Shown here: one piece after another, positions 1 through 64,000 of the stretch
How the letters are laid out: each line of letters starts with the position of its first letter
Numbering within the stretch: the stretch's first letter is position 1
Source of the DNA: a virus
Reading direction: 5' to 3' (one strand)
IMG/VR virus record: IMGVR_UViG_3300030060_007423
Location: 62,001 to 126,000 of that record
Length of the DNA stretch: 64,000 bases
Made by a program: the position numbers and the translations under genes
Notes under the pieces: model-generated
Database searches by the model: none
The model's input: only the letters and a program-made list of their open reading frames with translations
What the model was told of the DNA's origin: nothing

Positions 1-2
1 CA

Positions 3-752
3 GATCCAAGATATACAAAGCCAACATTCAAAGCAAAGGATACTGTAAACTATCCAAAAGAAATAATTGCACAATACAACACAACAAGTATTTGGCACAG
101 CTTAAAGGAATATAGAAACGATGCTGAATTTGAAGATAAGACATTAAATGTAAGATATAGTGGAATAGAAAAACTTAATCTTGTAGATGAAGAAATTATC
201 AACCCAGATAATAGCAGACCTAATAAATTTACAATAGTTGCAATGCAAAGTGTAACAGGTCAAGCAACAAAGGACAAAAGGTTTGATGCAATTAAGGAAT
301 GGATTCTTGACCGTGATACAAACCAAGAGGTTGAAATATATGGAAAATGGAAGGAACACTTTACAGATGGTTACCCACAATTTAAGGGATATGTTACACC
401 AGCTGAAATAGACCAAAAGTTTAAGGAAACTAGGTATACATTAGTTGTACCAATTGGACCTGATTGGGTAACAAGCAAATATGCTGAGGTACTCTTAATG
501 GGTGTTGTACCTTTTTTCCATCCAACATACGATACACAAGGAAATGTTTTACCACTTAATCACTTTTGTAGGGTTTCAAGTCCACAAGAATTTTATGATA
601 AAATGAAATTCTTAGATGATGTCCCAGAAAAGAGAATACAATTGGTTAAATTATTACAGGACAATTTAATAAAAAATGTTACAGATGGATCATTTGTATA
701 TGACATTGTAAATAAATCATTAGAAAACACAAATATAGGAGTTAGAATATGA
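3..752 (+). CDS. Glycosyltransferase-like protein, 5'-truncated by window edge
   Basis: The frame is open from the left edge to the stop at 752, so the start lies outside the window. The visible 249 residues look like the C-terminal half of a GT-B glycosyltransferase: a beta-strand run FTIVAMQS near residue 78, then KEWIL, EVEIYGKW, then ETRYTLVVPIGPDWVTSKYA followed by EVLLMGVVPFF, which resembles the nucleotide-sugar-binding half of phage DNA glucosyltransferases and other GT-B enzymes. The stop overlaps the start of the downstream cytosine methyltransferase by 4 bases (ATGA), so the two are co-translated, suggesting a role in DNA modification. The family assignment is by resemblance only; another GT-B sugar transferase is possible. 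Confidence 0.5.
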   Translation, partial: DPRYTKPTFKAKDTVNYPKEIIAQYNTTSIWHSLKEYRNDAEFEDKTLNVRYSGIEKLNLVDEEIINPDNSRPNKFTIVAMQSVTGQATKDKRFDAIKEWILDRDTNQEVEIYGKWKEHFTDGYPQFKGYVTPAEIDQKFKETRYTLVVPIGPDWVTSKYAEVLLMGVVPFFHPTYDTQGNVLPLNHFCRVSSPQEFYDKMKFLDDVPEKRIQLVKLLQDNLIKNVTDGSFVYDIVNKSLENTNIGVRI

Positions 753-1972
753 GCGAAATAAAATGGGCAACTATTATCCCACTTATAGGTGGTAGTGCAA
801 TAGGTTGCAATATGACAACAAAAAATCAACCAGTAGGACACTTAACATATAATGCTTTTGCAGCAAATGAATCACATATTAGAAGACATTGGCCAGATGT
901 ACCATATCATTCTTTAGATGAGGGAACTATTCCTAATTTAGGTTCTCTTGATTTTGTAAATAGTGTATGCCCATGTGCTGGGTTATCGATGTTAAATTCA
1001 TCTGCTATTGAAGGTAGTATTAATAAGAGAGGTAGTGATGCTGCACAGAATGAATGGATGTATAAATCAACTAGAGTTGTATTGGAAAATTATAAACCTA
1101 AAGTATTATGGGGTGAAAATGCACCGGGACTATTTACCAAGCTTGGTGAAGGCGTAGTTGAAAAATTAAAAGCTATTGGAAAGGAATATGATTATAGTTT
1201 TTCAATGATTAAAACAAATACAGAATTACATGGTATACCACAAAGAAGAATTAGAACATTTTACTTTTTTTGGAAAGGTACTAAGCCACCTATATTTGAT
1301 TGGTATAAAAAAGACTGTAAAACATTAGCAGATTATTTAGCAGAAGTACCAGCTGATGCAAGTTGTCAAGATATGTTTATGGTACCAGGAACTGTAACTG
1401 ACCACTTTAAGCCATATCAGTTTATTCTTGAAAGAGAGGGTAAAACACATCAGGAATTTGTTGAATGGTGGAATCATGGAACGTTATATCAATACCTTGA
1501 AAAATATGAACTTGTACATGACTGTATTGATTGGTTAAAGAAATACCACCCAGAAGCAGGCTTTAGTAAAAAGAATGGTACAAATACATTTATCAGTATG
1601 TTAGAACATGTACTTAAAAAGAGGTCAATGGGATTAGGATATTGGGATAGTTCACCTCATATTTTTAGTAAATCATTTAATGCATTGATTGGTAGAAACA
1701 TGTTTAATGGTGTACACCCAACTGAAAATAGGTACTTAAATGTTAGAGAATTTTTACACTTAATGGGATTACCTCACGACTTTGCAATTGAAGATGTAAA
1801 GCAAGTAAATCATATTGCACAAAATGTACCAACATGTACTGCAAGAGATATGACTGAACAAGTTGTAAAATATATCAATGGTGAATTACAAACAGCAGAT
1901 GGCTATTTTGTAAAGCAAGACAATACGAATAGAAAAATTACACAAGAATCTTTACAAACGCAATTGTTTTAA
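749..1972 (+). CDS. C5-cytosine DNA methyltransferase
   Basis: 407 residues with the ordered motifs of the C5-MTase family (PF00145): the catalytic Pro-Cys in VCPCAGLS (Cys76, motif IV), ENAPG at 123-127 (motif VI, usually ENV) and IPQRRIRTFYF (QRR at 165-167, motif VIII). It transfers a methyl group from SAM to C5 of cytosine in DNA. The N-terminal SAM-binding FxGxG is replaced by PLIGGSAIG (11-19), a slightly divergent motif I. Residues about 190-330 would hold the target-recognition domain. It starts inside the stop of the upstream glycosyltransferase-like gene, so it is probably part of a phage DNA-modification operon protecting against restriction. Confidence 0.85.
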   Translation: MSEIKWATIIPLIGGSAIGCNMTTKNQPVGHLTYNAFAANESHIRRHWPDVPYHSLDEGTIPNLGSLDFVNSVCPCAGLSMLNSSAIEGSINKRGSDAAQNEWMYKSTRVVLENYKPKVLWGENAPGLFTKLGEGVVEKLKAIGKEYDYSFSMIKTNTELHGIPQRRIRTFYFFWKGTKPPIFDWYKKDCKTLADYLAEVPADASCQDMFMVPGTVTDHFKPYQFILEREGKTHQEFVEWWNHGTLYQYLEKYELVHDCIDWLKKYHPEAGFSKKNGTNTFISMLEHVLKKRSMGLGYWDSSPHIFSKSFNALIGRNMFNGVHPTENRYLNVREFLHLMGLPHDFAIEDVKQVNHIAQNVPTCTARDMTEQVVKYINGELQTADGYFVKQDNTNRKITQESLQTQLF

Positions 1973-1973
1973 C

Positions 1974-2201
1974 ATGTCACCAGAGGTTCAAAAAATAATA
2001 TATGAAGCGGCAATAAAGGCAGGTGATGAACTAAAAGGTAAATTACCTCCTCACCGCTTTCACCCAAAAGGTAGAAATTCATATGCACATGTTTTTGAAA
2101 GAATTAGAAGCAAAATGGGAAAGAGTTACAAACAATGTGATGATTCTGATGCAGAACAGATAATAAATCTCATAGAATACTATGTAAAGAATCCTTGTTA
2201 A
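1974..2201 (+). CDS. Small hypothetical protein (75 aa)
   Basis: Starts one base after the methyltransferase stop, so it is co-transcribed with it. Mixed charge, mostly helical, with HRFHPKGRNSYAHVF in the middle and no recognised domain. It ends in TGT TAA TAA, the tandem stop that overlaps the conserved TTGTTAATAACTTTT element described at 2195. Function unknown. Confidence 0.7.
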   Translation: MSPEVQKIIYEAAIKAGDELKGKLPPHRFHPKGRNSYAHVFERIRSKMGKSYKQCDDSDAEQIINLIEYYVKNPC

Positions 2202-2286
2202 TAACTTTTTTCATATTTTAGTGAAAATAACTATGAAAATATTTTTATTTCCCAAATATTCTAGTTATATTTATATATAAATAATT
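2195..2286 (+). promoter_or_regulatory. Class I phage promoter module
   Basis: Contains TTGTTAATAACTTTTTT (2195-2211), then an A/T-rich stretch, then CCCAAATATTC and TAGTTATATTTATATATAA (2251-2280). The core GTTATATT starts at 2264 with CCAA exactly 12 bases before it (2252). The same module recurs at 55724, 56280, 62805 and 63058. With TATATT as a -10 hexamer, transcription would begin near 2278, about 20 bases before the ATG at 2297. Confidence 0.65.
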
Positions 2287-2296
2287 AATAAAAGAT

Positions 2297-2518
2297 ATGA
2301 TAAAAAGCAAAAAAGACAAACCAAGACTACCTATTGAAATAGACCTAACAGGACCAGATGGTAATGTTTTTGTACTAATGGGTATGGCAAAAAGATTTGC
2401 TAAAGACTTAGGTTTAGATGGAAATAAAATAATTGAAGCAATGATGAGTAGTGATTATGAAAATGCTGTTAAAGTATTTGACAATAATTTTGGTTCATTT
2501 GTAACATTATATAGATAA
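2297..2518 (+). CDS. Small hypothetical protein (73 aa)
   Basis: First gene behind a class I promoter. Basic N-terminus (IKSKKDKPRL), then EIDLTGPDGNVFVLMGMAKRFAKDLG and a likely helical C-terminus. No domain is recognised. The promoter-proximal position and size suggest an early or accessory phage protein. Confidence 0.65.
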   Translation: MIKSKKDKPRLPIEIDLTGPDGNVFVLMGMAKRFAKDLGLDGNKIIEAMMSSDYENAVKVFDNNFGSFVTLYR

Positions 2519-2524
2519 GAAAAT

Positions 2525-2890
2525 ATGAAAAATGAAATGACAGATGGAATGGTTTATTCCAAAGAAATGGGACATTATGTAGATGTAGTTGAATGGCTTC
2601 AACATGTAAAGAGTGTAGCTAATACATTAATACCTGGATTTCAATATGATATGAGATTTACATCTTGCACTGATGTTAATGGTAATACCACATATGAACC
2701 TTACATAAGAGTTGCAATGCAAGCTCATGGTGAAGCTATGGTTGAACTGTTTAGTGGTGAAGACATACATTCAGAATTGGATCTTTATGAAGATGAAGAC
2801 GGTGATGGAGAATATGGAAGACCAATTATTAGAAAGATTTGGTCAGTTAGATTACCTGGAATAAATTTAGATAGTCAAATAAGTATTTAA
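2525..2890 (+). CDS. Hypothetical protein (121 aa)
   Basis: Six bases after the preceding gene, so in the same unit. Acidic, with a Glu/Asp-rich stretch (LDLYEDEDGDGEYG) near residues 89-103. No recognised domain. Confidence 0.65.
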   Translation: MKNEMTDGMVYSKEMGHYVDVVEWLQHVKSVANTLIPGFQYDMRFTSCTDVNGNTTYEPYIRVAMQAHGEAMVELFSGEDIHSELDLYEDEDGDGEYGRPIIRKIWSVRLPGINLDSQISI

Positions 2891-2897
2891 CATTAAG

Positions 2898-2961
2898 TTG
2901 TTAATAACTTTATAAAAAACATAGCATTAATTAGGAAAAAATAGTTATATTTATTATATAA
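2898..2961 (+). promoter_or_regulatory. Promoter with upstream TTGTTAATAACTT box
   Basis: TTGTTAATAACTTTATAAAAA begins at 2898; the core GTTATATTTATTATATAA begins at 2944. The upstream tetramer 12 bases before the core is TAGG rather than YCAA, so this is a variant site. It lies 35 bases before the small membrane protein gene and the tRNA-His gene. Confidence 0.55.
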
Positions 2962-2978
2962 ATCAAAATGGTTACAAT

Positions 2979-3167
2979 ATGAAAAATTTTATCAACAGTA
3001 CATTATTAGTTTTAAGCGGATTAGTTTGTCTATACCTTGCATACATTACAGGTACAGGCGAAATACTAAATTACATTAATTTTGCAGACCCTCTTAATGA
3101 AATGGGATTCTTTATGTGTCTTACTTCAATGGGTGGTGGTTTAGTTTATTGCGGATTTGCAAAATAA
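2979..3167 (+). CDS. Small membrane protein (62 aa)
   Basis: Two hydrophobic segments: residues 6-24 (STLLVLSGLVCLYLAYIT) and about 44-61 (FFMCLTSMGGGLVYCGFA). No family recognised. It ends two bases before the tRNA-His gene, so both are likely on one transcript. Confidence 0.6.
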   Translation: MKNFINSTLLVLSGLVCLYLAYITGTGEILNYINFADPLNEMGFFMCLTSMGGGLVYCGFAK

Positions 3168-3169
3168 AT

Positions 3170-3244
3170 GGTGGTGATAGCTCAATAGGTTAGAGCATTG
3201 GATTGTGGTTCCAAAGGTTGTGAGTTCGATTCTCATTTACCACC
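3170..3244 (+). tRNA. tRNA-His (GTG anticodon)
   Basis: A full cloverleaf can be folded by eye: acceptor GTGGTGA (3171-3177) with TTACCAC (3237-3243), D-stem GCTC/GAGC, anticodon stem TTGGA/TCCAA with loop TTGTGGT and anticodon GTG at 3205-3207, T-stem GTGAG/CTCAT with loop TTCGATT. G at 3170 and C at 3244 give the extra G(-1):C73 pair that is the identity element of tRNA-His, which supports the assignment. A complete CCA tail is not encoded after C73. It is the only tRNA seen in the window and sits between a membrane-protein gene and the DNA polymerase gene. Confidence 0.93.
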
Positions 3245-3261
3245 CAAATAATTTTTATATA

Positions 3262-3288
3262 TCAAAAAAAATAGTTATATTATACTAT
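3262..3288 (+). promoter_or_regulatory. YCAA-N8-GTTATATT promoter, leaderless
   Basis: TCAA at 3262 and GTTATATT at 3274. The polymerase ATG at 3289 lies 15 bases after the G of the core, where transcription initiation would be expected for a TATATT -10 box, and no Shine-Dalgarno sequence can fit. It follows the tRNA directly. Confidence 0.7.
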
Positions 3289-5727
3289 ATGAATAAATTC
3301 AAAATATCACGTATTACGTCAAAGTTTGACAAAGGAATGTGGAACATCTATCAATTTGGATATGATGAAGACGGCAAGTTTGTCACAAAAGTAGATAAAG
3401 TAAGGGATTACTTTTATTACTCATCAGATAACATAAACGACATTATGGGAGTCAATGGACTAGATTTTAGTGACACTCAATTCTATGATAGTTTTTATGG
3501 AGAAAAAGTAAATAGGGTTTACTATAATTCAATAAAAAATCGTAATGAAATATCCAGAAAGTATGGAATGAAAACATATGAAGCTGATGTTTCACCTGAG
3601 TTTAAGTTTATGTTGGATAAAAACTTAGAGTGGTCAGACAAAAGACATAAAATGTATTATGATATTGAGTGTCATGTTGATTTGGAAAACCCAGATAGTA
3701 ATAAGCCAGAAAGAGCTGAACAACCTATCACGTCAATACAGTGTTATTCAACAGAAAAGAAATCATATTTTGTTTTTGCATGGCATCCAGAATTAACAGA
3801 AGAACATGAACAACCTAACATATACACTGAAGGTGAAACAACATATGTAATGTGTAAAACTGAAGAAGATGTTATTATGGGATTCATTAATCTTCTAAAT
3901 GTTAGTCATTGCGATGTATTGACTGGATGGTACTGTTCTGGTTTTGATATGCCATATATTATTAATAGGTGTAAAAAGTTAGGATTGCCTTATGAAGACA
4001 TATCTCCAGTTAAAGATATTTACATGAGAAAAAAAGGTGATTACTGGAGAATCAATATTAGAGGATTAGACCATGTTGATATGATGGAAGCATTACAAGA
4101 CATGAACTATAATCTTCCTAATTGGAAATTGGCAACAGCATCTAAAGAAATACTAGGTGAAGGTGAAATGGAAAAACTCACTGAAGTTACTTGGAAAGAT
4201 TGGCTAACTAATTTTGATGGTTTTATAAAGTATGGTATTCGTGATGTTCAAATTCTTAAAGAGATAGATGAAAAAATACAGTTGTTTGATTTGTATTGTA
4301 CACTTCAATCAATTAGTGGTGTAGAACAAATGCCTATGTGCTTTTTCAAATCGGTCGTAGTTGATAGTTATATCTTAAAAGACAATCATAATAAGATCAT
4401 ATTTCCAAATAGGATAACACGTCCTAGAAAGAATTATGCAGGTGCAATTGTATTTAACCCAACAGAACCTGGAAGGCATAAAGATGTAACGGTTATGGAC
4501 TACACATCACTTTATCCTACTAGTATTATGTCATTCAATATTAGCCCAGAAACATTTATATGTTCAAAAGAACAATGTGACAATATGGGAATGAACATAC
4601 AGGATATTGTTGATAAACTTAAAGAAGAAGACACTGATTTTATTGATACAGGTGAAGATGAAACATTATTTGGTGGTAGGTATTTATTTTATGGCCATTC
4701 ATACAAGGTTGGACTTTTACCAAAAATATTAAAAAAGTTATTTTTACAGCGAGTTGAAATAAATAAAGGTTTAGGTGAAGGAAAATATACAGGTGATGAT
4801 GCTGTTGCAATGGATAAAAGACAATGGGCATATAAACTTGTACTTAACTCTGCTTACGGTGCAATGGGTTTTAATTTCTTTAGACTGTACAAACCTGAAT
4901 GTGCTGATGCAATTACTTTCTTTGCAAGACAAGCATTAAAATTTGCAACACTAAAGTTTAATCCTGAACATAAAGTTTTATATGGTGATACTGATAGTAT
5001 ATTTGTAAAGTCAAATGGTAGTACTGAAGATGAAATGAAAGAAAAGCTAGTTAAATTTAATGACATGTTAAGAAATGAATATGTTACAAAATATAACCCA
5101 AAAGTTTCAGACGAGTATATGATGATGGACCTTAAATTTGAGTATGATTTGGAATACATTTATTTTGGTGAATCAAAAAAGAGATACTATGCAATAATAC
5201 GAGAATCTGGTAAAAAGTATATTAGAGGAATGAATATCATTAGAAAGGATGCACCAGAATTCTTAAAGAAAGCACTAAATGTTGTCACAGAAATGGCAAT
5301 AAGAGATACATTAAATTTTGACCACTTAACACAGTTGCGCCAAAAAATAGAAACTATTAATTATAAAGATATTGGTATATCTAAAAAGTTTACAAAGAGA
5401 TTTAACCAATACTTAAAGAATAAACCACAACACCTAAAAGCTGCATTGTGGGCAAATGAAAAGTTAGGTACAAGTATAACAAATTTAGACGCACCATATT
5501 TGTTTTACATAAAGAGTAAGTGTGAAGATGATGTAAAGATTAGGGAAAGACAAACTGCAATATGTTTGAATGAAGAAGATTTACATTTGATAGATGATAG
5601 AACAGAAGTGTTTGAAATAGATTATGAAACATATTTTTCAAAACAAGTTTTGGAACAATTAGAAGAGTTCAAATTGATTGAAAATGTTGATAATTTATTA
5701 CAGCAATATGAGAGTTTAGTTAGTTAA
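3289..5727 (+). CDS. DNA polymerase, family B (T4 gp43-like)
   Basis: Replicative DNA polymerase of 812 residues (T4 gp43 is 898). Exonuclease domain: YYDIEC (Asp125, Exo I), GWYCSGFDMPYI (Exo II), YGIRD (Exo III). Polymerase domain: motif A MDYTSLYP (Asp404), motif B KLVLNSAYG (Lys516), motif C YGDTDS (565-570). Both activities should therefore be intact. The frame is also open upstream to 3205, but that start lies inside the tRNA-His gene; the ATG at 3289, just behind the promoter core, is chosen. No SD is visible, in keeping with a leaderless transcript. Confidence 0.95.
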   Translation: MNKFKISRITSKFDKGMWNIYQFGYDEDGKFVTKVDKVRDYFYYSSDNINDIMGVNGLDFSDTQFYDSFYGEKVNRVYYNSIKNRNEISRKYGMKTYEADVSPEFKFMLDKNLEWSDKRHKMYYDIECHVDLENPDSNKPERAEQPITSIQCYSTEKKSYFVFAWHPELTEEHEQPNIYTEGETTYVMCKTEEDVIMGFINLLNVSHCDVLTGWYCSGFDMPYIINRCKKLGLPYEDISPVKDIYMRKKGDYWRINIRGLDHVDMMEALQDMNYNLPNWKLATASKEILGEGEMEKLTEVTWKDWLTNFDGFIKYGIRDVQILKEIDEKIQLFDLYCTLQSISGVEQMPMCFFKSVVVDSYILKDNHNKIIFPNRITRPRKNYAGAIVFNPTEPGRHKDVTVMDYTSLYPTSIMSFNISPETFICSKEQCDNMGMNIQDIVDKLKEEDTDFIDTGEDETLFGGRYLFYGHSYKVGLLPKILKKLFLQRVEINKGLGEGKYTGDDAVAMDKRQWAYKLVLNSAYGAMGFNFFRLYKPECADAITFFARQALKFATLKFNPEHKVLYGDTDSIFVKSNGSTEDEMKEKLVKFNDMLRNEYVTKYNPKVSDEYMMMDLKFEYDLEYIYFGESKKRYYAIIRESGKKYIRGMNIIRKDAPEFLKKALNVVTEMAIRDTLNFDHLTQLRQKIETINYKDIGISKKFTKRFNQYLKNKPQHLKAALWANEKLGTSITNLDAPYLFYIKSKCEDDVKIRERQTAICLNEEDLHLIDDRTEVFEIDYETYFSKQVLEQLEEFKLIENVDNLLQQYESLVS

Positions 5728-5730
5728 GAA

Positions 5731-5745
5731 GTATATTTATATATA
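5731..5745 (+). promoter_or_regulatory. Variant promoter core before groES
   Basis: GTATATTTATATATA lies 56 bases before the groES start. It resembles the GTTATATT core with one change and lacks YCAA at the usual distance, so it is weaker evidence than the other sites. Confidence 0.4.
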
Positions 5746-5786
5746 CAAAAAGGTTATTAATATACACATAATAAATGGAGGTTACA

Positions 5787-6083
5787 ATGGAAAAATTAAA
5801 TCCAATAGGCGATAGAATCGTATTAAAAGCAATTGACCCAGATGAAATGACATCAGGAGGAGTTATTCTTCCAGATATTGCACAAGAAGAAACCATGTTA
5901 GGTACTGTATGTTCAGTTGGACCAGGTGAAGTATTATCTTCTGGCCAAATAGGATATATGCAATGTAAAGTAGGTGATACAGTAATGTACCCAAAATACG
6001 GTGCAAAAAAGATTGAGGTTGATGGTGAAGACTATTTAGTCATTCGTGAAAAAGAATTATTAGTTATTATTAAGGAGAAATAA
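5787..6083 (+). CDS. groES: GroES co-chaperonin
   Basis: 98 residues with the GroES family layout: PIGDRIVLKAID at the N-terminus, the mobile loop (MTSGGVILPD) that contacts GroEL, a roof region and the closing VIREKELLVII. It caps the GroEL ring during protein folding. The ATG at 5775 overlaps the strong SD GGAGG (5778-5782) and is rejected; the ATG at 5787 has correct spacing. The next gene is GroEL, two bases after the stop. Phages that replace one chaperonin component are known (T4 gp31 replaces GroES); here both are present. Confidence 0.93.
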   Translation: MEKLNPIGDRIVLKAIDPDEMTSGGVILPDIAQEETMLGTVCSVGPGEVLSSGQIGYMQCKVGDTVMYPKYGAKKIEVDGEDYLVIREKELLVIIKEK

Positions 6084-6085
6084 AA

Positions 6086-7720
6086 ATGAAAAAAGGTCCA
6101 AAAAAGATATCATTTGACAAGAATGCTAAAGAAGGATTATATTCTGGTATTGACATTTTATGCGATGCTGTAAAGACAACATTAGGCCCAAAGGGTAGAA
6201 ATGTAGTAATTGAAAAAGAATTTGGTGAATATGTTTCAACAAAGGATGGTGTAACAGTTGCAGAAGAGGTTGAATTACCTGATTCTATTGAAAATGCTGG
6301 TGCACAAATGGTGAAAGAGGTTGCCAAGCAAGTAAATGATGAAGCTGGTGATGGAACAACAACCGCAACAGTGTTGGCACATAGTATTATTAAAAGTGGT
6401 CTTGGAGTTTCTAACAGGTCAAACCCAGTTGAAGTAAAGAGAGGAATGGATAAAGCTGTAGATACTATCCGTCAAAATTTAAGTAAACTTAGTAAGCAAA
6501 TAGAGTCTGAAACTGAAATTCAACAAGTTGCAAGAATCTCTGCAAATAATGATTCTGAAATTGGAAATCTTATTTCTGAAGCAATGGATAAAGTAGGACG
6601 TGAAGGTGTAATTACTGTTGAGGAAGGAAAGTCTTCAGAGACAAATTTAGAAGTTGTTGAAGGTCTTCAGTTTGATAGAGGTTATTTATCTCCATATTTT
6701 GTAAATTCAAATGAAAAGATGATGTGCCAATTGGAGAATGCGTGGGTTCTTTTATATGACAAGAGAATATCTAGTCTAAAATCAATTGTTAAGCCATTAG
6801 AGATGGCAATACAGGCTGATAAACCATTAGTGATTATTGCTGAAGATGTTGATGGTGAAGCATTGGCAGGACTTATTGTCAATAAAGCAAGAGGAACATG
6901 TAAAGTTGCAGCTGTAAAGGCACCTGGATTTGGTGATAAGAGAAATGCAATGTTACAAGATATTGCAGTTTTAACTGGTGGTACTGTAGTTTCAACAACA
7001 AAGGGTATGAAACTTGAGAAGATAACACCTGATATGTTTGGTTCTGCTAAATTAATTAGTATAACTGGTAAAAATACAACTATCGTTGATGGTGGTGGAG
7101 ATTCTGAAGCAGTTTTAGCACGTGCAACAGAAATCAAAGACCAAATAGATACATCAGATTCAGGCTATGAAATAGAATCTCTTCAGGAAAGACTTGGAAA
7201 AATGACTGGTGGTGTTGCAATCTTAAATATTGGTGCACAATCAGAAATTGAGCTTAAGGAAAAGAAATATAGAGTAGAAGATGCATTAGCTGCAACACGT
7301 GCCGCAATTGATGAAGGTATTGTACCAGGTGGTGGTATAGCATTAAGACTAGCTTGTGAAGATATTAATTCAGATGATTTGAATAAAGACCAACAAATTG
7401 GTTTTGATATTGTAAAAGTTGCATGTAAAGCACCATTCAATGCAATCATGGAAAATGCAGGATTAAATCCAGAGGTAATATGGAACAATGTATGTACAAC
7501 ATCTGATTTAGATTTTGCAGGATTTGACGCAAGAAATGAAGAAGTTGTTGATATGTATAAGGCTGGAATCGTTGATCCTAATAAAGTTACTAGGGTTGCT
7601 CTTGAAAAAGCAGTATCCGTTTCAGGTACAATCTTAACAACAGAATGTGTAATTAATAAACTCCCAGAGGAAGAAGGCAAAGAGCCACCAATGATGGGAG
7701 GAGGATTTGGGATAGGATAA
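6086..7720 (+). CDS. groEL: GroEL chaperonin
   Basis: 544 residues, full family length. Visible ATPase elements include TLGPKGRNV (32-40) and GDGTTT (88-93), and the apical and intermediate domain signatures (AAVKAPGFGDKR, EGIVPGGGIAL) are intact. The C-terminus ends PPMMGGGFGIG rather than a long GGM repeat. SD AAGGAG precedes the start. It forms the folding ring working with the adjacent GroES, probably for phage structural proteins. Its AT-rich composition matches the neighbours, so a very recent host acquisition is not indicated. Confidence 0.95.
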   Translation: MKKGPKKISFDKNAKEGLYSGIDILCDAVKTTLGPKGRNVVIEKEFGEYVSTKDGVTVAEEVELPDSIENAGAQMVKEVAKQVNDEAGDGTTTATVLAHSIIKSGLGVSNRSNPVEVKRGMDKAVDTIRQNLSKLSKQIESETEIQQVARISANNDSEIGNLISEAMDKVGREGVITVEEGKSSETNLEVVEGLQFDRGYLSPYFVNSNEKMMCQLENAWVLLYDKRISSLKSIVKPLEMAIQADKPLVIIAEDVDGEALAGLIVNKARGTCKVAAVKAPGFGDKRNAMLQDIAVLTGGTVVSTTKGMKLEKITPDMFGSAKLISITGKNTTIVDGGGDSEAVLARATEIKDQIDTSDSGYEIESLQERLGKMTGGVAILNIGAQSEIELKEKKYRVEDALAATRAAIDEGIVPGGGIALRLACEDINSDDLNKDQQIGFDIVKVACKAPFNAIMENAGLNPEVIWNNVCTTSDLDFAGFDARNEEVVDMYKAGIVDPNKVTRVALEKAVSVSGTILTTECVINKLPEEEGKEPPMMGGGFGIG

Positions 7721-7977
7721 TGAGTGATAATAAACAAAAGATAAATATAAATCTAAACGACATGGATGATGTTGTTTGTGAATCATGTGGAAATCCTACA
7801 TTTATTCAAGTGGTACTATTAAAACGTGTTTCAGCCGTAATGTCGCCAAATGGAAAGAAAAGTTTTTTACCAATGCCTGTATTTGAGTGTAGTAGTTGTG
7901 GTCATGTTAATGACGAGCTCTTACCCCAACAAGCAGACAAGAAAGATAGTGAGGGAACATTTAATCTTGGCGGATAA
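7720..7977 (+). CDS. Small zinc-ribbon protein
   Basis: 85 residues. Two CxxCG knuckles, CESCGN (about 20-25) and CSSCGH (about 57-62), form a probable zinc ribbon. The start overlaps the groEL stop (TAATG). The ligand and partner are unknown; a nucleic-acid-binding or transcription-related role is a guess from the fold. Confidence 0.7.
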   Translation: MSDNKQKININLNDMDDVVCESCGNPTFIQVVLLKRVSAVMSPNGKKSFLPMPVFECSSCGHVNDELLPQQADKKDSEGTFNLGG

Positions 7978-8164
7978 TGTTAAACATCCAAAGCATTATA
8001 CTACAGGAATAGAAATGTGGGATTATGCTTATTCTCAAAAACTAGATTTTTTTGAGGGAAACATTATTAAGTATGTTACAAGATGGCGACATAAAAATGG
8101 TATGGAAGATTTATTAAAGGCAAAACAATATTTAGATAAACTTATAGAAAATAACACTAAATAA
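7967..8164 (+). CDS. DUF3310 family protein
   Basis: Carries the DUF3310 pattern seen in many phages: VKHPKHYTTG, then FEGNIIKYVTRWRHKNG and MEDLLKAKQYLDKLIE. The ATG at 7850 in this frame lies deep in the zinc-ribbon gene; the TTG at 7967, with GAGGG about 11 bases upstream, gives a 65-residue protein starting right before the conserved region. Function is not established; the family is often annotated as nucleotide kinase-like without firm proof. Confidence 0.7.
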   Translation: MADNVKHPKHYTTGIEMWDYAYSQKLDFFEGNIIKYVTRWRHKNGMEDLLKAKQYLDKLIENNTK

Positions 8165-8175
8165 ATTTTAATAAT

Positions 8176-8201
8176 TCGCAAAAATTGGTTATATTATATA
8201 C
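8176..8201 (+). promoter_or_regulatory. Promoter, leaderless type
   Basis: GTTATATTATATA begins at 8188 and the ATG follows at 8202, 14 bases after the G. The tetramer at 8176 is TCGC, a partial match to YCAA. No SD is possible for the downstream gene. Confidence 0.6.
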
Positions 8202-9131
8202 ATGAAAATTAAAACACCTAAAGATTTGGCAATAAAGGCAAGAATGATGGGTAAGAAAACTATTTCTTACAGTCAGTTCAATATGTACAAAACTTGCCCT
8301 CGCCAATGGAAATTAAATTATATAGACAAACATAGGGAATTTGAACCTTCTATATATTTAACATTTGGTACATCTATGCACGAGGTTATTCAACATTATC
8401 TTGAAGTGATGTATGGTGATTCAATTAAAGCAGCAGATAGTATAGACCTTCATAAAATGCTAAAAGAAAGAATGCAGCATAATTATAAGGAAACATTAGC
8501 TGAATTTGATGGAAAACATTTTTCAAGTCAAAACCAAATGATGGAATTTTATTGGGATGGTGTTGAAATAATAGATTACCTAAAGAAAAAACGAGGTGCT
8601 TATTTTAGTAAAAAGAATTGTGAATTGGTTGGAATAGAAATGCCAATTTTTCATGAAACTGAAATCAATCCAAATATTATGATGACAGGTTTTATTGACT
8701 TAGTAATAAGAGAACACAATAAAATAAAAATCATAGATATTAAAACCAGTACAATGGGTTGGAGACCATCACAAAAGAAAGAAAATGGTGACCAGCTTAG
8801 AATTTATAAAGAATATTTTGCAAGACAATACGGAACTGATATTAATGATATTGAGATTGAGTATTTTATAGTCAAAAGAAAACTTTATGAAAATTTAGAT
8901 TTTCCACAGCGAAGAATACAAACATATTCACCAGCATCTGGAAAACCTAGCATTAATAAAACAAACAAAAATTTGGCAAAATTCATTTCAGAAGCATTTA
9001 CTACTGATGGAAAACATAACTTACAAGGTGAATATCCTGCAACCAAAGGTGAAAAGAATAAAAATTGTAAGTGGTGCCCGTTTAAGACAAATTATGAATT
9101 ATGCCCAAAAGATAAAAGGATTATTTTATGA
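8202..9131 (+). CDS. PD-(D/E)XK nuclease with probable Fe-S cluster (RecB/Cas4-like)
   Basis: 309 residues. The nuclease core is GFIDLVI (Asp166) followed by IIDIKTST (Asp179, Lys181). Cysteines flank the core as in AddB/Cas4-type enzymes: Cys32 in YKTCPRQW, and Cys289, Cys292 and Cys301 near the C-terminus, together able to hold a 4Fe-4S cluster. Probably an exonuclease in phage DNA replication or recombination. The stop overlaps the next gene by 4 bases. Confidence 0.85.
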   Translation: MKIKTPKDLAIKARMMGKKTISYSQFNMYKTCPRQWKLNYIDKHREFEPSIYLTFGTSMHEVIQHYLEVMYGDSIKAADSIDLHKMLKERMQHNYKETLAEFDGKHFSSQNQMMEFYWDGVEIIDYLKKKRGAYFSKKNCELVGIEMPIFHETEINPNIMMTGFIDLVIREHNKIKIIDIKTSTMGWRPSQKKENGDQLRIYKEYFARQYGTDINDIEIEYFIVKRKLYENLDFPQRRIQTYSPASGKPSINKTNKNLAKFISEAFTTDGKHNLQGEYPATKGEKNKNCKWCPFKTNYELCPKDKRIIL

Positions 9132-9886
9132 TATATTGGTTTACAGGCCAGCCAGGTGCTGGTAAAACAACATTGGCTAAAGCAATGATAGAAAAATGTA
9201 GTGACAACTGCATTCATATTGACGGTGATGGTTTAAGAGATTTATTCCAAAACTTTGATTACTCACCAGCTGGGCGAACAAAGAATATACAATCCGTACT
9301 GGACTTATGTAGATTTTTAGATAATAAAGGTTTAACGGTTGTTGTATCAGTTGTTGCACCATATAAAGAAATGCGTGATTCATTAAAAAATACAAATGAT
9401 GTAACTGAGATATATGTTCACACAACTGAGACTAGAGGTAGGGAAGATTATTTTGCAAAAGATTATGAAGCACCTACGGAAGATTTCATTGATATGGACA
9501 CTACAGATATTTCTATTGATGATTGCTTAGACAAAATATCATTTAATAGAGAAAAGAAGCATACATATTTTTGTGACATTGATGGAACAATATTTAAGTA
9601 TAGAAAATTTGAAACATACACAACTTCAGATGCTGAACCAATAATGTCAACAGTTGATAAATTAAATGAATGGTATGATGACGGTCATATGATAATTTTA
9701 ACAACTGCCAGACCTGAAGATATGAGAGAACATACTATCAAAGAATTAGTTGATAATAGCATACCATTTGATAGATTAATAATGGGGATTGAGCGAGGAC
9801 CAAGATATCTTATCAATGATATGGATCCTAACAAGCCAGGAGAGAGAGCAATTGCACTAAATTTACAAAGAGACAAAGGAATATGA
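9128..9886 (+). CDS. APS kinase-like / HAD phosphatase fusion
   Basis: 252 residues in two parts. Residues 1-138 follow adenylylsulfate kinase (CysC): P-loop GQPGAGKTT (7-15), HIDGDGLRD (30-38), RTKNIQSV (50-57), VVAPYKEMRD and the family-like YEAPTEDF with an SIDDCLDKI ending. Residues 145-252 are a HAD phosphatase: FCDIDGTIF (Asp150, Asp152) and TTARPED (192-198). If the kinase is a true CysC it makes PAPS, the donor for sulfotransferases such as the one at 15488. The alternative is a polynucleotide kinase/phosphatase-like enzyme, since T4 Pnk has the same kinase-HAD order. Confidence 0.75.
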   Translation: MIYWFTGQPGAGKTTLAKAMIEKCSDNCIHIDGDGLRDLFQNFDYSPAGRTKNIQSVLDLCRFLDNKGLTVVVSVVAPYKEMRDSLKNTNDVTEIYVHTTETRGREDYFAKDYEAPTEDFIDMDTTDISIDDCLDKISFNREKKHTYFCDIDGTIFKYRKFETYTTSDAEPIMSTVDKLNEWYDDGHMIILTTARPEDMREHTIKELVDNSIPFDRLIMGIERGPRYLINDMDPNKPGERAIALNLQRDKGI

Positions 9887-10236
9887 AATACTCAATGTTT
9901 ATAGGAAGGTGGCAGCCTTGGCATGATGGCCATCAATGGTTAATTGACCAAAGAATTAAAGAAGGAAAAAATATCTGTATAGCAATTAGAGATATTGAAC
10001 CAAATGAAAATCAACCTTGGACACCACAAGAAGTTGAAGAAAATCTTAATAACAGATTTGCAAAAGAAATAGCAGATGGAAGTATAAAGGTTGTAATAAT
10101 TCCAGATATTGAATCTGTTAATTATGGAAGAGGTGTGGGATATGAAATCATTGAACATGTACCACCAACAAAGGTTGAAAAAATATCAGCAACGAAAATT
10201 AGAAAACAAATGAGGGAAAAGGGATTACTACAGTGA
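9883..10236 (+). CDS. NMN adenylyltransferase-like nucleotidyltransferase
   Basis: 117 residues, a minimal nucleotidyltransferase fold (PF01467). FIGRWQPWHDGH (6-17) carries the HxGH-type signature as in archaeal NadM, and ISATKIR (101-107) is the ISTxxxR-like second motif. Likely reaction: transfer of AMP from ATP to a phosphorylated substrate, possibly NMN for NAD salvage as in other large phages. Overlaps both neighbours by 4 bases, so it is coupled to the APS kinase-like gene and to the DUF2061 gene. Confidence 0.7.
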   Translation: MKYSMFIGRWQPWHDGHQWLIDQRIKEGKNICIAIRDIEPNENQPWTPQEVEENLNNRFAKEIADGSIKVVIIPDIESVNYGRGVGYEIIEHVPPTKVEKISATKIRKQMREKGLLQ

Positions 10237-10454
10237 CAAGAAATAAGTGGGCAGCAAGAAAGAGGCATATTGTAAAAACAATTACATGGAGAATTGTTGG
10301 TACTTTAGATACAATGGCATTAGGTTGGCTTGTTAGTGGTGACCCAATGATTGGGTTAAAGGTAGGTGCACTTGAATTGTTTACAAAGATGATATTATAC
10401 TATTTTCACGAAAGAGCTTGGTATGGTTATAGACCAAATAGGAATAGAAAGTAA
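10233..10454 (+). CDS. DUF2061 membrane protein
   Basis: 73 residues matching DUF2061: RHIVKTITWRIVGTLDT, then GLKVGALELFTKMILYYFHE and RAWYGY. Two short membrane helices are predicted. In bacteria DUF2061 genes often neighbour sulfate-activation genes (cysC, cysN), and here too it follows a CysC-like gene. Biochemical role unknown. Confidence 0.8.
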   Translation: MTRNKWAARKRHIVKTITWRIVGTLDTMALGWLVSGDPMIGLKVGALELFTKMILYYFHERAWYGYRPNRNRK

Positions 10455-10855
10455 TGAAAATAGGAATAGTTGGTAGTAACACATATGAGAATAAACGAAA
10501 GATTAAGCAAACAGTATTTGACTTAACAAAGAAATTTGGTGATAGGTTAATTGTTGTTAGTGGCGGTGGCCAACACGGTGCTGACAAGTACGCTAAAAAA
10601 TATGCATTAGAACTAGGCTGTGAATATAGGGAAGTAAATCCAGCTCACACTCAAAAAACACTGTACTCAATTATGTCAGAAAATTGGTACAATAAACCAT
10701 ATAAAACAAAAAATTATTTTACAAGAAATACCATTTTGGCAAGATATGTAGATTATTTAATAGCATTTATTCCAAGAGGTGAAGAAAGTAAGGGAACAGA
10801 ATATACAATTTTTGAAGCAAGAAAATTTCGCAAAAAAGTTGTCATTATTCATTAG
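10454..10855 (+). CDS. SLOG/YAcAr-type nucleotide-binding protein
   Basis: 133 residues, Rossmann-like. MKIGIVGSN starts the first strand; VVSGGGQHGADKYAKKYA (about 34-51) is the SGG..GAD signature of the DprA/LOG-like SLOG superfamily (YAcAr, DUF2493). It probably binds a nucleotide or nucleotide-derived ligand. Family members occur widely in phages, and precise function is not known. Confidence 0.7.
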   Translation: MKIGIVGSNTYENKRKIKQTVFDLTKKFGDRLIVVSGGGQHGADKYAKKYALELGCEYREVNPAHTQKTLYSIMSENWYNKPYKTKNYFTRNTILARYVDYLIAFIPRGEESKGTEYTIFEARKFRKKVVIIH

Positions 10856-10868
10856 TTTTTAATTTTAT

Positions 10869-10885
10869 GATTATATTTATATATG
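10869..10885 (+). promoter_or_regulatory. Variant promoter before RHH regulator gene
   Basis: GATTATATTTATATATG is followed by an AT-rich leader and the SD AAGGAG before the ATG at 10914. It matches the core except for the first bases and lacks YCAA. Confidence 0.45.
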
Positions 10886-10913
10886 TATATTCATATATAA
10901 AGGAGATAATAAG

Positions 10914-11105
10914 ATGACACAAGACAAACTTAAATTAACATCTGTTAAAATTTCTGAAGACTTACATAGAAATTTTAAGATTAAGGGAATACAAGACAAC
11001 CTTAATTTTCAAAAGATAACTAATAGGGCAATTCACCTATATTTAACAGATAAAACATTTAGACAGAAAATTTTAGAAACCACGTTATTAGGCAAAAATT
11101 TATAG
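10914..11105 (+). CDS. Ribbon-helix-helix DNA-binding protein
   Basis: 63 residues with the RHH pattern: a beta strand KLTSVKIS followed by EDLHRNFKIKGIQDNLN and a second helix KITNRAIHLYL, as in Arc/CopG regulators. A short, strongly expressed candidate regulator (SD AAGGAG) placed at the head of the glycan cluster, so it could control it or itself. Confidence 0.65.
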   Translation: MTQDKLKLTSVKISEDLHRNFKIKGIQDNLNFQKITNRAIHLYLTDKTFRQKILETTLLGKNL

Positions 11106-11123
11106 ATTATTAAGGAAGAGGTT

Positions 11124-12578
11124 ATGGAAATTAAATTACCAAAATTAAGAAGTGTAGACCCAAATAAACCAAAGAAGAAAAAAATACTACTACTATCCGA
11201 TGACTTAAGATTACATTCAGGTGTTGGTACAGTATCAAAAAATTTAGTTTTTGGAACAGCTGATAGGTATGATTGGGTTCAATTAGGTGGAGCTGTAAAA
11301 CACCCAGACGATGGAAAACTTTTAGATATAAGTGACCAAGTAAAAGAAGAAACTGGTGTAAATGATGCATCAGTAAGAATATACCCAAGTTCAGGTTATG
11401 GAACTCAAGAAATTGTTAGACACATCATTTCACAAGAAAAGCCAGATGCAATCATCCATTTTACAGACCCTAGGTTTTGGCAATGGTTATATCAAATGGA
11501 ACATGAAATACGTCAAACAATACCTCTTGGCTACTTAAATATTTGGGATGATTTACCTTACCCGCATTGGAATGAACCATTTTATGAGTCATGTGATTTG
11601 TTAATGGGTATATCAAAACAAACTGTTAACATAAACAGAAATGTTTGCCAAAACAAACCACGAACTGATTGGGATTTAACGTATGTACAGCATGGTATAT
11701 CAACAGACCAATATTACCCAATAGATGAAAAACATCCAGAATTTAACGAAATGTTAAAATTTGAAAATACATTATTTGGTGGTAAAACTCCAGGATTCGT
11801 TGTAATGTATAATAGCAGAAATATTAGAAGAAAGGCTACTTCTGACTTAATGTTAGCTTTTAAGCTATTTTGTGATAGGCTATCAAAAGAAGATGCTAAT
11901 GACTGTTATTTATTATTACATACAAATAAGGTTGATGATGCAGGTACTGATTTACAAGCTGTAAAAGATAACTTATTACCAAATTATAATGTAATATTTA
12001 GTGAAGCAAAATTAACAACAAAACAGTTAAACTACTTGTATAACATTTCAGATTTAGGTGCAAATATTAGTTCAGCAGAAGGTTTTGGATTAAGTTGTAT
12101 GGAGGCAATTCAATCTGGAACACCTGTACTCGTAAACTGTATTGGTGGATTGCAAGACCAAGTTGGTATAATTAAAGATGACGGAGAATATCTTAAATTA
12201 GAAGATTTTACAGCAGATTGGCCAAGTAATAGTAATGGTAGGTATAAGAATCATGGAGAATGGTCATTTGTTGTGTGGCCACAAATAAATCTACAAGGTT
12301 CACCACTTACACCATACATTTATGATTCTAGGTGTAGTATACCTGATGTAACTGACCAAATTGAAAAAGCATATAACTTAGGAACAACTGAATTGGCAAG
12401 ACGAGGTATGAAGGGAAGAGAATGGGCAATTGAAAATGGCTTTACAGCCAAAGAAATGTGTAATGCATTTGAAAGGTCTATGGAAGGTTGTTGGAAAAAT
12501 TGGACACCAAGAAAAAGATTTACATTAGTTAATGCACAAGACAAATTACCAGAATATCCAGTAGGACATAATTTTTAG
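11124..12578 (+). CDS. Glycosyltransferase, GT4-like
   Basis: 484 residues, GT-B fold. The N-terminus KKILLLSDDLRLHSGVG is the first Rossmann strand with an acceptor-binding glycine loop; the C-terminal half has SSAEGFGLSCMEAIQSGTPV, the E-x7-E signature of GT4 retaining enzymes. First of the sugar-transfer genes in the cluster, 18 bases after the RHH gene. Donor and acceptor are unknown. Confidence 0.85.
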   Translation: MEIKLPKLRSVDPNKPKKKKILLLSDDLRLHSGVGTVSKNLVFGTADRYDWVQLGGAVKHPDDGKLLDISDQVKEETGVNDASVRIYPSSGYGTQEIVRHIISQEKPDAIIHFTDPRFWQWLYQMEHEIRQTIPLGYLNIWDDLPYPHWNEPFYESCDLLMGISKQTVNINRNVCQNKPRTDWDLTYVQHGISTDQYYPIDEKHPEFNEMLKFENTLFGGKTPGFVVMYNSRNIRRKATSDLMLAFKLFCDRLSKEDANDCYLLLHTNKVDDAGTDLQAVKDNLLPNYNVIFSEAKLTTKQLNYLYNISDLGANISSAEGFGLSCMEAIQSGTPVLVNCIGGLQDQVGIIKDDGEYLKLEDFTADWPSNSNGRYKNHGEWSFVVWPQINLQGSPLTPYIYDSRCSIPDVTDQIEKAYNLGTTELARRGMKGREWAIENGFTAKEMCNAFERSMEGCWKNWTPRKRFTLVNAQDKLPEYPVGHNF

Positions 12579-12587
12579 GAGAAAAAA

Positions 12588-13862
12588 ATGAAACCATTAT
12601 TAGTTATGAGTGCACCTGTTGCAACACGTTCAGGTTACGGAGACCACTCAAGAGATTTATTAAGAAGTTTGATAGCGATGGACAAGTATGATATAAAAGT
12701 ACTTAGTCAAAGATGGGGTTCATGCCCTATGAATGCTCTTGGAAAGGAAGACCAAGATATTATTAATGTTCTGCATTTTGGTAATTTACCAAAACAACCA
12801 GATATATGGATTCAAGTAACAGTTCCAAATGAATTCCAACCTGTAGGTAAATACAATATTGGAATAACTGCAGGAATTGAAACAACACATGTATCACACC
12901 CGTGGGTTGAAGGAATGAATAGAATGAATGTAGTTATAGTAACATCTGAACATTCAAAACAGTCATTCATAAATTCAGTATATGACAAAATAAATAACCA
13001 AACAAAACAAAAAGAAGGTGAATTTAGAGTTACAACACCAATGGAAGTTTTATTTGAAGGTGTTGATACCAAAATTTGGAAAAAGACAAGTGAAATTTCA
13101 AAAACAGTAGTTGATGAATTATCAAGTATTAAAGAAAGTTTTTGTTTTCTTTTTGTTGGACACTGGCTTCATGGAAATTTTGGTCATGATAGAAAAGATG
13201 TAGGCGGAATGTTAAAAACATTTTTTGAAACATTTAAGAGAAAAAAGAATAAACCTGCATTAATACTTAAATCAAGTCAAGCAACATTTAGTGTAATGGA
13301 TAGGGAAGCTATGCTCAAAAGAATTAGGGACATTGCACGACAATGCGGTGAAGATTTACCAAATGTTTATTTATTGCATGGTGACTTGGAACCTGAAGAA
13401 ATGAATAGTCTATATAATCACCCTAAAGTAAAAGCTATGATTAGTTTTACACATGGTGAAGGTTATGGAAGACCACTTGCAGAATTTTGTGTTACACAGA
13501 AACCAGTAATTGCATCAAACTGGTCAGGTCAAGTCGATTTCTTAAAGCATTCAATATTACTACCAGGTGAATTACAAGAAGTACACCCTTCAGCACAATG
13601 GGAAAATGTTGTAATAGACAAATCACAATGGTTCTATGTAAACCACTTATATGCATCAAGAGTACTAAAAGACGTACACAAGAAATATAAAAAATATATT
13701 CCAGATGCAAGAAAACAAGCAAGATTAATTAGAGAGGATATGAATCTTGATAAAATGACAGAAAGATTCACAGAAATAATGGAAAAGCACGTAAAGGTAC
13801 CAGAACAAGTGGCATTGAATATGCCTAAAATTACATTACCTAAATTGGAGAAAATATCATGA
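12588..13862 (+). CDS. Glycosyltransferase, GT4-like
   Basis: 424 residues, GT-B. The N-terminus has APVATRSGYGDHSRDLL, the glycine-rich acceptor loop; the C-terminal FTHGEGYGRPLAEFCVTQKP is the donor-binding E-x7-E signature. It follows a similar enzyme by 9 bases, and the two probably act consecutively on one glycan. SD AGGAG is present. Confidence 0.83.
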   Translation: MKPLLVMSAPVATRSGYGDHSRDLLRSLIAMDKYDIKVLSQRWGSCPMNALGKEDQDIINVLHFGNLPKQPDIWIQVTVPNEFQPVGKYNIGITAGIETTHVSHPWVEGMNRMNVVIVTSEHSKQSFINSVYDKINNQTKQKEGEFRVTTPMEVLFEGVDTKIWKKTSEISKTVVDELSSIKESFCFLFVGHWLHGNFGHDRKDVGGMLKTFFETFKRKKNKPALILKSSQATFSVMDREAMLKRIRDIARQCGEDLPNVYLLHGDLEPEEMNSLYNHPKVKAMISFTHGEGYGRPLAEFCVTQKPVIASNWSGQVDFLKHSILLPGELQEVHPSAQWENVVIDKSQWFYVNHLYASRVLKDVHKKYKKYIPDARKQARLIREDMNLDKMTERFTEIMEKHVKVPEQVALNMPKITLPKLEKIS

Positions 13863-14314
13863 GTACAGACTTAAAAGAAAAAAGTCCATTTACGAATAGA
13901 GTAGCAGTTATAGTTGAAAAAGACGAAAAAGCTGGAATATCTAAAATGTGTATGGACACAGGATATAATACAAATAGTAATTTAACAATTGGAAATGACC
14001 AAGTAAAAGAGTTTGAAGCCCGTTCACCTAAAATAATTCTTGAAACTAGATATGAAGATAAACTTTTAGGACAGTATTGGTATTTAACAACAATTGTTAT
14101 GGAACACGGAATGCTTTATCCAGAAGGTACAAAGGAAAATTATGAATGGATTTATGCACCAGTTGTTCAGATACCAAAAGAAGAACAAATTAAATACCCT
14201 ATACCTGGAAGAGATGGTGAATACTATCAAACTAGACTTGGCGTTGACATTGCTGAAAGATTTCCACGTGATAAGTTTATGGATTGTTGTAAAAGATTAG
14301 GTGTAGCTCAATAA
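13859..14314 (+). CDS. Hypothetical protein (151 aa)
   Basis: Overlaps the upstream glycosyltransferase by 4 bases and abuts the next gene. No catalytic motif is recognised; the centre reads as mixed beta (KIILETRYEDKLLGQYWYLT). Probably a phage-specific protein rather than a sugar enzyme. Confidence 0.65.
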   Translation: MSTDLKEKSPFTNRVAVIVEKDEKAGISKMCMDTGYNTNSNLTIGNDQVKEFEARSPKIILETRYEDKLLGQYWYLTTIVMEHGMLYPEGTKENYEWIYAPVVQIPKEEQIKYPIPGRDGEYYQTRLGVDIAERFPRDKFMDCCKRLGVAQ

Positions 14315-14850
14315 TGTCATACTTTGCACAACACTTAGGTAAATGTGGGACTGCCCAACAAATTTCAATTGCACAATTGGAACCTGGAATGATAATCTCA
14401 GCTGTTTATAAAAAACAAGCAAGAGGTAAAGAAAAGGGTGGTGCAAAAAAATACATATTGTTGGTTTTGAATCCAAATTACTTAAGAGTGATGCATGCAC
14501 TAACACTTGACTTAATTCCACTTAATGCTTTTAATTTATTTGCTGGTGGTGTAGGAATTGAATATTCTGAAAAGTTTAAGTCAAAAAAAGTTAAATTGAG
14601 AAAAATGATTGTTGGACAAAATCCTAAACAATTCTATTCATCAGCAATAAAAAAGATTGCAAAAACAAGGTTAGGTGATAGTTATAGAACTCTTAATATT
14701 CAAAACTTTAATTCTATTAGAGTTGTAAACTATGAATTTAGTAAAAATATTTTAGATGCATATATGCCTGGTGATTCAGATACATCTGTTGGTGTACAAC
14801 CACCTGGTGAAAACCTAGACGAGCTCAATATAAAGGGAGATAAAGAATGA
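14314..14850 (+). CDS. Conserved-looking phage protein of unknown function (178 aa)
   Basis: Contains PGMIISAVYKKQARGKEKGG, then KYILLVLNPNY, then ALTLDLIPLN and YRTLNIQNFNSIRVVNYEF. This succession resembles a module I associate with hypothetical proteins of T4-like marine phages, but I cannot name it. Overlaps the neighbours at both ends by one and four bases. Confidence 0.65.
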   Translation: MSYFAQHLGKCGTAQQISIAQLEPGMIISAVYKKQARGKEKGGAKKYILLVLNPNYLRVMHALTLDLIPLNAFNLFAGGVGIEYSEKFKSKKVKLRKMIVGQNPKQFYSSAIKKIAKTRLGDSYRTLNIQNFNSIRVVNYEFSKNILDAYMPGDSDTSVGVQPPGENLDELNIKGDKE

Positions 14851-15476
14851 AAATTAGTTATGCAATAACCGTGTGCAATGAACACAAAGAAATAGAGAAA
14901 TTATTAACATTTCTATTTGAACATAAGAGAGAACAAGACCAGGTTGTAGTACAAATGGATTCAAAAAATTCAACTGAAGAAGTTTGGAATGTTTGTGAAA
15001 AATTTGAAAATAGACAACATCATCATTATAGATTGATTCAATGTGAATTAAATAAAAACTTTGCTGCATATAAAAACAATCTAAATAAACAATGTGATGG
15101 AAATTGGATATTTCAAATTGATGCAGATGAAATACCAAATGAATATTTAATAGAGGCACTTCCATTTATATTAGAAGCAAACGAAGATACTGAAGCTTTT
15201 TGGGTGCCAAGAGTAAATACAGTAGCAGGAATTACAGATGCTCACATTGCCAAATGGGGTTGGAAATTAAATGAAGATGGTTGGGTAAACTTTCCAGATT
15301 GGCAAATGAGAATCTATCAAAATAAAGAAGAAATATATTGGATAAAACCAGTACACGAACAATTAAAAGGTTATACTAAATTCGCAAATCTTCCAGCAGA
15401 AGAAAAATTCTGTTTATATCATCCAAAAAATATTGGAAGACAAGAAAAGCAAAATGCCTTTTATGAAACAATTTAA
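14847..15476 (+). CDS. Glycosyltransferase family 2
   Basis: 209 residues, GT-A fold. MKISYAITVCNEHKEIEKLL is the first strand and helix of a GT2 enzyme; FQIDADEIP (about 89-97) contains the metal-binding DAD. Short for the family, with a compact C-terminus. Sugar specificity unknown. Confidence 0.8.
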   Translation: MKISYAITVCNEHKEIEKLLTFLFEHKREQDQVVVQMDSKNSTEEVWNVCEKFENRQHHHYRLIQCELNKNFAAYKNNLNKQCDGNWIFQIDADEIPNEYLIEALPFILEANEDTEAFWVPRVNTVAGITDAHIAKWGWKLNEDGWVNFPDWQMRIYQNKEEIYWIKPVHEQLKGYTKFANLPAEEKFCLYHPKNIGRQEKQNAFYETI

Positions 15477-15487
15477 GGAAAACATTT

Positions 15488-16129
15488 ATGGCACTTTGGT
15501 TTGTACAAAATAAGGTTGTATATTTAGCACCACAAAAAACAGCAACAACATCAATTGAAAAATATTTAAGCGATGAATTGGGTTATAGTCCGCTTGGTCA
15601 CAGACACACAATACTTACTGATGATGAAATAAAATATATGAAAGATAATAAGTTCTTTTCATTTGGTTTTGTTAGAAACCCATGGGATAGAATTGTTAGT
15701 ATGTATAAGTGGGAAGAGCAAGTAAAGAATGAACCAGCAATGAAATCAGGTGCACTACCATTTGAAAAATATTGTGAATATATTTATAAAGCATATCATG
15801 GAATTGAGAGTTTTGACCTAATAGAAGGATTTGTTTGTAATTCAATATATAGGCATATGCACCATGAAAAAGAAAAGGGTCATTTTATATCACACTACAA
15901 TAAAATGTATCGTAATGGTGAACAGATTTTTGACTTTATTGGAAAATATGAAAATCTTGCAGAGGACATGCAAATCGTATGTGATCAAATTGGAATAATA
16001 AACAAACCCTTACCAATGATTAACAAAACAAATCATGCTAGTTATAGGGAATATTATTCAGATGAAAGTAGACAAAGAATTGCTGAAGTATATCTTGAAG
16101 ATATAGATGCATTTGGTTATGAGTTTTAG
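15488..16129 (+). CDS. Sulfotransferase
   Basis: 213 residues resembling the carbohydrate sulfotransferase family (Sulfotransfer_2). LAPQKTATTSIEKYL (13-27) is the 5'-phosphosulfate-binding loop; FGFVRNPWDRIVSMY (59-73) is the 3'-phosphate-binding motif. It would transfer sulfate from PAPS to a sugar hydroxyl. It lies between two glycosyltransferase genes, so the target is probably the cluster's glycan; the CysC-like domain at 9128 could supply PAPS. Confidence 0.82.
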   Translation: MALWFVQNKVVYLAPQKTATTSIEKYLSDELGYSPLGHRHTILTDDEIKYMKDNKFFSFGFVRNPWDRIVSMYKWEEQVKNEPAMKSGALPFEKYCEYIYKAYHGIESFDLIEGFVCNSIYRHMHHEKEKGHFISHYNKMYRNGEQIFDFIGKYENLAEDMQIVCDQIGIINKPLPMINKTNHASYREYYSDESRQRIAEVYLEDIDAFGYEF

Positions 16130-16131
16130 AA

Positions 16132-17016
16132 ATGGCAAACAAAATACAGATAGTCTTACACTCTCTTCCTAGGGAGATAGATGAAGTAAAGAGAATAGTT
16201 GACCAATTGGCTAGGTCACAATTTTACATTGGGGATACCAATAATGTAATACTTGACTTTACTCTAAATATATCTGATAAGTTAACAGATTGGGAAAATT
16301 CAAAAATACCAAAAGAATATTTTATAGATAAATTTACTTACATTGAGTCACTTTCACCATTTGTAAATAGATTTGATGTTAGTACTACATGTTTAGGTTG
16401 TAATGATAAAAGAAGAAATGCAATTAATTCAGATACAGATGCAACACATATTTTATATTTAGATACTGATGTATACTTTTCTGATTACAATCTTACAATG
16501 ATGTTTGATGCAATAAGCCAAATAAAAAATAAGTATCATATTATATCATCAGAAATTTTACAACTATGGGATTCTAGTTGGGATGTTATTTCAAATGAAA
16601 GAACACGAAATACAGACAGAAGTAAAAAGCTCTGGCATACAAACCCATATAGGGTTTTTGATAGGCGGGAACCGTGTATACCTAAATTAAGACAGATACA
16701 AACAGTTAAGTTTGGTGGTGGATGGTTTAATTTGTTTAACATTGAATTGTTAAAATTTATTACAATTCCAGACTCACTAGGACCTTATGGATTAGATGAT
16801 ACATTTATTGCAGAGGCATCAATGCATATGTTAAGAAAGGGTTATGATATACGACAATATGTTTTATCAGATATGATTGTTATTGAAGATAGAATGTTTA
16901 GGGATTACCCATATGATAATTATGTAAAAACAAAAAGTGACATGAAAGATTTTTGGAGAAAAGAGTCACATAAAAATTATTCTTTAGAAATGGAAAAATT
17001 TCTAAAAAGGATATGA
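16132..17016 (+). CDS. Glycosyltransferase-like protein (GT-A)
   Basis: 294 residues. LYLDTDVYFSDYNL (about 106-119) provides a DxD metal site, and the region after KFGGGWFNLFNIELL resembles the acceptor side of GT2-like enzymes. The extreme N-terminus is unusual for GT2. Last gene before the promoter at 17032. Confidence 0.65.
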   Translation: MANKIQIVLHSLPREIDEVKRIVDQLARSQFYIGDTNNVILDFTLNISDKLTDWENSKIPKEYFIDKFTYIESLSPFVNRFDVSTTCLGCNDKRRNAINSDTDATHILYLDTDVYFSDYNLTMMFDAISQIKNKYHIISSEILQLWDSSWDVISNERTRNTDRSKKLWHTNPYRVFDRREPCIPKLRQIQTVKFGGGWFNLFNIELLKFITIPDSLGPYGLDDTFIAEASMHMLRKGYDIRQYVLSDMIVIEDRMFRDYPYDNYVKTKSDMKDFWRKESHKNYSLEMEKFLKRI

Positions 17017-17031
17017 TAAAATTTTTATTAT

Positions 17032-17057
17032 TCAAGAAAAATTGTTATATTATATAA
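17032..17057 (+). promoter_or_regulatory. YCAA-N8-GTTATATT promoter
   Basis: TCAA at 17032 and GTTATATTATATAA from 17044, 39 bases before the ATG at 17083. It opens the second part of the glycan cluster; an SD-like AAAGGAAG precedes the start. Confidence 0.7.
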
Positions 17058-17082
17058 AATAAAATTAAAAGGAAGAAAAGTT

Positions 17083-18051
17083 ATGATGAATATTGAAAAC
17101 ATAGGACATAGGTTTACAGAAATTATCAGTACACCTGAATGGAATGATTTACAAGTAAAGTATAATGAGTGCGATGACATTTATGTATTAGGTCATGGTG
17201 GTAATATGGGAGTAGCTGACCACACGGCAGTTGATATGACAAGACTTTCTAATGGTACAAAAAATGCAATGTGCCCTGGAAGTTGTGTAGTTGCAACATC
17301 ATTGATAAATGATACAAGTTTTGATTTATGGATGGTTGCTTGGTTAAAGCAAAGAACTTCAACAAGAACAAAATCACAAATGAAGAAATCATTGGTTTAT
17401 GGAATCTCTTCTTCTGGTAAATCAATTGATGTACTAAAGGCATTACAGTGGGCATCAGATAATGGAATGAAAACATGTTTAGTTACAGCTAATCCAATAG
17501 CTGGTCAAATTAAAGGTCTTACACAAGTAGTATTAGGTGTAGATTATTACCACACAGCAGAATGTTTAAGCTTATTATTACAATATCAACTTACACATGG
17601 TTCTGGAAAAGAATGTCCTCCTATTGGAAAAAATACACCAGCTGAACTTGATAAATTAAATTGGCAAGGTGATAAAATTAGAAAGCATAGTTTTCCAGAT
17701 GAAACAAGAAACATAGGTGTAGACTTTGATGGAGTAATTCATAAAAACAGTAAAGGCTTTTATGATGGAACAGTTTATGATGAACCTATTGAAGGCTCAT
17801 ATGAAGCTCTTGAAAAATTATCAAAAAAGTATGATGTAATAATTTATACAGCAAAGGCAAAACCAGATAGAGGGCTAATAAACGGAAAAACTGGAATTCA
17901 ATTAGTATGGGATTGGCTTAGAGAAAAAGACATGGCAAAATTTGTAACTAAAGTAACATCAGAAAAACCAAGAGCAGTTGCATACATTGATGATAAAGGT
18001 ATAACATTTAAGAATTGGAAACAAACACTTGGGGAAGTAGATGCACTCTAA
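17083..18051 (+). CDS. SIS-domain sugar isomerase fused to HAD domain
   Basis: 322 residues. The N-terminal part (1-185) is a phosphosugar-binding SIS domain: VLGHGGNMGVADHTAVDM resembles GmhA (sedoheptulose-7-phosphate isomerase), and YGISSSGKSIDVLKAL is the SGxS phosphate loop. The C-terminal part starts GVDFDGVIHK (Asp213, Asp215) and continues with IIYTAKAKP, a HAD phosphatase core. The combination would isomerise and then dephosphorylate, or simply channel, a sugar phosphate, perhaps heptose. Confidence 0.75.
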   Translation: MMNIENIGHRFTEIISTPEWNDLQVKYNECDDIYVLGHGGNMGVADHTAVDMTRLSNGTKNAMCPGSCVVATSLINDTSFDLWMVAWLKQRTSTRTKSQMKKSLVYGISSSGKSIDVLKALQWASDNGMKTCLVTANPIAGQIKGLTQVVLGVDYYHTAECLSLLLQYQLTHGSGKECPPIGKNTPAELDKLNWQGDKIRKHSFPDETRNIGVDFDGVIHKNSKGFYDGTVYDEPIEGSYEALEKLSKKYDVIIYTAKAKPDRGLINGKTGIQLVWDWLREKDMAKFVTKVTSEKPRAVAYIDDKGITFKNWKQTLGEVDAL

Positions 18052-18841
18052 AACTAAACAATTAAAAAAGAATATTGGTAAGCATGAGCTTATACCTCTT
18101 AGACTTCGTGAAATGAAAGATTTCTATAAAGATGACACAGCATATATTGTTACTTGTGGTCCATCATTAAATGATATTTCAAAAAAAGAGCTAAAGGAAA
18201 AACTAAAAGATAAGTTAGTGATTGCCAATAAACAAGCATATAATAGTTTAGGAAAAGTTGCAGATTTCCATATTCTCAATATTATAAACTATCAGCCATA
18301 TACTTATGAAAGTGATGAAACTATAAATATATGGGAAGTTTTTGAGCAATTTCATCCACAATTAATATTGGAAAATAAATGGCCATGCCACTTAATGCTT
18401 CCAGTTGTTGGTAATCATATTCCAAACCCTGAAAGAATGGACCAGTCACAAGCTGGTAAATTGAGTTTTGATGATTGGACATTGGACAAAACAATATATA
18501 GACAATTTGGTCCAGGAATGATGTATGAAATAATTTTTCATTTAGCAGTATATTTAGGTGTTAAGAAAATTGTTGTAGTTGGTTGGGATATTGGAGATTT
18601 AAGCCCATATTCTGGTGATGACCCAAATGAAGTTATATTTCACGACCATTGTTATTCAACTGATGAAAATAAATATGGTGAAATAACTGAAGCAAAATGT
18701 GGAATGACATACCGTGAAATGCAAGTTGTTATAGATTCAACAAAATTCTTAAAGGAATGGCTAAACTCTAAAGGAATTGAGTTAGAAATAGTTTCTGATA
18801 AGAGTTCTGCCCACAAATCAATAAAGAGAGTAAAGTTATGA
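18041..18841 (+). CDS. DUF115/GT29-like surface-sugar protein
   Basis: 266 residues. TAYIVTCGPSLNDI near residue 30 is the GPSL loop of DUF115/Maf-type proteins found in nonulosonic-acid transfer loci, and LGVKKIVVVGWDIGDLSPY near residue 178 is the second Rossmann-like strand that sialyltransferase-like enzymes share. A sialic-acid-type transferase or related nucleotide-sugar enzyme is likely. Overlaps its neighbours by 11 and 4 bases. Confidence 0.55.
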   Translation: MHSKTKQLKKNIGKHELIPLRLREMKDFYKDDTAYIVTCGPSLNDISKKELKEKLKDKLVIANKQAYNSLGKVADFHILNIINYQPYTYESDETINIWEVFEQFHPQLILENKWPCHLMLPVVGNHIPNPERMDQSQAGKLSFDDWTLDKTIYRQFGPGMMYEIIFHLAVYLGVKKIVVVGWDIGDLSPYSGDDPNEVIFHDHCYSTDENKYGEITEAKCGMTYREMQVVIDSTKFLKEWLNSKGIELEIVSDKSSAHKSIKRVKL

Positions 18842-19260
18842 AATCAGACAGTGATGTAAAAAATGTATTAACAGATGATGGACTTCCAGAGGAATCATTA
18901 AAAACATTTCATTCATATGAAAATAATACCACTGTAAATATTGATGATTTAAGAAAAGAATTAGGAATGGGTAGCTGGGCTGTAAGAATTGCATATAATG
19001 ATAGGTTTGGTGGAGTTGTAATACAGCAACAAAGTGGAGAAGGAAATAGGAAACATTATCATCCACATGCAGATGAAAACTGGGTGATAATAGATGGAGA
19101 ATGGGAATGGTGGATTGATGGGCAAGGAACAAAGACAGTAAAGAAAAATGATATTATTGTTGTACCTGTAAATACTTGGCATCATATTAAATGTGTAAAA
19201 GGTCCAGGTATAAGGTATGCAATAACACAACCAGATGTAGAGCATGTATATGAAAAATAA
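18838..19260 (+). CDS. Cupin-domain protein
   Basis: 140 residues. GNRKHYHPHADENWVIIDG and later IIVVPVNTWHHIKCV give the two cupin motifs with metal-binding histidines. Either a sugar-modifying isomerase/epimerase-like enzyme or a small-molecule sensor. It is placed between the DUF115-like gene and the SDR gene. Confidence 0.78.
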   Translation: MKSDSDVKNVLTDDGLPEESLKTFHSYENNTTVNIDDLRKELGMGSWAVRIAYNDRFGGVVIQQQSGEGNRKHYHPHADENWVIIDGEWEWWIDGQGTKTVKKNDIIVVPVNTWHHIKCVKGPGIRYAITQPDVEHVYEK

Positions 19261-19906
19261 GACAGTAGTTGTTGTTGGCGGAAGTACAGGTATTGGAAAG
19301 GGAATTGTTGATTCTTTCAAAAATCTTGGTGCTAGGGTTGAATCTATAAGTAGGTCAAATTGTGATATAACTAAAAAAGAAGATATTGATTTCTATTTTT
19401 CAGATATACATGAGGTAGACATACTTATTAACAATGCAGCCATCAATTACTGTAAACCTATTGAAGATATACATTTAGATGAGTGGAAAAGTGTAATAGA
19501 CACAAACCTTACATCATATTTCTATATAATTAAAAAGTGCATTCCATTAATGAAAAGAGGAAGTAAAATAGTAAATGTATCATCAATAGCTGGGAGAAAC
19601 AAGAGCTTGGTAAGTGGTGTACATTATACTTCATCAAAGGCAGGTATTATTGGTTTAACAAGACAGCTTTCACAAGAACTAGGACCAAGAGGTATAAACA
19701 TCAATTGTGTATGCCCAAGCCAAACATTAACACCAATGTTGGAAAGGTCAATGTCCTTAGAAGAATTGGCAAATTTAGAAAGTAAGATTCCATTAAGACG
19801 TGTTGCTGAAGTTGATGAAGTTGTGAAGCCTATATTATTTTTATGCTCTGAAGATGCGTCATATATTCATGGTGCATGTATAGATATAAACGGAGGACAA
19901 TTATGA
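19250..19906 (+). CDS. Short-chain dehydrogenase/reductase
   Basis: 218 residues, classical SDR. GGSTGIGKG near the N-terminus is the NAD(P)-binding loop, INNAAI follows, and the catalytic Ser112, Tyr126 and Lys130 (YTSSK) are intact. The substrate is probably a nucleotide-sugar or sugar intermediate, judging from the neighbours. Starts at 19244 or 19250 are both possible. The stop overlaps the CMP-sugar synthetase start (ATGA). Confidence 0.85.
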   Translation: MKNKTVVVVGGSTGIGKGIVDSFKNLGARVESISRSNCDITKKEDIDFYFSDIHEVDILINNAAINYCKPIEDIHLDEWKSVIDTNLTSYFYIIKKCIPLMKRGSKIVNVSSIAGRNKSLVSGVHYTSSKAGIIGLTRQLSQELGPRGININCVCPSQTLTPMLERSMSLEELANLESKIPLRRVAEVDEVVKPILFLCSEDASYIHGACIDINGGQL

Positions 19907-20634
19907 AAGTAGCGGTTATTATACCAGCAAGATATAAATCAGGAAGATTTCCTGGAAAACCATTGGAAGATATTTTAGGTAAGCCAATGGTTATAAGAGT
20001 TGCAGAAATAGCAGAAAAAGCTGTTGGTAAACAAAATGTTTATGTTGCAACTGATGATTTAAGAATTAAAAATGTTGTTGACGATAGTGGTTATAATGTT
20101 ATTATGACATCTCCTAAACATCCATGTTGTACAGATAGAGTTGCTGAAGCAGCTTATCATTTAGATGCTGATATAATTGTAAATTTACAAGGAGATGAAC
20201 CAATGTTAAATCCTAATGAGATAACTTTGGCAATAAATGCAAAACAACAATACCCTGGGTATGTAATAAATTGTGCAGCAGATTTGCAAGATTTTGAAAA
20301 ACCTGAAAATAGAAACATCATAAAAATGGCAATGGGACTAACCGATAATCTTGTATGTGCATCAAGAAATCCCATACCAGTTGAAAAGTCAGGAAATGCT
20401 CCAATTTGTAAAAAACAAGTATGTATTTATGTTTATAACAAGGAAGAGTTAAAATTGTTTTTAGACCAGGGAACTACTCCTTTAGAAGGTGTAGAAGAAG
20501 TTGATATATTAAGATTTTTAGAAATGGGTGTACCCGTAAAAATAATAAATGTATCTGGAGACTCACATGCAGTTGATGTTCCAGGTGATATTGAAATAGT
20601 TGAAAAACTTTTGAAGGAGAGAGATAATGCATAA
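19903..20634 (+). CDS. CMP-Kdo synthetase-like cytidylyltransferase
   Basis: 244 residues, KdsB family. IIPARYKSGRFPGKPL is the CTP-binding loop, followed by VYVATDD, CCTDRVAEA and VNLQGDEPML, all in the family's order. It activates Kdo or a related acid sugar with CMP. SD GGAGG at 19892 selects the ATG at 19903 over the in-frame upstream ATG. CMP-sugar enzymes here and at 26741 suggest two different acid sugars. Confidence 0.85.
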   Translation: MKVAVIIPARYKSGRFPGKPLEDILGKPMVIRVAEIAEKAVGKQNVYVATDDLRIKNVVDDSGYNVIMTSPKHPCCTDRVAEAAYHLDADIIVNLQGDEPMLNPNEITLAINAKQQYPGYVINCAADLQDFEKPENRNIIKMAMGLTDNLVCASRNPIPVEKSGNAPICKKQVCIYVYNKEELKLFLDQGTTPLEGVEEVDILRFLEMGVPVKIINVSGDSHAVDVPGDIEIVEKLLKERDNA

Positions 20635-21499
20635 GATAACACATTGTATATCGTCATTTAACAATTTGAATTATTTGAAATTGGCTGTAAAGTCAGTTCG
20701 TGAAAATTCATATTATAAAGATTCCCCACTAATTATTCATGCTGAAAATTGCCAAGATGGTACCAATGAATGGCTAGCTGAGAATAGTGAAAAGTGGAAT
20801 TTTGAATATTATGTTGAACAAAATGAAAATCCAATTGGTATTGGTGGTGGAATGAACTTTTGTGCATCAAAGGTAAAAACCGAATTCATTAACTTTTTGC
20901 ATGCTGATTTTTATGTATCAAAAAACTGGGATATTGAATTATTAAATAAATTTGAACAATACCCAGATGACAAATTAATGGTGTTTAGCCAAAGAATACA
21001 ACCAGATATTTTTAATGATAGTGAAAGACCTGGAACTATTTTTGTACCACTAAATGAATTTGGAGAGTATCATCATAATTTTGATGAAAAACATTTTTTA
21101 ACATGGGCAGAAGATTTTACATCAATAAATGATTGGGAAATTGTAAAAACTGAAGGTGTTAGTGGAATGGTAAGAAAACGTGATTGGGATTACATTGGTG
21201 GAAATGATGATAGGTTTGCACCAGCATATTGGGAAGATGCAGACTTATTTATTAGAATGATGAATGAAGGTTATAGATTTGTCTTAACATCAAAATCGTT
21301 AGTTTATCATTTTGCATCAAGAGCATCAAGGTTTCCAGATGATAACTTAAAATCAAGACCAGTTAATTTGGCACAAATAGAACAAAGAAGTTTACAAAGG
21401 TTTGTTGAAAAGTATGGAAAAACACCAGACCTAGATAATAATCAACACTATATAGCAATGCAACCAATAGATGGTTCAAAGAATAGGATAAATCAATGA
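20627..21499 (+). CDS. Glycosyltransferase family 2
   Basis: 290 residues. CISSFNNLNYLKLAVKSV is the first strand and helix; NFLHADFYVSKNWDIEL carries the DxD-like HAD; WEDADLFIRMMNEGY is the ED-type catalytic base region. Overlaps the KdsB-like gene by 8 bases and the Gmd gene by 4. Confidence 0.83.
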   Translation: MHKITHCISSFNNLNYLKLAVKSVRENSYYKDSPLIIHAENCQDGTNEWLAENSEKWNFEYYVEQNENPIGIGGGMNFCASKVKTEFINFLHADFYVSKNWDIELLNKFEQYPDDKLMVFSQRIQPDIFNDSERPGTIFVPLNEFGEYHHNFDEKHFLTWAEDFTSINDWEIVKTEGVSGMVRKRDWDYIGGNDDRFAPAYWEDADLFIRMMNEGYRFVLTSKSLVYHFASRASRFPDDNLKSRPVNLAQIEQRSLQRFVEKYGKTPDLDNNQHYIAMQPIDGSKNRINQ

Positions 21500-22464
21500 A
21501 AAAAACAGCATTAATTACAGGTATTAGTGGAATGGATGGAAGCCATTTGGCAGATTTTTTATTGTCAAAGAATTATGTAGTATATGGCATGGAGAGACGT
21601 TCATCCCATATAAATAATATCAACACATCTCACTTGGACGGAAAAATAACAATATTAACAGGTGATATGACAGACCAAAACTCACTAACAAGATGTCTTA
21701 AGGAATCAAATCCAGATGAAGTTTATAATCTTGCAGCACAATCATTTGTTGGTGAAAGTTGGAATACTCCTGAACAAACAAGCAATGTAACTGGTTTAGG
21801 TGTATTGAGAGTATTGGAGGCAATAAGAGAGTTTAATCCAAAAATTAGATTTTACCAAGCAAGTAGTTCTGAAATGTTTGGAAGAATGGTTGAAAATCCT
21901 GCAAAAGAAACAACTCCGTTTTATCCAAGAAGTCCTTATGGTGTATCAAAGTTATATGGCCATTGGATAACTAAAAACTATAGAGAGTCATATGATATGT
22001 ATGCATGTAGTGGAATACTTTTTAATCATGAAAGTGAAAGAAGAGGTATTGAATTTGTAACAAGAAAAATTTCAGACGGTGTTGCAAAAATACATTTAGG
22101 TTTAGCCAATGATATTACTTTAGGTAATTTAGATGCAGAAAGAGATTGGGGTTATGCACCTGATTATGTTGAAGCAATGTGGCTAATGTTACAACAGGAA
22201 ACTCCAGATGATTATGTTATTGCAACAGGTGAAAAACATTCAATTAAGGATTTTTTAGATGCTGCATTTAATCACGTTGGAATCAGAAAGTGGAAAACAT
22301 ATGTTAAACAAGACCCAAGATTTATGAGACCAGCTGAAGTTGATGTGTTAAGAGGTGATTATAGTAAAGCAAAGAAAGACTTAGGATGGTCACCAAAAAC
22401 TAATTTTGCAGAGTTAGTTGCAAAAATGGTTGATAATGATATAGAATTAAATCGTACAATTTAG
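21496..22464 (+). CDS. gmd: GDP-mannose 4,6-dehydratase
   Basis: 322 residues, extended SDR. TGISGMDGSHLADFL is the NADP-binding loop; VYNLAAQSFVGESWNTP and SSSEMFG are characteristic of GDP-mannose dehydratases, and YGVSKLYGH holds the catalytic Tyr-Lys. The product GDP-4-keto-6-deoxymannose is a precursor of fucose, rhamnose and perosamine. The DegT aminotransferase at 23433 could convert it to perosamine. Confidence 0.9.
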   Translation: MKKTALITGISGMDGSHLADFLLSKNYVVYGMERRSSHINNINTSHLDGKITILTGDMTDQNSLTRCLKESNPDEVYNLAAQSFVGESWNTPEQTSNVTGLGVLRVLEAIREFNPKIRFYQASSSEMFGRMVENPAKETTPFYPRSPYGVSKLYGHWITKNYRESYDMYACSGILFNHESERRGIEFVTRKISDGVAKIHLGLANDITLGNLDAERDWGYAPDYVEAMWLMLQQETPDDYVIATGEKHSIKDFLDAAFNHVGIRKWKTYVKQDPRFMRPAEVDVLRGDYSKAKKDLGWSPKTNFAELVAKMVDNDIELNRTI

Positions 22465-22475
22465 AGGAAATTAAT

Positions 22476-23396
22476 ATGAAAAGAAAATTAAGATTTGTAG
22501 TTTGTGGTTGGTGGTTTGATGAATTTGATAATAAAAAAGGCCAAACGAGTTTTATTGAAGAACTAAAGGAATTTAATGACAAAAATGATTTTGTTGATGT
22601 ATTTTGGACATGTCATAAAACTCCACCAAAATTGATTAAAGATAATTTCAATTGGAAAGAATTTACTAATTTAGGATTGGAGTGGGGAGCTTACGACCAA
22701 GGGTGGAGACATATACAAGCTAATGATGGATTAGAGTCTTTTTCACCAGATGATATTATATTTTTTATGCAAGATGATATATTAATTCATGATTGGTCTT
22801 TTGTAAAAAAATGTATTGATTTAATTGAGTCAGGTGCAAAGGTTATAGGTAATGGTGCAAATTATCCATTATATTTTAATCCTCTTGATATACCACCAAT
22901 TAGTAAAAATTGGATCAATCCAACAAAGAGATGGGTTGATTATATACGTGAAGAAAATCATGATTTAATTGCTGGACCTTTACAGTCAATTTCTGTAAGA
23001 GGAAGCTTTGTTTGTTTAACACATGAATCAATGAGTACAATAGGTGGATTTGATTATGTAGACACACCACTACCAAACCATGCGTTAAGAACAGTACCAA
23101 AAGGTGCACCAGATGCTCATAAACATAATATCATGGTGTATGATAAAACTAAGGTACCTCAAGGAATTAATGTATTAGAAAAGCTTCAACTCACAAATGG
23201 CTTTGGAAATACCACAATGTATCTTAATGCATATAAATTTACAAAAATGCTTGGTGCACATACATTTAAGTATTTATCAGATACATACAGAAAATCGCCA
23301 TATATGACAGAATGTGGAAATGGAATGGTTGAATTACCACAGGAAGGTGGAAGAACTATTAGAATTCCAGTTAATGAAAGTTTTATAGCACGATAA
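22476..23396 (+). CDS. Glycosyltransferase-like protein
   Basis: 306 residues. IIFFMQDDILIHDWSF (about 89-104) gives a QDD metal site of a GT-A enzyme, and GSFVCLTHESMSTIGGFDY resembles the GT2 acceptor region. The N-terminus starts VVCGWWFDEF, atypical for GT2. It ends the unit before the promoter at 23408. Confidence 0.65.
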   Translation: MKRKLRFVVCGWWFDEFDNKKGQTSFIEELKEFNDKNDFVDVFWTCHKTPPKLIKDNFNWKEFTNLGLEWGAYDQGWRHIQANDGLESFSPDDIIFFMQDDILIHDWSFVKKCIDLIESGAKVIGNGANYPLYFNPLDIPPISKNWINPTKRWVDYIREENHDLIAGPLQSISVRGSFVCLTHESMSTIGGFDYVDTPLPNHALRTVPKGAPDAHKHNIMVYDKTKVPQGINVLEKLQLTNGFGNTTMYLNAYKFTKMLGAHTFKYLSDTYRKSPYMTECGNGMVELPQEGGRTIRIPVNESFIAR

Positions 23397-23407
23397 ATTT
23401 TTTATTG

Positions 23408-23432
23408 TCAAAAAAATTAGTTATATTATATT
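23408..23432 (+). promoter_or_regulatory. YCAA-N8-GTTATATT promoter, leaderless
   Basis: TCAA at 23408 and GTTATATT at 23420. The ATG at 23433 lies 13 bases after the G, so the transcript would start on or next to the start codon. It opens the third part of the glycan cluster. Confidence 0.7.
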
Positions 23433-24638
23433 ATGAAAAAAATAAACGTACTAAAACCAAAATTTGAAACTGACAAGATATTAGAACAAATGCGAGAGTG
23501 TTTGGATTCTGGATGGACAGGTATGGGATTCAAAACTGTTGAGTTTGAAGAAAAGTGGAAAGAATATACTCAATTACCTCATGCACACTTCATTGCATCA
23601 AATACTGTAGGACTTCATTTGGCATTAAACCTTTTCAAAAATAAGGATGGTTGGAAAGATGGTGATGAAATAATTACTACTCCTCTTACATTTGTATCAA
23701 CAAACCATGCAATAATGTATGAAAGACTAAAACCAGTATTTGCAGATGTTGATAGTTCAATGTGTTTAGACCCAAAGTCAATTGAAGAAAATATTACTGA
23801 TAAAACAAGAGCTGTTTTATATGTTGGTATTGGTGGAAACACAGGACAATTATTGGAAGTACAGAGAATATGTGAAAAGCATAATGTAAGATTAATTTTA
23901 GATGCAGCTCATATGTCAGGAACTAAAATTAAAAATGTATTTATGGGTGTTGGTTATACAACTGAACATATTGGAAAAGAGGCAGACGTTACTATTTTTA
24001 GTTTTCAAGCTGTAAAGAATTTACCAACAGCAGATAGTGGAATGATATGCTTTAGTGATGAAGAAGACGATAAGCTAGTACGACAACTTTCATGGTTAGG
24101 AATTGATAAAGACACATATTCACGAAGTACTGAAGGTTCATATAAATGGAAATATGATGTACCAAACATTGGATTCAAATATCATGGAAATTCTATAATG
24201 GCATCAATAGGTTTAGTTCAGTTAGATAGGTTAGATGAAGACAATAAGTATAGAAATCAAATTGCAGATTGGTATACTGAATGTTTAACTGATGATTGGG
24301 GAAGACATGATCCTAGATGTATAGAAATCGTAAAAGACGATTTGTATGTTGCAATATCATCAAAACATTTATTTCAAATATTAGTACCAGCTGAGTGTCG
24401 TGACAATTTAATTGAATTATTGTATAGCAATGAAATATATCCAGGTGTACATTATATTGATAACACAAATTATCCAATGTATAGTGATAGTCATGGAAAA
24501 TGTCCAAATGCACATTCATATTCAAAAAGATTAATTACATTACCAATACATTTAGGTATAACTAAAAATGATGTAAAAAGAATATCACAGATTATAAAGG
24601 ATTGTAAATGGTTAGGAGATTGGAAATGGATAGGATAA
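23433..24638 (+). CDS. DegT/DnrJ/EryC1-type sugar aminotransferase
   Basis: 401 residues, PLP-dependent. LDSGWTGMGFKTVEFE at the N-terminus, TTPLTFVSTNHAIMYE and LILDAAH (PLP-binding Asp) are family marks; the Schiff-base lysine is Lys195 in FSFQAVKNLPTADSGM, with Gln where His is usual. It aminates a keto-sugar nucleotide. With Gmd in the preceding unit, GDP-perosamine is a plausible product. No SD: leaderless start. Confidence 0.88.
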   Translation: MKKINVLKPKFETDKILEQMRECLDSGWTGMGFKTVEFEEKWKEYTQLPHAHFIASNTVGLHLALNLFKNKDGWKDGDEIITTPLTFVSTNHAIMYERLKPVFADVDSSMCLDPKSIEENITDKTRAVLYVGIGGNTGQLLEVQRICEKHNVRLILDAAHMSGTKIKNVFMGVGYTTEHIGKEADVTIFSFQAVKNLPTADSGMICFSDEEDDKLVRQLSWLGIDKDTYSRSTEGSYKWKYDVPNIGFKYHGNSIMASIGLVQLDRLDEDNKYRNQIADWYTECLTDDWGRHDPRCIEIVKDDLYVAISSKHLFQILVPAECRDNLIELLYSNEIYPGVHYIDNTNYPMYSDSHGKCPNAHSYSKRLITLPIHLGITKNDVKRISQIIKDCKWLGDWKWIG

Positions 24639-25810
24639 CATTTTGTATACCAAGTAAAAGTAACTTAAGATATCTTAAAGCATGCATTCCATCAATTAGG
24701 GAAAATGCACATAGAAAAGACCATGATATTGTTGTTTTTGTTGATAGTGATGAAGATGGAACAGTTGAATGGTTAAAGGAAGTTAAAGACGATTACAATA
24801 TATCTTATCATGTAAATCCTGATTTAGGAAAGAGCTTATATGGTATTGGAATGGCATATGATTATTGTATTGAAAAATCAACAACTGATATCTTTATGAT
24901 TTTTCATGCAGACATGATGCTAGCTAAAGATGCTGATTTAATAGCTTGGAAACAACTTAAAGAAAAGCATGTTGTTTGTTCAACAAGAATTGAACCACCT
25001 ATCCATCCAAATGCAGGTGAAAAAATATTAGTTGATTTTGGTATGTGGCCAGAAGACTTTATGTCAAAAGAATTTGACAATTATGTAAAGTTAGCAAAAG
25101 AAAAATATGGTGATAAAACTACAGAAGGAATATTTGCTCCTTGGATGATGTATAAATCAGATTTTCTAAAAATAGGTGGACATGATAAAATATTACATTC
25201 TTGTAGAGAAGATAGTGATGTATTTAATAGAATGCATTTGGCAGGATATAATTTTATTCAAAGTTGGCAAAGTTTTGTTTATCACTTAACAGGAAGAGGA
25301 GCTGGTAGTTTTGATGGAGATGAAGAGAGACATAAAAATTGGCAACATATGATGACAAATTCAACTAGAGAATTTATTAGAAAATGGGGAACAGGTGTTC
25401 AACATGATGCACTAATGAAACCTTTAGTTTCTAAAAAATACAACATTTCATTTGTCATTGAAAATTGTAGTGATGCACATGTGCAATTGCTTTATCATGT
25501 TGAACCTTGGTGCGATAGTGTATATTGTAATGAATCAATTGGTAAAAAATATATAGAGTTAGAACAAAATAATACATCATTTGATTTAACAAAAAGATTA
25601 AAAAGTATAACATCACAACCAACTGAGAATGTTATTGTAAAGTTTGATTCACAACATCTTAGTACACAGGAAAGATTTAACTTTTTAACTCAGCTTTCAA
25701 ATATATTGACTGATAGCGGCCAAGTTGGACACATGAAATATGATATATTTGATATTGAAATTAAATCATTAGATACATACGAAAATGAGTTAATAAATGT
25801 CAAGAATTAA
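24626..25810 (+). CDS. Glycosyltransferase family 2 with C-terminal extension
   Basis: About 394 residues. ITFCIPSKSNLRYLKACIPSI begins a GT2 domain, FMIFHADMML carries the HAD metal site, and REDSDVFNRMHLAGY supplies the catalytic base. Residues beyond about 265 form an extra domain of about 130 residues with no recognised family, similar in style to a SAM-like or adaptor domain. The ATG at 24626 is preferred to 24608 because AGGAG lies 8 bases before it. Confidence 0.78.
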   Translation: MDRITFCIPSKSNLRYLKACIPSIRENAHRKDHDIVVFVDSDEDGTVEWLKEVKDDYNISYHVNPDLGKSLYGIGMAYDYCIEKSTTDIFMIFHADMMLAKDADLIAWKQLKEKHVVCSTRIEPPIHPNAGEKILVDFGMWPEDFMSKEFDNYVKLAKEKYGDKTTEGIFAPWMMYKSDFLKIGGHDKILHSCREDSDVFNRMHLAGYNFIQSWQSFVYHLTGRGAGSFDGDEERHKNWQHMMTNSTREFIRKWGTGVQHDALMKPLVSKKYNISFVIENCSDAHVQLLYHVEPWCDSVYCNESIGKKYIELEQNNTSFDLTKRLKSITSQPTENVIVKFDSQHLSTQERFNFLTQLSNILTDSGQVGHMKYDIFDIEIKSLDTYENELINVKN

Positions 25811-25967
25811 ACAAATAGAAAAAAGATTAGATTACCTAAAGACTGAAGTTGTTCATGCACCTAGATTGGATGGTTGGACTCTAAATGGCCATAGGGAAGA
25901 AATTAAAAAGTTAATACAGGAACTAAAAGAAATACAGGAGAAAACTGATGACAAAGATAATAGCTGA
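25797..25967 (+). CDS. Small coiled-coil protein (56 aa)
   Basis: Start ATG at 25797 overlaps the glycosyltransferase end by 14 bases and the stop overlaps NeuB by 20. The sequence is charged and helical (KQIEKRLDYL, REEIKKLIQELKEIQEK). It fills the gap between the two genes. No function known; possibly a partner or assembly factor. Confidence 0.6.
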   Translation: MSRIKQIEKRLDYLKTEVVHAPRLDGWTLNGHREEIKKLIQELKEIQEKTDDKDNS

Positions 25968-26748
25968 AATAGGTTGGAATCATATGGGCGATATGAAACT
26001 TGCTAAAGAAATGATTAAGGCTGCAAAGGATTCTGGTGCAGATTTTGCAAAGTTTCAAACGTGGTCTGTTGATAGATTAAAGCCAGGACCTTGGAATGAA
26101 GATGGAAGAATTGATATATACAAGAAAGCAGAATTGACTCGTGAAAATCATGAAGAGTTAATATCATATTGTAATGAAGTTGGAATTGAATTTATGTCAT
26201 CAGTATTTAGTATTGCAGACGCACAATTACTTGTTGATTTAGATATTAAGACTGTTAAGATTCCAAGTATGGAATGTAGAAATGTTGAACTTGTTAAGTT
26301 TTGCAATGAACACTTTGAATCTATTTATATGTCAACAGGTGCATCAACATTAAAAGAGGTATGTGATAGTGTTGATTTGATTGATAAGCCATTATTTTTA
26401 ATGCATTGTGTATCGTCATACCCATGTGAAATTGAAAATGCAAACTTAAATAAGATTTTTGGACTAAAGGGAATATGTCCTACTGTTGGATATAGTGATC
26501 ACTGTTTAGGTACAGACGTTGCAAAGTATGCTATAGAATATGGAATAAATGTTGTTGAAAAACATTTTACAACAGATACTTCACTTCCGGGTAGAGACAA
26601 CCAATTTGCAATAACTCCACCAGAATTAAAAAATCTTAAACAGTGGATTGACAATAAATCTCTTGCACAACAATATGTTGCACGTGATTATTTACCAGTT
26701 GAAGAAGAAGTAAGAAAAGTTTATCATGGAAGATTTAACAATGAATAA
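25948..26748 (+). CDS. neuB: Nonulosonic acid (sialic acid-type) synthase, NeuB-like, lacking SAF domain
   Basis: 266 residues, TIM barrel of the NeuB family: IAEIGWNHMGDMKLAKEM, DFAKFQTW, FMSSVFS, VKIPSMEC, MSTGAS, LMHCVSSYP, GYSDHCLG and VEKHFTTD, all in order. It condenses phosphoenolpyruvate with an N-acetylated sugar to a nine-carbon acid. Usual length is about 340 with a C-terminal antifreeze-like SAF domain; here the protein stops at the end of the barrel, with only about 25 residues of tail. SD CAGGAG precedes the start. Confidence 0.88.
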   Translation: MTKIIAEIGWNHMGDMKLAKEMIKAAKDSGADFAKFQTWSVDRLKPGPWNEDGRIDIYKKAELTRENHEELISYCNEVGIEFMSSVFSIADAQLLVDLDIKTVKIPSMECRNVELVKFCNEHFESIYMSTGASTLKEVCDSVDLIDKPLFLMHCVSSYPCEIENANLNKIFGLKGICPTVGYSDHCLGTDVAKYAIEYGINVVEKHFTTDTSLPGRDNQFAITPPELKNLKQWIDNKSLAQQYVARDYLPVEEEVRKVYHGRFNNE

Positions 26749-27445
26749 TAAAAACATATTAGGTGTAACATTGGCACGTGGTGGTTCAAAGGGTATACCA
26801 AAAAAGAACATATACCCAGTCAATGGAAAGCCACTAATATCATATACGATTGAAGCAGCATTAAAAACAAAACTTTTTAGTCCGTACATTGTAAGTACAG
26901 ATTCACAAGAAATTGCAGATGTTGCTGAAAGCTATGGTGCACAAATACCGTTCTTAAGACCAGACGAATTATCTGGTGATACGGTTTGGTCAAGAGATGC
27001 ACTAAAGCATGCAGTTTTAGAATGTGAAAGAATTTATAATACAACATATGACTGGGTTGTAGAATTACCATGTGTATCACCATTAAGAAACAGTCAACAT
27101 ATTTTTGATGCTATTAATATATTAACAACAGGTGAGTATGATAGTGTTACTTCAGTTGCACAAATGCAAGACAAACACCCAGTTAGAATGAAAAGAATTG
27201 TTGATGGAATGTTAAAAGATTTCTGTAAGGAATTTCCAGAAGGTGAAGGTAGTAGGCGACAAGACTTAGAACCATGTTATATTAGAAATGGTGCAATATA
27301 TGCAATGACTCGTGATTGTATTGTAAATGATTTTTCAAGACATGGCAAAAAATGTTATGCATTTGTAATGGATGATGATTCATCTATAAATGTTGATACA
27401 ATGCATGACTTAAAACTTGCAGAAATAATTTTAGGGAGTAAGTAA
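26741..27445 (+). CDS. neuA: CMP-nonulosonate (sialate) cytidylyltransferase, NeuA-like
   Basis: About 234 residues. TLARGGSKGIPKKNIYP is the CTP-binding signature of CMP-NeuAc synthetases; VVELPCVSPLRN and NVDTMHDLKLAE match the family's mid and C-terminal parts. It activates the product of the adjacent synthase with CMP for transfer. Overlaps NeuB by 8 bases; the start at 26741 is preferred to 26726. Confidence 0.88.
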   Translation: MNNKNILGVTLARGGSKGIPKKNIYPVNGKPLISYTIEAALKTKLFSPYIVSTDSQEIADVAESYGAQIPFLRPDELSGDTVWSRDALKHAVLECERIYNTTYDWVVELPCVSPLRNSQHIFDAINILTTGEYDSVTSVAQMQDKHPVRMKRIVDGMLKDFCKEFPEGEGSRRQDLEPCYIRNGAIYAMTRDCIVNDFSRHGKKCYAFVMDDDSSINVDTMHDLKLAEIILGSK

Positions 27446-28347
27446 TGAATGTAATAATAGATTGTCCTACTGATTTTTTATCTTTGAAAGCTTTTATGAA
27501 AAAGCACAATATTAGTGAATCTGAAGACCCGGATTGTATCATAGTCAATCCAGGAACTGACGAGTATCTAGATGAAAAATATTTTTCTAATTTTGAAAAC
27601 TTAAAGGTTGTAGGAACACCATCAACAGGTGTTAATCACATTGATACAAAATATTTAGAGGGTAGGAACATAAAAACATTTTGTTTACTTGATGATAGAA
27701 TTGGTTTAGAATCAATAACAGCTTCAGCAGAATTTACATGGCTACATATAATGAATGCATTTAGAAAATTTAATCTTGCATTGGAATATGTTGGTGATTG
27801 GAGGGATGATGAAAATGAACACTTTTTAAGGTCAAATGAATTAAGTGGAAAAAACATATTAATTATTGGTCTAGGTAGAATTGGTAGAAAGATTAAGAAA
27901 TATGCAAATGCATTTGAAATGAATGTTGATTGGTATGACCCATACATTGATGTTACATCAAAAAACCATATTGGTTCTCTTAGGGATTTATCCAAATATG
28001 ATGTAATATCAATAAACTGTTACTTAACAGATGAAACTACTGGAATGATAGATAAGAGACTTTTATCAACTACAAAAAGTAATGCACTTATTGTAAATAC
28101 ATCAAGAGGTGAAGTTGTTAAGGAAGATGATATTTGTACACTTATTAAAAATGGAAAAATTATTTATAGTTGTGATGTTCTATGTAATGAACAAAATGTT
28201 GAAAAATTAAAAGAATCTGAACTATTCAAATTAAATGGACAATATGATAATTTAACAATCACACCACATGTAGCTGGTGCAACTATTGAAAGTCAAACAA
28301 AGGCATTGGAGTCAATTATAAAGTTATGCAAAAAATACTTATCATAG
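27445..28347 (+). CDS. D-2-hydroxyacid dehydrogenase family protein
   Basis: 300 residues. NILIIGLGRIGRKIKKYA is the NAD-binding GxGxxG; VNTSRGEVVKEDDI and TPHVAGAT (catalytic His region) follow in family order. The N-terminal half VVGTPSTGVNHID is the substrate domain. It probably reduces or oxidises a 2-keto or hydroxy acid in the nonulosonate or glycan pathway; the substrate cannot be told from sequence. Confidence 0.85.
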   Translation: MNVIIDCPTDFLSLKAFMKKHNISESEDPDCIIVNPGTDEYLDEKYFSNFENLKVVGTPSTGVNHIDTKYLEGRNIKTFCLLDDRIGLESITASAEFTWLHIMNAFRKFNLALEYVGDWRDDENEHFLRSNELSGKNILIIGLGRIGRKIKKYANAFEMNVDWYDPYIDVTSKNHIGSLRDLSKYDVISINCYLTDETTGMIDKRLLSTTKSNALIVNTSRGEVVKEDDICTLIKNGKIIYSCDVLCNEQNVEKLKESELFKLNGQYDNLTITPHVAGATIESQTKALESIIKLCKKYLS

Positions 28348-28958
28348 GAAATTCGCCAAGAGTACTAACTCAAAAATTTGGTAAAATAATAGATACTGAA
28401 TTTGATGAAGTTGTAAGGGTAAATAGATTTAAGACAGATGGATTTGAAGAATTTATTGGTGAACGTGTTGATACTTGGTCATTAAGTGATGAGTGGGTAT
28501 ATGATTATATGGATAAGCCATATAATTTAACACCAAGAGATATTAGTAACATTAACAAATTAATAATATCTACACCAGGTTTCAAATATGAATATGTAAC
28601 AGATAATCTTAAATTAGATTTTCAAGCATTTAAGAAATCTTTACCTTCTGTAGTAATTAAAAAAAATGTTGAAGAAAGAATTAATTCAATTTTAGATATT
28701 AATATGTCACCTGATGGACCTTGGGCAACTACTGGTTTATTAACTATTCAGTGGGCAATTGATAATTATGATGATGTTTATATTCATGGCTTTGACTGTT
28801 ATTTTACACATGAAAACATGCATTACTTTGAAGACAATAGAAAAAGTGATAGGGTATTTACAGGAAAAGAACATGACCCAGAAAAAGAAAAGCATTATCT
28901 TGACTTATTAATAAAGACAGGACAAATAAAGACGATTGAAAATGAATACAGTATTTAA
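28326..28958 (+). CDS. GT29-like sialyltransferase
   Basis: 210 residues with the sialylmotif layout of family GT29: IIGNSP and DEVVRVNRFKTDG then GERVDTW (motif L), PWATTGLLTIQWA (motif S), IHGFDCYFTHENMHYFE (motif III-like), and HDPEKEKHYLDLLIKTGQI (motif VS, with catalytic-type His). It would transfer a CMP-activated nonulosonic acid to an acceptor. Its position directly behind neuB and neuA supports this. GT29 is best known from eukaryotes but related bacterial and phage sequences exist. Confidence 0.75.
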   Translation: MQKILIIGNSPRVLTQKFGKIIDTEFDEVVRVNRFKTDGFEEFIGERVDTWSLSDEWVYDYMDKPYNLTPRDISNINKLIISTPGFKYEYVTDNLKLDFQAFKKSLPSVVIKKNVEERINSILDINMSPDGPWATTGLLTIQWAIDNYDDVYIHGFDCYFTHENMHYFEDNRKSDRVFTGKEHDPEKEKHYLDLLIKTGQIKTIENEYSI

Positions 28959-29613
28959 CAAAGATTATTTCAAAAATAGAAATTGCAACGATGATAAAAG
29001 AATGTTAGCATTTGAATCAGAGTTTGATTTTGTGATTAAACATACTGGTAGAAATCCAGGTGCATTATTAGATGTTGGATGTTCAACTGGTGAAATGATT
29101 AAATTTTGGAAAGGTATGGGACTTGAAACAAAGTTATGTTATGGTATGGAAATTTCAGACCATGCAAAAAGTGTTGCAAAAAAGAATGGCGTAAAATTCA
29201 ATAAACATCTTTTTAATTCAAAAGACTATTTTTCAACTATAGTTTTTAGAGGTACTATTCAACATGTAGATACTCCATTTCTTTATATGAAAAAAGCATA
29301 TGAATCATTAAATAAAGGTGGAAAGGTTGTTTTCTTAGCAACTCCTAATGCAAATAGTTTATATTTTAAGTTATGGAAAACACTTCCATTTCTTGATTAC
29401 CCAGAAACAAATTATTATATACCATCTGATGTTTGGTTAGAGCAAGCAATGAAAAATTTTGGATTTAAGTTGGTTGAAAAGCGATACCCATATATTGATT
29501 CACCATATTCTAATCCAATAGTTGACCACATAAAGTTTTACTTAAAGCTTTTTGGTGTTAATGTTAAATTTCCATTTTGGAGAAATAGCATGGATTTAAT
29601 ATTCGAGAAATAA
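28942..29613 (+). CDS. SAM-dependent methyltransferase (class I)
   Basis: 223 residues. LLDVGCSTGEMIKFW is the SAM-binding motif I; FRGTIQHVDTPFLYMKKA is the motif IV region of UbiG-like enzymes; KGGKVVFLATPN is the following strand. Likely methylates a sugar or acid sugar. An in-frame TTG at 28936 is less convincing than the ATG at 28942. Overlaps the upstream gene by 17 bases. Confidence 0.82.
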   Translation: MNTVFNKDYFKNRNCNDDKRMLAFESEFDFVIKHTGRNPGALLDVGCSTGEMIKFWKGMGLETKLCYGMEISDHAKSVAKKNGVKFNKHLFNSKDYFSTIVFRGTIQHVDTPFLYMKKAYESLNKGGKVVFLATPNANSLYFKLWKTLPFLDYPETNYYIPSDVWLEQAMKNFGFKLVEKRYPYIDSPYSNPIVDHIKFYLKLFGVNVKFPFWRNSMDLIFEK

Positions 29614-29615
29614 TT

Positions 29616-30926
29616 ATGCTAAAATTAATCAATGAATTATATCCAATATGCAGAAGTATTACTGGTGAAGGATTAAGAAAGTCACTTAAAATCATTTCAT
29701 CAAAGTTTAATACTAAAATGCAAATACACTCAGTACCATCAGGAACAGAAGTGTTTGATTGGGTTGTTCCAAATGAATGGAATATTCGTGATGCATGGGT
29801 AAAAGACCCGTTTGGAAATAAGATTATTGATTTTAACGATAGCAATTTACATGTCATGGGATATAGTGAACCTATTGATAAACATTTATCATGGAAAGAG
29901 CTTGATAAAAAACTTTATTGTGGAATTATGCCAAAGAGAATACCATATAGAACTTCATATTATAAGAGAGACTGGGGATTTTGTACAGGATTGCAAATGC
30001 CAGATTGGGAAGGCACACAATCAGGTTTAGTTGGAAAGACTGGAAAATACAAGGACTTAAAAGAATCTGATTGCAAATACCATGCATACATTGATTCAAC
30101 ACTGGAACCAGGACATCTTAATTATGGTGAAGTTGTAATTCCAGGAAAGTCTAATCAAGAAATATTATTTAGTACATATTTGTGTCATCCATCAATGTGT
30201 AATGACAATTTAAGTGGACCTGCAATACATACTAAATTAATTAAGAAGTTAGAAAGAACAGAAAATTTCTATACATATAGATTTATATTCATACCTGAAA
30301 CTATTGGTGCAATATGTTGGTTACATAAAAACCAAAAGGATTTAAGTAAATATGTTGGTGGCTTTGTGACTACTTGTGCAGGTGATGATGGACCTGTAAC
30401 ATATAAAAAGACAAGAAGTGGCTCAATTATAGATGATGTAGTACAATATGTTTTAGATGATTATGATTATTCATATATTAGAGATTACTCACCGTTAGGT
30501 AGTGATGAAAGACAATTTAGTTCACCAGGTTTTGACATGCCTATAGGTACACTTATGAGAACACCACCAGGTGAATTTTCAGAGTATCACAATTCTGATG
30601 ATAATATTGATTTTATATCAGAAGAGAAATTAAATGAAATTTATAGCATTTATTCAAAAATTATAGTTATATTAGAAAAAGATTATAGGTATCTATCATC
30701 AAACCTACGGTGTGAACCTAATTTTGGAAAGAGGGATTTATACAATAGGGTTGGTGCAACAACATTGGAAGATGATATTAAAGCATATAAGTGGATAATG
30801 AATTACTCAGATGGACATCATACATTATTTGATATTGCAAAACTAAGTAACTTTAGTTTTACTCAAATTTTAAGTTGTTCAGAAACGTTAGAAAAAAAGG
30901 GATTGATAACAAAATGTATAAAATAA
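29616..30926 (+). CDS. DUF4910 aminopeptidase-like protein
   Basis: 436 residues. YPICRSITGEGLRKSL, then VPSGTEVFDWVVPNEWNI and NLHVMGYSEPI match DUF4910/DUF2172 proteins of the M28 aminopeptidase type found in surface-sugar loci. FSTYLCHPSMCNDNLSGP gives the metal-binding His-Asp-type region, IPETIGA the acidic residue. A short helical C-terminal domain of winged-helix type (DIAKLSNFSFTQILSCSETL) follows. Proposed role: removal of an acyl or amino group from a sugar intermediate; unproven. Confidence 0.75.
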   Translation: MLKLINELYPICRSITGEGLRKSLKIISSKFNTKMQIHSVPSGTEVFDWVVPNEWNIRDAWVKDPFGNKIIDFNDSNLHVMGYSEPIDKHLSWKELDKKLYCGIMPKRIPYRTSYYKRDWGFCTGLQMPDWEGTQSGLVGKTGKYKDLKESDCKYHAYIDSTLEPGHLNYGEVVIPGKSNQEILFSTYLCHPSMCNDNLSGPAIHTKLIKKLERTENFYTYRFIFIPETIGAICWLHKNQKDLSKYVGGFVTTCAGDDGPVTYKKTRSGSIIDDVVQYVLDDYDYSYIRDYSPLGSDERQFSSPGFDMPIGTLMRTPPGEFSEYHNSDDNIDFISEEKLNEIYSIYSKIIVILEKDYRYLSSNLRCEPNFGKRDLYNRVGATTLEDDIKAYKWIMNYSDGHHTLFDIAKLSNFSFTQILSCSETLEKKGLITKCIK

Positions 30927-31594
30927 CAGTTGCTATTTGTTGCTATAAGCAAAAAGATTGGTTACATAGATGTTTAAGAAGTTTATCTTCCCAAACAATA
31001 CCAAAGAATGATTTTGAAGTTGTCATAGTGAATGATGACCCATGTGAAAGATTAGATTATATTTGTGATAACTTTAAGGATTTCATAAATATTAGATTAA
31101 TCAATAACGAAGAAAATTTAGGATTACCTAAATCACTAAATAAAATATTGTCAGCATCTTTAGGAAAATATTTTGTTAGGGTTGATAGTGATGATTATGT
31201 ATCAAGTGATTTTTTGTATATGCTATCAACATTTTTAGATATAAACCTATCTGCAAGTCCAAGGGTGTCAGGTGAAGATACTTTCTATCAAGGAGTAGCT
31301 TGTGACTATTTTAAGGTTGGACCTACAGGTGAAGTACTTAGCAGACATTCATCTGAAAAAGAACCTGTTGCTTGTGGAATAATGTTTACATATGAATCAT
31401 TATGTGAAATAGGATTTTATGATGAAAACTTTAAGATGAGAGAAGGTCATGATTTACTAAGTAGATTTAACAAATCATATAAGATTTACAATTTACCTGT
31501 ACCATTATATAAGTATAGAATGCATGACAATAATAGAACAAATAATACTACTGAAGTTAAGAAGTATGATAAAAAATTAGGAGTAAATATATGA
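30914..31594 (+). CDS. Glycosyltransferase family 2
   Basis: 226 residues. KITVAICCYKQKDWLHRCL and the QTIPKNDFEVVIVNDD strand are the GT2 N-terminus; FVRVDSDDYV (about 85-94) is the DxDD metal site. The ATG at 30914 is chosen because residues before it belong to a shadow of the upstream gene; it overlaps that gene by 13 bases. Confidence 0.85.
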   Translation: MYKITVAICCYKQKDWLHRCLRSLSSQTIPKNDFEVVIVNDDPCERLDYICDNFKDFINIRLINNEENLGLPKSLNKILSASLGKYFVRVDSDDYVSSDFLYMLSTFLDINLSASPRVSGEDTFYQGVACDYFKVGPTGEVLSRHSSEKEPVACGIMFTYESLCEIGFYDENFKMREGHDLLSRFNKSYKIYNLPVPLYKYRMHDNNRTNNTTEVKKYDKKLGVNI

Positions 31595-32493
31595 AAGTAT
31601 TAGTAACAGGAGGAGCTGGATTTATTGGTTCAAATCTAGTCGACAGATTAATTGATAAAGGCCATGATGTAACAATTATTGACAATATGTCAACAGGCCA
31701 TGAAAAGAATATAAACAAAAAAGCAAAGTTTGTACTTTGTGACATGTTTTCAGATATTAAATTACTTGAAGAATCCATGAAAGGTATTGAAGTTGTTTTT
31801 CATTTAGCCGCATTAGCAAGAGTACAACCATCAATTGAAAATCCATTACCTTTTAATGATGCAAATATTACAGGTACATTAAATGTATTGTTTGCTGCAC
31901 ATAAGGCAGGTGTAAGACGTGTAGTATATAGTGCAAGTAGTTCAGCTTATGGAGATGCAGAAAGAATGCCTCAACTGGAAACTGACTCTACAAATCCACT
32001 ATCACCTTATGGGTTACAAAAGTTTGTTGGTGAACAGTACTGTAAAATGTTTAGTGAAGTTTATGGGTTAGATACATGCTCTCTTAGATACTTTAATGTG
32101 TATGGTGAAAGAATGAATTTTGAAGGAGCATATAAAACAGTTGTTGCAGTATTTACTGAACAGTCACTAAATGGTGAAAAGTTAAATATTGTAAATGATG
32201 GTGAACAAAGAAGAGACTTTACATATGTTGGTGATGTATGCCAAGCCAATATACTTGCAGGTTTACATACTGATAGATTAGAAGGTAATGTATTTAATAT
32301 TGGAAACGGTGATAACTTTTCAGTTAATGAATTGGCTAAAATGTTTGAACGACCAGTTAAGTATGGTGAAAAAAGAATTGAACCATTTGAAACTTTAGCA
32401 GATAATACAAAAGCAAGAAATGTTTTAGGTTGGAATCCAACTGGTGATTTACCAAATTGGATAAAAAATTATCGTAATGAATTAGGAATATGA
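31591..32493 (+). CDS. NAD-dependent nucleotide-sugar epimerase/dehydratase
   Basis: 300 residues, extended SDR of the GalE type. MKVLVTGGAGFIGSNLVDRL is the NAD-binding loop; VFHLAALARVQPS, SASSSAYGD and YGLQKFVGEQY (catalytic Tyr-Lys) follow. C-4 or C-5 epimerisation of a UDP- or dTDP-sugar is likely. Overlaps both neighbours by 4 bases. Confidence 0.88.
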   Translation: MKVLVTGGAGFIGSNLVDRLIDKGHDVTIIDNMSTGHEKNINKKAKFVLCDMFSDIKLLEESMKGIEVVFHLAALARVQPSIENPLPFNDANITGTLNVLFAAHKAGVRRVVYSASSSAYGDAERMPQLETDSTNPLSPYGLQKFVGEQYCKMFSEVYGLDTCSLRYFNVYGERMNFEGAYKTVVAVFTEQSLNGEKLNIVNDGEQRRDFTYVGDVCQANILAGLHTDRLEGNVFNIGNGDNFSVNELAKMFERPVKYGEKRIEPFETLADNTKARNVLGWNPTGDLPNWIKNYRNELGI

Positions 32494-33209
32494 AAAATAT
32501 AGCAATTATAGGATTAGGCGAAATAGGTTCATCTCTTTATGAAGTTTATAAGGCCAAAGGTATTATACCACAGACACGTGATGTAGATGGAGATATAACT
32601 GGCGATATAGATATTTTAGATATTTGTATTCCAGGACAATTACCAGATTTTGTTGATGTGGTTAATAATTATGTTGAACAATATAATGCAAAGATTGTAA
32701 TTATTCATTCAACAGTACCTGTAGGTACAACTGAAAAAATAAAAAATGCTGTACATTCTCCAGTTAGAGGTGTACACCCAAACCTTAAACAAGGTATTGA
32801 AACATTTTACAAATTTATAGGTCATAATGATTATTCGTTGGGCGAACAAGTTGCTGAACACTACAAGTCTTTAGGTATAAATTATGCTCTTTGGCCAGAT
32901 TCAAAGTCAACTGAATTAGCAAAGCTTTTGAGTACAACATATTATGGACTTTGTATTGCTTGGCATGGTGAAATGAATAAGATGTGTGAAAAGTATGGTG
33001 TAGGAATGGATACTATAGATGAATGGACAGAAACATACAATGAAGGTTATAAAGATCTTGACATGCCTCATGTTGTAAGACCTCAATTGTATGCACCAGG
33101 AAAAGGTGGAATTGGTGGCCATTGTGTAATATCAAATGTTGATATTTTAAGTAAAGATAATAATTCATTAGCATTGGATTTAATTAAAAAGTATAGACCT
33201 AAAAAATGA
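32490..33209 (+). CDS. Shortened UDP-sugar dehydrogenase-like protein
   Basis: 239 residues. IAIIGLGEIGSSLYEVY binds NAD; IIHSTVPVGTTEKI and GKGGIGGHCVIS are marks of nucleotide-sugar 6-dehydrogenases (Ugd/WecC). Usual length is about 420: the C-terminal UDP-binding domain is missing, and the catalytic Cys lies in GGHCV near residue 211. It could be a reduced enzyme of the same reaction or one acting on a smaller substrate. Overlaps both neighbours by 4 bases. Confidence 0.65.
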   Translation: MKNIAIIGLGEIGSSLYEVYKAKGIIPQTRDVDGDITGDIDILDICIPGQLPDFVDVVNNYVEQYNAKIVIIHSTVPVGTTEKIKNAVHSPVRGVHPNLKQGIETFYKFIGHNDYSLGEQVAEHYKSLGINYALWPDSKSTELAKLLSTTYYGLCIAWHGEMNKMCEKYGVGMDTIDEWTETYNEGYKDLDMPHVVRPQLYAPGKGGIGGHCVISNVDILSKDNNSLALDLIKKYRPKK

Positions 33210-33430
33210 CAGAGTATTTTTTAATATATGATAATGATGAACCAATTAGTTTAGGTACTGATAATAGTTTTGGTGTATTTTGGGGTGAGCAAGGAATAAC
33301 AGCTTTAATGCAAATGGTAGACAAGCACCCAGATGAATTACATAAAGTTGTTATAAAAACTGACAAAGGTAAAAAAATGAGTGTATCTGAGTTTTTATCA
33401 GCAATTGCTGAACTTAAAGTAAGAGTTTAA
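33206..33430 (+). CDS. Small hypothetical protein (74 aa)
   Basis: Coupled to the dehydrogenase-like gene by a 4-base overlap and closes the glycan cluster. Mixed alpha/beta, no recognised domain. Confidence 0.6.
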   Translation: MTEYFLIYDNDEPISLGTDNSFGVFWGEQGITALMQMVDKHPDELHKVVIKTDKGKKMSVSEFLSAIAELKVRV

Positions 33431-33437
33431 CCATTAA

Positions 33438-33457
33438 TTTATATATTTATATATGAT
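33438..33457 (+). promoter_or_regulatory. Variant promoter, leaderless type
   Basis: TTTATATATTTATATATGAT lies immediately before the ATG at 33458. Core similarity to GTTATATTTATA is good but the first base and YCAA are absent. No SD is visible. Confidence 0.45.
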
Positions 33458-33727
33458 ATGTCAACAAAGAAGAATAAGATGAAATACGGAAGTTACTTAA
33501 GTAAAGTTGGATACTTAGACATTAGGCAAAAGTTTACATTACCAAGAAAGGTAAAGAACAGGTCTACTGGAGAAATATCTACAACTGGTGGTACTACAAA
33601 CATTTGTATATTTCACGGTAAGCATGCTCTTGAAGAAAATTTGAAAAGCAAGCAACATGCAGAAAAACGTGCCTTGGAATTAATAAAAAATGGTGTGAAG
33701 TATAATAAACATGATAAGCGGAAATAA
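33458..33727 (+). CDS. Small basic hypothetical protein (89 aa)
   Basis: Lys-rich (KKNKMKYGSYLSKVGYL, QHAEKRALELIKNG). Starts directly behind a promoter core and overlaps the next gene by 17 bases. Possibly nucleic-acid binding; no family recognised. Confidence 0.6.
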   Translation: MSTKKNKMKYGSYLSKVGYLDIRQKFTLPRKVKNRSTGEISTTGGTTNICIFHGKHALEENLKSKQHAEKRALELIKNGVKYNKHDKRK

Positions 33728-33893
33728 CATAGGAAATCGTGTAAAGGTTTCTACAGTAGTTACTACTGACAAGGGAGCATTATATCCTAAAGATATATTA
33801 AAAGTTGAAAATGTTGTAAATGGCAAAGTTTTAGTCTCTACACTATCAGGTGTGCAACATTGGATAGATAAAACCCTTGTAAATCTTATTTAA
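33711..33893 (+). CDS. Small hypothetical protein (60 aa)
   Basis: All-beta looking (RVKVSTVVTTDKG, KVENVVNGKVLVST), like a small barrel. Overlaps the preceding gene by 17 bases. Function unknown. Confidence 0.55.
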   Translation: MISGNNIGNRVKVSTVVTTDKGALYPKDILKVENVVNGKVLVSTLSGVQHWIDKTLVNLI

Positions 33894-33905
33894 TACCAGT
33901 GAATT

Positions 33906-33930
33906 GATATTTATTTTAGTATAATAATAT
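33906..33930 (+). promoter_or_regulatory. Possible promoter before cell-wall enzyme
   Basis: GATATTTATTTTAGTATAATA is an AT-rich -10-like region, followed by the SD TTAGGAG before the ATG at 33953. It lacks YCAA and the exact core. Confidence 0.35.
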
Positions 33931-33952
33931 ATGTTTTTAGGAGAGCAAAAAA

Positions 33953-34558
33953 ATGAATATCACAAGAGAACAGGTAGAGGCGGCTGTAAAAGCAAAGGGC
34001 TACAGATGGTTTGAGAATGGCGACTATAATGTCAACATTGTTGGAATCAGAAATTCTGAAACGGGTAACACAGTTACAAACAAATTTGATGACAAAATAA
34101 CAATATCATTCAAGTGCGATGGCGAATGGGAATTTTATTGTTATGATTGTACAACAGACCCAGGAACACATTGGGTAGAAAACATAATGAGAAAGGAAGG
34201 AGTTGCTGTATTAAAACCAGGGCAATATCCAGGTTCTCATAAAATCAGATTACATCAGGGAAGATATGAAGCATTGGGACAAACAAAAAATGTCACAGTG
34301 TATCGTGATAATAATCGTGATGACAAGTATGACTTAGATGACAATAATACACAAACAGGATTATTTGGAATCAACATTCACAGAGCTACAAAATGGGGTG
34401 GAAGAAAATCTAGCCAAGTAGATAAGTGGAGTGCAGGTTGCCAAGTAATTGCTGCTAATGATGATTGGCATGAATTTTTAGATATATGTAGAGTTGCACG
34501 TGACAAATGGAGCAATAGTTTTACATATACGTTAATTGAATCAAAAGACATAGTATAA
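33953..34558 (+). CDS. L,D-transpeptidase-like cell-wall enzyme (candidate endolysin)
   Basis: 201 residues. GLFGINIHRATK (His143) and VDKWSAGCQVIA (Ser160, Gly162, Cys163) reproduce the H...S-x-G-C catalytic arrangement of YkuD-type L,D-transpeptidases and related carboxypeptidases. Arg and Asn-rich acidic loops lie between. It has no signal peptide, as expected for an endolysin released through a holin. The position at the head of an envelope/lysis neighbourhood supports a peptidoglycan role. Fold assignment rests on the motif only. Confidence 0.6.
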   Translation: MNITREQVEAAVKAKGYRWFENGDYNVNIVGIRNSETGNTVTNKFDDKITISFKCDGEWEFYCYDCTTDPGTHWVENIMRKEGVAVLKPGQYPGSHKIRLHQGRYEALGQTKNVTVYRDNNRDDKYDLDDNNTQTGLFGINIHRATKWGGRKSSQVDKWSAGCQVIAANDDWHEFLDICRVARDKWSNSFTYTLIESKDIV

Positions 34559-34905
34559 TGAAATTACAAGATATACTTACAGAAAAGAACAAGGGACTCT
34601 GGGCAAACATCCATGCTAAAAAGAAGCGTGGTGAAAAGTCAGACCCTCGTTCTAAATCTTACCAAGACGCAAAAAAAGCTGGTGAGAAACTTGCAAAACA
34701 AAATGAAGAACTAACAGAAGCTGAAATGGACAAACAATTTGCAAAAGAATTTGAGTCCAACTGTAAAGCATTTATTAATCATATAAAACACGAACTAAAA
34801 ACAGCTGAAAGTTCTGATGCGATGGTACTAAGAAAAATGCTAAAAGCTTTACTAGTAGTTTCAGGCTATCCAAAATTAATGTCTAGAATCGTAGGAGAGA
34901 AATAA
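34558..34905 (+). CDS. CTS-like tagged protein (115 aa)
   Basis: Begins MKLQDILTE, the recurring N-terminal tag of this region, ending in a (I/L)-x-E site (ILTE|K). A second site EELTE|A lies near residue 55. The body is Lys-rich and helical (HAKKKRGEKSDPRSKSYQDA). Likely packaged with the genome and cleaved by the prohead protease; function after cleavage unknown. One-base overlaps with both neighbours. Confidence 0.7.
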   Translation: MKLQDILTEKNKGLWANIHAKKKRGEKSDPRSKSYQDAKKAGEKLAKQNEELTEAEMDKQFAKEFESNCKAFINHIKHELKTAESSDAMVLRKMLKALLVVSGYPKLMSRIVGEK

Positions 34906-35144
34906 TGAAATTAAAAACAATAATATCACAAAAAGCTTTTGCACCTGAAAAGGAAACAAATGAAGCGGCACCTAAAATGAGAAAGAACCCAGAGGCTGAA
35001 AAAATTGACAAAATATATAAGGCAGCATACCTTCTAAAAAAAGGTGGTTCCGGTAATAGATACGCAAAAGAATTTGAAAAGGCTAAAAAGAAAGCACTTA
35101 AAGCTTTAGCAGAAATGCACCAATACGCTAAGATAGGGGTATAA
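34905..35144 (+). CDS. CTS-like tagged protein (79 aa)
   Basis: Begins MKLKTIISQ, the same tag with Gln in place of Glu, and has ETNEA at about residue 18-22 as a more canonical site. Very basic, helical (KAKKKALKALAEMHQYAK). Probable internal head protein. Confidence 0.6.
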   Translation: MKLKTIISQKAFAPEKETNEAAPKMRKNPEAEKIDKIYKAAYLLKKGGSGNRYAKEFEKAKKKALKALAEMHQYAKIGV

Positions 35145-35146
35145 TC

Positions 35147-35623
35147 ATGAAATTGAAAAACATTATAAATGAAATTTCTACAAAGGCTGGACTTAATGAT
35201 GTAATCAAAGGAAGAACAACTTCTATTGAAGGAATTAAAATGTCAAAAGAAATGGCAGAAAATTTAATGTATTGGATTACAACTTCTCCTTATGGTAGAA
35301 AATATGGTAAGCATATCTTAAAGGGTAGAATTGCTTCATTGATTGGACCAGCTAATGCAATGGGATTTGGTGATAGACTTAAAGGAAAATTAAAAGGCGA
35401 ATGGAAAGCTATTGTTGCAAAGCATGGACCTAAGAGAGAATCTGTTAATGAAAGATTAAGTCTTGCAAATGCAAAAAGAATGGATGGACTTCATAATATG
35501 AAAGCAATGAAACAAGTCATTATTGGTGCAAAGGTAATACAGAAAGATTTGTATGATGAAGGATTTGAAAATGATGAAATTCTAGAATTTTTAATGGATA
35601 GAATTAGACGAGCTGCATTTTAA
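35147..35623 (+). CDS. CTS-like tagged protein (158 aa)
   Basis: Begins MKLKNIINE|I, the recurring tag with a cleavage-like site. An internal site ESVNE|R lies at about residues 99-103, in the same ESVNE form as in the protein at 44113. Between the sites, SPYGRKYGKHILKGRIASLI; no known domain. Confidence 0.65.
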   Translation: MKLKNIINEISTKAGLNDVIKGRTTSIEGIKMSKEMAENLMYWITTSPYGRKYGKHILKGRIASLIGPANAMGFGDRLKGKLKGEWKAIVAKHGPKRESVNERLSLANAKRMDGLHNMKAMKQVIIGAKVIQKDLYDEGFENDEILEFLMDRIRRAAF

Positions 35624-36012
35624 TGGATAAGTATATCTACAGGGCAAAATTAGATAGGGTAGTTGATGGTGATACTATTGATGCTCTTATCGATGTAGGT
35701 TTTGATATATGGGTTAAGAAAAGAATCAGATATATGGGAATTGATACTTGGGAAAGTAGAACTCGAGACCTGGATGAAAAGAAAAAAGGATTAGCTGCAA
35801 AGGCTAGAAATAAACAACTATTAGATGAAGTATCCAGTAAGCCTGGATACTTTAGATTAAAATCTTACGGAGTTGGTAAATATGGTAGAGTACTTGGTGA
35901 GATTTTTATAATGGACAGTGAAGGTAAGCAATATAATATAAATGAACAACTTAAAGCCGAGGGACATGCTTACGAGTATCACGGCGGCAAAAAACAAGTA
36001 TTCAAAGGATAA
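35623..36012 (+). CDS. Thermonuclease-like nuclease (SNase family)
   Basis: 129 residues, OB-fold staphylococcal nuclease homologue. RVVDGDTI (Asp15, Asp17), RIRYMGIDTWES (Arg36, Asp41, Glu44) and KYGRVLGEI (Arg89) carry the calcium-binding and catalytic residues, so it should be active. It has no signal peptide and no CTS-like tag although it lies among tagged genes. It could degrade host DNA or RNA. Confidence 0.85.
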   Translation: MDKYIYRAKLDRVVDGDTIDALIDVGFDIWVKKRIRYMGIDTWESRTRDLDEKKKGLAAKARNKQLLDEVSSKPGYFRLKSYGVGKYGRVLGEIFIMDSEGKQYNINEQLKAEGHAYEYHGGKKQVFKG

Positions 36013-36017
36013 AAGAA

Positions 36018-36332
36018 ATGGCAAAAAAAGTAAAAAAGGCTGTAAAGAAAACAGCAAAGAAAGTTGTAAAAAAAGTTTTAGATTCAACAACTATCGATGA
36101 AAAAATTATTGAAAACATAGACAAGAATAGAAGTCTATATAATTTAATCTTATGTTACATTAAATGTTATGGTGGCTATTTATTGGCAGTAGGTGCTGGA
36201 TGTACTTATGGTGCAAACATTTGGTGGGGATTAGCATTAACCGTTGGTGCAGGTGCATGGGCATATTGGCAAGTATGTAAATGTAAAGCTTGTAAAACAA
36301 ATATGCCAGGTGGTACTTGTTGTAATGAATAA
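36018..36332 (+). CDS. Lys-rich, Cys-rich small membrane protein
   Basis: 104 residues. The first 25 form a Lys/Val repeat (KKVKKAVKKTAKKVVKK), followed by hydrophobic segments LYNLILCYIKCYGGYLLAVG and WWGLALTVGAGAWAYWQV, then CKCKACKTNMPGGTCC. Orientation and function unknown; a membrane-active or lysis role is possible given the neighbours. Confidence 0.55.
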   Translation: MAKKVKKAVKKTAKKVVKKVLDSTTIDEKIIENIDKNRSLYNLILCYIKCYGGYLLAVGAGCTYGANIWWGLALTVGAGAWAYWQVCKCKACKTNMPGGTCCNE

Positions 36333-36564
36333 GTTAGTATTAATATTTATGATACTGACATTGAGTTCATGTATGGTATCACAGAAAGCATACGATACAA
36401 AATGTGCAGAATATGATGCACAAATAGTTGAGCTTGAAAGTAAAGCTCGTGGCATGGAAATGAAAGAACAACTTTTAAGAGAAAAATTGCATAATGTAAT
36501 TACAGAACTTAAAAAATTAAAAGATCCAAACAACCAGCCACCACACGACCCAGCAAACGACTAG
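36325..36564 (+). CDS. Small lipoprotein (o-spanin candidate)
   Basis: 79 residues. MNKLVLIFMILTLSSC is a lipoprotein signal with lipobox LSSC (Cys16); the mature part has a predicted coiled coil (YDAQIVELESKARGMEMKEQ). The ATG at 36325 overlaps the previous stop; the longer frame start at 36244 is a shadow. An outer-membrane lipoprotein with a coiled coil fits an o-spanin or Rz1-like role, but this is inference. Confidence 0.6.
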   Translation: MNKLVLIFMILTLSSCMVSQKAYDTKCAEYDAQIVELESKARGMEMKEQLLREKLHNVITELKKLKDPNNQPPHDPAND

Positions 36565-36573
36565 GAGAAAAAA

Positions 36574-36879
36574 ATGATTAAATTGTCTAAAATATTAAAT
36601 GAAGATGGCTATAAAGGATTATTAGATGATATTCCTGGAGCAAAAGTATACACTGCATCTGGTGGTGGAACTGCTGAAACACAATCAACCAAAAAGATTT
36701 GGGATGATGGAACACCTGTTCTTAAGTATATTGCAAGAGCACCTAAAAAGACAATTAAGTTACCTAGAAAGTTTAAGGTTGTTGATGATACAAAATATGG
36801 CTGGTGGTACTTTCAGATTGGAAATGTTTGGCATGGAATTGACAAAGACAAATACGGAACACCACCGTTTGAATATTAA
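36574..36879 (+). CDS. CTS-like tagged protein (101 aa)
   Basis: Begins MIKLSKILNE|D, a good tag with cleavage-like site after ILNE. The rest is beta-rich with PKKTIKLPRKFKVVDD and WWYFQIGNVWHGID. An SD AGGAG precedes the start. Function unknown. Confidence 0.65.
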   Translation: MIKLSKILNEDGYKGLLDDIPGAKVYTASGGGTAETQSTKKIWDDGTPVLKYIARAPKKTIKLPRKFKVVDDTKYGWWYFQIGNVWHGIDKDKYGTPPFEY

Positions 36880-36895
36880 ATAAAGGAGAATTGTT

Positions 36896-37045
36896 ATGAT
36901 AAATTGGATAAACGGCTTTGATGCCGGAAATAAAAAAGAAAAGTACTACATTGAATTTAGAGTAGGTACTTTTACAGTATTAGAAATGAAGTGGGAATCT
37001 AAGAAATTTAGATTTATGATATTTAATTTGGGATTTGAAATATGA
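36896..37045 (+). CDS. Small hypothetical protein (49 aa)
   Basis: Strong SD AAGGAG 8 bases before the ATG at 36896 and an ATGA overlap with the next gene. Sequence INWINGFDAGNKKEKYYIEF with a beta-rich end. No family. Confidence 0.55.
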   Translation: MINWINGFDAGNKKEKYYIEFRVGTFTVLEMKWESKKFRFMIFNLGFEI

Positions 37046-40000
37046 AAAAGTTATTATTTTTATTGCTATTATTACCATCGGTTATATTAGCACAAAACAG
37101 TTGGATAAACATACAATTATTAACAGATGACTATCCAGAAGAAACTTCTTGGACTATAACACCTCCAGGTGGTTCTCCAATTATTGCTCAGTCTGATTCT
37201 ATAATGACAGACTTAACATTATATGATACAACAATTGCTGTAGGTGGAACTATAGTTGTTAATTTATACGACGAGTATGGAGATGGTTTAGGTGGATTTA
37301 ATGGTTCACCAGAAGGTTGGTTTTTAATTCAAAATGATTGTCAAGATACATTATTATATGTGGCAGGAGATTTTGGAGCTTTATATACTGACACTTTAAC
37401 AATAGCACCTTGTGCACCTCCAGTATCTGGATGTACTGATGTAAATGCTACCAATTATGATTCACTCGCCACAGCCGATGATGGTTCTTGTACCTATCCT
37501 CCATGTGGCGGTTTAGTTTTTAGTAATGCATATCAACAATGTCAACCAAATGGTCAAGCATTGGCTATATTTGAATGGGAAACAGATGCATACAATCCAA
37601 CTTGTGAAGTAGTCAAAGTATGGATTAGCAATGAAAACGGTTTAGGACCATTACAGTTTCCAGGTTCATGGCCATCAGGAGGACCTCATAACTTTGCATT
37701 TAATGCAGGTCCAGGACAAATGCCACCAAATTGGTCAGAAGAGTTTTATTGTCAAGTAGAATTTGCAGATGGTTCATTATCAGATACTATTGCATACACA
37801 CCAACACCATGTATTCCAGGTTGTACTGACCCAACACAAATAGCATATAATCCTTGGGCTACAATAGATGATGGTTCATGTAGTGGAACAACTTGTGACA
37901 CAAATACACAATATCAAATATCCATTTCAATAACATTAGATAATTGGCCAGGTGAAACAAGCTGGCAATTTGTTGATGGTTTAGGTAATACATTTGACTA
38001 TCCAGTAGGAACATATGATTTTAATGATATAGGACAAACTTATACTTACGCATTCTGTGTAGACCAAAATGCAGCTTTTGAAATGATTATCAATGATGAT
38101 TATGGTGATGGTATGGCTGGTTCAACATCAGGTGGAACAATGGATGGTGAAATTTTTATATATGATTGTTCAGGAGATACTATTTGGTATATGGACAATC
38201 CTGGTTTTGGAACTGTATTATATTCAGGTCCACAAACAGCAACACCTTGTCCTACTATTCCAGTAATAGACGGATGTACAGATGATGATTATGTTGAGTT
38301 TAATCCTCAAGCAAATAATGATGATGGTAGTTGCTTAACATTACATACTTACGGTTGTACAGACCCAGCAGCGTTTAACTATGATCCTTCAGCAACTATG
38401 ATGGACTTAACACCAGATTGTAATTACGAACTATGGATTGGAGATGCTGGCGGTGATGGTTGGGGTAATTCATTTATAGGTGTATATCAAAATGGTATTA
38501 ATCTTGGAACATATACAATGGGACCAGGTAATTATCAACAAACCTTTAATGTAATTTTAGACCCAGGAGTTCCAGTAGAAGTATTTTATTTTGAAGTAGG
38601 TGGACCACAACAACCACCAGAAGAGGTACAATTTCAAACTTGGCATAATTCATTTAAGTTAACAAATGCAGATGGTGTTGAACTAATGTATGAAGGACAG
38701 AATCCATTTGCAAATAATGGTCAAGGAGCACTTCAAGGATTTGGAGCACCATTCTTTACAAAATATGTAGCAGTTCCATTTTGTGGAAATACTTGTATTC
38801 CAACAGTATTGGGTTGTATGGACTCATTATCTGTAAACTTTGACCCAAATGCAAATGTAGATGATGGTTCTTGTATTCCTGAAATTTTAGGATGTACTAA
38901 CCTTTTAGCATTTAACTATGACCCAAATGCAACTTTGGATGATGGTTCATGTATTCCAGTTGTAAATGGATGTATGGATTCATTGGCATATAATTTTAAT
39001 CCTTTAGCTAATACACCAGATGGAAGTTGTGTATTTTTAGGATGTACAGATAATTTAGCTTGTAATTATGATGCAATTGCAAATGTAGATAATGGAGGTT
39101 GTACTTACCCAGCTCAATATTACGATTGTTATGGAGCATGTATAAATGATACTGATGGTGATGGTGTTTGTGATGAGTTGGAAGTTTTAGGATGTACGGA
39201 TCCATTATCAACTAATTTTAATCCTGCAGCTACAGATGACGATGGTACTTGTATACCAATTATTTATGGATGTACTGACCCAACAATGTATAACTATAGT
39301 GTAACTGCTAATACAGATGATGGTAGTTGTGTACCGTACATTTATGGATGTACTGACCCAACAATGTTTAATTATGATGTAACTGCAAACACTGACGATG
39401 GTACATGTATACCTATTGTTATTGGTTGTATGGATGTAACTATGTGGAACTATGATCCTTTAGCTAACACATCATCAGGAAATTGTATTCCATTCATATA
39501 TGGTTGTATGGACCCAACGATGTTTAATTATGATCCGTTGGCGAATACAGATAATGGTACATGTGAGCCATTTGTTTATGGATGTACTGACCAAACTGCA
39601 CTTAACTTTAACCCATTAGCAAATACTTTAGATAATAGTTGTTGTTATATTGCAGGATGTACTGACGCATCAGCACTTAATTATGATCCAGACGCATGTT
39701 ATGATGACAATTCATGTATAACAATTGTAACAGGTTGTACTGATGTAACGGCTTACAACTATAACCCAGCTGCAAATGTTTCAGATTCAAGTTGTTTATA
39801 TGATGCAGGTTGTTATGGTGGACCAGGAGTTCCATATTGGTTGAATGATGGATGTTATGCTTGGGTAATTGATGTTGATGATTATTGTTGTACAAATGAT
39901 TGGGATGTAAACTGTCAATCAATGTATGATTATTGTGAACAAGGTTGGCCAGTGTCAACTGAAGAATTATCTGGTTCAGGTACAATATTGGTATATCCAA

Positions 40001-40191
40001 ACCCAACGCCAGATGTATTAAATATTGATACACGATTAGATGTTGAAGTTGAATTATATGATATGATGGGAAGAAAACTTATCGTAACAACTGATAAGAG
40101 AATAGACATATCTAAATTTGATTCTGGAGTATACAACATGATAATTATATACGACAACCTTAGATTTAGTAAAAGGGTAATAAAACAGTAA
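37042..40191 (+). CDS. Secreted Cys-rich repeat protein with T9SS sorting domain
   Basis: 1049 residues. Signal peptide MKKLLFLLLLLPSVILAQ (cleavage near 18). Several YGDGL/DYGDGM-type domains, then about 16 repeats of the form GCTDP-x-A-x-NYDP-x-A-x-DDGSC between about 130 and 925, typical of flavobacterial surface proteins. A Cys-rich DDYCCTNDWDVNC block precedes the end. The last 80 residues are a type A T9SS sorting domain: VYPNPTPDVLNI, VELYDMMGRKL, DISKFDSGVYNMII and a terminal basic end. It would be exported through the host type IX system and attached to the cell surface. It starts in an ATGA overlap with a small phage gene. Confidence 0.9.
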   Translation: MKKLLFLLLLLPSVILAQNSWINIQLLTDDYPEETSWTITPPGGSPIIAQSDSIMTDLTLYDTTIAVGGTIVVNLYDEYGDGLGGFNGSPEGWFLIQNDCQDTLLYVAGDFGALYTDTLTIAPCAPPVSGCTDVNATNYDSLATADDGSCTYPPCGGLVFSNAYQQCQPNGQALAIFEWETDAYNPTCEVVKVWISNENGLGPLQFPGSWPSGGPHNFAFNAGPGQMPPNWSEEFYCQVEFADGSLSDTIAYTPTPCIPGCTDPTQIAYNPWATIDDGSCSGTTCDTNTQYQISISITLDNWPGETSWQFVDGLGNTFDYPVGTYDFNDIGQTYTYAFCVDQNAAFEMIINDDYGDGMAGSTSGGTMDGEIFIYDCSGDTIWYMDNPGFGTVLYSGPQTATPCPTIPVIDGCTDDDYVEFNPQANNDDGSCLTLHTYGCTDPAAFNYDPSATMMDLTPDCNYELWIGDAGGDGWGNSFIGVYQNGINLGTYTMGPGNYQQTFNVILDPGVPVEVFYFEVGGPQQPPEEVQFQTWHNSFKLTNADGVELMYEGQNPFANNGQGALQGFGAPFFTKYVAVPFCGNTCIPTVLGCMDSLSVNFDPNANVDDGSCIPEILGCTNLLAFNYDPNATLDDGSCIPVVNGCMDSLAYNFNPLANTPDGSCVFLGCTDNLACNYDAIANVDNGGCTYPAQYYDCYGACINDTDGDGVCDELEVLGCTDPLSTNFNPAATDDDGTCIPIIYGCTDPTMYNYSVTANTDDGSCVPYIYGCTDPTMFNYDVTANTDDGTCIPIVIGCMDVTMWNYDPLANTSSGNCIPFIYGCMDPTMFNYDPLANTDNGTCEPFVYGCTDQTALNFNPLANTLDNSCCYIAGCTDASALNYDPDACYDDNSCITIVTGCTDVTAYNYNPAANVSDSSCLYDAGCYGGPGVPYWLNDGCYAWVIDVDDYCCTNDWDVNCQSMYDYCEQGWPVSTEELSGSGTILVYPNPTPDVLNIDTRLDVEVELYDMMGRKLIVTTDKRIDISKFDSGVYNMIIIYDNLRFSKRVIKQ
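37429..39803 (+). repeat. Tandem GCTD/DDGSC coding repeats
   Basis: About 16 degenerate repeats of 60-90 bases in the coding sequence of the T9SS protein, each giving GCTD or GCMD, then N(Y/F)(D/N)P, then (D)DG(S/T)C. Several consecutive units after 39190 have near-identical spacing of 26 residues, showing recent tandem duplication; earlier units are interrupted by longer domains. Confidence 0.85.
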
Positions 40192-40601
40192 TGAAAAAAT
40201 TTATTAATTGGCATAAGCTTACTATAGGTAAATTACAAAATATCTTGAGAATAGATTCATATCAAACTTTATGGATAAGTTTTGTTAAGGGATTATTTAT
40301 AGGGTATTTACTATGTATGCTTACAAGTTGTGCACTAACATATGAAGCACCACATAAATGCGAATTAATGCTAAGAGGTGAACCTTGCTTAACCAGCCAT
40401 GTATGCTGTAATCCACCTCAGACATATCATTATGAAACATATCCAAATTACTATAATTGGTGGTGGCTAACACGACCAAAGCATACTACTAATTATGTAA
40501 TTGTAAAACCAAATAATAAACCTACATATAATGGTCATAGACCAAATTGGAATAATAAGCCTAATAATAAGCCTAATAAAAATAGGAGTAAAAGAAAATG
40601 A
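40191..40601 (+). CDS. Envelope protein with lipobox-like segment
   Basis: 136 residues. ISFVKGLFIGYLLCMLTSC (about 29-47) is a hydrophobic segment ending in a lipobox-like LTSC; residues beyond are Asn/Pro/Lys-rich with a short repeat (NNKPNNKPNK) near the C-terminus. The N-terminal 28 residues before the hydrophobic part are unusual for a lipoprotein, so membrane anchoring is the safer reading. Possibly cell-surface. Confidence 0.55.
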   Translation: MKKFINWHKLTIGKLQNILRIDSYQTLWISFVKGLFIGYLLCMLTSCALTYEAPHKCELMLRGEPCLTSHVCCNPPQTYHYETYPNYYNWWWLTRPKHTTNYVIVKPNNKPTYNGHRPNWNNKPNNKPNKNRSKRK

Positions 40602-41677
40602 AAAAGTTACTAATCATACTATGTATGTTACCAGCATTTATGTTTGGTCAAGAAGTTAAAGACAACAAGTTTGAAAAAATACAGAAAAGTCTTAAAAAGA
40701 CATTTAAGTTTGCAACATTTTATGGAGCTGTGAACGGTGGTAATTCAGTATCAGATGTAGATGTATTTAGTGTTACAAACGGATTACAAACAAATACAAT
40801 CCAAACTCCTTTTGATTATTCACTTACAGCTGGTGTAAGAAAGATTGCTAGGTTAGGCTACGAAAATAGAGCTAACACATTTTATAATGGTACCGAGAAT
40901 AGTTTTAGTGATGCTGCAACAATTGGTAGGGTTAGTGGCTTTGAATTTCTATTTGAGGCTGACTACAGAAGACAACAAGGTCAAAACTTTTTAGACCAAA
41001 ACCACTTTTTAAGATATGTTGCAGATAGATATATTGTTAAAGTAGAGTATTTACAAGATGGTTTTGCTGATATACAATATTTTGAAGCTTCACAGAGATT
41101 TAGACAAAAAGTAGGAAACAAATTATCATTTAATATTGGTGCAGTACAAAGATTGTCTGAACCTTATGGATATGACCCATTAGAGGAATGGATGTTATCA
41201 AATGGTAATTTACATTATACATCCCTTGCTATTCAAGAAGGATATACAGTTCAATTTGATGGTCAAGGTGGTGAAACATATTATAACCCATCAGGACAAG
41301 TAGTTGCGGAAAATACACAAATATGGGAAGGTGTTGTTATACCTACTGTATTGTCAGATTATACAGAAAAGAAGAGAAATCAACTAGACCAAACATTCCA
41401 ATACTCAGTAGTTGTTGGTTTTGATTTCTATCATTTTACAAAAGAATTTTGGTTACATTCATGGGGTAATGTAATGCCATATCATTATGATGATGGTGGT
41501 GAATTTAGTTATCATGAATATAATGGTGGACAATGGGTAGACTATTCAGGTGGTCTTATATTTGGATATTATGTTATACCAAAAAAATTAGGGTTATTTG
41601 TTGAAGGAAAATACAATAAGTACTGGAATCGTAATTGGCATGATTTCAGCTTTGGACTTAACTACGTAATATTTTAG
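40598..41677 (+). CDS. Outer-membrane beta-barrel protein
   Basis: 359 residues. Signal peptide MKKLLIILCMLPAFMFGQ; then alternating strands such as SGFEFLFEADYRRQQ, RYIVKVEYLQDG and FQYSVVVGFDFYHF, ending in SFGLNYVIF with the C-terminal Phe used for barrel insertion. An outer-membrane protein encoded by a phage, expressed next to the T9SS substrate. It could alter the host surface or block superinfection. Confidence 0.75.
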   Translation: MKKLLIILCMLPAFMFGQEVKDNKFEKIQKSLKKTFKFATFYGAVNGGNSVSDVDVFSVTNGLQTNTIQTPFDYSLTAGVRKIARLGYENRANTFYNGTENSFSDAATIGRVSGFEFLFEADYRRQQGQNFLDQNHFLRYVADRYIVKVEYLQDGFADIQYFEASQRFRQKVGNKLSFNIGAVQRLSEPYGYDPLEEWMLSNGNLHYTSLAIQEGYTVQFDGQGGETYYNPSGQVVAENTQIWEGVVIPTVLSDYTEKKRNQLDQTFQYSVVVGFDFYHFTKEFWLHSWGNVMPYHYDDGGEFSYHEYNGGQWVDYSGGLIFGYYVIPKKLGLFVEGKYNKYWNRNWHDFSFGLNYVIF

Positions 41678-41687
41678 GAGTTTACAA

Positions 41688-41978
41688 ATGGCAAAGGAAT
41701 TAAATGAAGATTCAGGTTTTAAGGTTAGTATAAAAACTTTAATAGCAATTGGATTCGCAATGGCAACAATCATAGGGATGTGGTTTGCTCTTCAAGCAGA
41801 TATTGAAGAGGCAAAAGAATTACCAGTTCCACCACCACCTGATGTTACCAGGATGGAATTTGATATGAAAGATAAGAACATACGTCTAACTATCGAGAAT
41901 ACTCAAGAAGATGTTGAAGAAATAAAAGAAGATTTGGATAGGATTGAAGAAAAAATTGACGAATTAAACAGGAGATAA
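41688..41978 (+). CDS. Single-TM coiled-coil protein (i-spanin candidate)
   Basis: 96 residues. One membrane helix (TLIAIGFAMATIIGMWFAL, about 17-35), a Pro-rich spacer LPVPPPPD, and a charged coiled coil to the end. This arrangement fits an inner-membrane spanin subunit, to pair with the lipoprotein at 36325. The short distance to the endolysin-like gene supports this; not proven. Confidence 0.5.
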   Translation: MAKELNEDSGFKVSIKTLIAIGFAMATIIGMWFALQADIEEAKELPVPPPPDVTRMEFDMKDKNIRLTIENTQEDVEEIKEDLDRIEEKIDELNRR

Positions 41979-41981
41979 GTT

Positions 41982-42335
41982 ATGAAATTTATTAAATTGA
42001 TTATAGTTATGTTTATGATGTTACCACTTATTAGTTTTGGCCAAACGTTAAAGCTTGGTAGTGGTGTACAAGTAGTTCACTTCAACGCAAATTGGAATTC
42101 AGCAAATGATGTTAAGTGGGTTAAAGGTTTAAGTGACTGTAAAATAAAATCATGTGATATAGCTACAGATACTAAAGCACAAAATAAATGGGAAATAGTA
42201 GTTGTACCAACAATTATAATTTTTAATGATGGAGAAGAGGTTAAAAGATTTCAAGCAGATATATCTTTTGCCATGAAGGCAACCCAAGAGGAGGTTCAGG
42301 AAAAAATAGATGAAATATTAATGGAGGGATTCTAA
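41982..42335 (+). CDS. Secreted thioredoxin-like protein lacking CxxC
   Basis: 117 residues. Signal peptide MKFIKLIIVMFMMLPLISFG, then VVHFNANWNSANDVKW (the thioredoxin active-site position, where the Cys-x-x-Cys is replaced by Asn-Trp-Asn-Ser), DIATDTKAQNKW and VVVPTIIIFNDG with the cis-Pro motif. It cannot act as a disulfide oxidoreductase; a binding role in the periplasm is likely. Confidence 0.7.
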   Translation: MKFIKLIIVMFMMLPLISFGQTLKLGSGVQVVHFNANWNSANDVKWVKGLSDCKIKSCDIATDTKAQNKWEIVVVPTIIIFNDGEEVKRFQADISFAMKATQEEVQEKIDEILMEGF

Positions 42336-42556
42336 TGTGGAAATTATTCAAAGACGAAAATGATATAAACGAAAAAGCTATTGTTGGCTTTGCATCTTTT
42401 ATCTTAATGGTATTATTTGCAATTTGTGATTTAATTACTGGATGGTGTGGTATGGAACTTGTAATAAATGAAGTAATATATAATTCATTTGTTATTGTAA
42501 CATTAGGTAGCTTTGGTATAAGTTCAATAGAAAAAATCAAAGGCAATGGAAAGTAA
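42335..42556 (+). CDS. Two-TM membrane protein (holin candidate)
   Basis: 73 residues with AIVGFASFILMVLFAICDLITGW and NSFVIVTLGSFGISSI as two membrane segments. Size, charge layout and neighbours fit a class II holin, but no family is recognised for certain. One-base overlaps with both neighbours. Confidence 0.5.
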   Translation: MWKLFKDENDINEKAIVGFASFILMVLFAICDLITGWCGMELVINEVIYNSFVIVTLGSFGISSIEKIKGNGK

Positions 42557-42942
42557 TGATTAAATTAACAGATATACTATTTGAGTATGTAACAAAGAGT
42601 GACATGCGTAGTATTGAAAACTATGCAGATAAACTTTTTGCAGCAGCAGGTATTGATGTTGATTTTACACGTCACTTTAGACAACGTGTTAATGATGAAA
42701 GAAATATAAAACCAATTACAGCAGCAGAACTAATAGGTGTATTTAAGAGGACATGGAAGAAGTACGGAAAAAAACTACCAGAATTAACGGCAAATGCTGA
42801 AGCTGTAATAAAAGACATGAGAAGTGATATAAATATGCCATTTGTATTTACACAAGATAAAGGTGGCGAATTGGATTTAATTGCTAAAACCATAATGAGA
42901 AAGAAAAACTTTCGAACAACAAATAAAGTATTGGATATATAA
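42556..42942 (+). CDS. CTS-like tagged protein (128 aa), conserved in T4-like phages
   Basis: Begins MIKLTDILFE|Y, the recurring tag. The body has FTRHFRQRVNDERNIKPIT, then KYGKKL, DMRSDINMPFVF and LDLIAKTIMRKKNFRT, an arrangement I associate with hypothetical proteins of marine T4-like phages. Probably an internal head protein. One-base overlap with the holin-like gene. Confidence 0.7.
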   Translation: MIKLTDILFEYVTKSDMRSIENYADKLFAAAGIDVDFTRHFRQRVNDERNIKPITAAELIGVFKRTWKKYGKKLPELTANAEAVIKDMRSDINMPFVFTQDKGGELDLIAKTIMRKKNFRTTNKVLDI

Positions 42943-42944
42943 TT

Positions 42945-43418
42945 ATGACAAAATTTAATGACGCAAAATGGAGAAGAGAAATATTAGAAGGTAAGCACCA
43001 ATTAAACGAGTTTACTGAATATGGTTTTGACCCTAGAGAAATGCACCAGAGAAATTCTGAAAACCCACAAAAAGTTGTAAGTGCATTAAAGAAAGCAGGC
43101 TTTTCAAAAATAAACCTTGGTAAAGCTCAAAAACAAGTAAGAAGTTTGGATATGAATAAAACTCGAGGCGTTATGTTTGTTCATGTACAATATCACGTTA
43201 TTGAAGGAAAGGACGGAAAGAAATACTTTATACATCAATCACAATATCATCATAGAGATTTTGGAACAGGTGGTGTAAATCTAACAGCAGTGTATGTAGA
43301 GGAGAGACCTAACTATCCAGATAAAGGTGGTGAAAAAGAAATAGGAAGAGCAGTTTTTCTTAAAGATGATTTCTTAGACGGTTTGAAAAAAGTTAATGTA
43401 TTGAAACGGGCTTCATGA
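42945..43418 (+). CDS. Hypothetical protein with cleavage-like sites near N-terminus
   Basis: 157 residues. REILEGKHQLNE|FTE at about 11-24 has two (I/L)-x-E sites but not the exact M-I-K-L start, so it is a weaker member of the tagged set. The body (VRSLDMNKTRGVMFVHVQYH) is beta-rich. The stop overlaps the next start by 4 bases. Confidence 0.55.
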   Translation: MTKFNDAKWRREILEGKHQLNEFTEYGFDPREMHQRNSENPQKVVSALKKAGFSKINLGKAQKQVRSLDMNKTRGVMFVHVQYHVIEGKDGKKYFIHQSQYHHRDFGTGGVNLTAVYVEERPNYPDKGGEKEIGRAVFLKDDFLDGLKKVNVLKRAS

Positions 43419-44116
43419 TTAAACTTGTTGACATATTAACAGAAGGTGTATATGACCCAGGTATATTTAAGGCTGTGTTCACAGCTGGTGGACCTGGTAG
43501 TGGAAAGTCATATGTTGCATCTACATTATTTGGTATGCCAGAAAAAATGCCATTTGTTTCTGCAAAGGGACTAAAATCTGTTAATAGTGACAAGTACTTT
43601 GAAACATATTTGAAAATGAGTGGACTATCTCAAGATATTGCAAAGATGACACCAGCAGAATATGAACAAGCTATGGAAATAAGAAAGAAGAGTAAAAAAG
43701 TTAGAGATGCTGCTCTTAAGAATTATATAAATGGAAGACTTGGTTTGCTAATTGATGGAACTGGAAAAGATTATTCAAAAATAGCAAAACAAAAAAGTAG
43801 ATTGGAATCTGTTGGCTATGATTGTTTCATGGTGTTTGTAAATACAGATTTAGAAGTTGCACTTAAAAGAAACCAAAAACGTGAAAGAAAAGTACCAACT
43901 GATGTTGTAAAGAAAGGTTGGTCAGATGTACAAAGTAATGTTGGAAAGTTTCAAAGTTTATTTGGTGCAAGCAATATGTTAATTGTAGATAATAGTGAAT
44001 ATAAAGACTTTGGAAAAATTGTTAAGCGTGGTGCAAATTCATTTATTTCTAGACCTTTACAAAATCCAAAAGCAAAGGCATGGATTAAAAAAGAATTGGA
44101 GTTGAGAAAATCATGA
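43415..44116 (+). CDS. CTS-like tagged P-loop kinase (zeta toxin/PNK-like)
   Basis: 233 residues. Begins MIKLVDILTE|G. FTAGGPGSGKSYVAS (Walker A, GGPGSGKS 25-32) and GLLIDGTGKDYSKI, then VFVNTDLEVALKRNQKRE, are in the order of zeta-toxin-like and polynucleotide kinases. Predicted to phosphorylate a nucleotide, sugar or RNA substrate. If the tag is cleaved in the head, the kinase would enter the host with the DNA. Confidence 0.75.
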   Translation: MIKLVDILTEGVYDPGIFKAVFTAGGPGSGKSYVASTLFGMPEKMPFVSAKGLKSVNSDKYFETYLKMSGLSQDIAKMTPAEYEQAMEIRKKSKKVRDAALKNYINGRLGLLIDGTGKDYSKIAKQKSRLESVGYDCFMVFVNTDLEVALKRNQKRERKVPTDVVKKGWSDVQSNVGKFQSLFGASNMLIVDNSEYKDFGKIVKRGANSFISRPLQNPKAKAWIKKELELRKS

Positions 44117-45456
44117 GTAAATTATTAAATGAAATTAAAAATATGATACACCAAGAATTGAATGAAATCAGAAAAGGTGATTATGTTGATTCAATGGGTG
44201 AAGTTGGATTAGTTAATAAGGTTAAAGGTCAAGTGGCATATGTTAAATTTCCATCAAAGCCAGGAAGCTTTCATCCTATATTGGCCTCATCTCTAAAAAA
44301 AGCTGGTAAACATAAAGGTAAAGACTTATATTCAGAAGGCAAATTAAATGAAAATGTTAGAATGCCAGCAAAGGATTGGATAAACATTAGATTAGTACAA
44401 ATGCTACTTAAATCTGGTGACTTAAAGAAATACAAATCAGTATTACAAAAAGCTCAAGGACAAGATGGCAAAAAAGCTATTGACATGATATATAAAAAAA
44501 TCGTATTACCTTTACATAAAGCTATGAAAATAGACCCAACTAAAGTAAAAGATTTACGAAGTTATATAGCTAAGTATGGTGAAGATAAATTTACAGATGC
44601 TTGGAATAAACTTTATAAACAGGGTGTAAGTGGAAGTTATCTCTATGCACTTGCAGGAACTATATTTCAAGGTATGGAAAGATATGATTATGTTTCAAAA
44701 CCACTTGGCTTAACAGAAGCATCTACACCATCATTACCTTCTGAAGTAAAAAGATACATGGAAAAGTTTTTATCAGCAATTAAAGGTGCAAATCTAAATC
44801 GCCAAAAACAAAAAGTTTTATTGGCTGGATTGATAGAGGCATTAGGAATAGACTCTGGTGAATTGATGATGTTAGTAAACAAAATCAAAAAAGGACTTAA
44901 GACTGAAGATAAAGAAGAACAAGATGAAGTTGGATTGCAAATGCCATTCGTAATGGTTTCTTCTGTAGATGAAGGCAAATTAAATGAAAGTATGATTGGT
45001 ATAAAAACTAAAGCAAACTTCAAACCTTTACAACTTAAAGGAGCATTGGAAAGAGCTGGAATTAAAGGTTTTCAGATGAATAGATTATCTGTGACTCTAA
45101 CAGCATTAAAATTAGATAAAAAATACTTTAAGAAAGCTAAAGAGATTGTTGATAAGTTAGGACTTTCTGTTATGATGGCAAAAGAATCTGTAAATGAAGC
45201 TACTAATCTTTGGAAACACTTCGATGCAAAGATGAAATTACAAGATACTATTATGGACCTTGAATATGATATGAAAATGATAACTAAAGATATAGCTCAA
45301 CTTCATAAAGATATGGAACAAGAGGCAGAACCAGAAGGCGGTCCTAAAGCTACTAGATATGGTAGAGACATCGAAAAGAAAGAAAAAGAATACAAAAAGA
45401 AAAAAGCTGAGTTCAAAAAACTTATGGCTAAATTGGATAGAATGGAACAATACTAA
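44113..45456 (+). CDS. CTS-like polyprotein with internal cleavage-like sites
   Basis: 447 residues. The start MSKLLNEIKNMIHQELNEI holds two L-N-E sites. Internal sites are LNE|N (78-80), LTE|A (200-202), LNE|S (290-292) and VNE|A (360-362), the first and third both as EGKLNE. Segments between them are 70-120 residues, helical and Lys-rich, the last a coiled coil ending KLMAKLDRMEQY. Looks like a string of small internal head proteins cut from one precursor. Flanked by other tagged genes. Confidence 0.65.
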   Translation: MSKLLNEIKNMIHQELNEIRKGDYVDSMGEVGLVNKVKGQVAYVKFPSKPGSFHPILASSLKKAGKHKGKDLYSEGKLNENVRMPAKDWINIRLVQMLLKSGDLKKYKSVLQKAQGQDGKKAIDMIYKKIVLPLHKAMKIDPTKVKDLRSYIAKYGEDKFTDAWNKLYKQGVSGSYLYALAGTIFQGMERYDYVSKPLGLTEASTPSLPSEVKRYMEKFLSAIKGANLNRQKQKVLLAGLIEALGIDSGELMMLVNKIKKGLKTEDKEEQDEVGLQMPFVMVSSVDEGKLNESMIGIKTKANFKPLQLKGALERAGIKGFQMNRLSVTLTALKLDKKYFKKAKEIVDKLGLSVMMAKESVNEATNLWKHFDAKMKLQDTIMDLEYDMKMITKDIAQLHKDMEQEAEPEGGPKATRYGRDIEKKEKEYKKKKAEFKKLMAKLDRMEQY

Positions 45457-46682
45457 TGATTAGTTTGGTTGACATAGTAAACCTTAATAAATTGGTGTAT
45501 TCAGAAGACATCAAAAAGAAACATTTGGATGTAATAAATAATCCATCTCCTCTTTTTGAAAAATTTGATTTAACACAATGGATGGGAACTCCTCCTCCAC
45601 AAAATGGTAGTAGAACAACATTTAAGGAAATACTTCAGATAGATAGTATTCCAATGGATAGTGAATTTATTCATAGTGGTGATAAAACTATAAAATATTT
45701 TGAAAATTGGTTTATTGAAAATACATGTGGATGTAATCATACATTTCCAAAAGCATATATAAATAAAATAAAAGATGCAACAAGACCTTTAATTCTAAAG
45801 TTAAAATATCATTATAATCGTCCAAGACCTATACAGGTTGCAGAAACACATGGATTAAAGTTTCATGAAGAACCATTGGAGAGTGCAAAAACTCCAGCAT
45901 ATCCAAGTGGACATGCAACACAAGGAATGTTAATAGCTATGGTTCTATCTGAAATGTACCCAGAACATACTGGTGAATTAATGAATTTAGGTACTGATGT
46001 TGCAAACTCAAGAATGGTTGCAAAGGTACATTATCCATCTGACACAAAATTTGGATGTGATTTAGCAAAAGCATTATTTAATCATATTAAACAAAATTCT
46101 AATATGAAAGAAAATATTGTAGAAAATAAAATTGTCAAAACCAAAAAACTTACCCTTAAGAATTTATTATCAGAAAATTATGATTTAGACAATCATCCAA
46201 AAAAGAAATGGATAAAGCAACAACTATCTTCAATAGATAAAAAAATAATGGAGTATTTGTTCAAACAGTACAAAGCAGTTTACTCGGCAGAAGGAATGGA
46301 CTTATCAGCGTTTAGTGCAAGTGAATTACAAAGTAGTTACCAAGTAGTAATGTTGATTGATGTTGACAAAGATCCTATGCCAGATGCATTTATATTTACA
46401 AGAGGTAATCGTGTAAAGTTATTAGCAACTGATGGACAAGGACCAAGTAAAAGTGCTGTAGTTAAAAAAGTTGTTAACATGGTAAAATCAGAAGGATACA
46501 ACTTAGAAGCTAGTAAAAAAATGAATGACATTATGATAGGTAAAGGCGCACCTGTTATAACTGATAAAAATAAAATTGAAAAAATGGTAGGACCAAAATT
46601 TATAAAACACCTTGACAATGGATATTATGAAAGAAAACTTAAAAAAGGTGGTAATGTTGTAAAAAGAATGTATGGGAAATAG
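45456..46682 (+). CDS. PAP2 phosphatase fused to a second CTS-tagged domain
   Basis: 408 residues. Residues 1-215: start MISLVDIVNL is a weak tag; the PAP2 motifs are KLKYHYNRPRP (Arg122-Pro123), AYPSGHA (PSGH 150-153) and NSRMVAKVHYPSD (Arg186, His192, Asp196). From 229, KTKKLTLKNLLSE|N restarts with a full tag and cleavage-like site, followed by a 168-residue domain (YQVVMLIDVDKDPMPDAFIF) of unknown function. This suggests a two-protein precursor that is split in the capsid. PAP2 acts on phospholipid or isoprenoid phosphates. Confidence 0.8.
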   Translation: MISLVDIVNLNKLVYSEDIKKKHLDVINNPSPLFEKFDLTQWMGTPPPQNGSRTTFKEILQIDSIPMDSEFIHSGDKTIKYFENWFIENTCGCNHTFPKAYINKIKDATRPLILKLKYHYNRPRPIQVAETHGLKFHEEPLESAKTPAYPSGHATQGMLIAMVLSEMYPEHTGELMNLGTDVANSRMVAKVHYPSDTKFGCDLAKALFNHIKQNSNMKENIVENKIVKTKKLTLKNLLSENYDLDNHPKKKWIKQQLSSIDKKIMEYLFKQYKAVYSAEGMDLSAFSASELQSSYQVVMLIDVDKDPMPDAFIFTRGNRVKLLATDGQGPSKSAVVKKVVNMVKSEGYNLEASKKMNDIMIGKGAPVITDKNKIEKMVGPKFIKHLDNGYYERKLKKGGNVVKRMYGK

Positions 46683-46684
46683 AT

Positions 46685-47962
46685 ATGGCTAAAATAAAAA
46701 AAGGTAGTATTGTAATACCTAAAATCGGTGTACACAAAGGCGAAAAGCACACTGTAATTCATGACTTTGGAAATGGTACATATAATATACAACCAATGGG
46801 ATTTAGAAACAAATACCACTTAGGAGCAGCTGGTGCAAAGGCAAGTGACTTAAAATTGGTTAAAGAAGACAAAGACATTGGCCATCAAGATGATGAACCA
46901 AACATGTTAAAATCCACTGCATTGGAAATAATGGAGTATGGTAAAAAACTTATGGATAAGTTAGATAAGTATGATGATATGGAAGAAGAAGTTGATTTTC
47001 CTAATTGGTGGCAATCAAAGCTTATTATATCAAAAGAATATCTACAAAAAGCTTATCACTATCTAGATTCTGAAGAAAAAACTAAAGAAGATAAAGTAGA
47101 TGAATCAACAGAAACTGATGAGCTAAAAGTATTACTACGTGATTTAATACAGAAAGAAATGGAAGAAAGAGCCGTAGTATCTAAAATACCATCAGCTTAT
47201 GGATATGACGAAGATGTAGCAGGAATATCTGTTAATGGTTCAGATGTTGAAGAATCAACAAAAGAGTATGGTAAATCTCTCAAAAAAATAGCATTGGATA
47301 AACAATTAAAAATGTTATCTAAAAAAGATAAAGAAACATTGTTAAAAATTGCAAAACTAATGGGTAAAGAAAAACTCAAAGAAGTTATTGAAAAAGCCAA
47401 TAAATTAAATGAAGCAAACAAGTACCCAACAGTTTCAAACAAGTTTAAGAACGCATTAGACAGATTACCAGAAAAACATTTTCATAGAAAAGGTGTAAAG
47501 GCATTAATCAAAAAACTAAAAGAAAAAGACCCAGAAGCTGCAATGGCATATACAATGGCCGCATTTGGTTGGATGAAGAATATGAAAGAAGGGTTTGCTA
47601 GTTATGCACAGCAAAAAGCAGCATACGCTAGTGGATACAAAGGCAAAGGAAAGAAAAAAAGAAAAAAAGAATCTATGGCTAGTCACCCAGTTGTTAAACA
47701 AGGATTTGCAATAGGTAAAGCTAGTACTGTTGGTGGTGAGGAAATGTCATCTGCATCTGGAATATCTGATAGTGATGAAGACCCAACAGATAATCATTCT
47801 AAAAAAGTTAAAGAAATTGTAAAAGCTGAACTTAAAAAGGCAGGTCTTGAAGATGATTATAATATTTTAGATGTAATCACATCCTTAGGTTTAGAAAATA
47901 CAAATGAGTCAAAATTTATTAAAGTAGTTAGGGAAGAAATAAATAAACAGTTGGAGTTGTAA
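46685..47962 (+). CDS. Large phage protein, possible head-associated (425 aa)
   Basis: N-terminal about 60 residues (GSIVIPKIGVHKGEKHTV) look like a small beta barrel. Then HQDDEPNMLKSTALEIMEY and WWQSKLIISKEYLQKAYHYL, an arrangement similar to small T4-like phage proteins I have seen in head-associated contexts. A basic KGKGKKKRKKE stretch (about 318-328) may contact DNA. ANKLNE|A (about 234-239) and NTNE|S (about 411) are cleavage-like sites. The start has no tag. Confidence 0.55.
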   Translation: MAKIKKGSIVIPKIGVHKGEKHTVIHDFGNGTYNIQPMGFRNKYHLGAAGAKASDLKLVKEDKDIGHQDDEPNMLKSTALEIMEYGKKLMDKLDKYDDMEEEVDFPNWWQSKLIISKEYLQKAYHYLDSEEKTKEDKVDESTETDELKVLLRDLIQKEMEERAVVSKIPSAYGYDEDVAGISVNGSDVEESTKEYGKSLKKIALDKQLKMLSKKDKETLLKIAKLMGKEKLKEVIEKANKLNEANKYPTVSNKFKNALDRLPEKHFHRKGVKALIKKLKEKDPEAAMAYTMAAFGWMKNMKEGFASYAQQKAAYASGYKGKGKKKRKKESMASHPVVKQGFAIGKASTVGGEEMSSASGISDSDEDPTDNHSKKVKEIVKAELKKAGLEDDYNILDVITSLGLENTNESKFIKVVREEINKQLEL

Positions 47963-48684
47963 TGGTTTTAAGAATGACATTTAGTGGTAGCCAGCAAATC
48001 ATTGAAGAAGTCTGTGAACATTGTGGTGAAAAGATTGAAGATGTACAACACAGTGAAATAATAGTACAGAAAGATACTGACAAGCGAAGATTGAGAATGC
48101 AGGATAGGGATGGACAGAGAAGAGAACTATTTAAGAAGGCAGATAAAATTGCAGGTATAAAGGCATCAGCATCTGCACAAGGAATGTATGATAGAGCTAT
48201 TGATGGAGATGACTTAAAGTATAGTGTACGTGCAGAAAGAATGTGTAGTTCAAGTGATGGCACAACTACTCAATTTTGTTATAGGGTTACAAATCCAAAA
48301 TTTTTAGCAAAGACTAAGGCAGATGGAACAAGTCTTAGTGCTAGTTTTTTTGATCCAAATGAACCATTAATAAACGAAACCGGTTCAAAGGTTGGATTAG
48401 ATAGGCGAGGAAATGTTGTTAGATTAAAAGAGGAAACTAAAGAAGGTGGTAGTAGAAGACAAAAGGGAGCCTTTGGAGTTACTTGGTTTGCAAATTTAGA
48501 TGCTAGGCGACAAAAAACTGTGTTGGAACAATATCGTGGTTGTAGCTACATGTTAAGATTAGGTGCACAACAAGCAAGTGCTGAAGATGTCCCAGGATTT
48601 CAAAAAGGTGAAATGGGTGAAGGATTGGCAACATTTAGATCTTTAGAAGAATTTAAGTTAGCACACAGTAGATACTGTAGTTAA
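47962..48684 (+). CDS. Hypothetical protein (240 aa)
   Basis: VCEHCGEKI near residue 17 gives a single CxxC knuckle; the rest is Arg-rich and beta-rich without a recognised domain. One-base overlap with the upstream gene. Its place among head-associated candidates suggests a structural or DNA-associated role, unproven. Confidence 0.6.
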   Translation: MVLRMTFSGSQQIIEEVCEHCGEKIEDVQHSEIIVQKDTDKRRLRMQDRDGQRRELFKKADKIAGIKASASAQGMYDRAIDGDDLKYSVRAERMCSSSDGTTTQFCYRVTNPKFLAKTKADGTSLSASFFDPNEPLINETGSKVGLDRRGNVVRLKEETKEGGSRRQKGAFGVTWFANLDARRQKTVLEQYRGCSYMLRLGAQQASAEDVPGFQKGEMGEGLATFRSLEEFKLAHSRYCS

Positions 48685-48696
48685 GAGGAAATAATT

Positions 48697-49029
48697 ATGG
48701 AAAAAATATTATATAGAAATGAAAATTTAAGACTTGAAATATACGAGACGGCTGAACCTATATTGTTTACTGAGGCTGAATATCAAGGTCGTAAAGTTAA
48801 ACTTAACAAGATAATGCAAGGTGATGCAAAAAAGTTTAAGGTATATGTTAAAAATCCAAAGGGAAATGTTGTTAAAGTAAACTTTGGACAAGGTGGTGAT
48901 GCTAAAGGTGGAACTATGCGTATAAGAAAAAATAACCCAAAGGCCCGTAAAAACTTTAGGGCTAGATTTAATTGTGATACACCAGGACCTAAACACAAAG
49001 CAAGGTACTGGGCATGTAGAACTTGGTAG
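48697..49029 (+). CDS. Small basic capsid-associated-like protein (110 aa)
   Basis: EPILFTE|AEYQGRKVKLNK gives a cleavage-like site near residue 26; the C-terminal part KVYVKNPKGNVVKVNFGQGG, RARFNCDTPGPKHKARYWAC matches a small, very basic protein seen repeatedly in marine T4-like phage genomes. SD GAGGAAA precedes the start. Probably packaged with DNA. Confidence 0.65.
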   Translation: MEKILYRNENLRLEIYETAEPILFTEAEYQGRKVKLNKIMQGDAKKFKVYVKNPKGNVVKVNFGQGGDAKGGTMRIRKNNPKARKNFRARFNCDTPGPKHKARYWACRTW

Positions 49030-49038
49030 GAAATTATT

Positions 49039-49734
49039 ATGATAAAACAAACATTAAAAATAATTGAAAGAATTGGTTCAACTACATGGTCTGGGTATAC
49101 AGAAAAAGGTCGCTCATTAGACAATACTGTAGGTGGACAGCCAGCTGGCAAATCTCTTAAGAGACGTGTTGCAGATAATACAGTACCTGACCATGATGGA
49201 AAATCTGCACCGTATGGTTCAGCATATAAAAAAGTAAAAGACTTAGATGAGATGAGTGCAACTGCCAAAAAACATGGTAAGTTTGGTCTTACAAATGTAC
49301 CATTTCCAACTGAAGAACCAAATGAGTTTGCATATTTAGATTTTGTAAAGTATGTTAAGAAAAATGAAAAGAAAATCATGAAAGCATTATCAAATGTTAG
49401 AGGTGAAAGAATGTTTAAGGCAATTGAATCTGTATGGTCTAACTGGGATGATAAAGCAAATAAAGGAGCTTTTTCAAATATTCGTGGTAATAAGTTTGGT
49501 AGAGCATTAGTCTTAATGTTAAGAAAAGACGATTTAGTTTTTCAAAATACTGGAAACAAAATAACTAATCTAAAAGAAAAATATAATATTAGAAAGCAAT
49601 CTTGTACACAATCTGATGGAGACAAAGGAAATACAGTTTTATATTATACAACTAAAAAGGGTAAAAAACGTAGTAATTGTCATACATCAAAAAAGAATGC
49701 AAAAGACCAGATTGCAGCAATAGAGGGACCATAA
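49039..49734 (+). CDS. Tagged protein (231 aa) with LDEMSA motif
   Basis: Begins MIKQTLKIIE|R, a tag variant. DLDEMSATAKKHG at about 68-80 parallels GLNEMSAAVKKAL in the next gene, so the two share an internal cleavage-like motif. Lys-rich C-terminus with NTVLYYTTKKGKKRSNC. Function unknown. Confidence 0.6.
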   Translation: MIKQTLKIIERIGSTTWSGYTEKGRSLDNTVGGQPAGKSLKRRVADNTVPDHDGKSAPYGSAYKKVKDLDEMSATAKKHGKFGLTNVPFPTEEPNEFAYLDFVKYVKKNEKKIMKALSNVRGERMFKAIESVWSNWDDKANKGAFSNIRGNKFGRALVLMLRKDDLVFQNTGNKITNLKEKYNIRKQSCTQSDGDKGNTVLYYTTKKGKKRSNCHTSKKNAKDQIAAIEGP

Positions 49735-49736
49735 TC

Positions 49737-50273
49737 ATGATAAAGAAAACATTACAACTTTTTGAAGATAAAAAATCATCCAGTGCAGATCCAAAAAAAT
49801 CACCAGAATATTACAAAGGACTTTCTGCAAAAGAAAAGAAAGAAAGATCAAATGTAATTGCACGTAGAAGTAAAATGGACGATGATGACCCAGAAGCATA
49901 TGCAAAATTTAGAAGTGATGCTGGTGAAAAAACTAAACCATCAAAGCATACTAATAAATTCAAACAAATGTTTGGTGAAGAAAAGTGGAATACTCTTAAA
50001 GAAGTATATGAAATGGCAAAAGGCCTAAATGAAATGAGTGCTGCTGTAAAAAAAGCATTAAAGAAAAAAGCTGATAAATCTGGAATGCCTTTAGGTGTAC
50101 TAAAGCAAGTATTTAACAGAGGAATGGCTGCATGGAAAACTGGACATAGACCTGGTGCAAGTCAACAACAGTGGGGATATGCAAGAGTAAATAGTTTTGC
50201 AACAAAAAGTCCAGGTACTTGGGGTAAAGCAGATAAAGATTTAGCTAAAAAGGTTAGAGGAAAAAAGAAATAG
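49737..50273 (+). CDS. DUF5824-like tagged protein
   Basis: 178 residues starting MIKKTLQLFE|D; the longer frame from 49677 is a shadow. GLNE|MSAAVKKAL is an internal cleavage-like site, after which the DUF5824-like core follows: MPLGVLKQVFNRGMAAWKTG, then HRPGASQQQWGYARVNSF and TWGKADKDLA. This small basic domain is common in phages; its role is not known. Confidence 0.7.
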   Translation: MIKKTLQLFEDKKSSSADPKKSPEYYKGLSAKEKKERSNVIARRSKMDDDDPEAYAKFRSDAGEKTKPSKHTNKFKQMFGEEKWNTLKEVYEMAKGLNEMSAAVKKALKKKADKSGMPLGVLKQVFNRGMAAWKTGHRPGASQQQWGYARVNSFATKSPGTWGKADKDLAKKVRGKKK

Positions 50274-50965
50274 TGATTAGCCTTAAACAAATATTAGAAG
50301 GTAGCAGTAATACTTCAACATACACAGCCGATAGTGGTGAACCTGATACAGGATTTTTACCAGGTGGAAAGGCAAGACGTCTTGGTATGAGAAAGGGTAA
50401 ACCTGAACCTTGGTTTGAAAATGGAGGATACACACAGGTTGATTTTCCTAAAGGTGATTACATATATGGAAAAAGAACACGAGCCGAATTTAGTGTAAAG
50501 AAACGAAACGTTAGAATGGTTGTAAAATTAAAAGAATCAAATAAACCATTGAACGAAAGATTTATTGTTGAATCATCAAAATCTGAAATTATGGATGTAG
50601 TCAATACAGTATATCCATATATAGTAAAAGATTTAGGTGGAAGAGCCGTAAAGGTTGAAGTACACAACAATATTTACAAAAGACTTGGTGCTGTTGGTGA
50701 AGAAGATTTAATGGTTGATAACAATCCTTATGGTGAATATGATTGGGATAAAAGAAAGATATATCTATACGCATCAGCAATAAAGAATACTGAACAAATA
50801 ATTAGGTCATTACTACATGAACATACCCATACATTACAGAGTAGAAAAAAGTTCAAAGCTGGATATGATAGTGGAAAATATGATTACAAAACTCATCCAT
50901 ATGAAAAAGCTGCAACACAAGCTGAAAGAAATTGGAAAAAATATTTGAAGTACCTAAATGATTAA
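50273..50965 (+). CDS. CTS-like tagged zinc metalloprotease-like protein
   Basis: 230 residues from a GTG start that overlaps the preceding TAG. Begins MISLKQILE|G. The C-terminal half has IIRSLLHEHTHTLQSR (HExxH-type, His182-Glu183...His186) and a downstream THPYEKAA with Glu211, the gluzincin arrangement of zinc ligands. Predicted peptidase; would be delivered with the phage DNA if the tag works as proposed. Confidence 0.7.
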   Translation: MISLKQILEGSSNTSTYTADSGEPDTGFLPGGKARRLGMRKGKPEPWFENGGYTQVDFPKGDYIYGKRTRAEFSVKKRNVRMVVKLKESNKPLNERFIVESSKSEIMDVVNTVYPYIVKDLGGRAVKVEVHNNIYKRLGAVGEEDLMVDNNPYGEYDWDKRKIYLYASAIKNTEQIIRSLLHEHTHTLQSRKKFKAGYDSGKYDYKTHPYEKAATQAERNWKKYLKYLND

Positions 50966-51479
50966 ACTAAAAGACATATTACATGAAGGTATTACTCTCA
51001 GTATATTTGACTTTGATGATACATTGGCAAAAACTGATAGTTGGATATATGTTATTAAAAATGGACGAGAAGTAAAAAGATTAGACCCGGCACAATTTGC
51101 AACTTATACTCCAAAGGTTGGTGAAACATTTGATTTTAAGGATTTTGATAAAAAACTAAAAAACCCTAAAATCATAAAGAAAAACGTTGATTTATTACGT
51201 AAACAACTAAGTAAAGGTGGCAGGAAAGTGACTATATTAACTGCCAGAAGACTTGGTGCACCCATAAATTCTTTTTTCAAAACTCTAGGTATTCAGCCAT
51301 ACATTGTACCATTAGGTGATGCAAATCCACAAAAGAAAGCAGATTATATAGAAAAGCAAATAAGAAAAGGAAAGTATAATCCTATATACTTTATGGATGA
51401 TAGTCCAAAGAATATCAGAGCAGTTGACTCACTAAAAAAGAAATATCCTAGAATCAAACTAATAACCAAGCTTGTATGA
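50958..51479 (+). CDS. CTS-like tagged HAD phosphatase
   Basis: 173 residues. Begins MIKLKDILHE|G, the best-conserved tag. IFDFDDTLAKT (Asp18, Asp20), TILTARR and YFMDDSPKN are HAD motifs I, II and IV. Possible substrate: nucleotides or a 3'-phosphate. Overlaps the metalloprotease gene by 8 bases. Confidence 0.8.
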   Translation: MIKLKDILHEGITLSIFDFDDTLAKTDSWIYVIKNGREVKRLDPAQFATYTPKVGETFDFKDFDKKLKNPKIIKKNVDLLRKQLSKGGRKVTILTARRLGAPINSFFKTLGIQPYIVPLGDANPQKKADYIEKQIRKGKYNPIYFMDDSPKNIRAVDSLKKKYPRIKLITKLV

Positions 51480-51482
51480 TAA

Positions 51483-51851
51483 ATGTCAGATATAAAAATC
51501 ATAAAACTAGACACTCATGCTCAAGGCCTTATTGGTTGGATTGCAGTACAGAATGACCACACTTTAGGGCATATATTCATGTCCGTTGAACTCGAAATGA
51601 AAATAAAGTTTTTAGATGCTTGGGTACATGAGGAGCATAGGAGAAAAGGTATATTCAGAAAATTGTGGAATACCAGGTGGTCATTTGTTCAAGAAAATTA
51701 TAATGGCTATAAAGTATACGCATGGGCATTACCAAAAAGTTTGCCACTCCTATTAGAAAAGGGCTTTATAGAGGGTGACACTTGTGTATATGTTGAAAGG
51801 CAAGTTGAAGACTTGAAGCCTCCTGGAGAGCAATGTTTTGTCTCTTGTTAA
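51483..51851 (+). CDS. GNAT acetyltransferase-like protein
   Basis: 122 residues. KFLDAWVHEEHRRKGIFRKL (about 38-57) is the acetyl-CoA-binding motif A (R-x-x-G-x-G/A type), and the KVYAWALPKSLPLLLEKGF segment is the GNAT motif B region. Last gene of the tagged-protein region, but itself untagged. Confidence 0.7.
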   Translation: MSDIKIIKLDTHAQGLIGWIAVQNDHTLGHIFMSVELEMKIKFLDAWVHEEHRRKGIFRKLWNTRWSFVQENYNGYKVYAWALPKSLPLLLEKGFIEGDTCVYVERQVEDLKPPGEQCFVSC

Positions 51852-51958
51852 AGAAAAATTAAGAAATAGCATAATAAAGTGTATAAATGCTATTAGCATA
51901 GCTTAAATAAATCTCCATATTTTACTTTATATTAGTTGAATTTTATATTTATTAGTAT
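51852..51958 (+). other. Intergenic region with alternative hairpins
   Basis: A perfect 8-bp stem AATAGCAT (51865-51872) / ATGCTATT (51887-51894) overlaps a second possible stem GCTAT (51889-51893) / ATAGC (51898-51902). No T-run follows, so it is not a classical terminator. The promoter core TTTATATTTATTAG (51941-51954) follows, 17 bases before the ATG at 51959. Confidence 0.4.
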
Positions 51959-52204
51959 ATGAAAGTAATAACTCATAGATTCAAAAGAAGTGTAGCGGAT
52001 GATAGTGATATTGTCTACTTAGTAAATTTAGTAGATTTCACTGGCAGACCGCTTGAAAGTTATATTGCAGAAACAACAGAAGAAAGAAATAATAAGTCAA
52101 ATAGTTTATTAAAAAGACATAATGTCAATGTTGTACAACACAATCAAGGTTTTAGTATTAGGACAGAAAATTCTACAGAGATTGTAGATAATGTTACTAT
52201 CTAA
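51959..52204 (+). CDS. Small hypothetical protein (81 aa)
   Basis: Directly behind a TTATATTTATTAG core without an SD, so a leaderless start. MKVITHRFKRSVADDSDIVY, beta-rich, no domain recognised. Confidence 0.6.
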   Translation: MKVITHRFKRSVADDSDIVYLVNLVDFTGRPLESYIAETTEERNNKSNSLLKRHNVNVVQHNQGFSIRTENSTEIVDNVTI

Positions 52205-52239
52205 ATAATCAATATTTTATGGTATAAAATTTTTTTAAT

Positions 52240-52263
52240 TCAAGATTTTTAGTTATATTTATA
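52240..52263 (+). promoter_or_regulatory. YCAA-N8-GTTATATT promoter with long leader
   Basis: TCAA at 52240 and GTTATATTTATA from 52252. The ATG of the beta-barrel gene is at 52340, leaving a leader of about 70 bases with a small CTCC/GGAG hairpin around 52280-52295 and a purine-rich SD region AGAGG. The longest leader of the window. Confidence 0.65.
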
Positions 52264-52339
52264 ACTTAAAGAAATAACTCCACTATTAGGAGCTATGCAT
52301 ACAATTTAGAATAGAGGTTAGAAAAAAAGAGGAAAATAC

Positions 52340-52753
52340 ATGAGAAATTTAATTTTAACAATTGCTTTAGTATGTGGATTAGTTTTCACATCACAAGCAC
52401 AAAACGCTAAAGGCGACTGGTATGTTGGAACTGGTGATATTGCTAATATCGCTTGGACTGACTGGGCAATAAACCCAACAATTGGATATGCAGTACATGA
52501 CAACCTTATGGTTGGCGCATCTGTATCACAAGCAAATGAAGAAGCTGATTTAGATATGGATTTCCACGCTAGATATTTCTGGAACGGATATTTCGGATAT
52601 GTAGCGACTGATGGACTTAGCACTGATGGCATGCTATTAGGTGCTGGTAAAATGTTTACACTACGAAAAGGTGTCTATGTAGACCCTAAAGTAGTATATA
52701 ACTCAGGAGATAAGACAACGAACCTACAGTTAGGTTTCGGTCTTACATTTTAA
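52340..52753 (+). CDS. Small outer-membrane beta-barrel protein
   Basis: 137 residues. Signal peptide MRNLILTIALVCGLVFTSQAQ; alternating strands (PTIGYAVHDNLMVGASVS, FHARYFWNGYFGYV) and the C-terminal LGFGLTF with terminal Phe indicate an eight-stranded OmpW/OmpA-like barrel. Its own promoter and a long leader suggest strong expression. A candidate for modifying the host surface during infection. Confidence 0.78.
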   Translation: MRNLILTIALVCGLVFTSQAQNAKGDWYVGTGDIANIAWTDWAINPTIGYAVHDNLMVGASVSQANEEADLDMDFHARYFWNGYFGYVATDGLSTDGMLLGAGKMFTLRKGVYVDPKVVYNSGDKTTNLQLGFGLTF

Positions 52754-52814
52754 TTATTAATTAAACCCTCTAATCTAAATTATTTTATTAACATTAACAA
52801 AGAAGGAGAAAACA

Positions 52815-53039
52815 ATGGATTCAGTAATTAAATACGTAACAGGTTTTTTTGGTGGATTGTTATCAATTATGATGGCAGTTTTACCAGTTACTATCGTTTG
52901 GCAAGTATTGACAGGCGGAAATGTATTTGGAATGGATGTTGTTGCTAATTTATCTGCTCTTGTAGAATCACTAGGTAATGGTGGTTTTGTAGGACTAGTA
53001 GTATTGGTAATAATTGCGTCATTCTTTACTAAGAAATAG
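52815..53039 (+). CDS. Small membrane protein (74 aa)
   Basis: Two hydrophobic helices (FFGGLLSIMMAVLPVTIVWQ and GGFVGLVVLVIIASFF) separated by a short loop, Lys at the end. SD AAGGAG precedes the start. Shares the transcript with the beta-barrel gene and ends at the window's only clear terminator. A holin-like protein is possible. Confidence 0.6.
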   Translation: MDSVIKYVTGFFGGLLSIMMAVLPVTIVWQVLTGGNVFGMDVVANLSALVESLGNGGFVGLVVLVIIASFFTKK

Positions 53040-53062
53040 TTTTATTTGATAATAATCTAGTT

Positions 53063-53099
53063 AAACGGCTCTGAAGAAATTTGGAGCCGTTTTATTTTT
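53063..53099 (+). terminator. Intrinsic terminator
   Basis: AAACGGCTC (53063-53071) pairs with GAGCCGTTT (53084-53092) around a 12-base loop, followed by TTATTTTTATTT. It closes the 52.2-53.0 kb unit. It is the only strong GC hairpin plus T-run found on the + strand. Confidence 0.85.
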
Positions 53100-53104
53100 A
53101 TTTG

Positions 53105-53129
53105 TCAATTATTTTTGTTATATTTATTA
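53105..53129 (+). promoter_or_regulatory. YCAA-N8-GTTATATT promoter
   Basis: TCAA at 53105 and GTTATATTTATTA from 53117, just after the terminator. The ATG at 53146 follows 29 bases after the G. Confidence 0.7.
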
Positions 53130-53145
53130 AAAAGAAAATCAAACT

Positions 53146-53310
53146 ATGGAAACAATAGCAATTATTTTATTTGGAGCAGCTTGCTTCGCAATGGGAATGT
53201 ATGTAACTACTCAGATAAGTTCATGGATAGACAGTAGGATACAACATAAAAAGTTTATGAAAAACTTGGAAAACTTTGATAAAGACAAAGATGGAAATAA
53301 AAGCGTTTAA
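53146..53310 (+). CDS. Small membrane protein (54 aa)
   Basis: METIAIILFGAACFAMGMYV is an N-terminal hydrophobic segment, followed by a charged, Lys/Asp-rich tail (NFDKDKDGNK). First gene behind the promoter at 53105. Overlaps the next gene by 20 bases. Confidence 0.55.
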   Translation: METIAIILFGAACFAMGMYVTTQISSWIDSRIQHKKFMKNLENFDKDKDGNKSV

Positions 53311-53479
53311 TAAAGGATTAAAGGTTATAAGTAGTTGTAAGAATTATTCTCAAATTAGAGGAGCTTATAATTATGTACATAACTATAGAATCTTGTTTGG
53401 TAAAACAAAATTATGGAAAGACCTCTATAATTTTTGTGGTAGAAAACGAGAAATGTTAGGAGACTATGATGGAAGATAA
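53291..53479 (+). CDS. Small basic hypothetical protein (62 aa)
   Basis: Starts at the ATG 53291 rather than the TTG 53276. Rich in Lys, Tyr and Asn (SQIRGAYNYVHNYRILFGKT). No domain recognised. Confidence 0.5.
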   Translation: MEIKAFNKGLKVISSCKNYSQIRGAYNYVHNYRILFGKTKLWKDLYNFCGRKREMLGDYDGR

Positions 53480-53543
53480 GTATTGGGTAACAACAACTAC
53501 AGCTGGTGATTACGAAGTTGTATATCATATAGTGGAGAATTAA
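53469..53543 (+). CDS. Very small ORF (24 aa)
   Basis: MEDKYWVTTTTAGDYEVVYH overlaps the preceding gene by 11 bases and stops one base before the next start, matching the tight packing around it. Coding status is uncertain because of length. Confidence 0.35.
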   Translation: MEDKYWVTTTTAGDYEVVYHIVEN

Positions 53544-53544
53544 T

Positions 53545-53763
53545 ATGGGATTTCATAAAAGATATATTAGTAATGACCAAATAATGAAAATGTATACCAA
53601 TGATGGAATGCAAAAGGTTTATGATTGGTATACAAAAGGTGTTGACGCATTAATTACAGAGACGGGCCTTGCATCAGATGTTGGAGATTTAATAGGAACA
53701 AATGATGACTGGAATAAAATGTCAATATTAATATCAACAGCTGCAATTAAACAGGCAAAGTAA
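53545..53763 (+). CDS. Small hypothetical protein (72 aa)
   Basis: Helical (DQIMKMYTNDGMQKVYDWYT). SD GTGGAG-like sequence upstream; shares its last base with the next start. No family recognised. Confidence 0.55.
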   Translation: MGFHKRYISNDQIMKMYTNDGMQKVYDWYTKGVDALITETGLASDVGDLIGTNDDWNKMSILISTAAIKQAK

Positions 53764-54278
53764 TGTCAGATATAGTTAGGAAGAGACATAGTAAAAGACC
53801 ACTTCTTCAGGCAGAACTTGAAGTTGCAATGAAAAATAGCAAATCAAATAAAGGTGCAGCTAGATTTTTAGGAGTATCGTATAACACATATAAAAAATAT
53901 GCAAAGTTATATACAGATGAAAGTGGTACTACTCTTTTTGACAAACATCGTAACTGGTATGGAAGAGGTATTCCAAAAGTTAGAGACTTAGGAAAGATTC
54001 CATTGGAAGAAATACTTGAAGGTAAACATCCAACATATCCAAGATGGAAACTTAGAGAGAGATTAGTTAAGGCTGGATATTTGGAAGGTGCATGCCAAAA
54101 TTGTGGATATTGTGAAACACGAATCACTGACGGGAGAAGTCCACTGCTTCTAGAATTTAGTGATGAAAATGTAAATAACTTGAAGGTAGATAATCTATAC
54201 GAATTATGTTATAATTGTCACTTTCAATTAATAGGTGGATTAAATCAGAAAAAATCAAATAAATTACATGGAATTTAA
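53763..54278 (+). CDS. HTH protein with degenerate HNH-like zinc motif
   Basis: 171 residues. Residues 17-50 hold a helix-turn-helix (NKGAARFLGVSYNTYKKYA). The C-terminus has CQNCGYCETRI, then LLLEFSDENVNNLKVDNLYE and LCYNCHFQL: the zinc Cys pairs of an HNH endonuclease, but the catalytic HH position is replaced by Glu-Phe. It may bind DNA without cutting, or be a divergent homing-endonuclease relative. Confidence 0.6.
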   Translation: MSDIVRKRHSKRPLLQAELEVAMKNSKSNKGAARFLGVSYNTYKKYAKLYTDESGTTLFDKHRNWYGRGIPKVRDLGKIPLEEILEGKHPTYPRWKLRERLVKAGYLEGACQNCGYCETRITDGRSPLLLEFSDENVNNLKVDNLYELCYNCHFQLIGGLNQKKSNKLHGI

Positions 54279-54289
54279 TAGAATTAGTT

Positions 54290-54895
54290 ATGAATAAAAT
54301 AGATAGAAATAAATTAAATCCAAACAAGGTTGTTGGATTTACAGCAGGAAATTTTGACCTACTACATCCAGGTTATATTTATACATTTGAAGACGCAAGA
54401 AAACATTGTGATCACTTCATTGTATTTTTACAGAGAGACCCTTCAGCAACACGGTTTACTAAATATAAACCTGTGATACCATTGTATGAAAGATATAGGG
54501 CATTGATGTCAATACAATATATTGATGAAGTATACATTTATCAAACTGAGGAGGAACTTTATGAATTAATTAAATTCTTCAAACCAGATGTAAGAATCCT
54601 TGGAGAAGATTATATTGGTAAACCTTGCACAGGAGATGATCTTCCTCCAAAAATTATTTATACAAGTAGAGCTCATGGTTGGTCAACAACTAAGTTAAAG
54701 GATTTAATTACAAAGCAAACTGTAAAACAAAATCCAGATATACTTAATAATGAAAAAGATGAAGAAGACATGAGTGATGAGGTTGATAGAGAAGCAGAAT
54801 GGTTAATTGACCAACATAATAGAAATAGACCAGCTGAAGAACATATTGATAACATTGATGATTTGCCACAGAATAATCAAGCATTTGGAGATTAA
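54290..54895 (+). CDS. Nucleotidyltransferase (TagD/HldE-type)
   Basis: 201 residues. FTAGNFDLLHPGYIYTFEDA has the HxGH-type motif as HPGY; WSTTKLKDLI is the ISTTxxK motif. The first about 145 residues form the cytidylyl/adenylyltransferase fold; the acidic C-terminal tail (about 50 residues) is extra. It would activate a phosphorylated alditol or heptose, linking to the sugar cluster. Confidence 0.75.
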   Translation: MNKIDRNKLNPNKVVGFTAGNFDLLHPGYIYTFEDARKHCDHFIVFLQRDPSATRFTKYKPVIPLYERYRALMSIQYIDEVYIYQTEEELYELIKFFKPDVRILGEDYIGKPCTGDDLPPKIIYTSRAHGWSTTKLKDLITKQTVKQNPDILNNEKDEEDMSDEVDREAEWLIDQHNRNRPAEEHIDNIDDLPQNNQAFGD

Positions 54896-54897
54896 TT

Positions 54898-55221
54898 ATG
54901 AAACATCCGTATTATGACAGTGATAGAAAAAAGAGAACAGAAAGATTTGCAATGGCAGCATGTTCCTTTAGCATAATTGGAATAGTTATCTTAATGATAG
55001 TTGCTTCATTCCTAAATTCTTGTAAAGATGCTCCAGAACCAACATTAGGCGATTTTCTTTCAGGTGATGAAAAAAATTTATTAGATACATTACAATCTAT
55101 AATACCAAATGGTGTTGGAATAATTGAATATGAAGATGGTACATGTGATAGTATAAGATACACTGAATCTGATGAAGATGTAAAGTGGATTGGAAATGAT
55201 GGGGTAGAGTTTTATGATTAA
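54898..55221 (+). CDS. Membrane-anchored small protein (107 aa)
   Basis: Basic cytoplasmic N-terminus (SDRKKRTERF), one membrane segment IIGIVILMIVASFL (about 25-39) followed by NSCKD, which could be a lipobox variant, then an acidic C-terminal domain. Function unknown. Confidence 0.5.
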   Translation: MKHPYYDSDRKKRTERFAMAACSFSIIGIVILMIVASFLNSCKDAPEPTLGDFLSGDEKNLLDTLQSIIPNGVGIIEYEDGTCDSIRYTESDEDVKWIGNDGVEFYD

Positions 55222-55375
55222 AAAGACATGGGCAAACATATTATTTGTTTTAGCTTGTATTATAACAATACCAGTAGCAATAGGAATGACAGTATTTTTA
55301 TGGGTACTTGGTTCAGTTGCAATAGTATTGTCATCAATATTAACAACAATAGAAACATTAAGGAATAAGAAATGA
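55214..55375 (+). CDS. Small two-TM membrane protein (53 aa)
   Basis: ANILFVLACIITIPVAIG and VFLWVLGSVAIVLSSILT are two hydrophobic segments. Overlaps the upstream gene by 8 bases and the downstream gene by 4 (ATGA). Confidence 0.55.
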   Translation: MIKKTWANILFVLACIITIPVAIGMTVFLWVLGSVAIVLSSILTTIETLRNKK

Positions 55376-55590
55376 AAGTACATATTTACATACATAGAGA
55401 TGATGCAGCCACTGAAACTCTTGACCCTAAAACATATTGCATAAATCAACCTCCACAATACACTGAAGGTAAAAGTGATTATGTAATGGTTTCAATAACA
55501 ACAGACGAGTTTTGTGAGTTGGAAGATATGAGAGGTGATGCGACAGTTCAGGGCGACATATTAGATTCTGAAAAGCTACAGAATATTTAA
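55372..55590 (+). CDS. Small hypothetical protein (72 aa)
   Basis: Translationally coupled to the membrane protein. Acidic, MKVHIYIHRDDAATETLDPK; beta-strand start. No family. Confidence 0.55.
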   Translation: MKVHIYIHRDDAATETLDPKTYCINQPPQYTEGKSDYVMVSITTDEFCELEDMRGDATVQGDILDSEKLQNI

Positions 55591-55645
55591 CAATAGATTA
55601 ACATTAGATTAATATAATTGTAGCATATTTTCTATATTTATTAAT

Positions 55646-55723
55646 ATGGAAACCAAAAAACTTGATATAACTCCTGCAATTTATGTAACAATAATGATTG
55701 TTGTATTCCTATTAGCACTCTAA
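55646..55723 (+). CDS. Tiny membrane peptide (25 aa) with own promoter
   Basis: METKKLDITPAIYVTIMIVV then FLLAL: a single hydrophobic helix. The core CTATATTTATTAAT ends directly before the ATG, so it would be leaderless and transcribed independently. Coding status is likely but not certain because of length. Confidence 0.45.
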   Translation: METKKLDITPAIYVTIMIVVFLLAL

Positions 55724-55816
55724 TTGTTAATAACTTTTTTAGCTTTTTTTAGAAAAAAGTCTCCCAAAAATTTTTTTTTCCCAATAATTCTAGTTATATT
55801 TATATATAAATAATTG
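55724..55816 (+). promoter_or_regulatory. Class I phage promoter module
   Basis: TTGTTAATAACTTTTTT (55724-55740), a T-tract TTTTTTTTTC, CCAATAATTC (55781-55790) and TAGTTATATTTATATATAAA (from 55791). CCAA lies 12 bases before the core G at 55793, as at the other sites. The ATG at 55831 follows. Nearly the same as 2195. Confidence 0.68.
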
Positions 55817-55830
55817 ATAATACTAAAACT

Positions 55831-56286
55831 ATGATAATATACATTGACTTAGACGGTGTACTTGCTGACTTTCAAAAGGCTGCATCACAACATCCAGATT
55901 ATGGAACAAAAGGTTTCAGACCAGATTTAACATTAGATTTTTCTAAATTTGATATAATTCCTGGAGCAAAAGATGCGGTAAAACAAATACTAGATATGGG
56001 ACATGATGTTTATATTGCAAGCACGGCTCCTTGGGACAATCCAAATGCTTGGACTCAGAAGAGAGAATGGGTAGGAAAAAACTTTCCAGAACTAAAAAGA
56101 AAAGTATTTTTAACTCACCACAAAAACCTGCTTAAAGGTGACATTCTTATTGATGATTCAACATACAGAGGACAAACTGAGTTTGAAGGAGAATTTATGA
56201 AGTTTGACCCTAGCATTGGTTACGATTGGGATTTCATGGTTAAGTCAATTGATAATATGACTAAGTTGTTAAAAATAATTTGTTAA
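55831..56286 (+). CDS. 5'(3')-deoxyribonucleotidase-like phosphatase
   Basis: 151 residues, HAD fold of the NT5C type. IYIDLDGVLADFQ has the nucleophile Asp6 and Asp8; ASTAPWDNPNAW is the characteristic second motif; FLTHHKNLLKGDILIDD supplies the Lys and Asp pair. It removes phosphate from nucleoside monophosphates, probably to shape the dNTP pool. It ends TGT TAA TAA, overlapping the next promoter module. Confidence 0.85.
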   Translation: MIIYIDLDGVLADFQKAASQHPDYGTKGFRPDLTLDFSKFDIIPGAKDAVKQILDMGHDVYIASTAPWDNPNAWTQKREWVGKNFPELKRKVFLTHHKNLLKGDILIDDSTYRGQTEFEGEFMKFDPSIGYDWDFMVKSIDNMTKLLKIIC

Positions 56287-56353
56287 TAACTTTTATAAAA
56301 AAGTTGTGAAAATAGTTTTTTTTCCCAATAATTCTAGTTATATTTATATATAA
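56280..56353 (+). promoter_or_regulatory. Class I phage promoter module
   Basis: TTGTTAATAACTTTT from 56280, AAAAAAGTTGTGAAAATA from 56297, a T-tract, CCCAATAATTC, TAGTTATATTTATATATAAC (core G at 56337; CCAA at 56325). The stretch 56297-56350 is almost identical to 62805-62858. ATG of the next gene at 56383. Confidence 0.7.
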
Positions 56354-56382
56354 CAAATTGGTAATAATAATAAATACTAAAT

Positions 56383-56724
56383 ATGAAAATAGATAAATCT
56401 ATCGCTACAAAGTTCAGAGCAGACTTTCAGAAAACTGTTCAAAAGTTAGAAAAAAAATACGGAATGAGAATCTCTTTAGGTAACATTCGCTATGATTCAG
56501 AAGAATTAAAGAGTACTTTGACAGCAATATCTGTTAAAGGTGGTGGTACCAAAAGACTTTCAATGTCTGATATATTTATTGGTGACAAGGTTTTGATTAA
56601 CCACAGAAAAACTAAAGGTCAATCATTTGAAGTTACTAAGAAAGCAATCAAGAATGTACAAGTTCAAAACACAAAAACTGGTGAAAGGTTTACTGTAGCG
56701 CCAAGTTTATTAATTAAAATATAA
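56383..56724 (+). CDS. Small basic hypothetical protein (113 aa)
   Basis: Lys-rich; DIFIGDKVLINHRKTKGQSF looks like a small beta barrel similar to SH3-like or KOW-type domains. Four bases before the DNA ligase gene, so likely co-expressed and possibly DNA-related. Confidence 0.55.
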   Translation: MKIDKSIATKFRADFQKTVQKLEKKYGMRISLGNIRYDSEELKSTLTAISVKGGGTKRLSMSDIFIGDKVLINHRKTKGQSFEVTKKAIKNVQVQNTKTGERFTVAPSLLIKI

Positions 56725-56727
56725 TAT

Positions 56728-58008
56728 ATGAAAGAATTAAAGCAGTTTATAGATGAAATGAAAAATACTTCTTCACTTAATGAAAAGAAGAAGATTATTG
56801 AAAAGTACAAAGACAATAAATTTATTATGAAGGTTATACAATATACTTATGACCCTTATAAGAAATACAATGTCACAAGTAAAAATTGTAAAAAGCTCTC
56901 TCATATTTGTGATGAAGATTGTGGATTTGTAGATTTGTTTGAATTGTTAGATGATTTAGATAATAGAACTTATACAGGACATGATGCAATTGCAATGGTT
57001 AATGGATATATCTTTCAGAATTCAGATTATGAAGATGTAATTTTTGGTATCATTGACAGAAATATTGAGATTCGTGCAAATGCCAGTGTATTCAATAAAA
57101 TAATTCCAGGACTTGTACCAACATTTGATGTTGCATTAGCAACTAAATATGAATCAAGATTTTGTGATTTTGATAATGAAGAGTGGTATGCAAGTAGAAA
57201 ACTTGACGGTGTAAGATGTATTGTTAGAAAGGATGGAGATACTATTAAAGCTTACTCACGAGCTGGTAATGAATTCACAACTTTACAAAAAGTATTGGAT
57301 GATGTAAAGTTAATGCCTGGTGATTTTGTATTAGATGGTGAGATTTGTATGATGGATGAAAATGGCAATGAAGATTTTCAAGGTATCATGAAACAAATCA
57401 AAAAGAAGAATCATACTATTGAAAATCCAAAATTTGTTATATTTGATTACTTAAGTCTTAGTGAATTTGATAATAAAACTAGCCAAATGATTTTATCAGA
57501 AAGACTTAATGAACTCAAAGGAGAAATTCCACATGATGGGTATTATGATTACTTAACTTTACTTCCTCAGCAACTTGTAAATAGTGAAGAAGAACTTTTA
57601 GAGATGACAGCTGAAGCTGAAACCAATGGTTATGAAGGAGTTATGTTAAGAAAGAATGTTGGTTATGAAGGTAAGAGAAGCAAAAATCTTTTGAAATGTA
57701 AAAAATTCCATGATGCAGAATATAAAGTTATGGGAGCTACCAATGGAGATATTAGAATTATTGAAGATGGAAAAGAAAAGACAATAAATTGTTTGAGTAT
57801 GATTACAATAAATCATAAAGGAACTCAAGTTGGTGTTGGTTCAGGATTTAATTTTGACCAAAGAAAAGAATTTGGAAAGGATCACAGTAAAATTTTAGGT
57901 AAGACAATTACCGTACAATATTTTGAAGAAAGTAAAAATCAATTTGGAGAATACTCATTGAGATTTCCAGTAATTAAACATATATTTGAAAATGGAAGAA
58001 ATGTCTAA
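56728..58008 (+). CDS. ATP-dependent DNA ligase
   Basis: 426 residues. The adenylation motif I is YASRKLDGVR (Lys158); motif III FVLDGEICM (203-206 DGEI), motif IV YEGVMLRK and motif V LLKCKK are in order. An alpha-helical N-terminal domain (1-145) precedes, and an OB-fold domain follows, as in T4 gp30. Seals nicks in replicated phage DNA. Confidence 0.93.
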   Translation: MKELKQFIDEMKNTSSLNEKKKIIEKYKDNKFIMKVIQYTYDPYKKYNVTSKNCKKLSHICDEDCGFVDLFELLDDLDNRTYTGHDAIAMVNGYIFQNSDYEDVIFGIIDRNIEIRANASVFNKIIPGLVPTFDVALATKYESRFCDFDNEEWYASRKLDGVRCIVRKDGDTIKAYSRAGNEFTTLQKVLDDVKLMPGDFVLDGEICMMDENGNEDFQGIMKQIKKKNHTIENPKFVIFDYLSLSEFDNKTSQMILSERLNELKGEIPHDGYYDYLTLLPQQLVNSEEELLEMTAEAETNGYEGVMLRKNVGYEGKRSKNLLKCKKFHDAEYKVMGATNGDIRIIEDGKEKTINCLSMITINHKGTQVGVGSGFNFDQRKEFGKDHSKILGKTITVQYFEESKNQFGEYSLRFPVIKHIFENGRNV

Positions 58009-58528
58009 TATGAAGATAGCATACCTACATGGATTAGAAAGTAAAGTTGGTGGACCAAAAGTAGATTGGTTAATGAGTCTTGGTCATAAAGTTATATTTC
58101 CAAAAATGGACTATAGTGATGTAAATGAGTTTAGAGATACACTCCACCTTTTAGAAATGTATAAGCCAGATTTAATTATTGGTTCAAGTATGGGTGGTTG
58201 GTTTGCATGGAATATTGGAAAGATATTAAAAGTTCCAGTATTATTGTACAATCCTGCAATACTTGCACCTACATTAATTGATGTACCATTATGGGACAGT
58301 AAAGTATTTTTGGCATTAGGTACAAGTGATGAAGTAATAAATCCTAATCAAACAATTAAGTTATTGAACATGATTGATAAACATGATTTCAATATGAACA
58401 ATGTTTGGAAAGGTCCACATGGACATCAAACTCCACTCGATGTATTTCAATCAGCATTTTTATATTTTCAAAACAATATAAAAGCAAATATTAATCTATA
58501 TAAAAGACATAAACATGATAAAATATAA
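58001..58528 (+). CDS. Alpha/beta hydrolase (YqiA-like esterase)
   Basis: About 175 residues. IAYLHGLESKVGGPK is the oxyanion-hole strand of YqiA-type hydrolases; IIGSSMGGWFAW is the nucleophile elbow G-x-S-x-G with Ser; GTSDEVINP and GPHGHQTP supply the Asp and His. Starts at 58001 or 58010 are both possible, overlapping the ligase end. Substrate unknown. Confidence 0.82.
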   Translation: MSNMKIAYLHGLESKVGGPKVDWLMSLGHKVIFPKMDYSDVNEFRDTLHLLEMYKPDLIIGSSMGGWFAWNIGKILKVPVLLYNPAILAPTLIDVPLWDSKVFLALGTSDEVINPNQTIKLLNMIDKHDFNMNNVWKGPHGHQTPLDVFQSAFLYFQNNIKANINLYKRHKHDKI

Positions 58529-58820
58529 AGGAATTGCTCCACCAACATTTATGGAATTAAATGGTAAAAATTATTTAATGCCAGGTTTTACAGAAGTACC
58601 ACATTCGTGCGGTGTACACAACTGGAATGATTACATTGTTTGGGAAAGAATTGAAAGTAAAGATTCTCCAAGTGATAAGTGGACAGTTGAAAGTTCATCA
58701 ACAGCTGGAATATTTTACACTGTGAAAAAAGTTGGAGAAAATTATGAATGTGATTGTCCTGGCTATAGGTTTAGAAGAAAAGAATGTAGACACATTAGGG
58801 GAATAAAAGAGTCAGTATAA
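58515..58820 (+). CDS. SWIM zinc-finger-like protein
   Basis: 101 residues. YECDCPGYRFRRKECRHI near the C-terminus is the CxCx(n)CxH pattern of SWIM domains, expected to bind zinc and nucleic acid or protein. The N-terminal part (NYLMPGFTEVPHSCGVHNWN) is unassigned. Confidence 0.7.
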   Translation: MIKYKGIAPPTFMELNGKNYLMPGFTEVPHSCGVHNWNDYIVWERIESKDSPSDKWTVESSSTAGIFYTVKKVGENYECDCPGYRFRRKECRHIRGIKESV

Positions 58821-58857
58821 ATCACAAATTGAATGTATAACTTAATATTTATAATAA

Positions 58858-59169
58858 ATGGAGAACTTTAATATGTTTAACTTTAATTCAGATAATGACA
58901 AATATGACGAAGTTGATTTACAAGATATCTTATATCAACTAAGAGGTGATGCAATGGAAAGAGGATTTGAAATTGTAATGGAAGAAGGAATTTCTGGATT
59001 AAGAGACTTAGGAAGTAATAAACCAAGGTTAATAGTAGAAAAAATGATAAAGTACTATTCACAGCCCGACATTGAGGAATATGAAAAGTGCGCCGAACTC
59101 GTTAAATTGTTACGTAATGACAAAATCAAAGAAGCAACGCTACCACAGAACATATCTAAAACTAGCTAA
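58858..59169 (+). CDS. Hypothetical protein (103 aa)
   Basis: Acidic and helical. The ATG follows AATATTTATAATAA directly, a promoter-core-like sequence, so a leaderless start is likely. Overlaps the deaminase gene by 53 bases. No family recognised. Confidence 0.6.
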   Translation: MENFNMFNFNSDNDKYDEVDLQDILYQLRGDAMERGFEIVMEEGISGLRDLGSNKPRLIVEKMIKYYSQPDIEEYEKCAELVKLLRNDKIKEATLPQNISKTS

Positions 59170-59539
59170 AGAGTGGTCCAAACTTTCTCATGCAAAGAGA
59201 ATGCAAGTTGGAGCCATTATGGTTAAAGATGGAATGATAATTTCAGACGGGTACAATGGTACTCCATCAGGATTTAATAATTCTTGTGAAGATAGTGAAG
59301 GCAATACAAAACCAGAAGTATTACATGCAGAGGCCAATGCAATACTTAAGTGTGCAAAACATGGTACAAGTTGCGAAGGTGCAACATTATACATCACATT
59401 AAGTCCATGTCAAGATTGTGCAAAATTAATTCATCAAGCAGGTATTAAAGAAGTAATCTATGAAGATGAATATAGATATGGAAATGGCTTAGAATTCCTA
59501 AAAAAATGTGGTGTCAATGTTAAAAAAATAGCAAAATAA
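59117..59539 (+). CDS. dCMP deaminase
   Basis: 140 residues starting at 59117; the longer frame from 59072 is not needed. HAEANAI (His70, Glu72) and SPCQDCAKL (Cys98, Cys101) form the zinc site of cytidine/deoxycytidylate deaminases, and DGYNGTPSGFN is the dCMP deaminase substrate loop. Converts dCMP to dUMP, supplying thymidylate synthesis. Confidence 0.9.
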   Translation: MTKSKKQRYHRTYLKLAKEWSKLSHAKRMQVGAIMVKDGMIISDGYNGTPSGFNNSCEDSEGNTKPEVLHAEANAILKCAKHGTSCEGATLYITLSPCQDCAKLIHQAGIKEVIYEDEYRYGNGLEFLKKCGVNVKKIAK

Positions 59540-59549
59540 TTTTTTTATA

Positions 59550-59576
59550 TCAAAAAAAATGGTTATATTAATTAAA
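59550..59576 (+). promoter_or_regulatory. YCAA-N8-GTTATATT promoter
   Basis: TCAA at 59550 and GTTATATTAATTAAA from 59562. The ATG at 59594 follows 32 bases after the G. Confidence 0.68.
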
Positions 59577-59593
59577 AATTTAGAATAAAAGTT

Positions 59594-59968
59594 ATGATAA
59601 ACGAGAGAAGATACGAACAGTTTAAGAAGTACAAAAGAACAGTATTAAGAATGTTTCCACATGCAGAGACAAAGATAAGACCAAATGGCAAATTTACTGT
59701 TGAAGATGGCTTTGGTAGATGTATATTAAGACATTACCCTGATGTTGCAATGTGTGACAATATTTTCAATGCATGGAAAAATATTACAATTGTAAAGCAT
59801 TGGGATAGAATTGAACAACGAAACATTAAGAAGTCAAGAATTGATGTTAAAAATGTTGTAGGAAATACATCAAACATGCCAAGAAAAGAAGGCTGGGAGT
59901 ATCAAGATAATAATATATCAAATACTGGAGAAGTATATGATGAAGCAAATCAATATTCAAACGATTAA
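59594..59968 (+). CDS. Hypothetical protein (124 aa)
   Basis: Basic N-terminus (NERRYEQFKKYKRTVLRMF), then a centre GKFTVEDGFGRCILRHYP, and an Asn/Asp-rich C-terminus. Behind its own promoter. Unknown function. Confidence 0.6.
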   Translation: MINERRYEQFKKYKRTVLRMFPHAETKIRPNGKFTVEDGFGRCILRHYPDVAMCDNIFNAWKNITIVKHWDRIEQRNIKKSRIDVKNVVGNTSNMPRKEGWEYQDNNISNTGEVYDEANQYSND

Positions 59969-59985
59969 AAATAGGAGAAATAGTT

Positions 59986-60201
59986 ATGAAAATGTATTAT
60001 GTAGCAAATGTAAGGTTTACAGACGATAGTCGTAAAGGTGCAAAACAATTTACCAAAGAATTTTTAGTAGAAGCAGTAAGTATCACAGATGCTGAAACAA
60101 CTCTCACAAAAGCATTAAGAGAGGAAGGTACTGTTTTAGACTTTGAGGTCAGAGGTATAAGAGCAAGTAGAGTTGAAGAAGTTTATGCAAAACCTGAATA
60201 A
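59986..60201 (+). CDS. Small hypothetical protein (71 aa)
   Basis: KMYYVANVRFTDDSRKGAKQ, likely a small alpha/beta fold with KEFLVEAVSITDAETTLTKA. SD AGGAG precedes the start. No family known. Confidence 0.55.
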   Translation: MKMYYVANVRFTDDSRKGAKQFTKEFLVEAVSITDAETTLTKALREEGTVLDFEVRGIRASRVEEVYAKPE

Positions 60202-60217
60202 TAGAATTGAAATAGAA

Positions 60218-60325
60218 ATGTCAAATGTAACTGTTAAAGATTTTAACAATTGGCATGAAGGACTAAGTCCAATAGAATTATGGATGTATAATAAATTAAT
60301 AAATAAAAATGGCAAAGAAAAGTAA
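60218..60325 (+). CDS. Very small ORF (35 aa)
   Basis: ATG at 60218 to TAA at 60325: SNVTVKDFNNWHEGLSPIEL, ending NKNGKEK. It overlaps the following gene by 17 bases and has a purine-rich upstream AATAGAA. Plausible but not certain. Confidence 0.35.
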   Translation: MSNVTVKDFNNWHEGLSPIELWMYNKLINKNGKEK

Positions 60326-60695
60326 ATATCAGAGAAGACGAGCTATCGAATGTAAGATAGTCGAAAAGAGTAAAAAGAATCCAGGTTATTGTAAGTATGA
60401 TATTACAATACAGGAATTGGATGGAAAAGTACATACTCAACCAGCTTATGGTACAGATATGCAAGATGCATTATCCAGATTAATGAATACAGAAAGAACA
60501 ACAAAGATAGAAAAGAAATTAGAGAAAAATCCTTTAATATTCTTTCTTATGTGGTTAGGACTTATGGCATTGCCAGTTATATGGCATGGTGATATAACAT
60601 ATACTCCTTGGTTTATATTGTATATGTTTGCTAGTTTTGCTGCAATGTTTTTATTCGCAGGATTGTGGCAAAGTTATTTGGAAAAGGGAAAGTAA
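60309..60695 (+). CDS. Two-TM membrane protein (128 aa)
   Basis: Basic N-terminus (AKKSKYQRRRAIECKIVEK), a soluble part, then two hydrophobic segments (PLIFFLMWLGLMALPVIW and FILYMFASFAAMFLFAGLW). The stop overlaps the next start (TAATG). Function unknown. Confidence 0.6.
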   Translation: MAKKSKYQRRRAIECKIVEKSKKNPGYCKYDITIQELDGKVHTQPAYGTDMQDALSRLMNTERTTKIEKKLEKNPLIFFLMWLGLMALPVIWHGDITYTPWFILYMFASFAAMFLFAGLWQSYLEKGK

Positions 60696-61009
60696 TGAAT
60701 TATGTTCCAATACCTAAAGGTGCTGAGCCACCAATGTTGAGATTTGAAACGGATATGGAGTTTCATCAAGAATTATCAAAGTATGAACATGAAATTCATA
60801 TTAGAACATTATATGCAATTCAATACGCATATGATACAAATTTTGAAGATGATGTAACAATTGCATTTATGAATGATGAAGAGACTATACTAAGTGTACC
60901 AAAGGATTGTTGGAAAGAAAATCTAGAGAATACACTTAAGTATTTTATTGATATAGAAGATTACAAAAAATGTAAAGAAGTACAACAATTAATGGATAAA
61001 GTAAAATGA
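60695..61009 (+). CDS. Hypothetical protein (104 aa)
   Basis: Starts at 60695, directly in the upstream stop, not at 60665. Acidic, with PIPKGAEPPMLRFETDMEF at the start. Overlaps the next gene by 4 bases. Confidence 0.55.
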   Translation: MNYVPIPKGAEPPMLRFETDMEFHQELSKYEHEIHIRTLYAIQYAYDTNFEDDVTIAFMNDEETILSVPKDCWKENLENTLKYFIDIEDYKKCKEVQQLMDKVK

Positions 61010-61311
61010 AATTGGATATTAACAAAATTGATTTAGACCAATTGGCTCATGATTTTAGAATGGAAAGTATAAAGTGGTATGATAAAGAATACTTTATATG
61101 GTTTGTCAAATCAGTGGTATTATGTAGAGATGTAAAGCAAACAGGTGTACCGTTTAGGCGAATGTACAAGAATGCTAATAACTTTATGTTAGTTAAAGAT
61201 AAGAATACAGCTCTTCTTGATTATAGAAATAAAGGTCAAGATAACTGGGATTGTATACCTACACATCTTTTACATGGTGAAAAATATTATTTGTGTTGGA
61301 CATATGAGTAG
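61006..61311 (+). CDS. Hypothetical protein (101 aa)
   Basis: KLDINKIDLDQLAHDFRMES with aromatic-rich centre (YDKEYFIWFVKSVVLCRD). No domain recognised. Coupled to its neighbours by short overlaps. Confidence 0.55.
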   Translation: MKLDINKIDLDQLAHDFRMESIKWYDKEYFIWFVKSVVLCRDVKQTGVPFRRMYKNANNFMLVKDKNTALLDYRNKGQDNWDCIPTHLLHGEKYYLCWTYE

Positions 61312-61582
61312 ACGGGATAGATTTTATATTGTAATTAAGTGGCATTACAACCCAACAACAAATGAAGTAGGTAAAAGAAAAAAGCTACCAGTGTTGATGA
61401 TGGATTCAGATGGTAACCCGTTAGAGTTTGATACATTAACATCGGCAGAAGAATTTACAGAGATTATGAACTTCAATACTAATCAAGGATTTCATTATGA
61501 GATACGAGAATTAGGAAAGAAGTACTTAAAGGTCAATAACAATAGTAGTAACAATGATGGATTTGATGACAGGTGCGGCTGA
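61304..61582 (+). CDS. Hypothetical protein (92 aa)
   Basis: Starts at 61304 within the upstream gene end. SRRDRFYIVIKWHYNPTTNE, beta-rich, and a Asn/Ser-rich end (NNNSSNNDGFDDRCG). The stop lies at the entry of the GC-rich patch at 61572, so the last codons are affected by it. Confidence 0.55.
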   Translation: MSRRDRFYIVIKWHYNPTTNEVGKRKKLPVLMMDSDGNPLEFDTLTSAEEFTEIMNFNTNQGFHYEIRELGKKYLKVNNNSSNNDGFDDRCG

Positions 61583-61626
61583 CCCCCGCCCGGCCCGGCG
61601 AAGTTCGCACATGCGATGTCGCACAT
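61572..61626 (+). other. GC-rich patch with direct and inverted repeats
   Basis: ACCCCCGCCCGGCCCGGCG is extreme for this AT-rich sequence. It is followed by CGCACAT twice, and by GATGT-CGC-ACATC and TGCGA-TG-TCGCA, which form short inverted repeats. It sits between two small genes in a non-coding gap. Could be a foreign insertion, an attachment-like site or an assembly junction. Confidence 0.5.
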
Positions 61627-61698
61627 CAAACCCTAACCAGAAAATTGCCTTTACAAGTTATCAACAACTTTACAAGGCCAGACAAGGAGCAACAAATT

Positions 61699-61920
61699 AT
61701 GGCATGGGAAGATTTTTGGTGGGATATAACAAAAGAAATAGAAGAGTTGGGAATCAAACGAGATTTTGACAAACAACTCAAAAAAATGGATATGCAAGAC
61801 AAACACAAGTATCGTGACACACGGGACAGATGGAGTTATGCACTTGACAAAGTAAAGAAGAGATTATATGCAAAGCAAAATGGCAAGAAAACACGTAAAG
61901 ATGGCAACAACAAATCATGA
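61699..61920 (+). CDS. Small charged protein (73 aa)
   Basis: ATG at 61699 with SD AAGGAG at 61684, chosen over longer frames that run through the GC-rich patch. MAWEDFWWDITKEIEELG and a Lys-rich end (QNGKKTRKDGNNKS). Unknown function. Confidence 0.6.
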   Translation: MAWEDFWWDITKEIEELGIKRDFDKQLKKMDMQDKHKYRDTRDRWSYALDKVKKRLYAKQNGKKTRKDGNNKS

Positions 61921-62065
61921 TATAGAACCTTGGGCGAAAGTCCTGATGTTGGAAATCGACCAGTTATTAAAGCGTGATAATAGAGATGTAACAGCCAGTG
62001 TTAGGAAAGACCTGACACGTTTTATAGATTATATAACAAACGGAGACAAAAATGGAAATGACTAA
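61880..62065 (+). CDS. Small hypothetical protein (about 61 aa)
   Basis: Start may be 61880 or 61901. ATTNHDIEPWAKVLMLEIDQ, helical, charged. The sequence here is richer in G and C than the phage average. Confidence 0.5.
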   Translation: MARKHVKMATTNHDIEPWAKVLMLEIDQLLKRDNRDVTASVRKDLTRFIDYITNGDKNGND

Positions 62066-62294
62066 ACAAATTATGGACGCCTTGTTGGCAAAGTATGAAG
62101 CAGACAAAATGAGAGCATTCGCTAATCTTCAAAATTATTTGACAAACCCAGCAGGTATTGGAGAACATCCAGATATAGTTGCGGAATGTGATAAACTAGT
62201 TAGTGATATTGATGATGCGATTGGCAAGATAGATACATTAAGACAATTATTTAGTAGTGGTGACCAGGGTGAGCAAAAAGAAGGCAATGAATAA
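62052..62294 (+). CDS. Small hypothetical protein (80 aa)
   Basis: Helical, with EMTKQIMDALLAKYEADKMR and an acidic C-terminus. Overlaps the preceding gene by 14 bases. No family known. Confidence 0.55.
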   Translation: MEMTKQIMDALLAKYEADKMRAFANLQNYLTNPAGIGEHPDIVAECDKLVSDIDDAIGKIDTLRQLFSSGDQGEQKEGNE

Positions 62295-62307
62295 TAGCGA
62301 TAGATAA

Positions 62308-62712
62308 ATGACAGAGAAACAACCAGACAAATTTGTAATACCAGATTGGTGTGTAGCTACATATGATTGGAATAGACTAGATATACGGATAGAATACGAG
62401 GAAGGTATGGTATATCAGTTTCATGGCGTACATCCAGATAGATGGACACAATGGAAGCAGGCTGATGATCCCCTATTCTATTATTATAGACACATCATGA
62501 CGTGTAGATGGACCTGTGAAAGCCATCCCAACTGGTCTCCTGTGTCATTACCGGTAGAAGTGGCAGGAAATGCCAGTGAATCCTCTAGTCAAAGTGATAG
62601 TGAAGCACAAGAGAATCAAATGGCTGAAAAAACTATGAGTGTGACTAGGAAGGAGCCCATTTCTGGCAGTCTGGATGATACTCATGAGCACGACACAAGT
62701 GTGGCAAAGTAA
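62308..62712 (+). CDS. KTSC-like domain protein with Ser-rich tail
   Basis: 134 residues. NRLDIRIEYEEGMVYQFHGV and the following HPDRWTQWKQADDPLFYYYR resemble a KTSC domain, a small beta fold found in phage and lysyl-tRNA-related proteins. The last about 50 residues are Ser/Glu-rich and lie in the GC-richer stretch (about 50% at 62520-62580), unlike the neighbours. Confidence 0.5.
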   Translation: MTEKQPDKFVIPDWCVATYDWNRLDIRIEYEEGMVYQFHGVHPDRWTQWKQADDPLFYYYRHIMTCRWTCESHPNWSPVSLPVEVAGNASESSSQSDSEAQENQMAEKTMSVTRKEPISGSLDDTHEHDTSVAK

Positions 62713-62804
62713 TCGTTAGATAGACTATCCGGCATGGCTAGACTCACGATAAGAGTGATGGATGGTATGTCAGATTTGCCACTGGTCGTGCCACATTGTC
62801 ATGG
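62713..62804 (+). other. Structured GC-richer intergenic segment
   Basis: Between the KTSC-like gene and the class I promoter. TGGCAAA at the end of the gene (62701) is matched by TTTGCCA (62775-62781), and GTGGCA by TGCCAC further on, so a large stem-loop could form. No open reading frame of note. Confidence 0.35.
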
Positions 62805-62864
62805 AAAAAAGTTGTGAAAATATTTTTTTTTCCCAATTATTCTAGTTATATTTATAGTATAATA
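62805..62864 (+). promoter_or_regulatory. Class I phage promoter module
   Basis: AAAAAAGTTGTGAAAATA, a T-tract, CCCAATTATTC, TAGTTATATTTATAGTATAA (core G at 62845; CCAA at 62833). Differs from 56297-56350 at only a few positions. The ATG at 62865 follows 20 bases after the G. Confidence 0.68.
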
Positions 62865-63062
62865 ATGGTTAAAAAATATAATACTATGAATGAAAAAAAT
62901 CACTTAGAAAATCTTTATGACGTTTATCTTTACTGTCCATCTATCGACTCTGCAAAGGTCTGTACTGTGGAAGCAACTCACTACACTAATGCTAAGACAA
63001 AAGCTTTGGATATGTATCCTGGTTATGTATTGCTTGAGGATCAACTGTCTACACAATGTTAA
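62865..63062 (+). CDS. Small hypothetical protein (65 aa)
   Basis: VKKYNTMNEKNHLENLYDVY, with a Cys pair (YCPSIDSAKVCTVE) and an SH3-like or beta-rich end. The start at 62865 follows the promoter; the ORF's upstream start at 62796 would lie in the promoter module. It ends TGT TAA TAA like the genes at 2201 and 56286. Confidence 0.6.
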   Translation: MVKKYNTMNEKNHLENLYDVYLYCPSIDSAKVCTVEATHYTNAKTKALDMYPGYVLLEDQLSTQC

Positions 63063-63140
63063 TAACTTTGACAATATTGTTAATAACTTTACGTAAAAGT
63101 ATAGCATAAAACCCAATAAATCTAGTTATATTTATAATAT
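63058..63140 (+). promoter_or_regulatory. Class I phage promoter module with duplicated upstream box
   Basis: TGTTAATAACTTTG (63058-63071) and TTGTTAATAACTTTACG (63077-63093), then CCCAATAAATC and TAGTTATATTTATAATATAA (core G at 63125; CCAA at 63113). The leader to the ATG at 63188 is about 48 bases. Confidence 0.65.
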
Positions 63141-63187
63141 AATTGGTTCGGATAGAAATTAAAAATTAAAACAAAAAAACGTCGCTT

Positions 63188-64000
63188 ATGAAAAATGTAA
63201 TCTTAAAAGCTGGTCTTAACGAGAGTGGTAAACCAGTATTGACTGACAAGGTTGGCAATCAGTTTGAATGTCCTGTAAAGGATAAAGCCAACAAACAAAA
63301 ATTAACGTGGGCTGTTAAAAAAGAAGCCTATGTAAAAGTAATAATGAAGGAGGGCGGAGCCATGTCCTACTCAGTATCTAATAGTAGTACTGAAAAGGAT
63401 TGGACTAAAGATGCCACGTCTATATTGACAGACCAGTGGTTGAATAAACCTGCTGCTAATGTACCTGCTGAACAGGCTGAGGTAATGGCATTCATTCAGA
63501 AATCTCCTGAGTTAAAACCAGATACTCTTAAGATGCAAGACCTTAAATGGAAATATCTTGTTAGGTCTGCAATGAGAGGTAAAAATATTATGATGACTGG
63601 TCCTGCAGGATGTGGTAAAACTATGGCAGCTAAAACTGTTGTGAACGCATTAGACAGACCAGAATTTTATTTCAACCTTGGGGCAACTCAAGATCCTAGA
63701 GCTACCTTAATTGGTAATGTCCACTTCAATAAAGAGAGTGGTACGTTCTTCTCTGAATCAATGTTTGTGAAAGCAATACAGACTGAGAATGCTGTAATAC
63801 TCATGGATGAGCTTTCACGTGCTCACCCCGAGGCTTGGAATATATTAATGACTGTATTAGACGAAGGTCAGAGATACTTAAGGTTAGATGAAGCTGATGG
63901 CTCTCCAACTATTAAAGTAGCTCCAGGTGTAACATTTATCGCTACTGCCAATATAGGTAATGAATATACAGCGACAAGAGTTATGGACCGAGCGTTATTA
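63188..64000 (+). CDS. CobS/MoxR-type AAA+ ATPase, 3'-truncated by window edge
   Basis: 271 residues are visible and the frame continues past the right edge. Walker A is MTGPAGCGKTMAAKT (138-145 GPAGCGKT); Walker B is VILMDELSRA (Asp207, Glu208); the sensor-1 strand is FIATANIGNEY. Residues before about 105 form a separate N-terminal domain (NKPAANVPAEQAEVMAFIQK). The domain order and motif style fit CobS-like ATPases that are frequent in T4-like marine phages. The substrate is not known. Confidence 0.85.
   Translation, partial: MKNVILKAGLNESGKPVLTDKVGNQFECPVKDKANKQKLTWAVKKEAYVKVIMKEGGAMSYSVSNSSTEKDWTKDATSILTDQWLNKPAANVPAEQAEVMAFIQKSPELKPDTLKMQDLKWKYLVRSAMRGKNIMMTGPAGCGKTMAAKTVVNALDRPEFYFNLGATQDPRATLIGNVHFNKESGTFFSESMFVKAIQTENAVILMDELSRAHPEAWNILMTVLDEGQRYLRLDEADGSPTIKVAPGVTFIATANIGNEYTATRVMDRALL

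Follow-up and report, generated by a model that had tools for sequence, protein, structure and literature searches.

A putative phage module for making, activating and transferring a sialic-acid-like sugar, with a GT29-family glycosyltransferase

Glycosyltransferase family 29 (GT29) is the family of the animal sialyltransferases. A gene of this family ends a run of four genes in a stretch of viral DNA, behind genes for a NeuB-like synthase, a NeuA-type CMP-sugar synthetase and a dehydrogenase, which raises the question of whether the run forms a working acid-sugar pathway in a phage. The window, as we call the whole stretch of 64,000 nucleotides that was analysed, is part of an IMG/VR virus record of 170,801 bases. 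Based on gene content, we read the virus as a T4-like myovirus: tail sheath-like, PhoH-like, baseplate-like and other genes were recognised directly in the open reading frames (ORFs), and genes for a DNA polymerase and an ATP-dependent ligase are present. We consider a working phage cassette for a sialic-acid-like acid, whether nonulosonic or a closely related ulosonic one, to be the best explanation of the four genes as a whole, with a probability of roughly 0.7.

The four genes are complete, lie in series on the plus strand between 25948 and 28958, and overlap or abut one another (Table 1); their products were assigned to the Pfam models NeuB, CTP_transf_3, 2-Hacid_dh_C and Glyco_transf_29. 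A preliminary description of the window had given the order as synthase, CMP-transferase, dehydrogenase and sialyltransferase-like protein. This order is correct, with every ORF intact in its place, so that the observation of the module is confirmed, and its interpretation is supported by the results below. In comparison with a related phage contig (L003), NeuB and NeuA each have a dN/dS of 0.07, GT29 has 0.10 and the dehydrogenase 0.155; the range over all 16 genes tested is 0.02-0.17, which corresponds to purifying selection. The module was found again in more than 20 viral contigs. The T4-like late promoter TATAAATA is hardly enriched, and none is present on the plus strand immediately upstream of the module.

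Table 1. Features of the glycan cluster as assigned by profile searches (coordinates are nucleotides of the window)
Feature	Coordinates	Strand	Evidence
KdsB-type CMP-Kdo synthetase	19876..20634	+	NF003952 230.6 bits (cut-off 193); NF009905 255.1 vs 255
GDP-mannose 4,6-dehydratase, glycosyltransferase, DegT aminotransferase	21496..24638	+	TIGR01472 430.6 (cut-off 415); DegT PF01041
neuB-like SAF-less ulosonate synthase, 266 aa	25948..26748	+	PF03102 201 bits, E 2.4e-59
NeuA/PseF-type CMP-ulosonate synthetase, 239 aa	ORF 26726-27445, listed start 26741	+	PF02348 72 bits
NAD-type D-2-hydroxyacid dehydrogenase, 300 aa	27445..28347	+	PF02826 E 1.3e-35, 123 bits
GT29 glycosyltransferase, single domain, 210 aa	28326..28958	+	PF00777 46.3 bits, E 4.8e-12
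Methyltransferase, next gene in the module's run (context)	28936..29613	+	PF13489
DUF4910/DUF2172/HTH_47 protein (context)	29616..30926	+	PF16254 E 2.4e-94
GT2, NAD-dependent epimerase and UDP-glucose/GDP-mannose dehydrogenase-like genes (context)	30875..33209	+	

The module is embedded in some 22 kb of glycan genes (roughly 11124-33209), a cluster which also encodes GT2 and GT4-like transferases, a sulfotransferase, the KdsB-type protein, a GDP-mannose 4,6-dehydratase, a DegT aminotransferase, a methyltransferase, a DUF4910 protein and sugar dehydrogenases. At another locus (L190), NeuA and dehydrogenase genes are followed by GT2 and epimerase genes, as downstream of the window module. The DegT aminotransferase (23433) and the dehydratase (21496) were considered as Pse/Leg precursor genes and rejected. 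The aminotransferase scores 205.5 with the PseC model, under the cut-off of 423.5, and the dehydratase exceeds the GDP-mannose dehydratase cut-off; we therefore read the two as a separate GDP-sugar branch, and, as far as can be told from sequence, these genes would not supply NeuB with precursors.

The match of the 28326 protein to PF00777 scores twice the curated cut-off of 23, and none of 14 well-known prokaryote genomes matched this profile, which excludes a chance match. An alignment with porcine ST3Gal1 spans the length of the protein and allows motifs L, S and VS to be placed, as the preliminary description had claimed, together with motif III. With the corresponding residues of human ST3Gal1 in brackets (PMC6884586), motif L includes G8-N9-S10 and R31-x-N33 (N147, S148, N170), motif S lies around T135-T136-G137, motif III is H166-Y167-F168-E169 (H299-Y300-x-E302) and motif VS is H183-x4-E188 (H316-x4-E321). 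Alanine at H299, Y300 or H316 renders the human enzyme inactive (PMC6884586). The earlier reading had been staked on a GT29 fold, and an AlphaFold (AF2) model built from ten aligned viral sequences is predicted, with moderate confidence (pLDDT 74.4, pTM 0.79), to have the GT29/GT42 sialyltransferase fold. All 46 matches in a Foldseek search of the PDB at E<=0.001 are sialyltransferases, with nearly all GT29 structures ranked above GT42; the best matches are GT29 structures (E 1.1e-8, TM 0.66 on query length, probability 1.00), and the first match beyond sialyltransferases has an E of 0.04 and a probability of 0.16. Profile, motifs and the predicted variant GT-A fold thus agree in placing the protein in GT29. 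It resembles ST3Gal1, ST8Sia3, ST6GalNAc2 and ST6Gal1 in fold, in motifs L, S, III and VS, and in the positions of the donor-site residues N9, S10 and N33 and the catalytic H166 and H183. Unlike these enzymes, it is phage-encoded, only 210 amino acids long and devoid of the eukaryotic stem, and no transmembrane anchor was seen. Transfer from a CMP-ulosonate donor is a putative activity, to which gene context alone points.

The preliminary description had left room for an inactive NeuB, and the conserved catalytic residues, the predicted fold and the low dN/dS (0.07) argue for an active one. Its AF2 model (pLDDT 96) has Neisseria NeuB (2wqp, E 2.1e-24) as its best PDB match; Neisseria NeuB and PseI are the closest folds, and Kdo8P synthase is far behind. 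The TIM-barrel domain is present, and E7, K104, E109, S183, H185, H206 and D217, which we take to serve in metal binding, PEP binding and catalysis, align with E25, K129, E134, S213, H215, H236 and D247 of the Neisseria enzyme. The window protein, which is 32% identical to Neisseria NeuB, therefore shares the barrel and the PEP- and metal-site residues of NeuB and PseI, the synthases of Neu5Ac and pseudaminic acid. It differs from them in the replacement of N184 by serine (S156), in a Gly-Arg tail (G261-R262), in its linked dehydrogenase and in the absence of the SAF (antifreeze-like) domain with Arg314 from its 266 amino acids. In Neisseria NeuB this arginine positions the N-acetyl group of ManNAc and is essential, R314A abolishing activity (PMC6795526). 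Because the domain is absent, the acceptor may be a sugar other than ManNAc, and another ulosonic acid may be formed; that the tail arginine takes the place of Arg314 is only an idea.

The missing SAF domain partly accounts for the scores with the NeuB equivalog models, which are under the NCBIfam cut-offs (NnaB 206.4 vs 399.65, PseI 164.4 vs 340.25). Its absence is not a truncation, since viral and bacterial relatives are equally long and carry a conserved Gly-Arg-Phe/Trp tail. In a tree of 113 NeuBs, a quick tree with SH-aLRT support and no bootstrap, the window protein falls within a supported SAF-less clade of 39 sequences (SH-aLRT 98; lengths of about 263-284 amino acids), in which viral contigs are mixed with Pelagibacteraceae (SAR11), Prochlorococcus, SAR86, Flavobacteriaceae and others.

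The ORF of the NeuA-type protein opens at 26726, and the start of its ortholog is equivalent to 26741. Its best PDB match is the CMP-Neu5Ac synthetase 6ifd (E 2.1e-32). With the PseF model TIGR03584 it scores 149.6 bits, below the equivalog cut-off of 205.7, and with KdsB models it scores 27-44 bits; by these profiles, the cytidylyltransferase is closer to NeuA/PseF than to KdsB. NeuC had not been seen in the window, and this holds over the whole 170.8 kb record, in which a PF02350 search that was positive in 11 of 14 control genomes gave no match. The precursors would therefore come from the host, with the reservation that the record may be an incomplete fragment.

The dehydrogenase, whose nearest PDB structure is 1wwk, is a real and conserved partner of the Gly-Arg-tailed NeuB clade. 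Of 50 loci with a tail-bearing NeuB, 33 have a dehydrogenase gene at most 7 kb away from it, compared with 3 of 119 others, the three exceptions being a fragment with the NeuB end missing (L038), a basal locus (L128) and L190. The Fisher p of 3.5e-19 for this link is descriptive and not a test, because the loci are related to one another. A Prochlorococcus genome (L116) has NeuB, NeuA and dehydrogenase in an order identical to that of the window, and in SAR11, SAR86 and a Bacteroidetes genome (L117, L118, L120) the order is NeuB-GT2-NeuA-dehydrogenase.

We also examined the neighborhoods of GT29 genes elsewhere. Scans with the single GT29 protein (IMG/VR, GTDB contigs, INPHARED, plasmids) gave one near copy only, and a pattern scan from alignment A5 gave one weak locus; the other loci were reached through NeuB relatives and a PF00777 search. 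PF00777 was matched in 10 of 50 viral records that had been selected by their NeuB, in about seven independent lineages by our count. In these records GT29 has NeuB within 0-5 kb and often, if not mostly, an abutting NeuA-type gene; at L014 and L017 the same module is rearranged as GT29-NeuA-dehydrogenase-NeuB. The NeuBs paired with GT29 belong to at least three lineages (the tail clade, a second SAF-less viral clade and the long type), so that GT29 and NeuB were probably brought together on more than one occasion. When bacterial genomes were searched with PF00777 irrespective of NeuB, matches came from 4 of 397 Pelagibacterales, none of 400 genomes in the Prochlorococcus family and one of 400 Flavobacteriaceae; each of these five bacterial genes shares its island with NeuB and a NeuA-type gene. 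As NeuB is present in 51 of 78 sampled Pelagibacterales (65%), co-occurrence within a genome says little and adjacency says more; the neighborhood is nevertheless weaker evidence than it appears, since genes of glycan islands cluster anyway. The compact pathway of the preliminary description is strengthened by the recurrent adjacency of NeuB, CMP-sugar synthetase and GT29, while the nine carbons of its product are presumed.

A protein of 1049 amino acids, encoded at 37042-40191, begins with a segment resembling a signal peptide, contains repeats of the form GCTD...NYNP...DDGSC and matches the T9SS type A sorting domain with 40.6 bits against a cut-off of 23. The secretion system T9SS belongs to Bacteroidota, and this domain points to a Bacteroidota host. 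GroEL was rejected as a host marker: Flavobacteriaceae are nearest at 56%, only slightly ahead of the 49-54% elsewhere, in weak agreement with Bacteroidota.

We infer the substrates, the order of the steps, the target and the benefit of the pathway as follows. NeuB would condense PEP with an aldose from the host, and the NeuA-type enzyme would use CTP to convert the product to a CMP-sugar. GT29 would then transfer the sugar by an inverting mechanism, with H183 as the base, to a glycan assembled by the host together with the other phage glycosyltransferases. For the dehydrogenase we can only guess at a step, probably the synthesis or modification of an intermediate of the sugar or of one of its substituents. 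To judge by the intact set of four genes, the virus appears equipped for synthesis, activation and attachment of a sialic-acid-like sugar, and with it probably changes the surface of its host cell (or its own); the likeliest outcome would be an altered cell-surface polysaccharide of the Bacteroidota host that blocks adsorption of competing phages.

The nature of the sugar admits other readings. The SAF-less NeuB could make a different 2-keto-3-deoxy acid from an acceptor without an N-acetyl group, with the dehydrogenase in the route and GT29 transferring the product. The loss of the arginine that places the N-acetyl group of ManNAc (PMC6795526) would fit, as would the clade's own tail and fixed dehydrogenase partner, and an MR/MLE enolase-superfamily gene lies nearby in two loci (L109, L122). 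We find this possible but doubtful: Neisseria NeuB and PseI are far ahead of Kdo8P synthase among the closest structures, and at the basal L128 (Omnitrophota, 38% identity) NeuB lies beside a NeuC-type UDP-GlcNAc 2-epimerase, NeuA and the dehydrogenase, an arrangement that speaks for ManNAc and Neu5Ac at this locus at least. It is also conceivable, if rather improbable, that GT29 is a Kdo-type transferase using CMP-Kdo or a Kdo-like sugar supplied via the 19876 KdsB, and that the NeuB product goes elsewhere. The plant GT29 RCKT1 has been proposed as a CMP-Kdo transferase (PMC11288761), and the KdsB-type gene, whose product scores above curated cut-offs, is part of this glycan cluster, with 7.7 kb between it and the GT29 gene downstream. 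However, NeuA is nearer to GT29 than KdsB is in the window, every cytidylyltransferase gene observed next to or near GT29 in other loci is of the NeuA and not the KdsB type, and nothing resembling KdsA came to notice, although without a search by KdsA's own family.

The target may differ as well. Phages are known to glycosylate virions, and the size of the cluster with its many glycosyltransferases would suit decoration of the virion in place of the host surface; homologous modules, however, consist of bacterial surface-polysaccharide genes and no tail or capsid gene adjoins, which makes a virion target unlikely. Marine bacteria do hold near relatives of NeuB, as they would if the module were passenger host DNA without function in the phage, but purifying selection on 16 of 16 genes tested against the related contig, unbroken ORFs and the module's recurrence across viral contigs make this very hard to credit.

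A phage cassette for a sialic-acid-like acid has partial precedents. EpaA and EpaB of Acinetobacter prophages are proven phage enzymes that alter capsule nonulosonic acids (PMC12053666). The window module would likewise change the acid sugars of a host surface, as read here from genes; it has synthase, activation and transfer functions, whereas EpaA and EpaB alter existing host nonulosonate. A role in altering host O-chains has been ascribed to glycosyltransferases of T4-like pelagimyophages (PMC7029224), and the window virus, as read here, is similarly a T4-like marine phage with a sugar-gene cluster, but that paper mentions no sialic-acid or NeuB genes, whereas the window module includes NeuB. 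In the literature searched, which mostly excluded subscription journals, we found no report of a phage GT29, a phage NeuB or a SAF-less NeuB with a dehydrogenase. SAF-less NeuB and the dehydrogenase occur in SAR11, Prochlorococcus, SAR86, Bacteroidota and viruses, and this spread suggests that the sugar may be a common component of marine bacterial surfaces that is rewritten by phages. Tentatively, and short of an even chance, the Gly-Arg-tailed SAF-less NeuB, CMP-sugar synthetase and dehydrogenase could together constitute the central part of a hitherto undescribed pathway to a CMP-activated acid sugar. Such a pathway would be widespread among abundant marine bacteria, serving their surface polysaccharides, and would have been captured by their phages, with GT29 in some lineages.

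Bacterial GT29 was reported in 2018, with 23 sequences, 19 of them alphaproteobacterial; the report gives no function and no gene context and does not mention viruses (PMC5811610). Because GT29 is associated, in phages and bacteria, with the enzymes for synthesis and activation of its expected donor, this prokaryotic family now has a testable function. Like the bacterial proteins (PMC5811610), of which those found here lie in NeuB/NeuA islands, the phage GT29 has a single domain; unlike them, it falls as a deep, unplaced lineage in a tree with long branches. Its sequence is divergent, scoring 46 bits compared with 94-112 bits in a huge phage (LR756508 of INPHARED; L004), whose unannotated record shows a SAF-less NeuB surrounded by four or more GT29 genes.

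Operons that combine a NeuB lacking the C-terminal SAF (antifreeze-like) domain, as the phage NeuB does, with NeuA and a D-2-hydroxyacid dehydrogenase were found at six bacterial loci (L116, L117, L118, L120, L124 and L128), the hosts of these operons being Prochlorococcus, SAR11, Bacteroidetes, SAR86, Desulfobacterales and Omnitrophota. A GT2 gene often intervenes within these operons, and the L128 operon additionally carries a NeuC-type epimerase. Near the SAF-less NeuB module of two further loci lies a mandelate racemase/muconate lactonizing-type (enolase superfamily) gene (L109, 4015-5142; L122, 3687-4295), the Pfam assignment covering the L109 copy. A second SAF-less NeuB clade, of about 270-290 aa and mainly viral, occurs without the dehydrogenase at many loci within L044-L092.

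In viral contig L190 we identified a close relative of the phage cassette, a NeuA-dehydrogenase (D-2-hydroxyacid)-GT2-dehydrogenase-epimerase run (5301-9357) whose D-2-hydroxyacid dehydrogenase is 53% identical to that of the window. This run is close to the window's and yet GT29 is absent from it, and we therefore read the difference as cassette exchange. In the huge phage LR756508 (L004, 9247-14068; record unannotated), a SAF-less NeuB is flanked by four GT29 genes.

Other genes of the window
Feature	Position	Remarks
C-5 cytosine DNA methylase	749-1972	PF00145
GroEL	6086-7720	full-length, 544 aa
Sulfotransferase	15488-16129	PF03567; inside the phage glycan cluster
DUF115/MptE-like protein	18041-18841	31.3 bits, below cut-off
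Secreted repeat protein	37042-40191	1049 aa; sorting domain of T9SS type A at the C-terminus (PF18962, TIGR04183)

DUF115/MptE-like proteins form the superfamily that includes the nonulosonate-using Maf flagellin glycosyltransferases, and relatives of the one in the window are encoded near NeuB in viral contigs L058, L062, L070 and L090. The secreted repeat protein is a phage product apparently exported via the type IX system of Bacteroidota, and it doubles as a host marker. In a comparison with 12 genomes, the closest relative of the phage GroEL was that of Flavobacteriaceae (56%).
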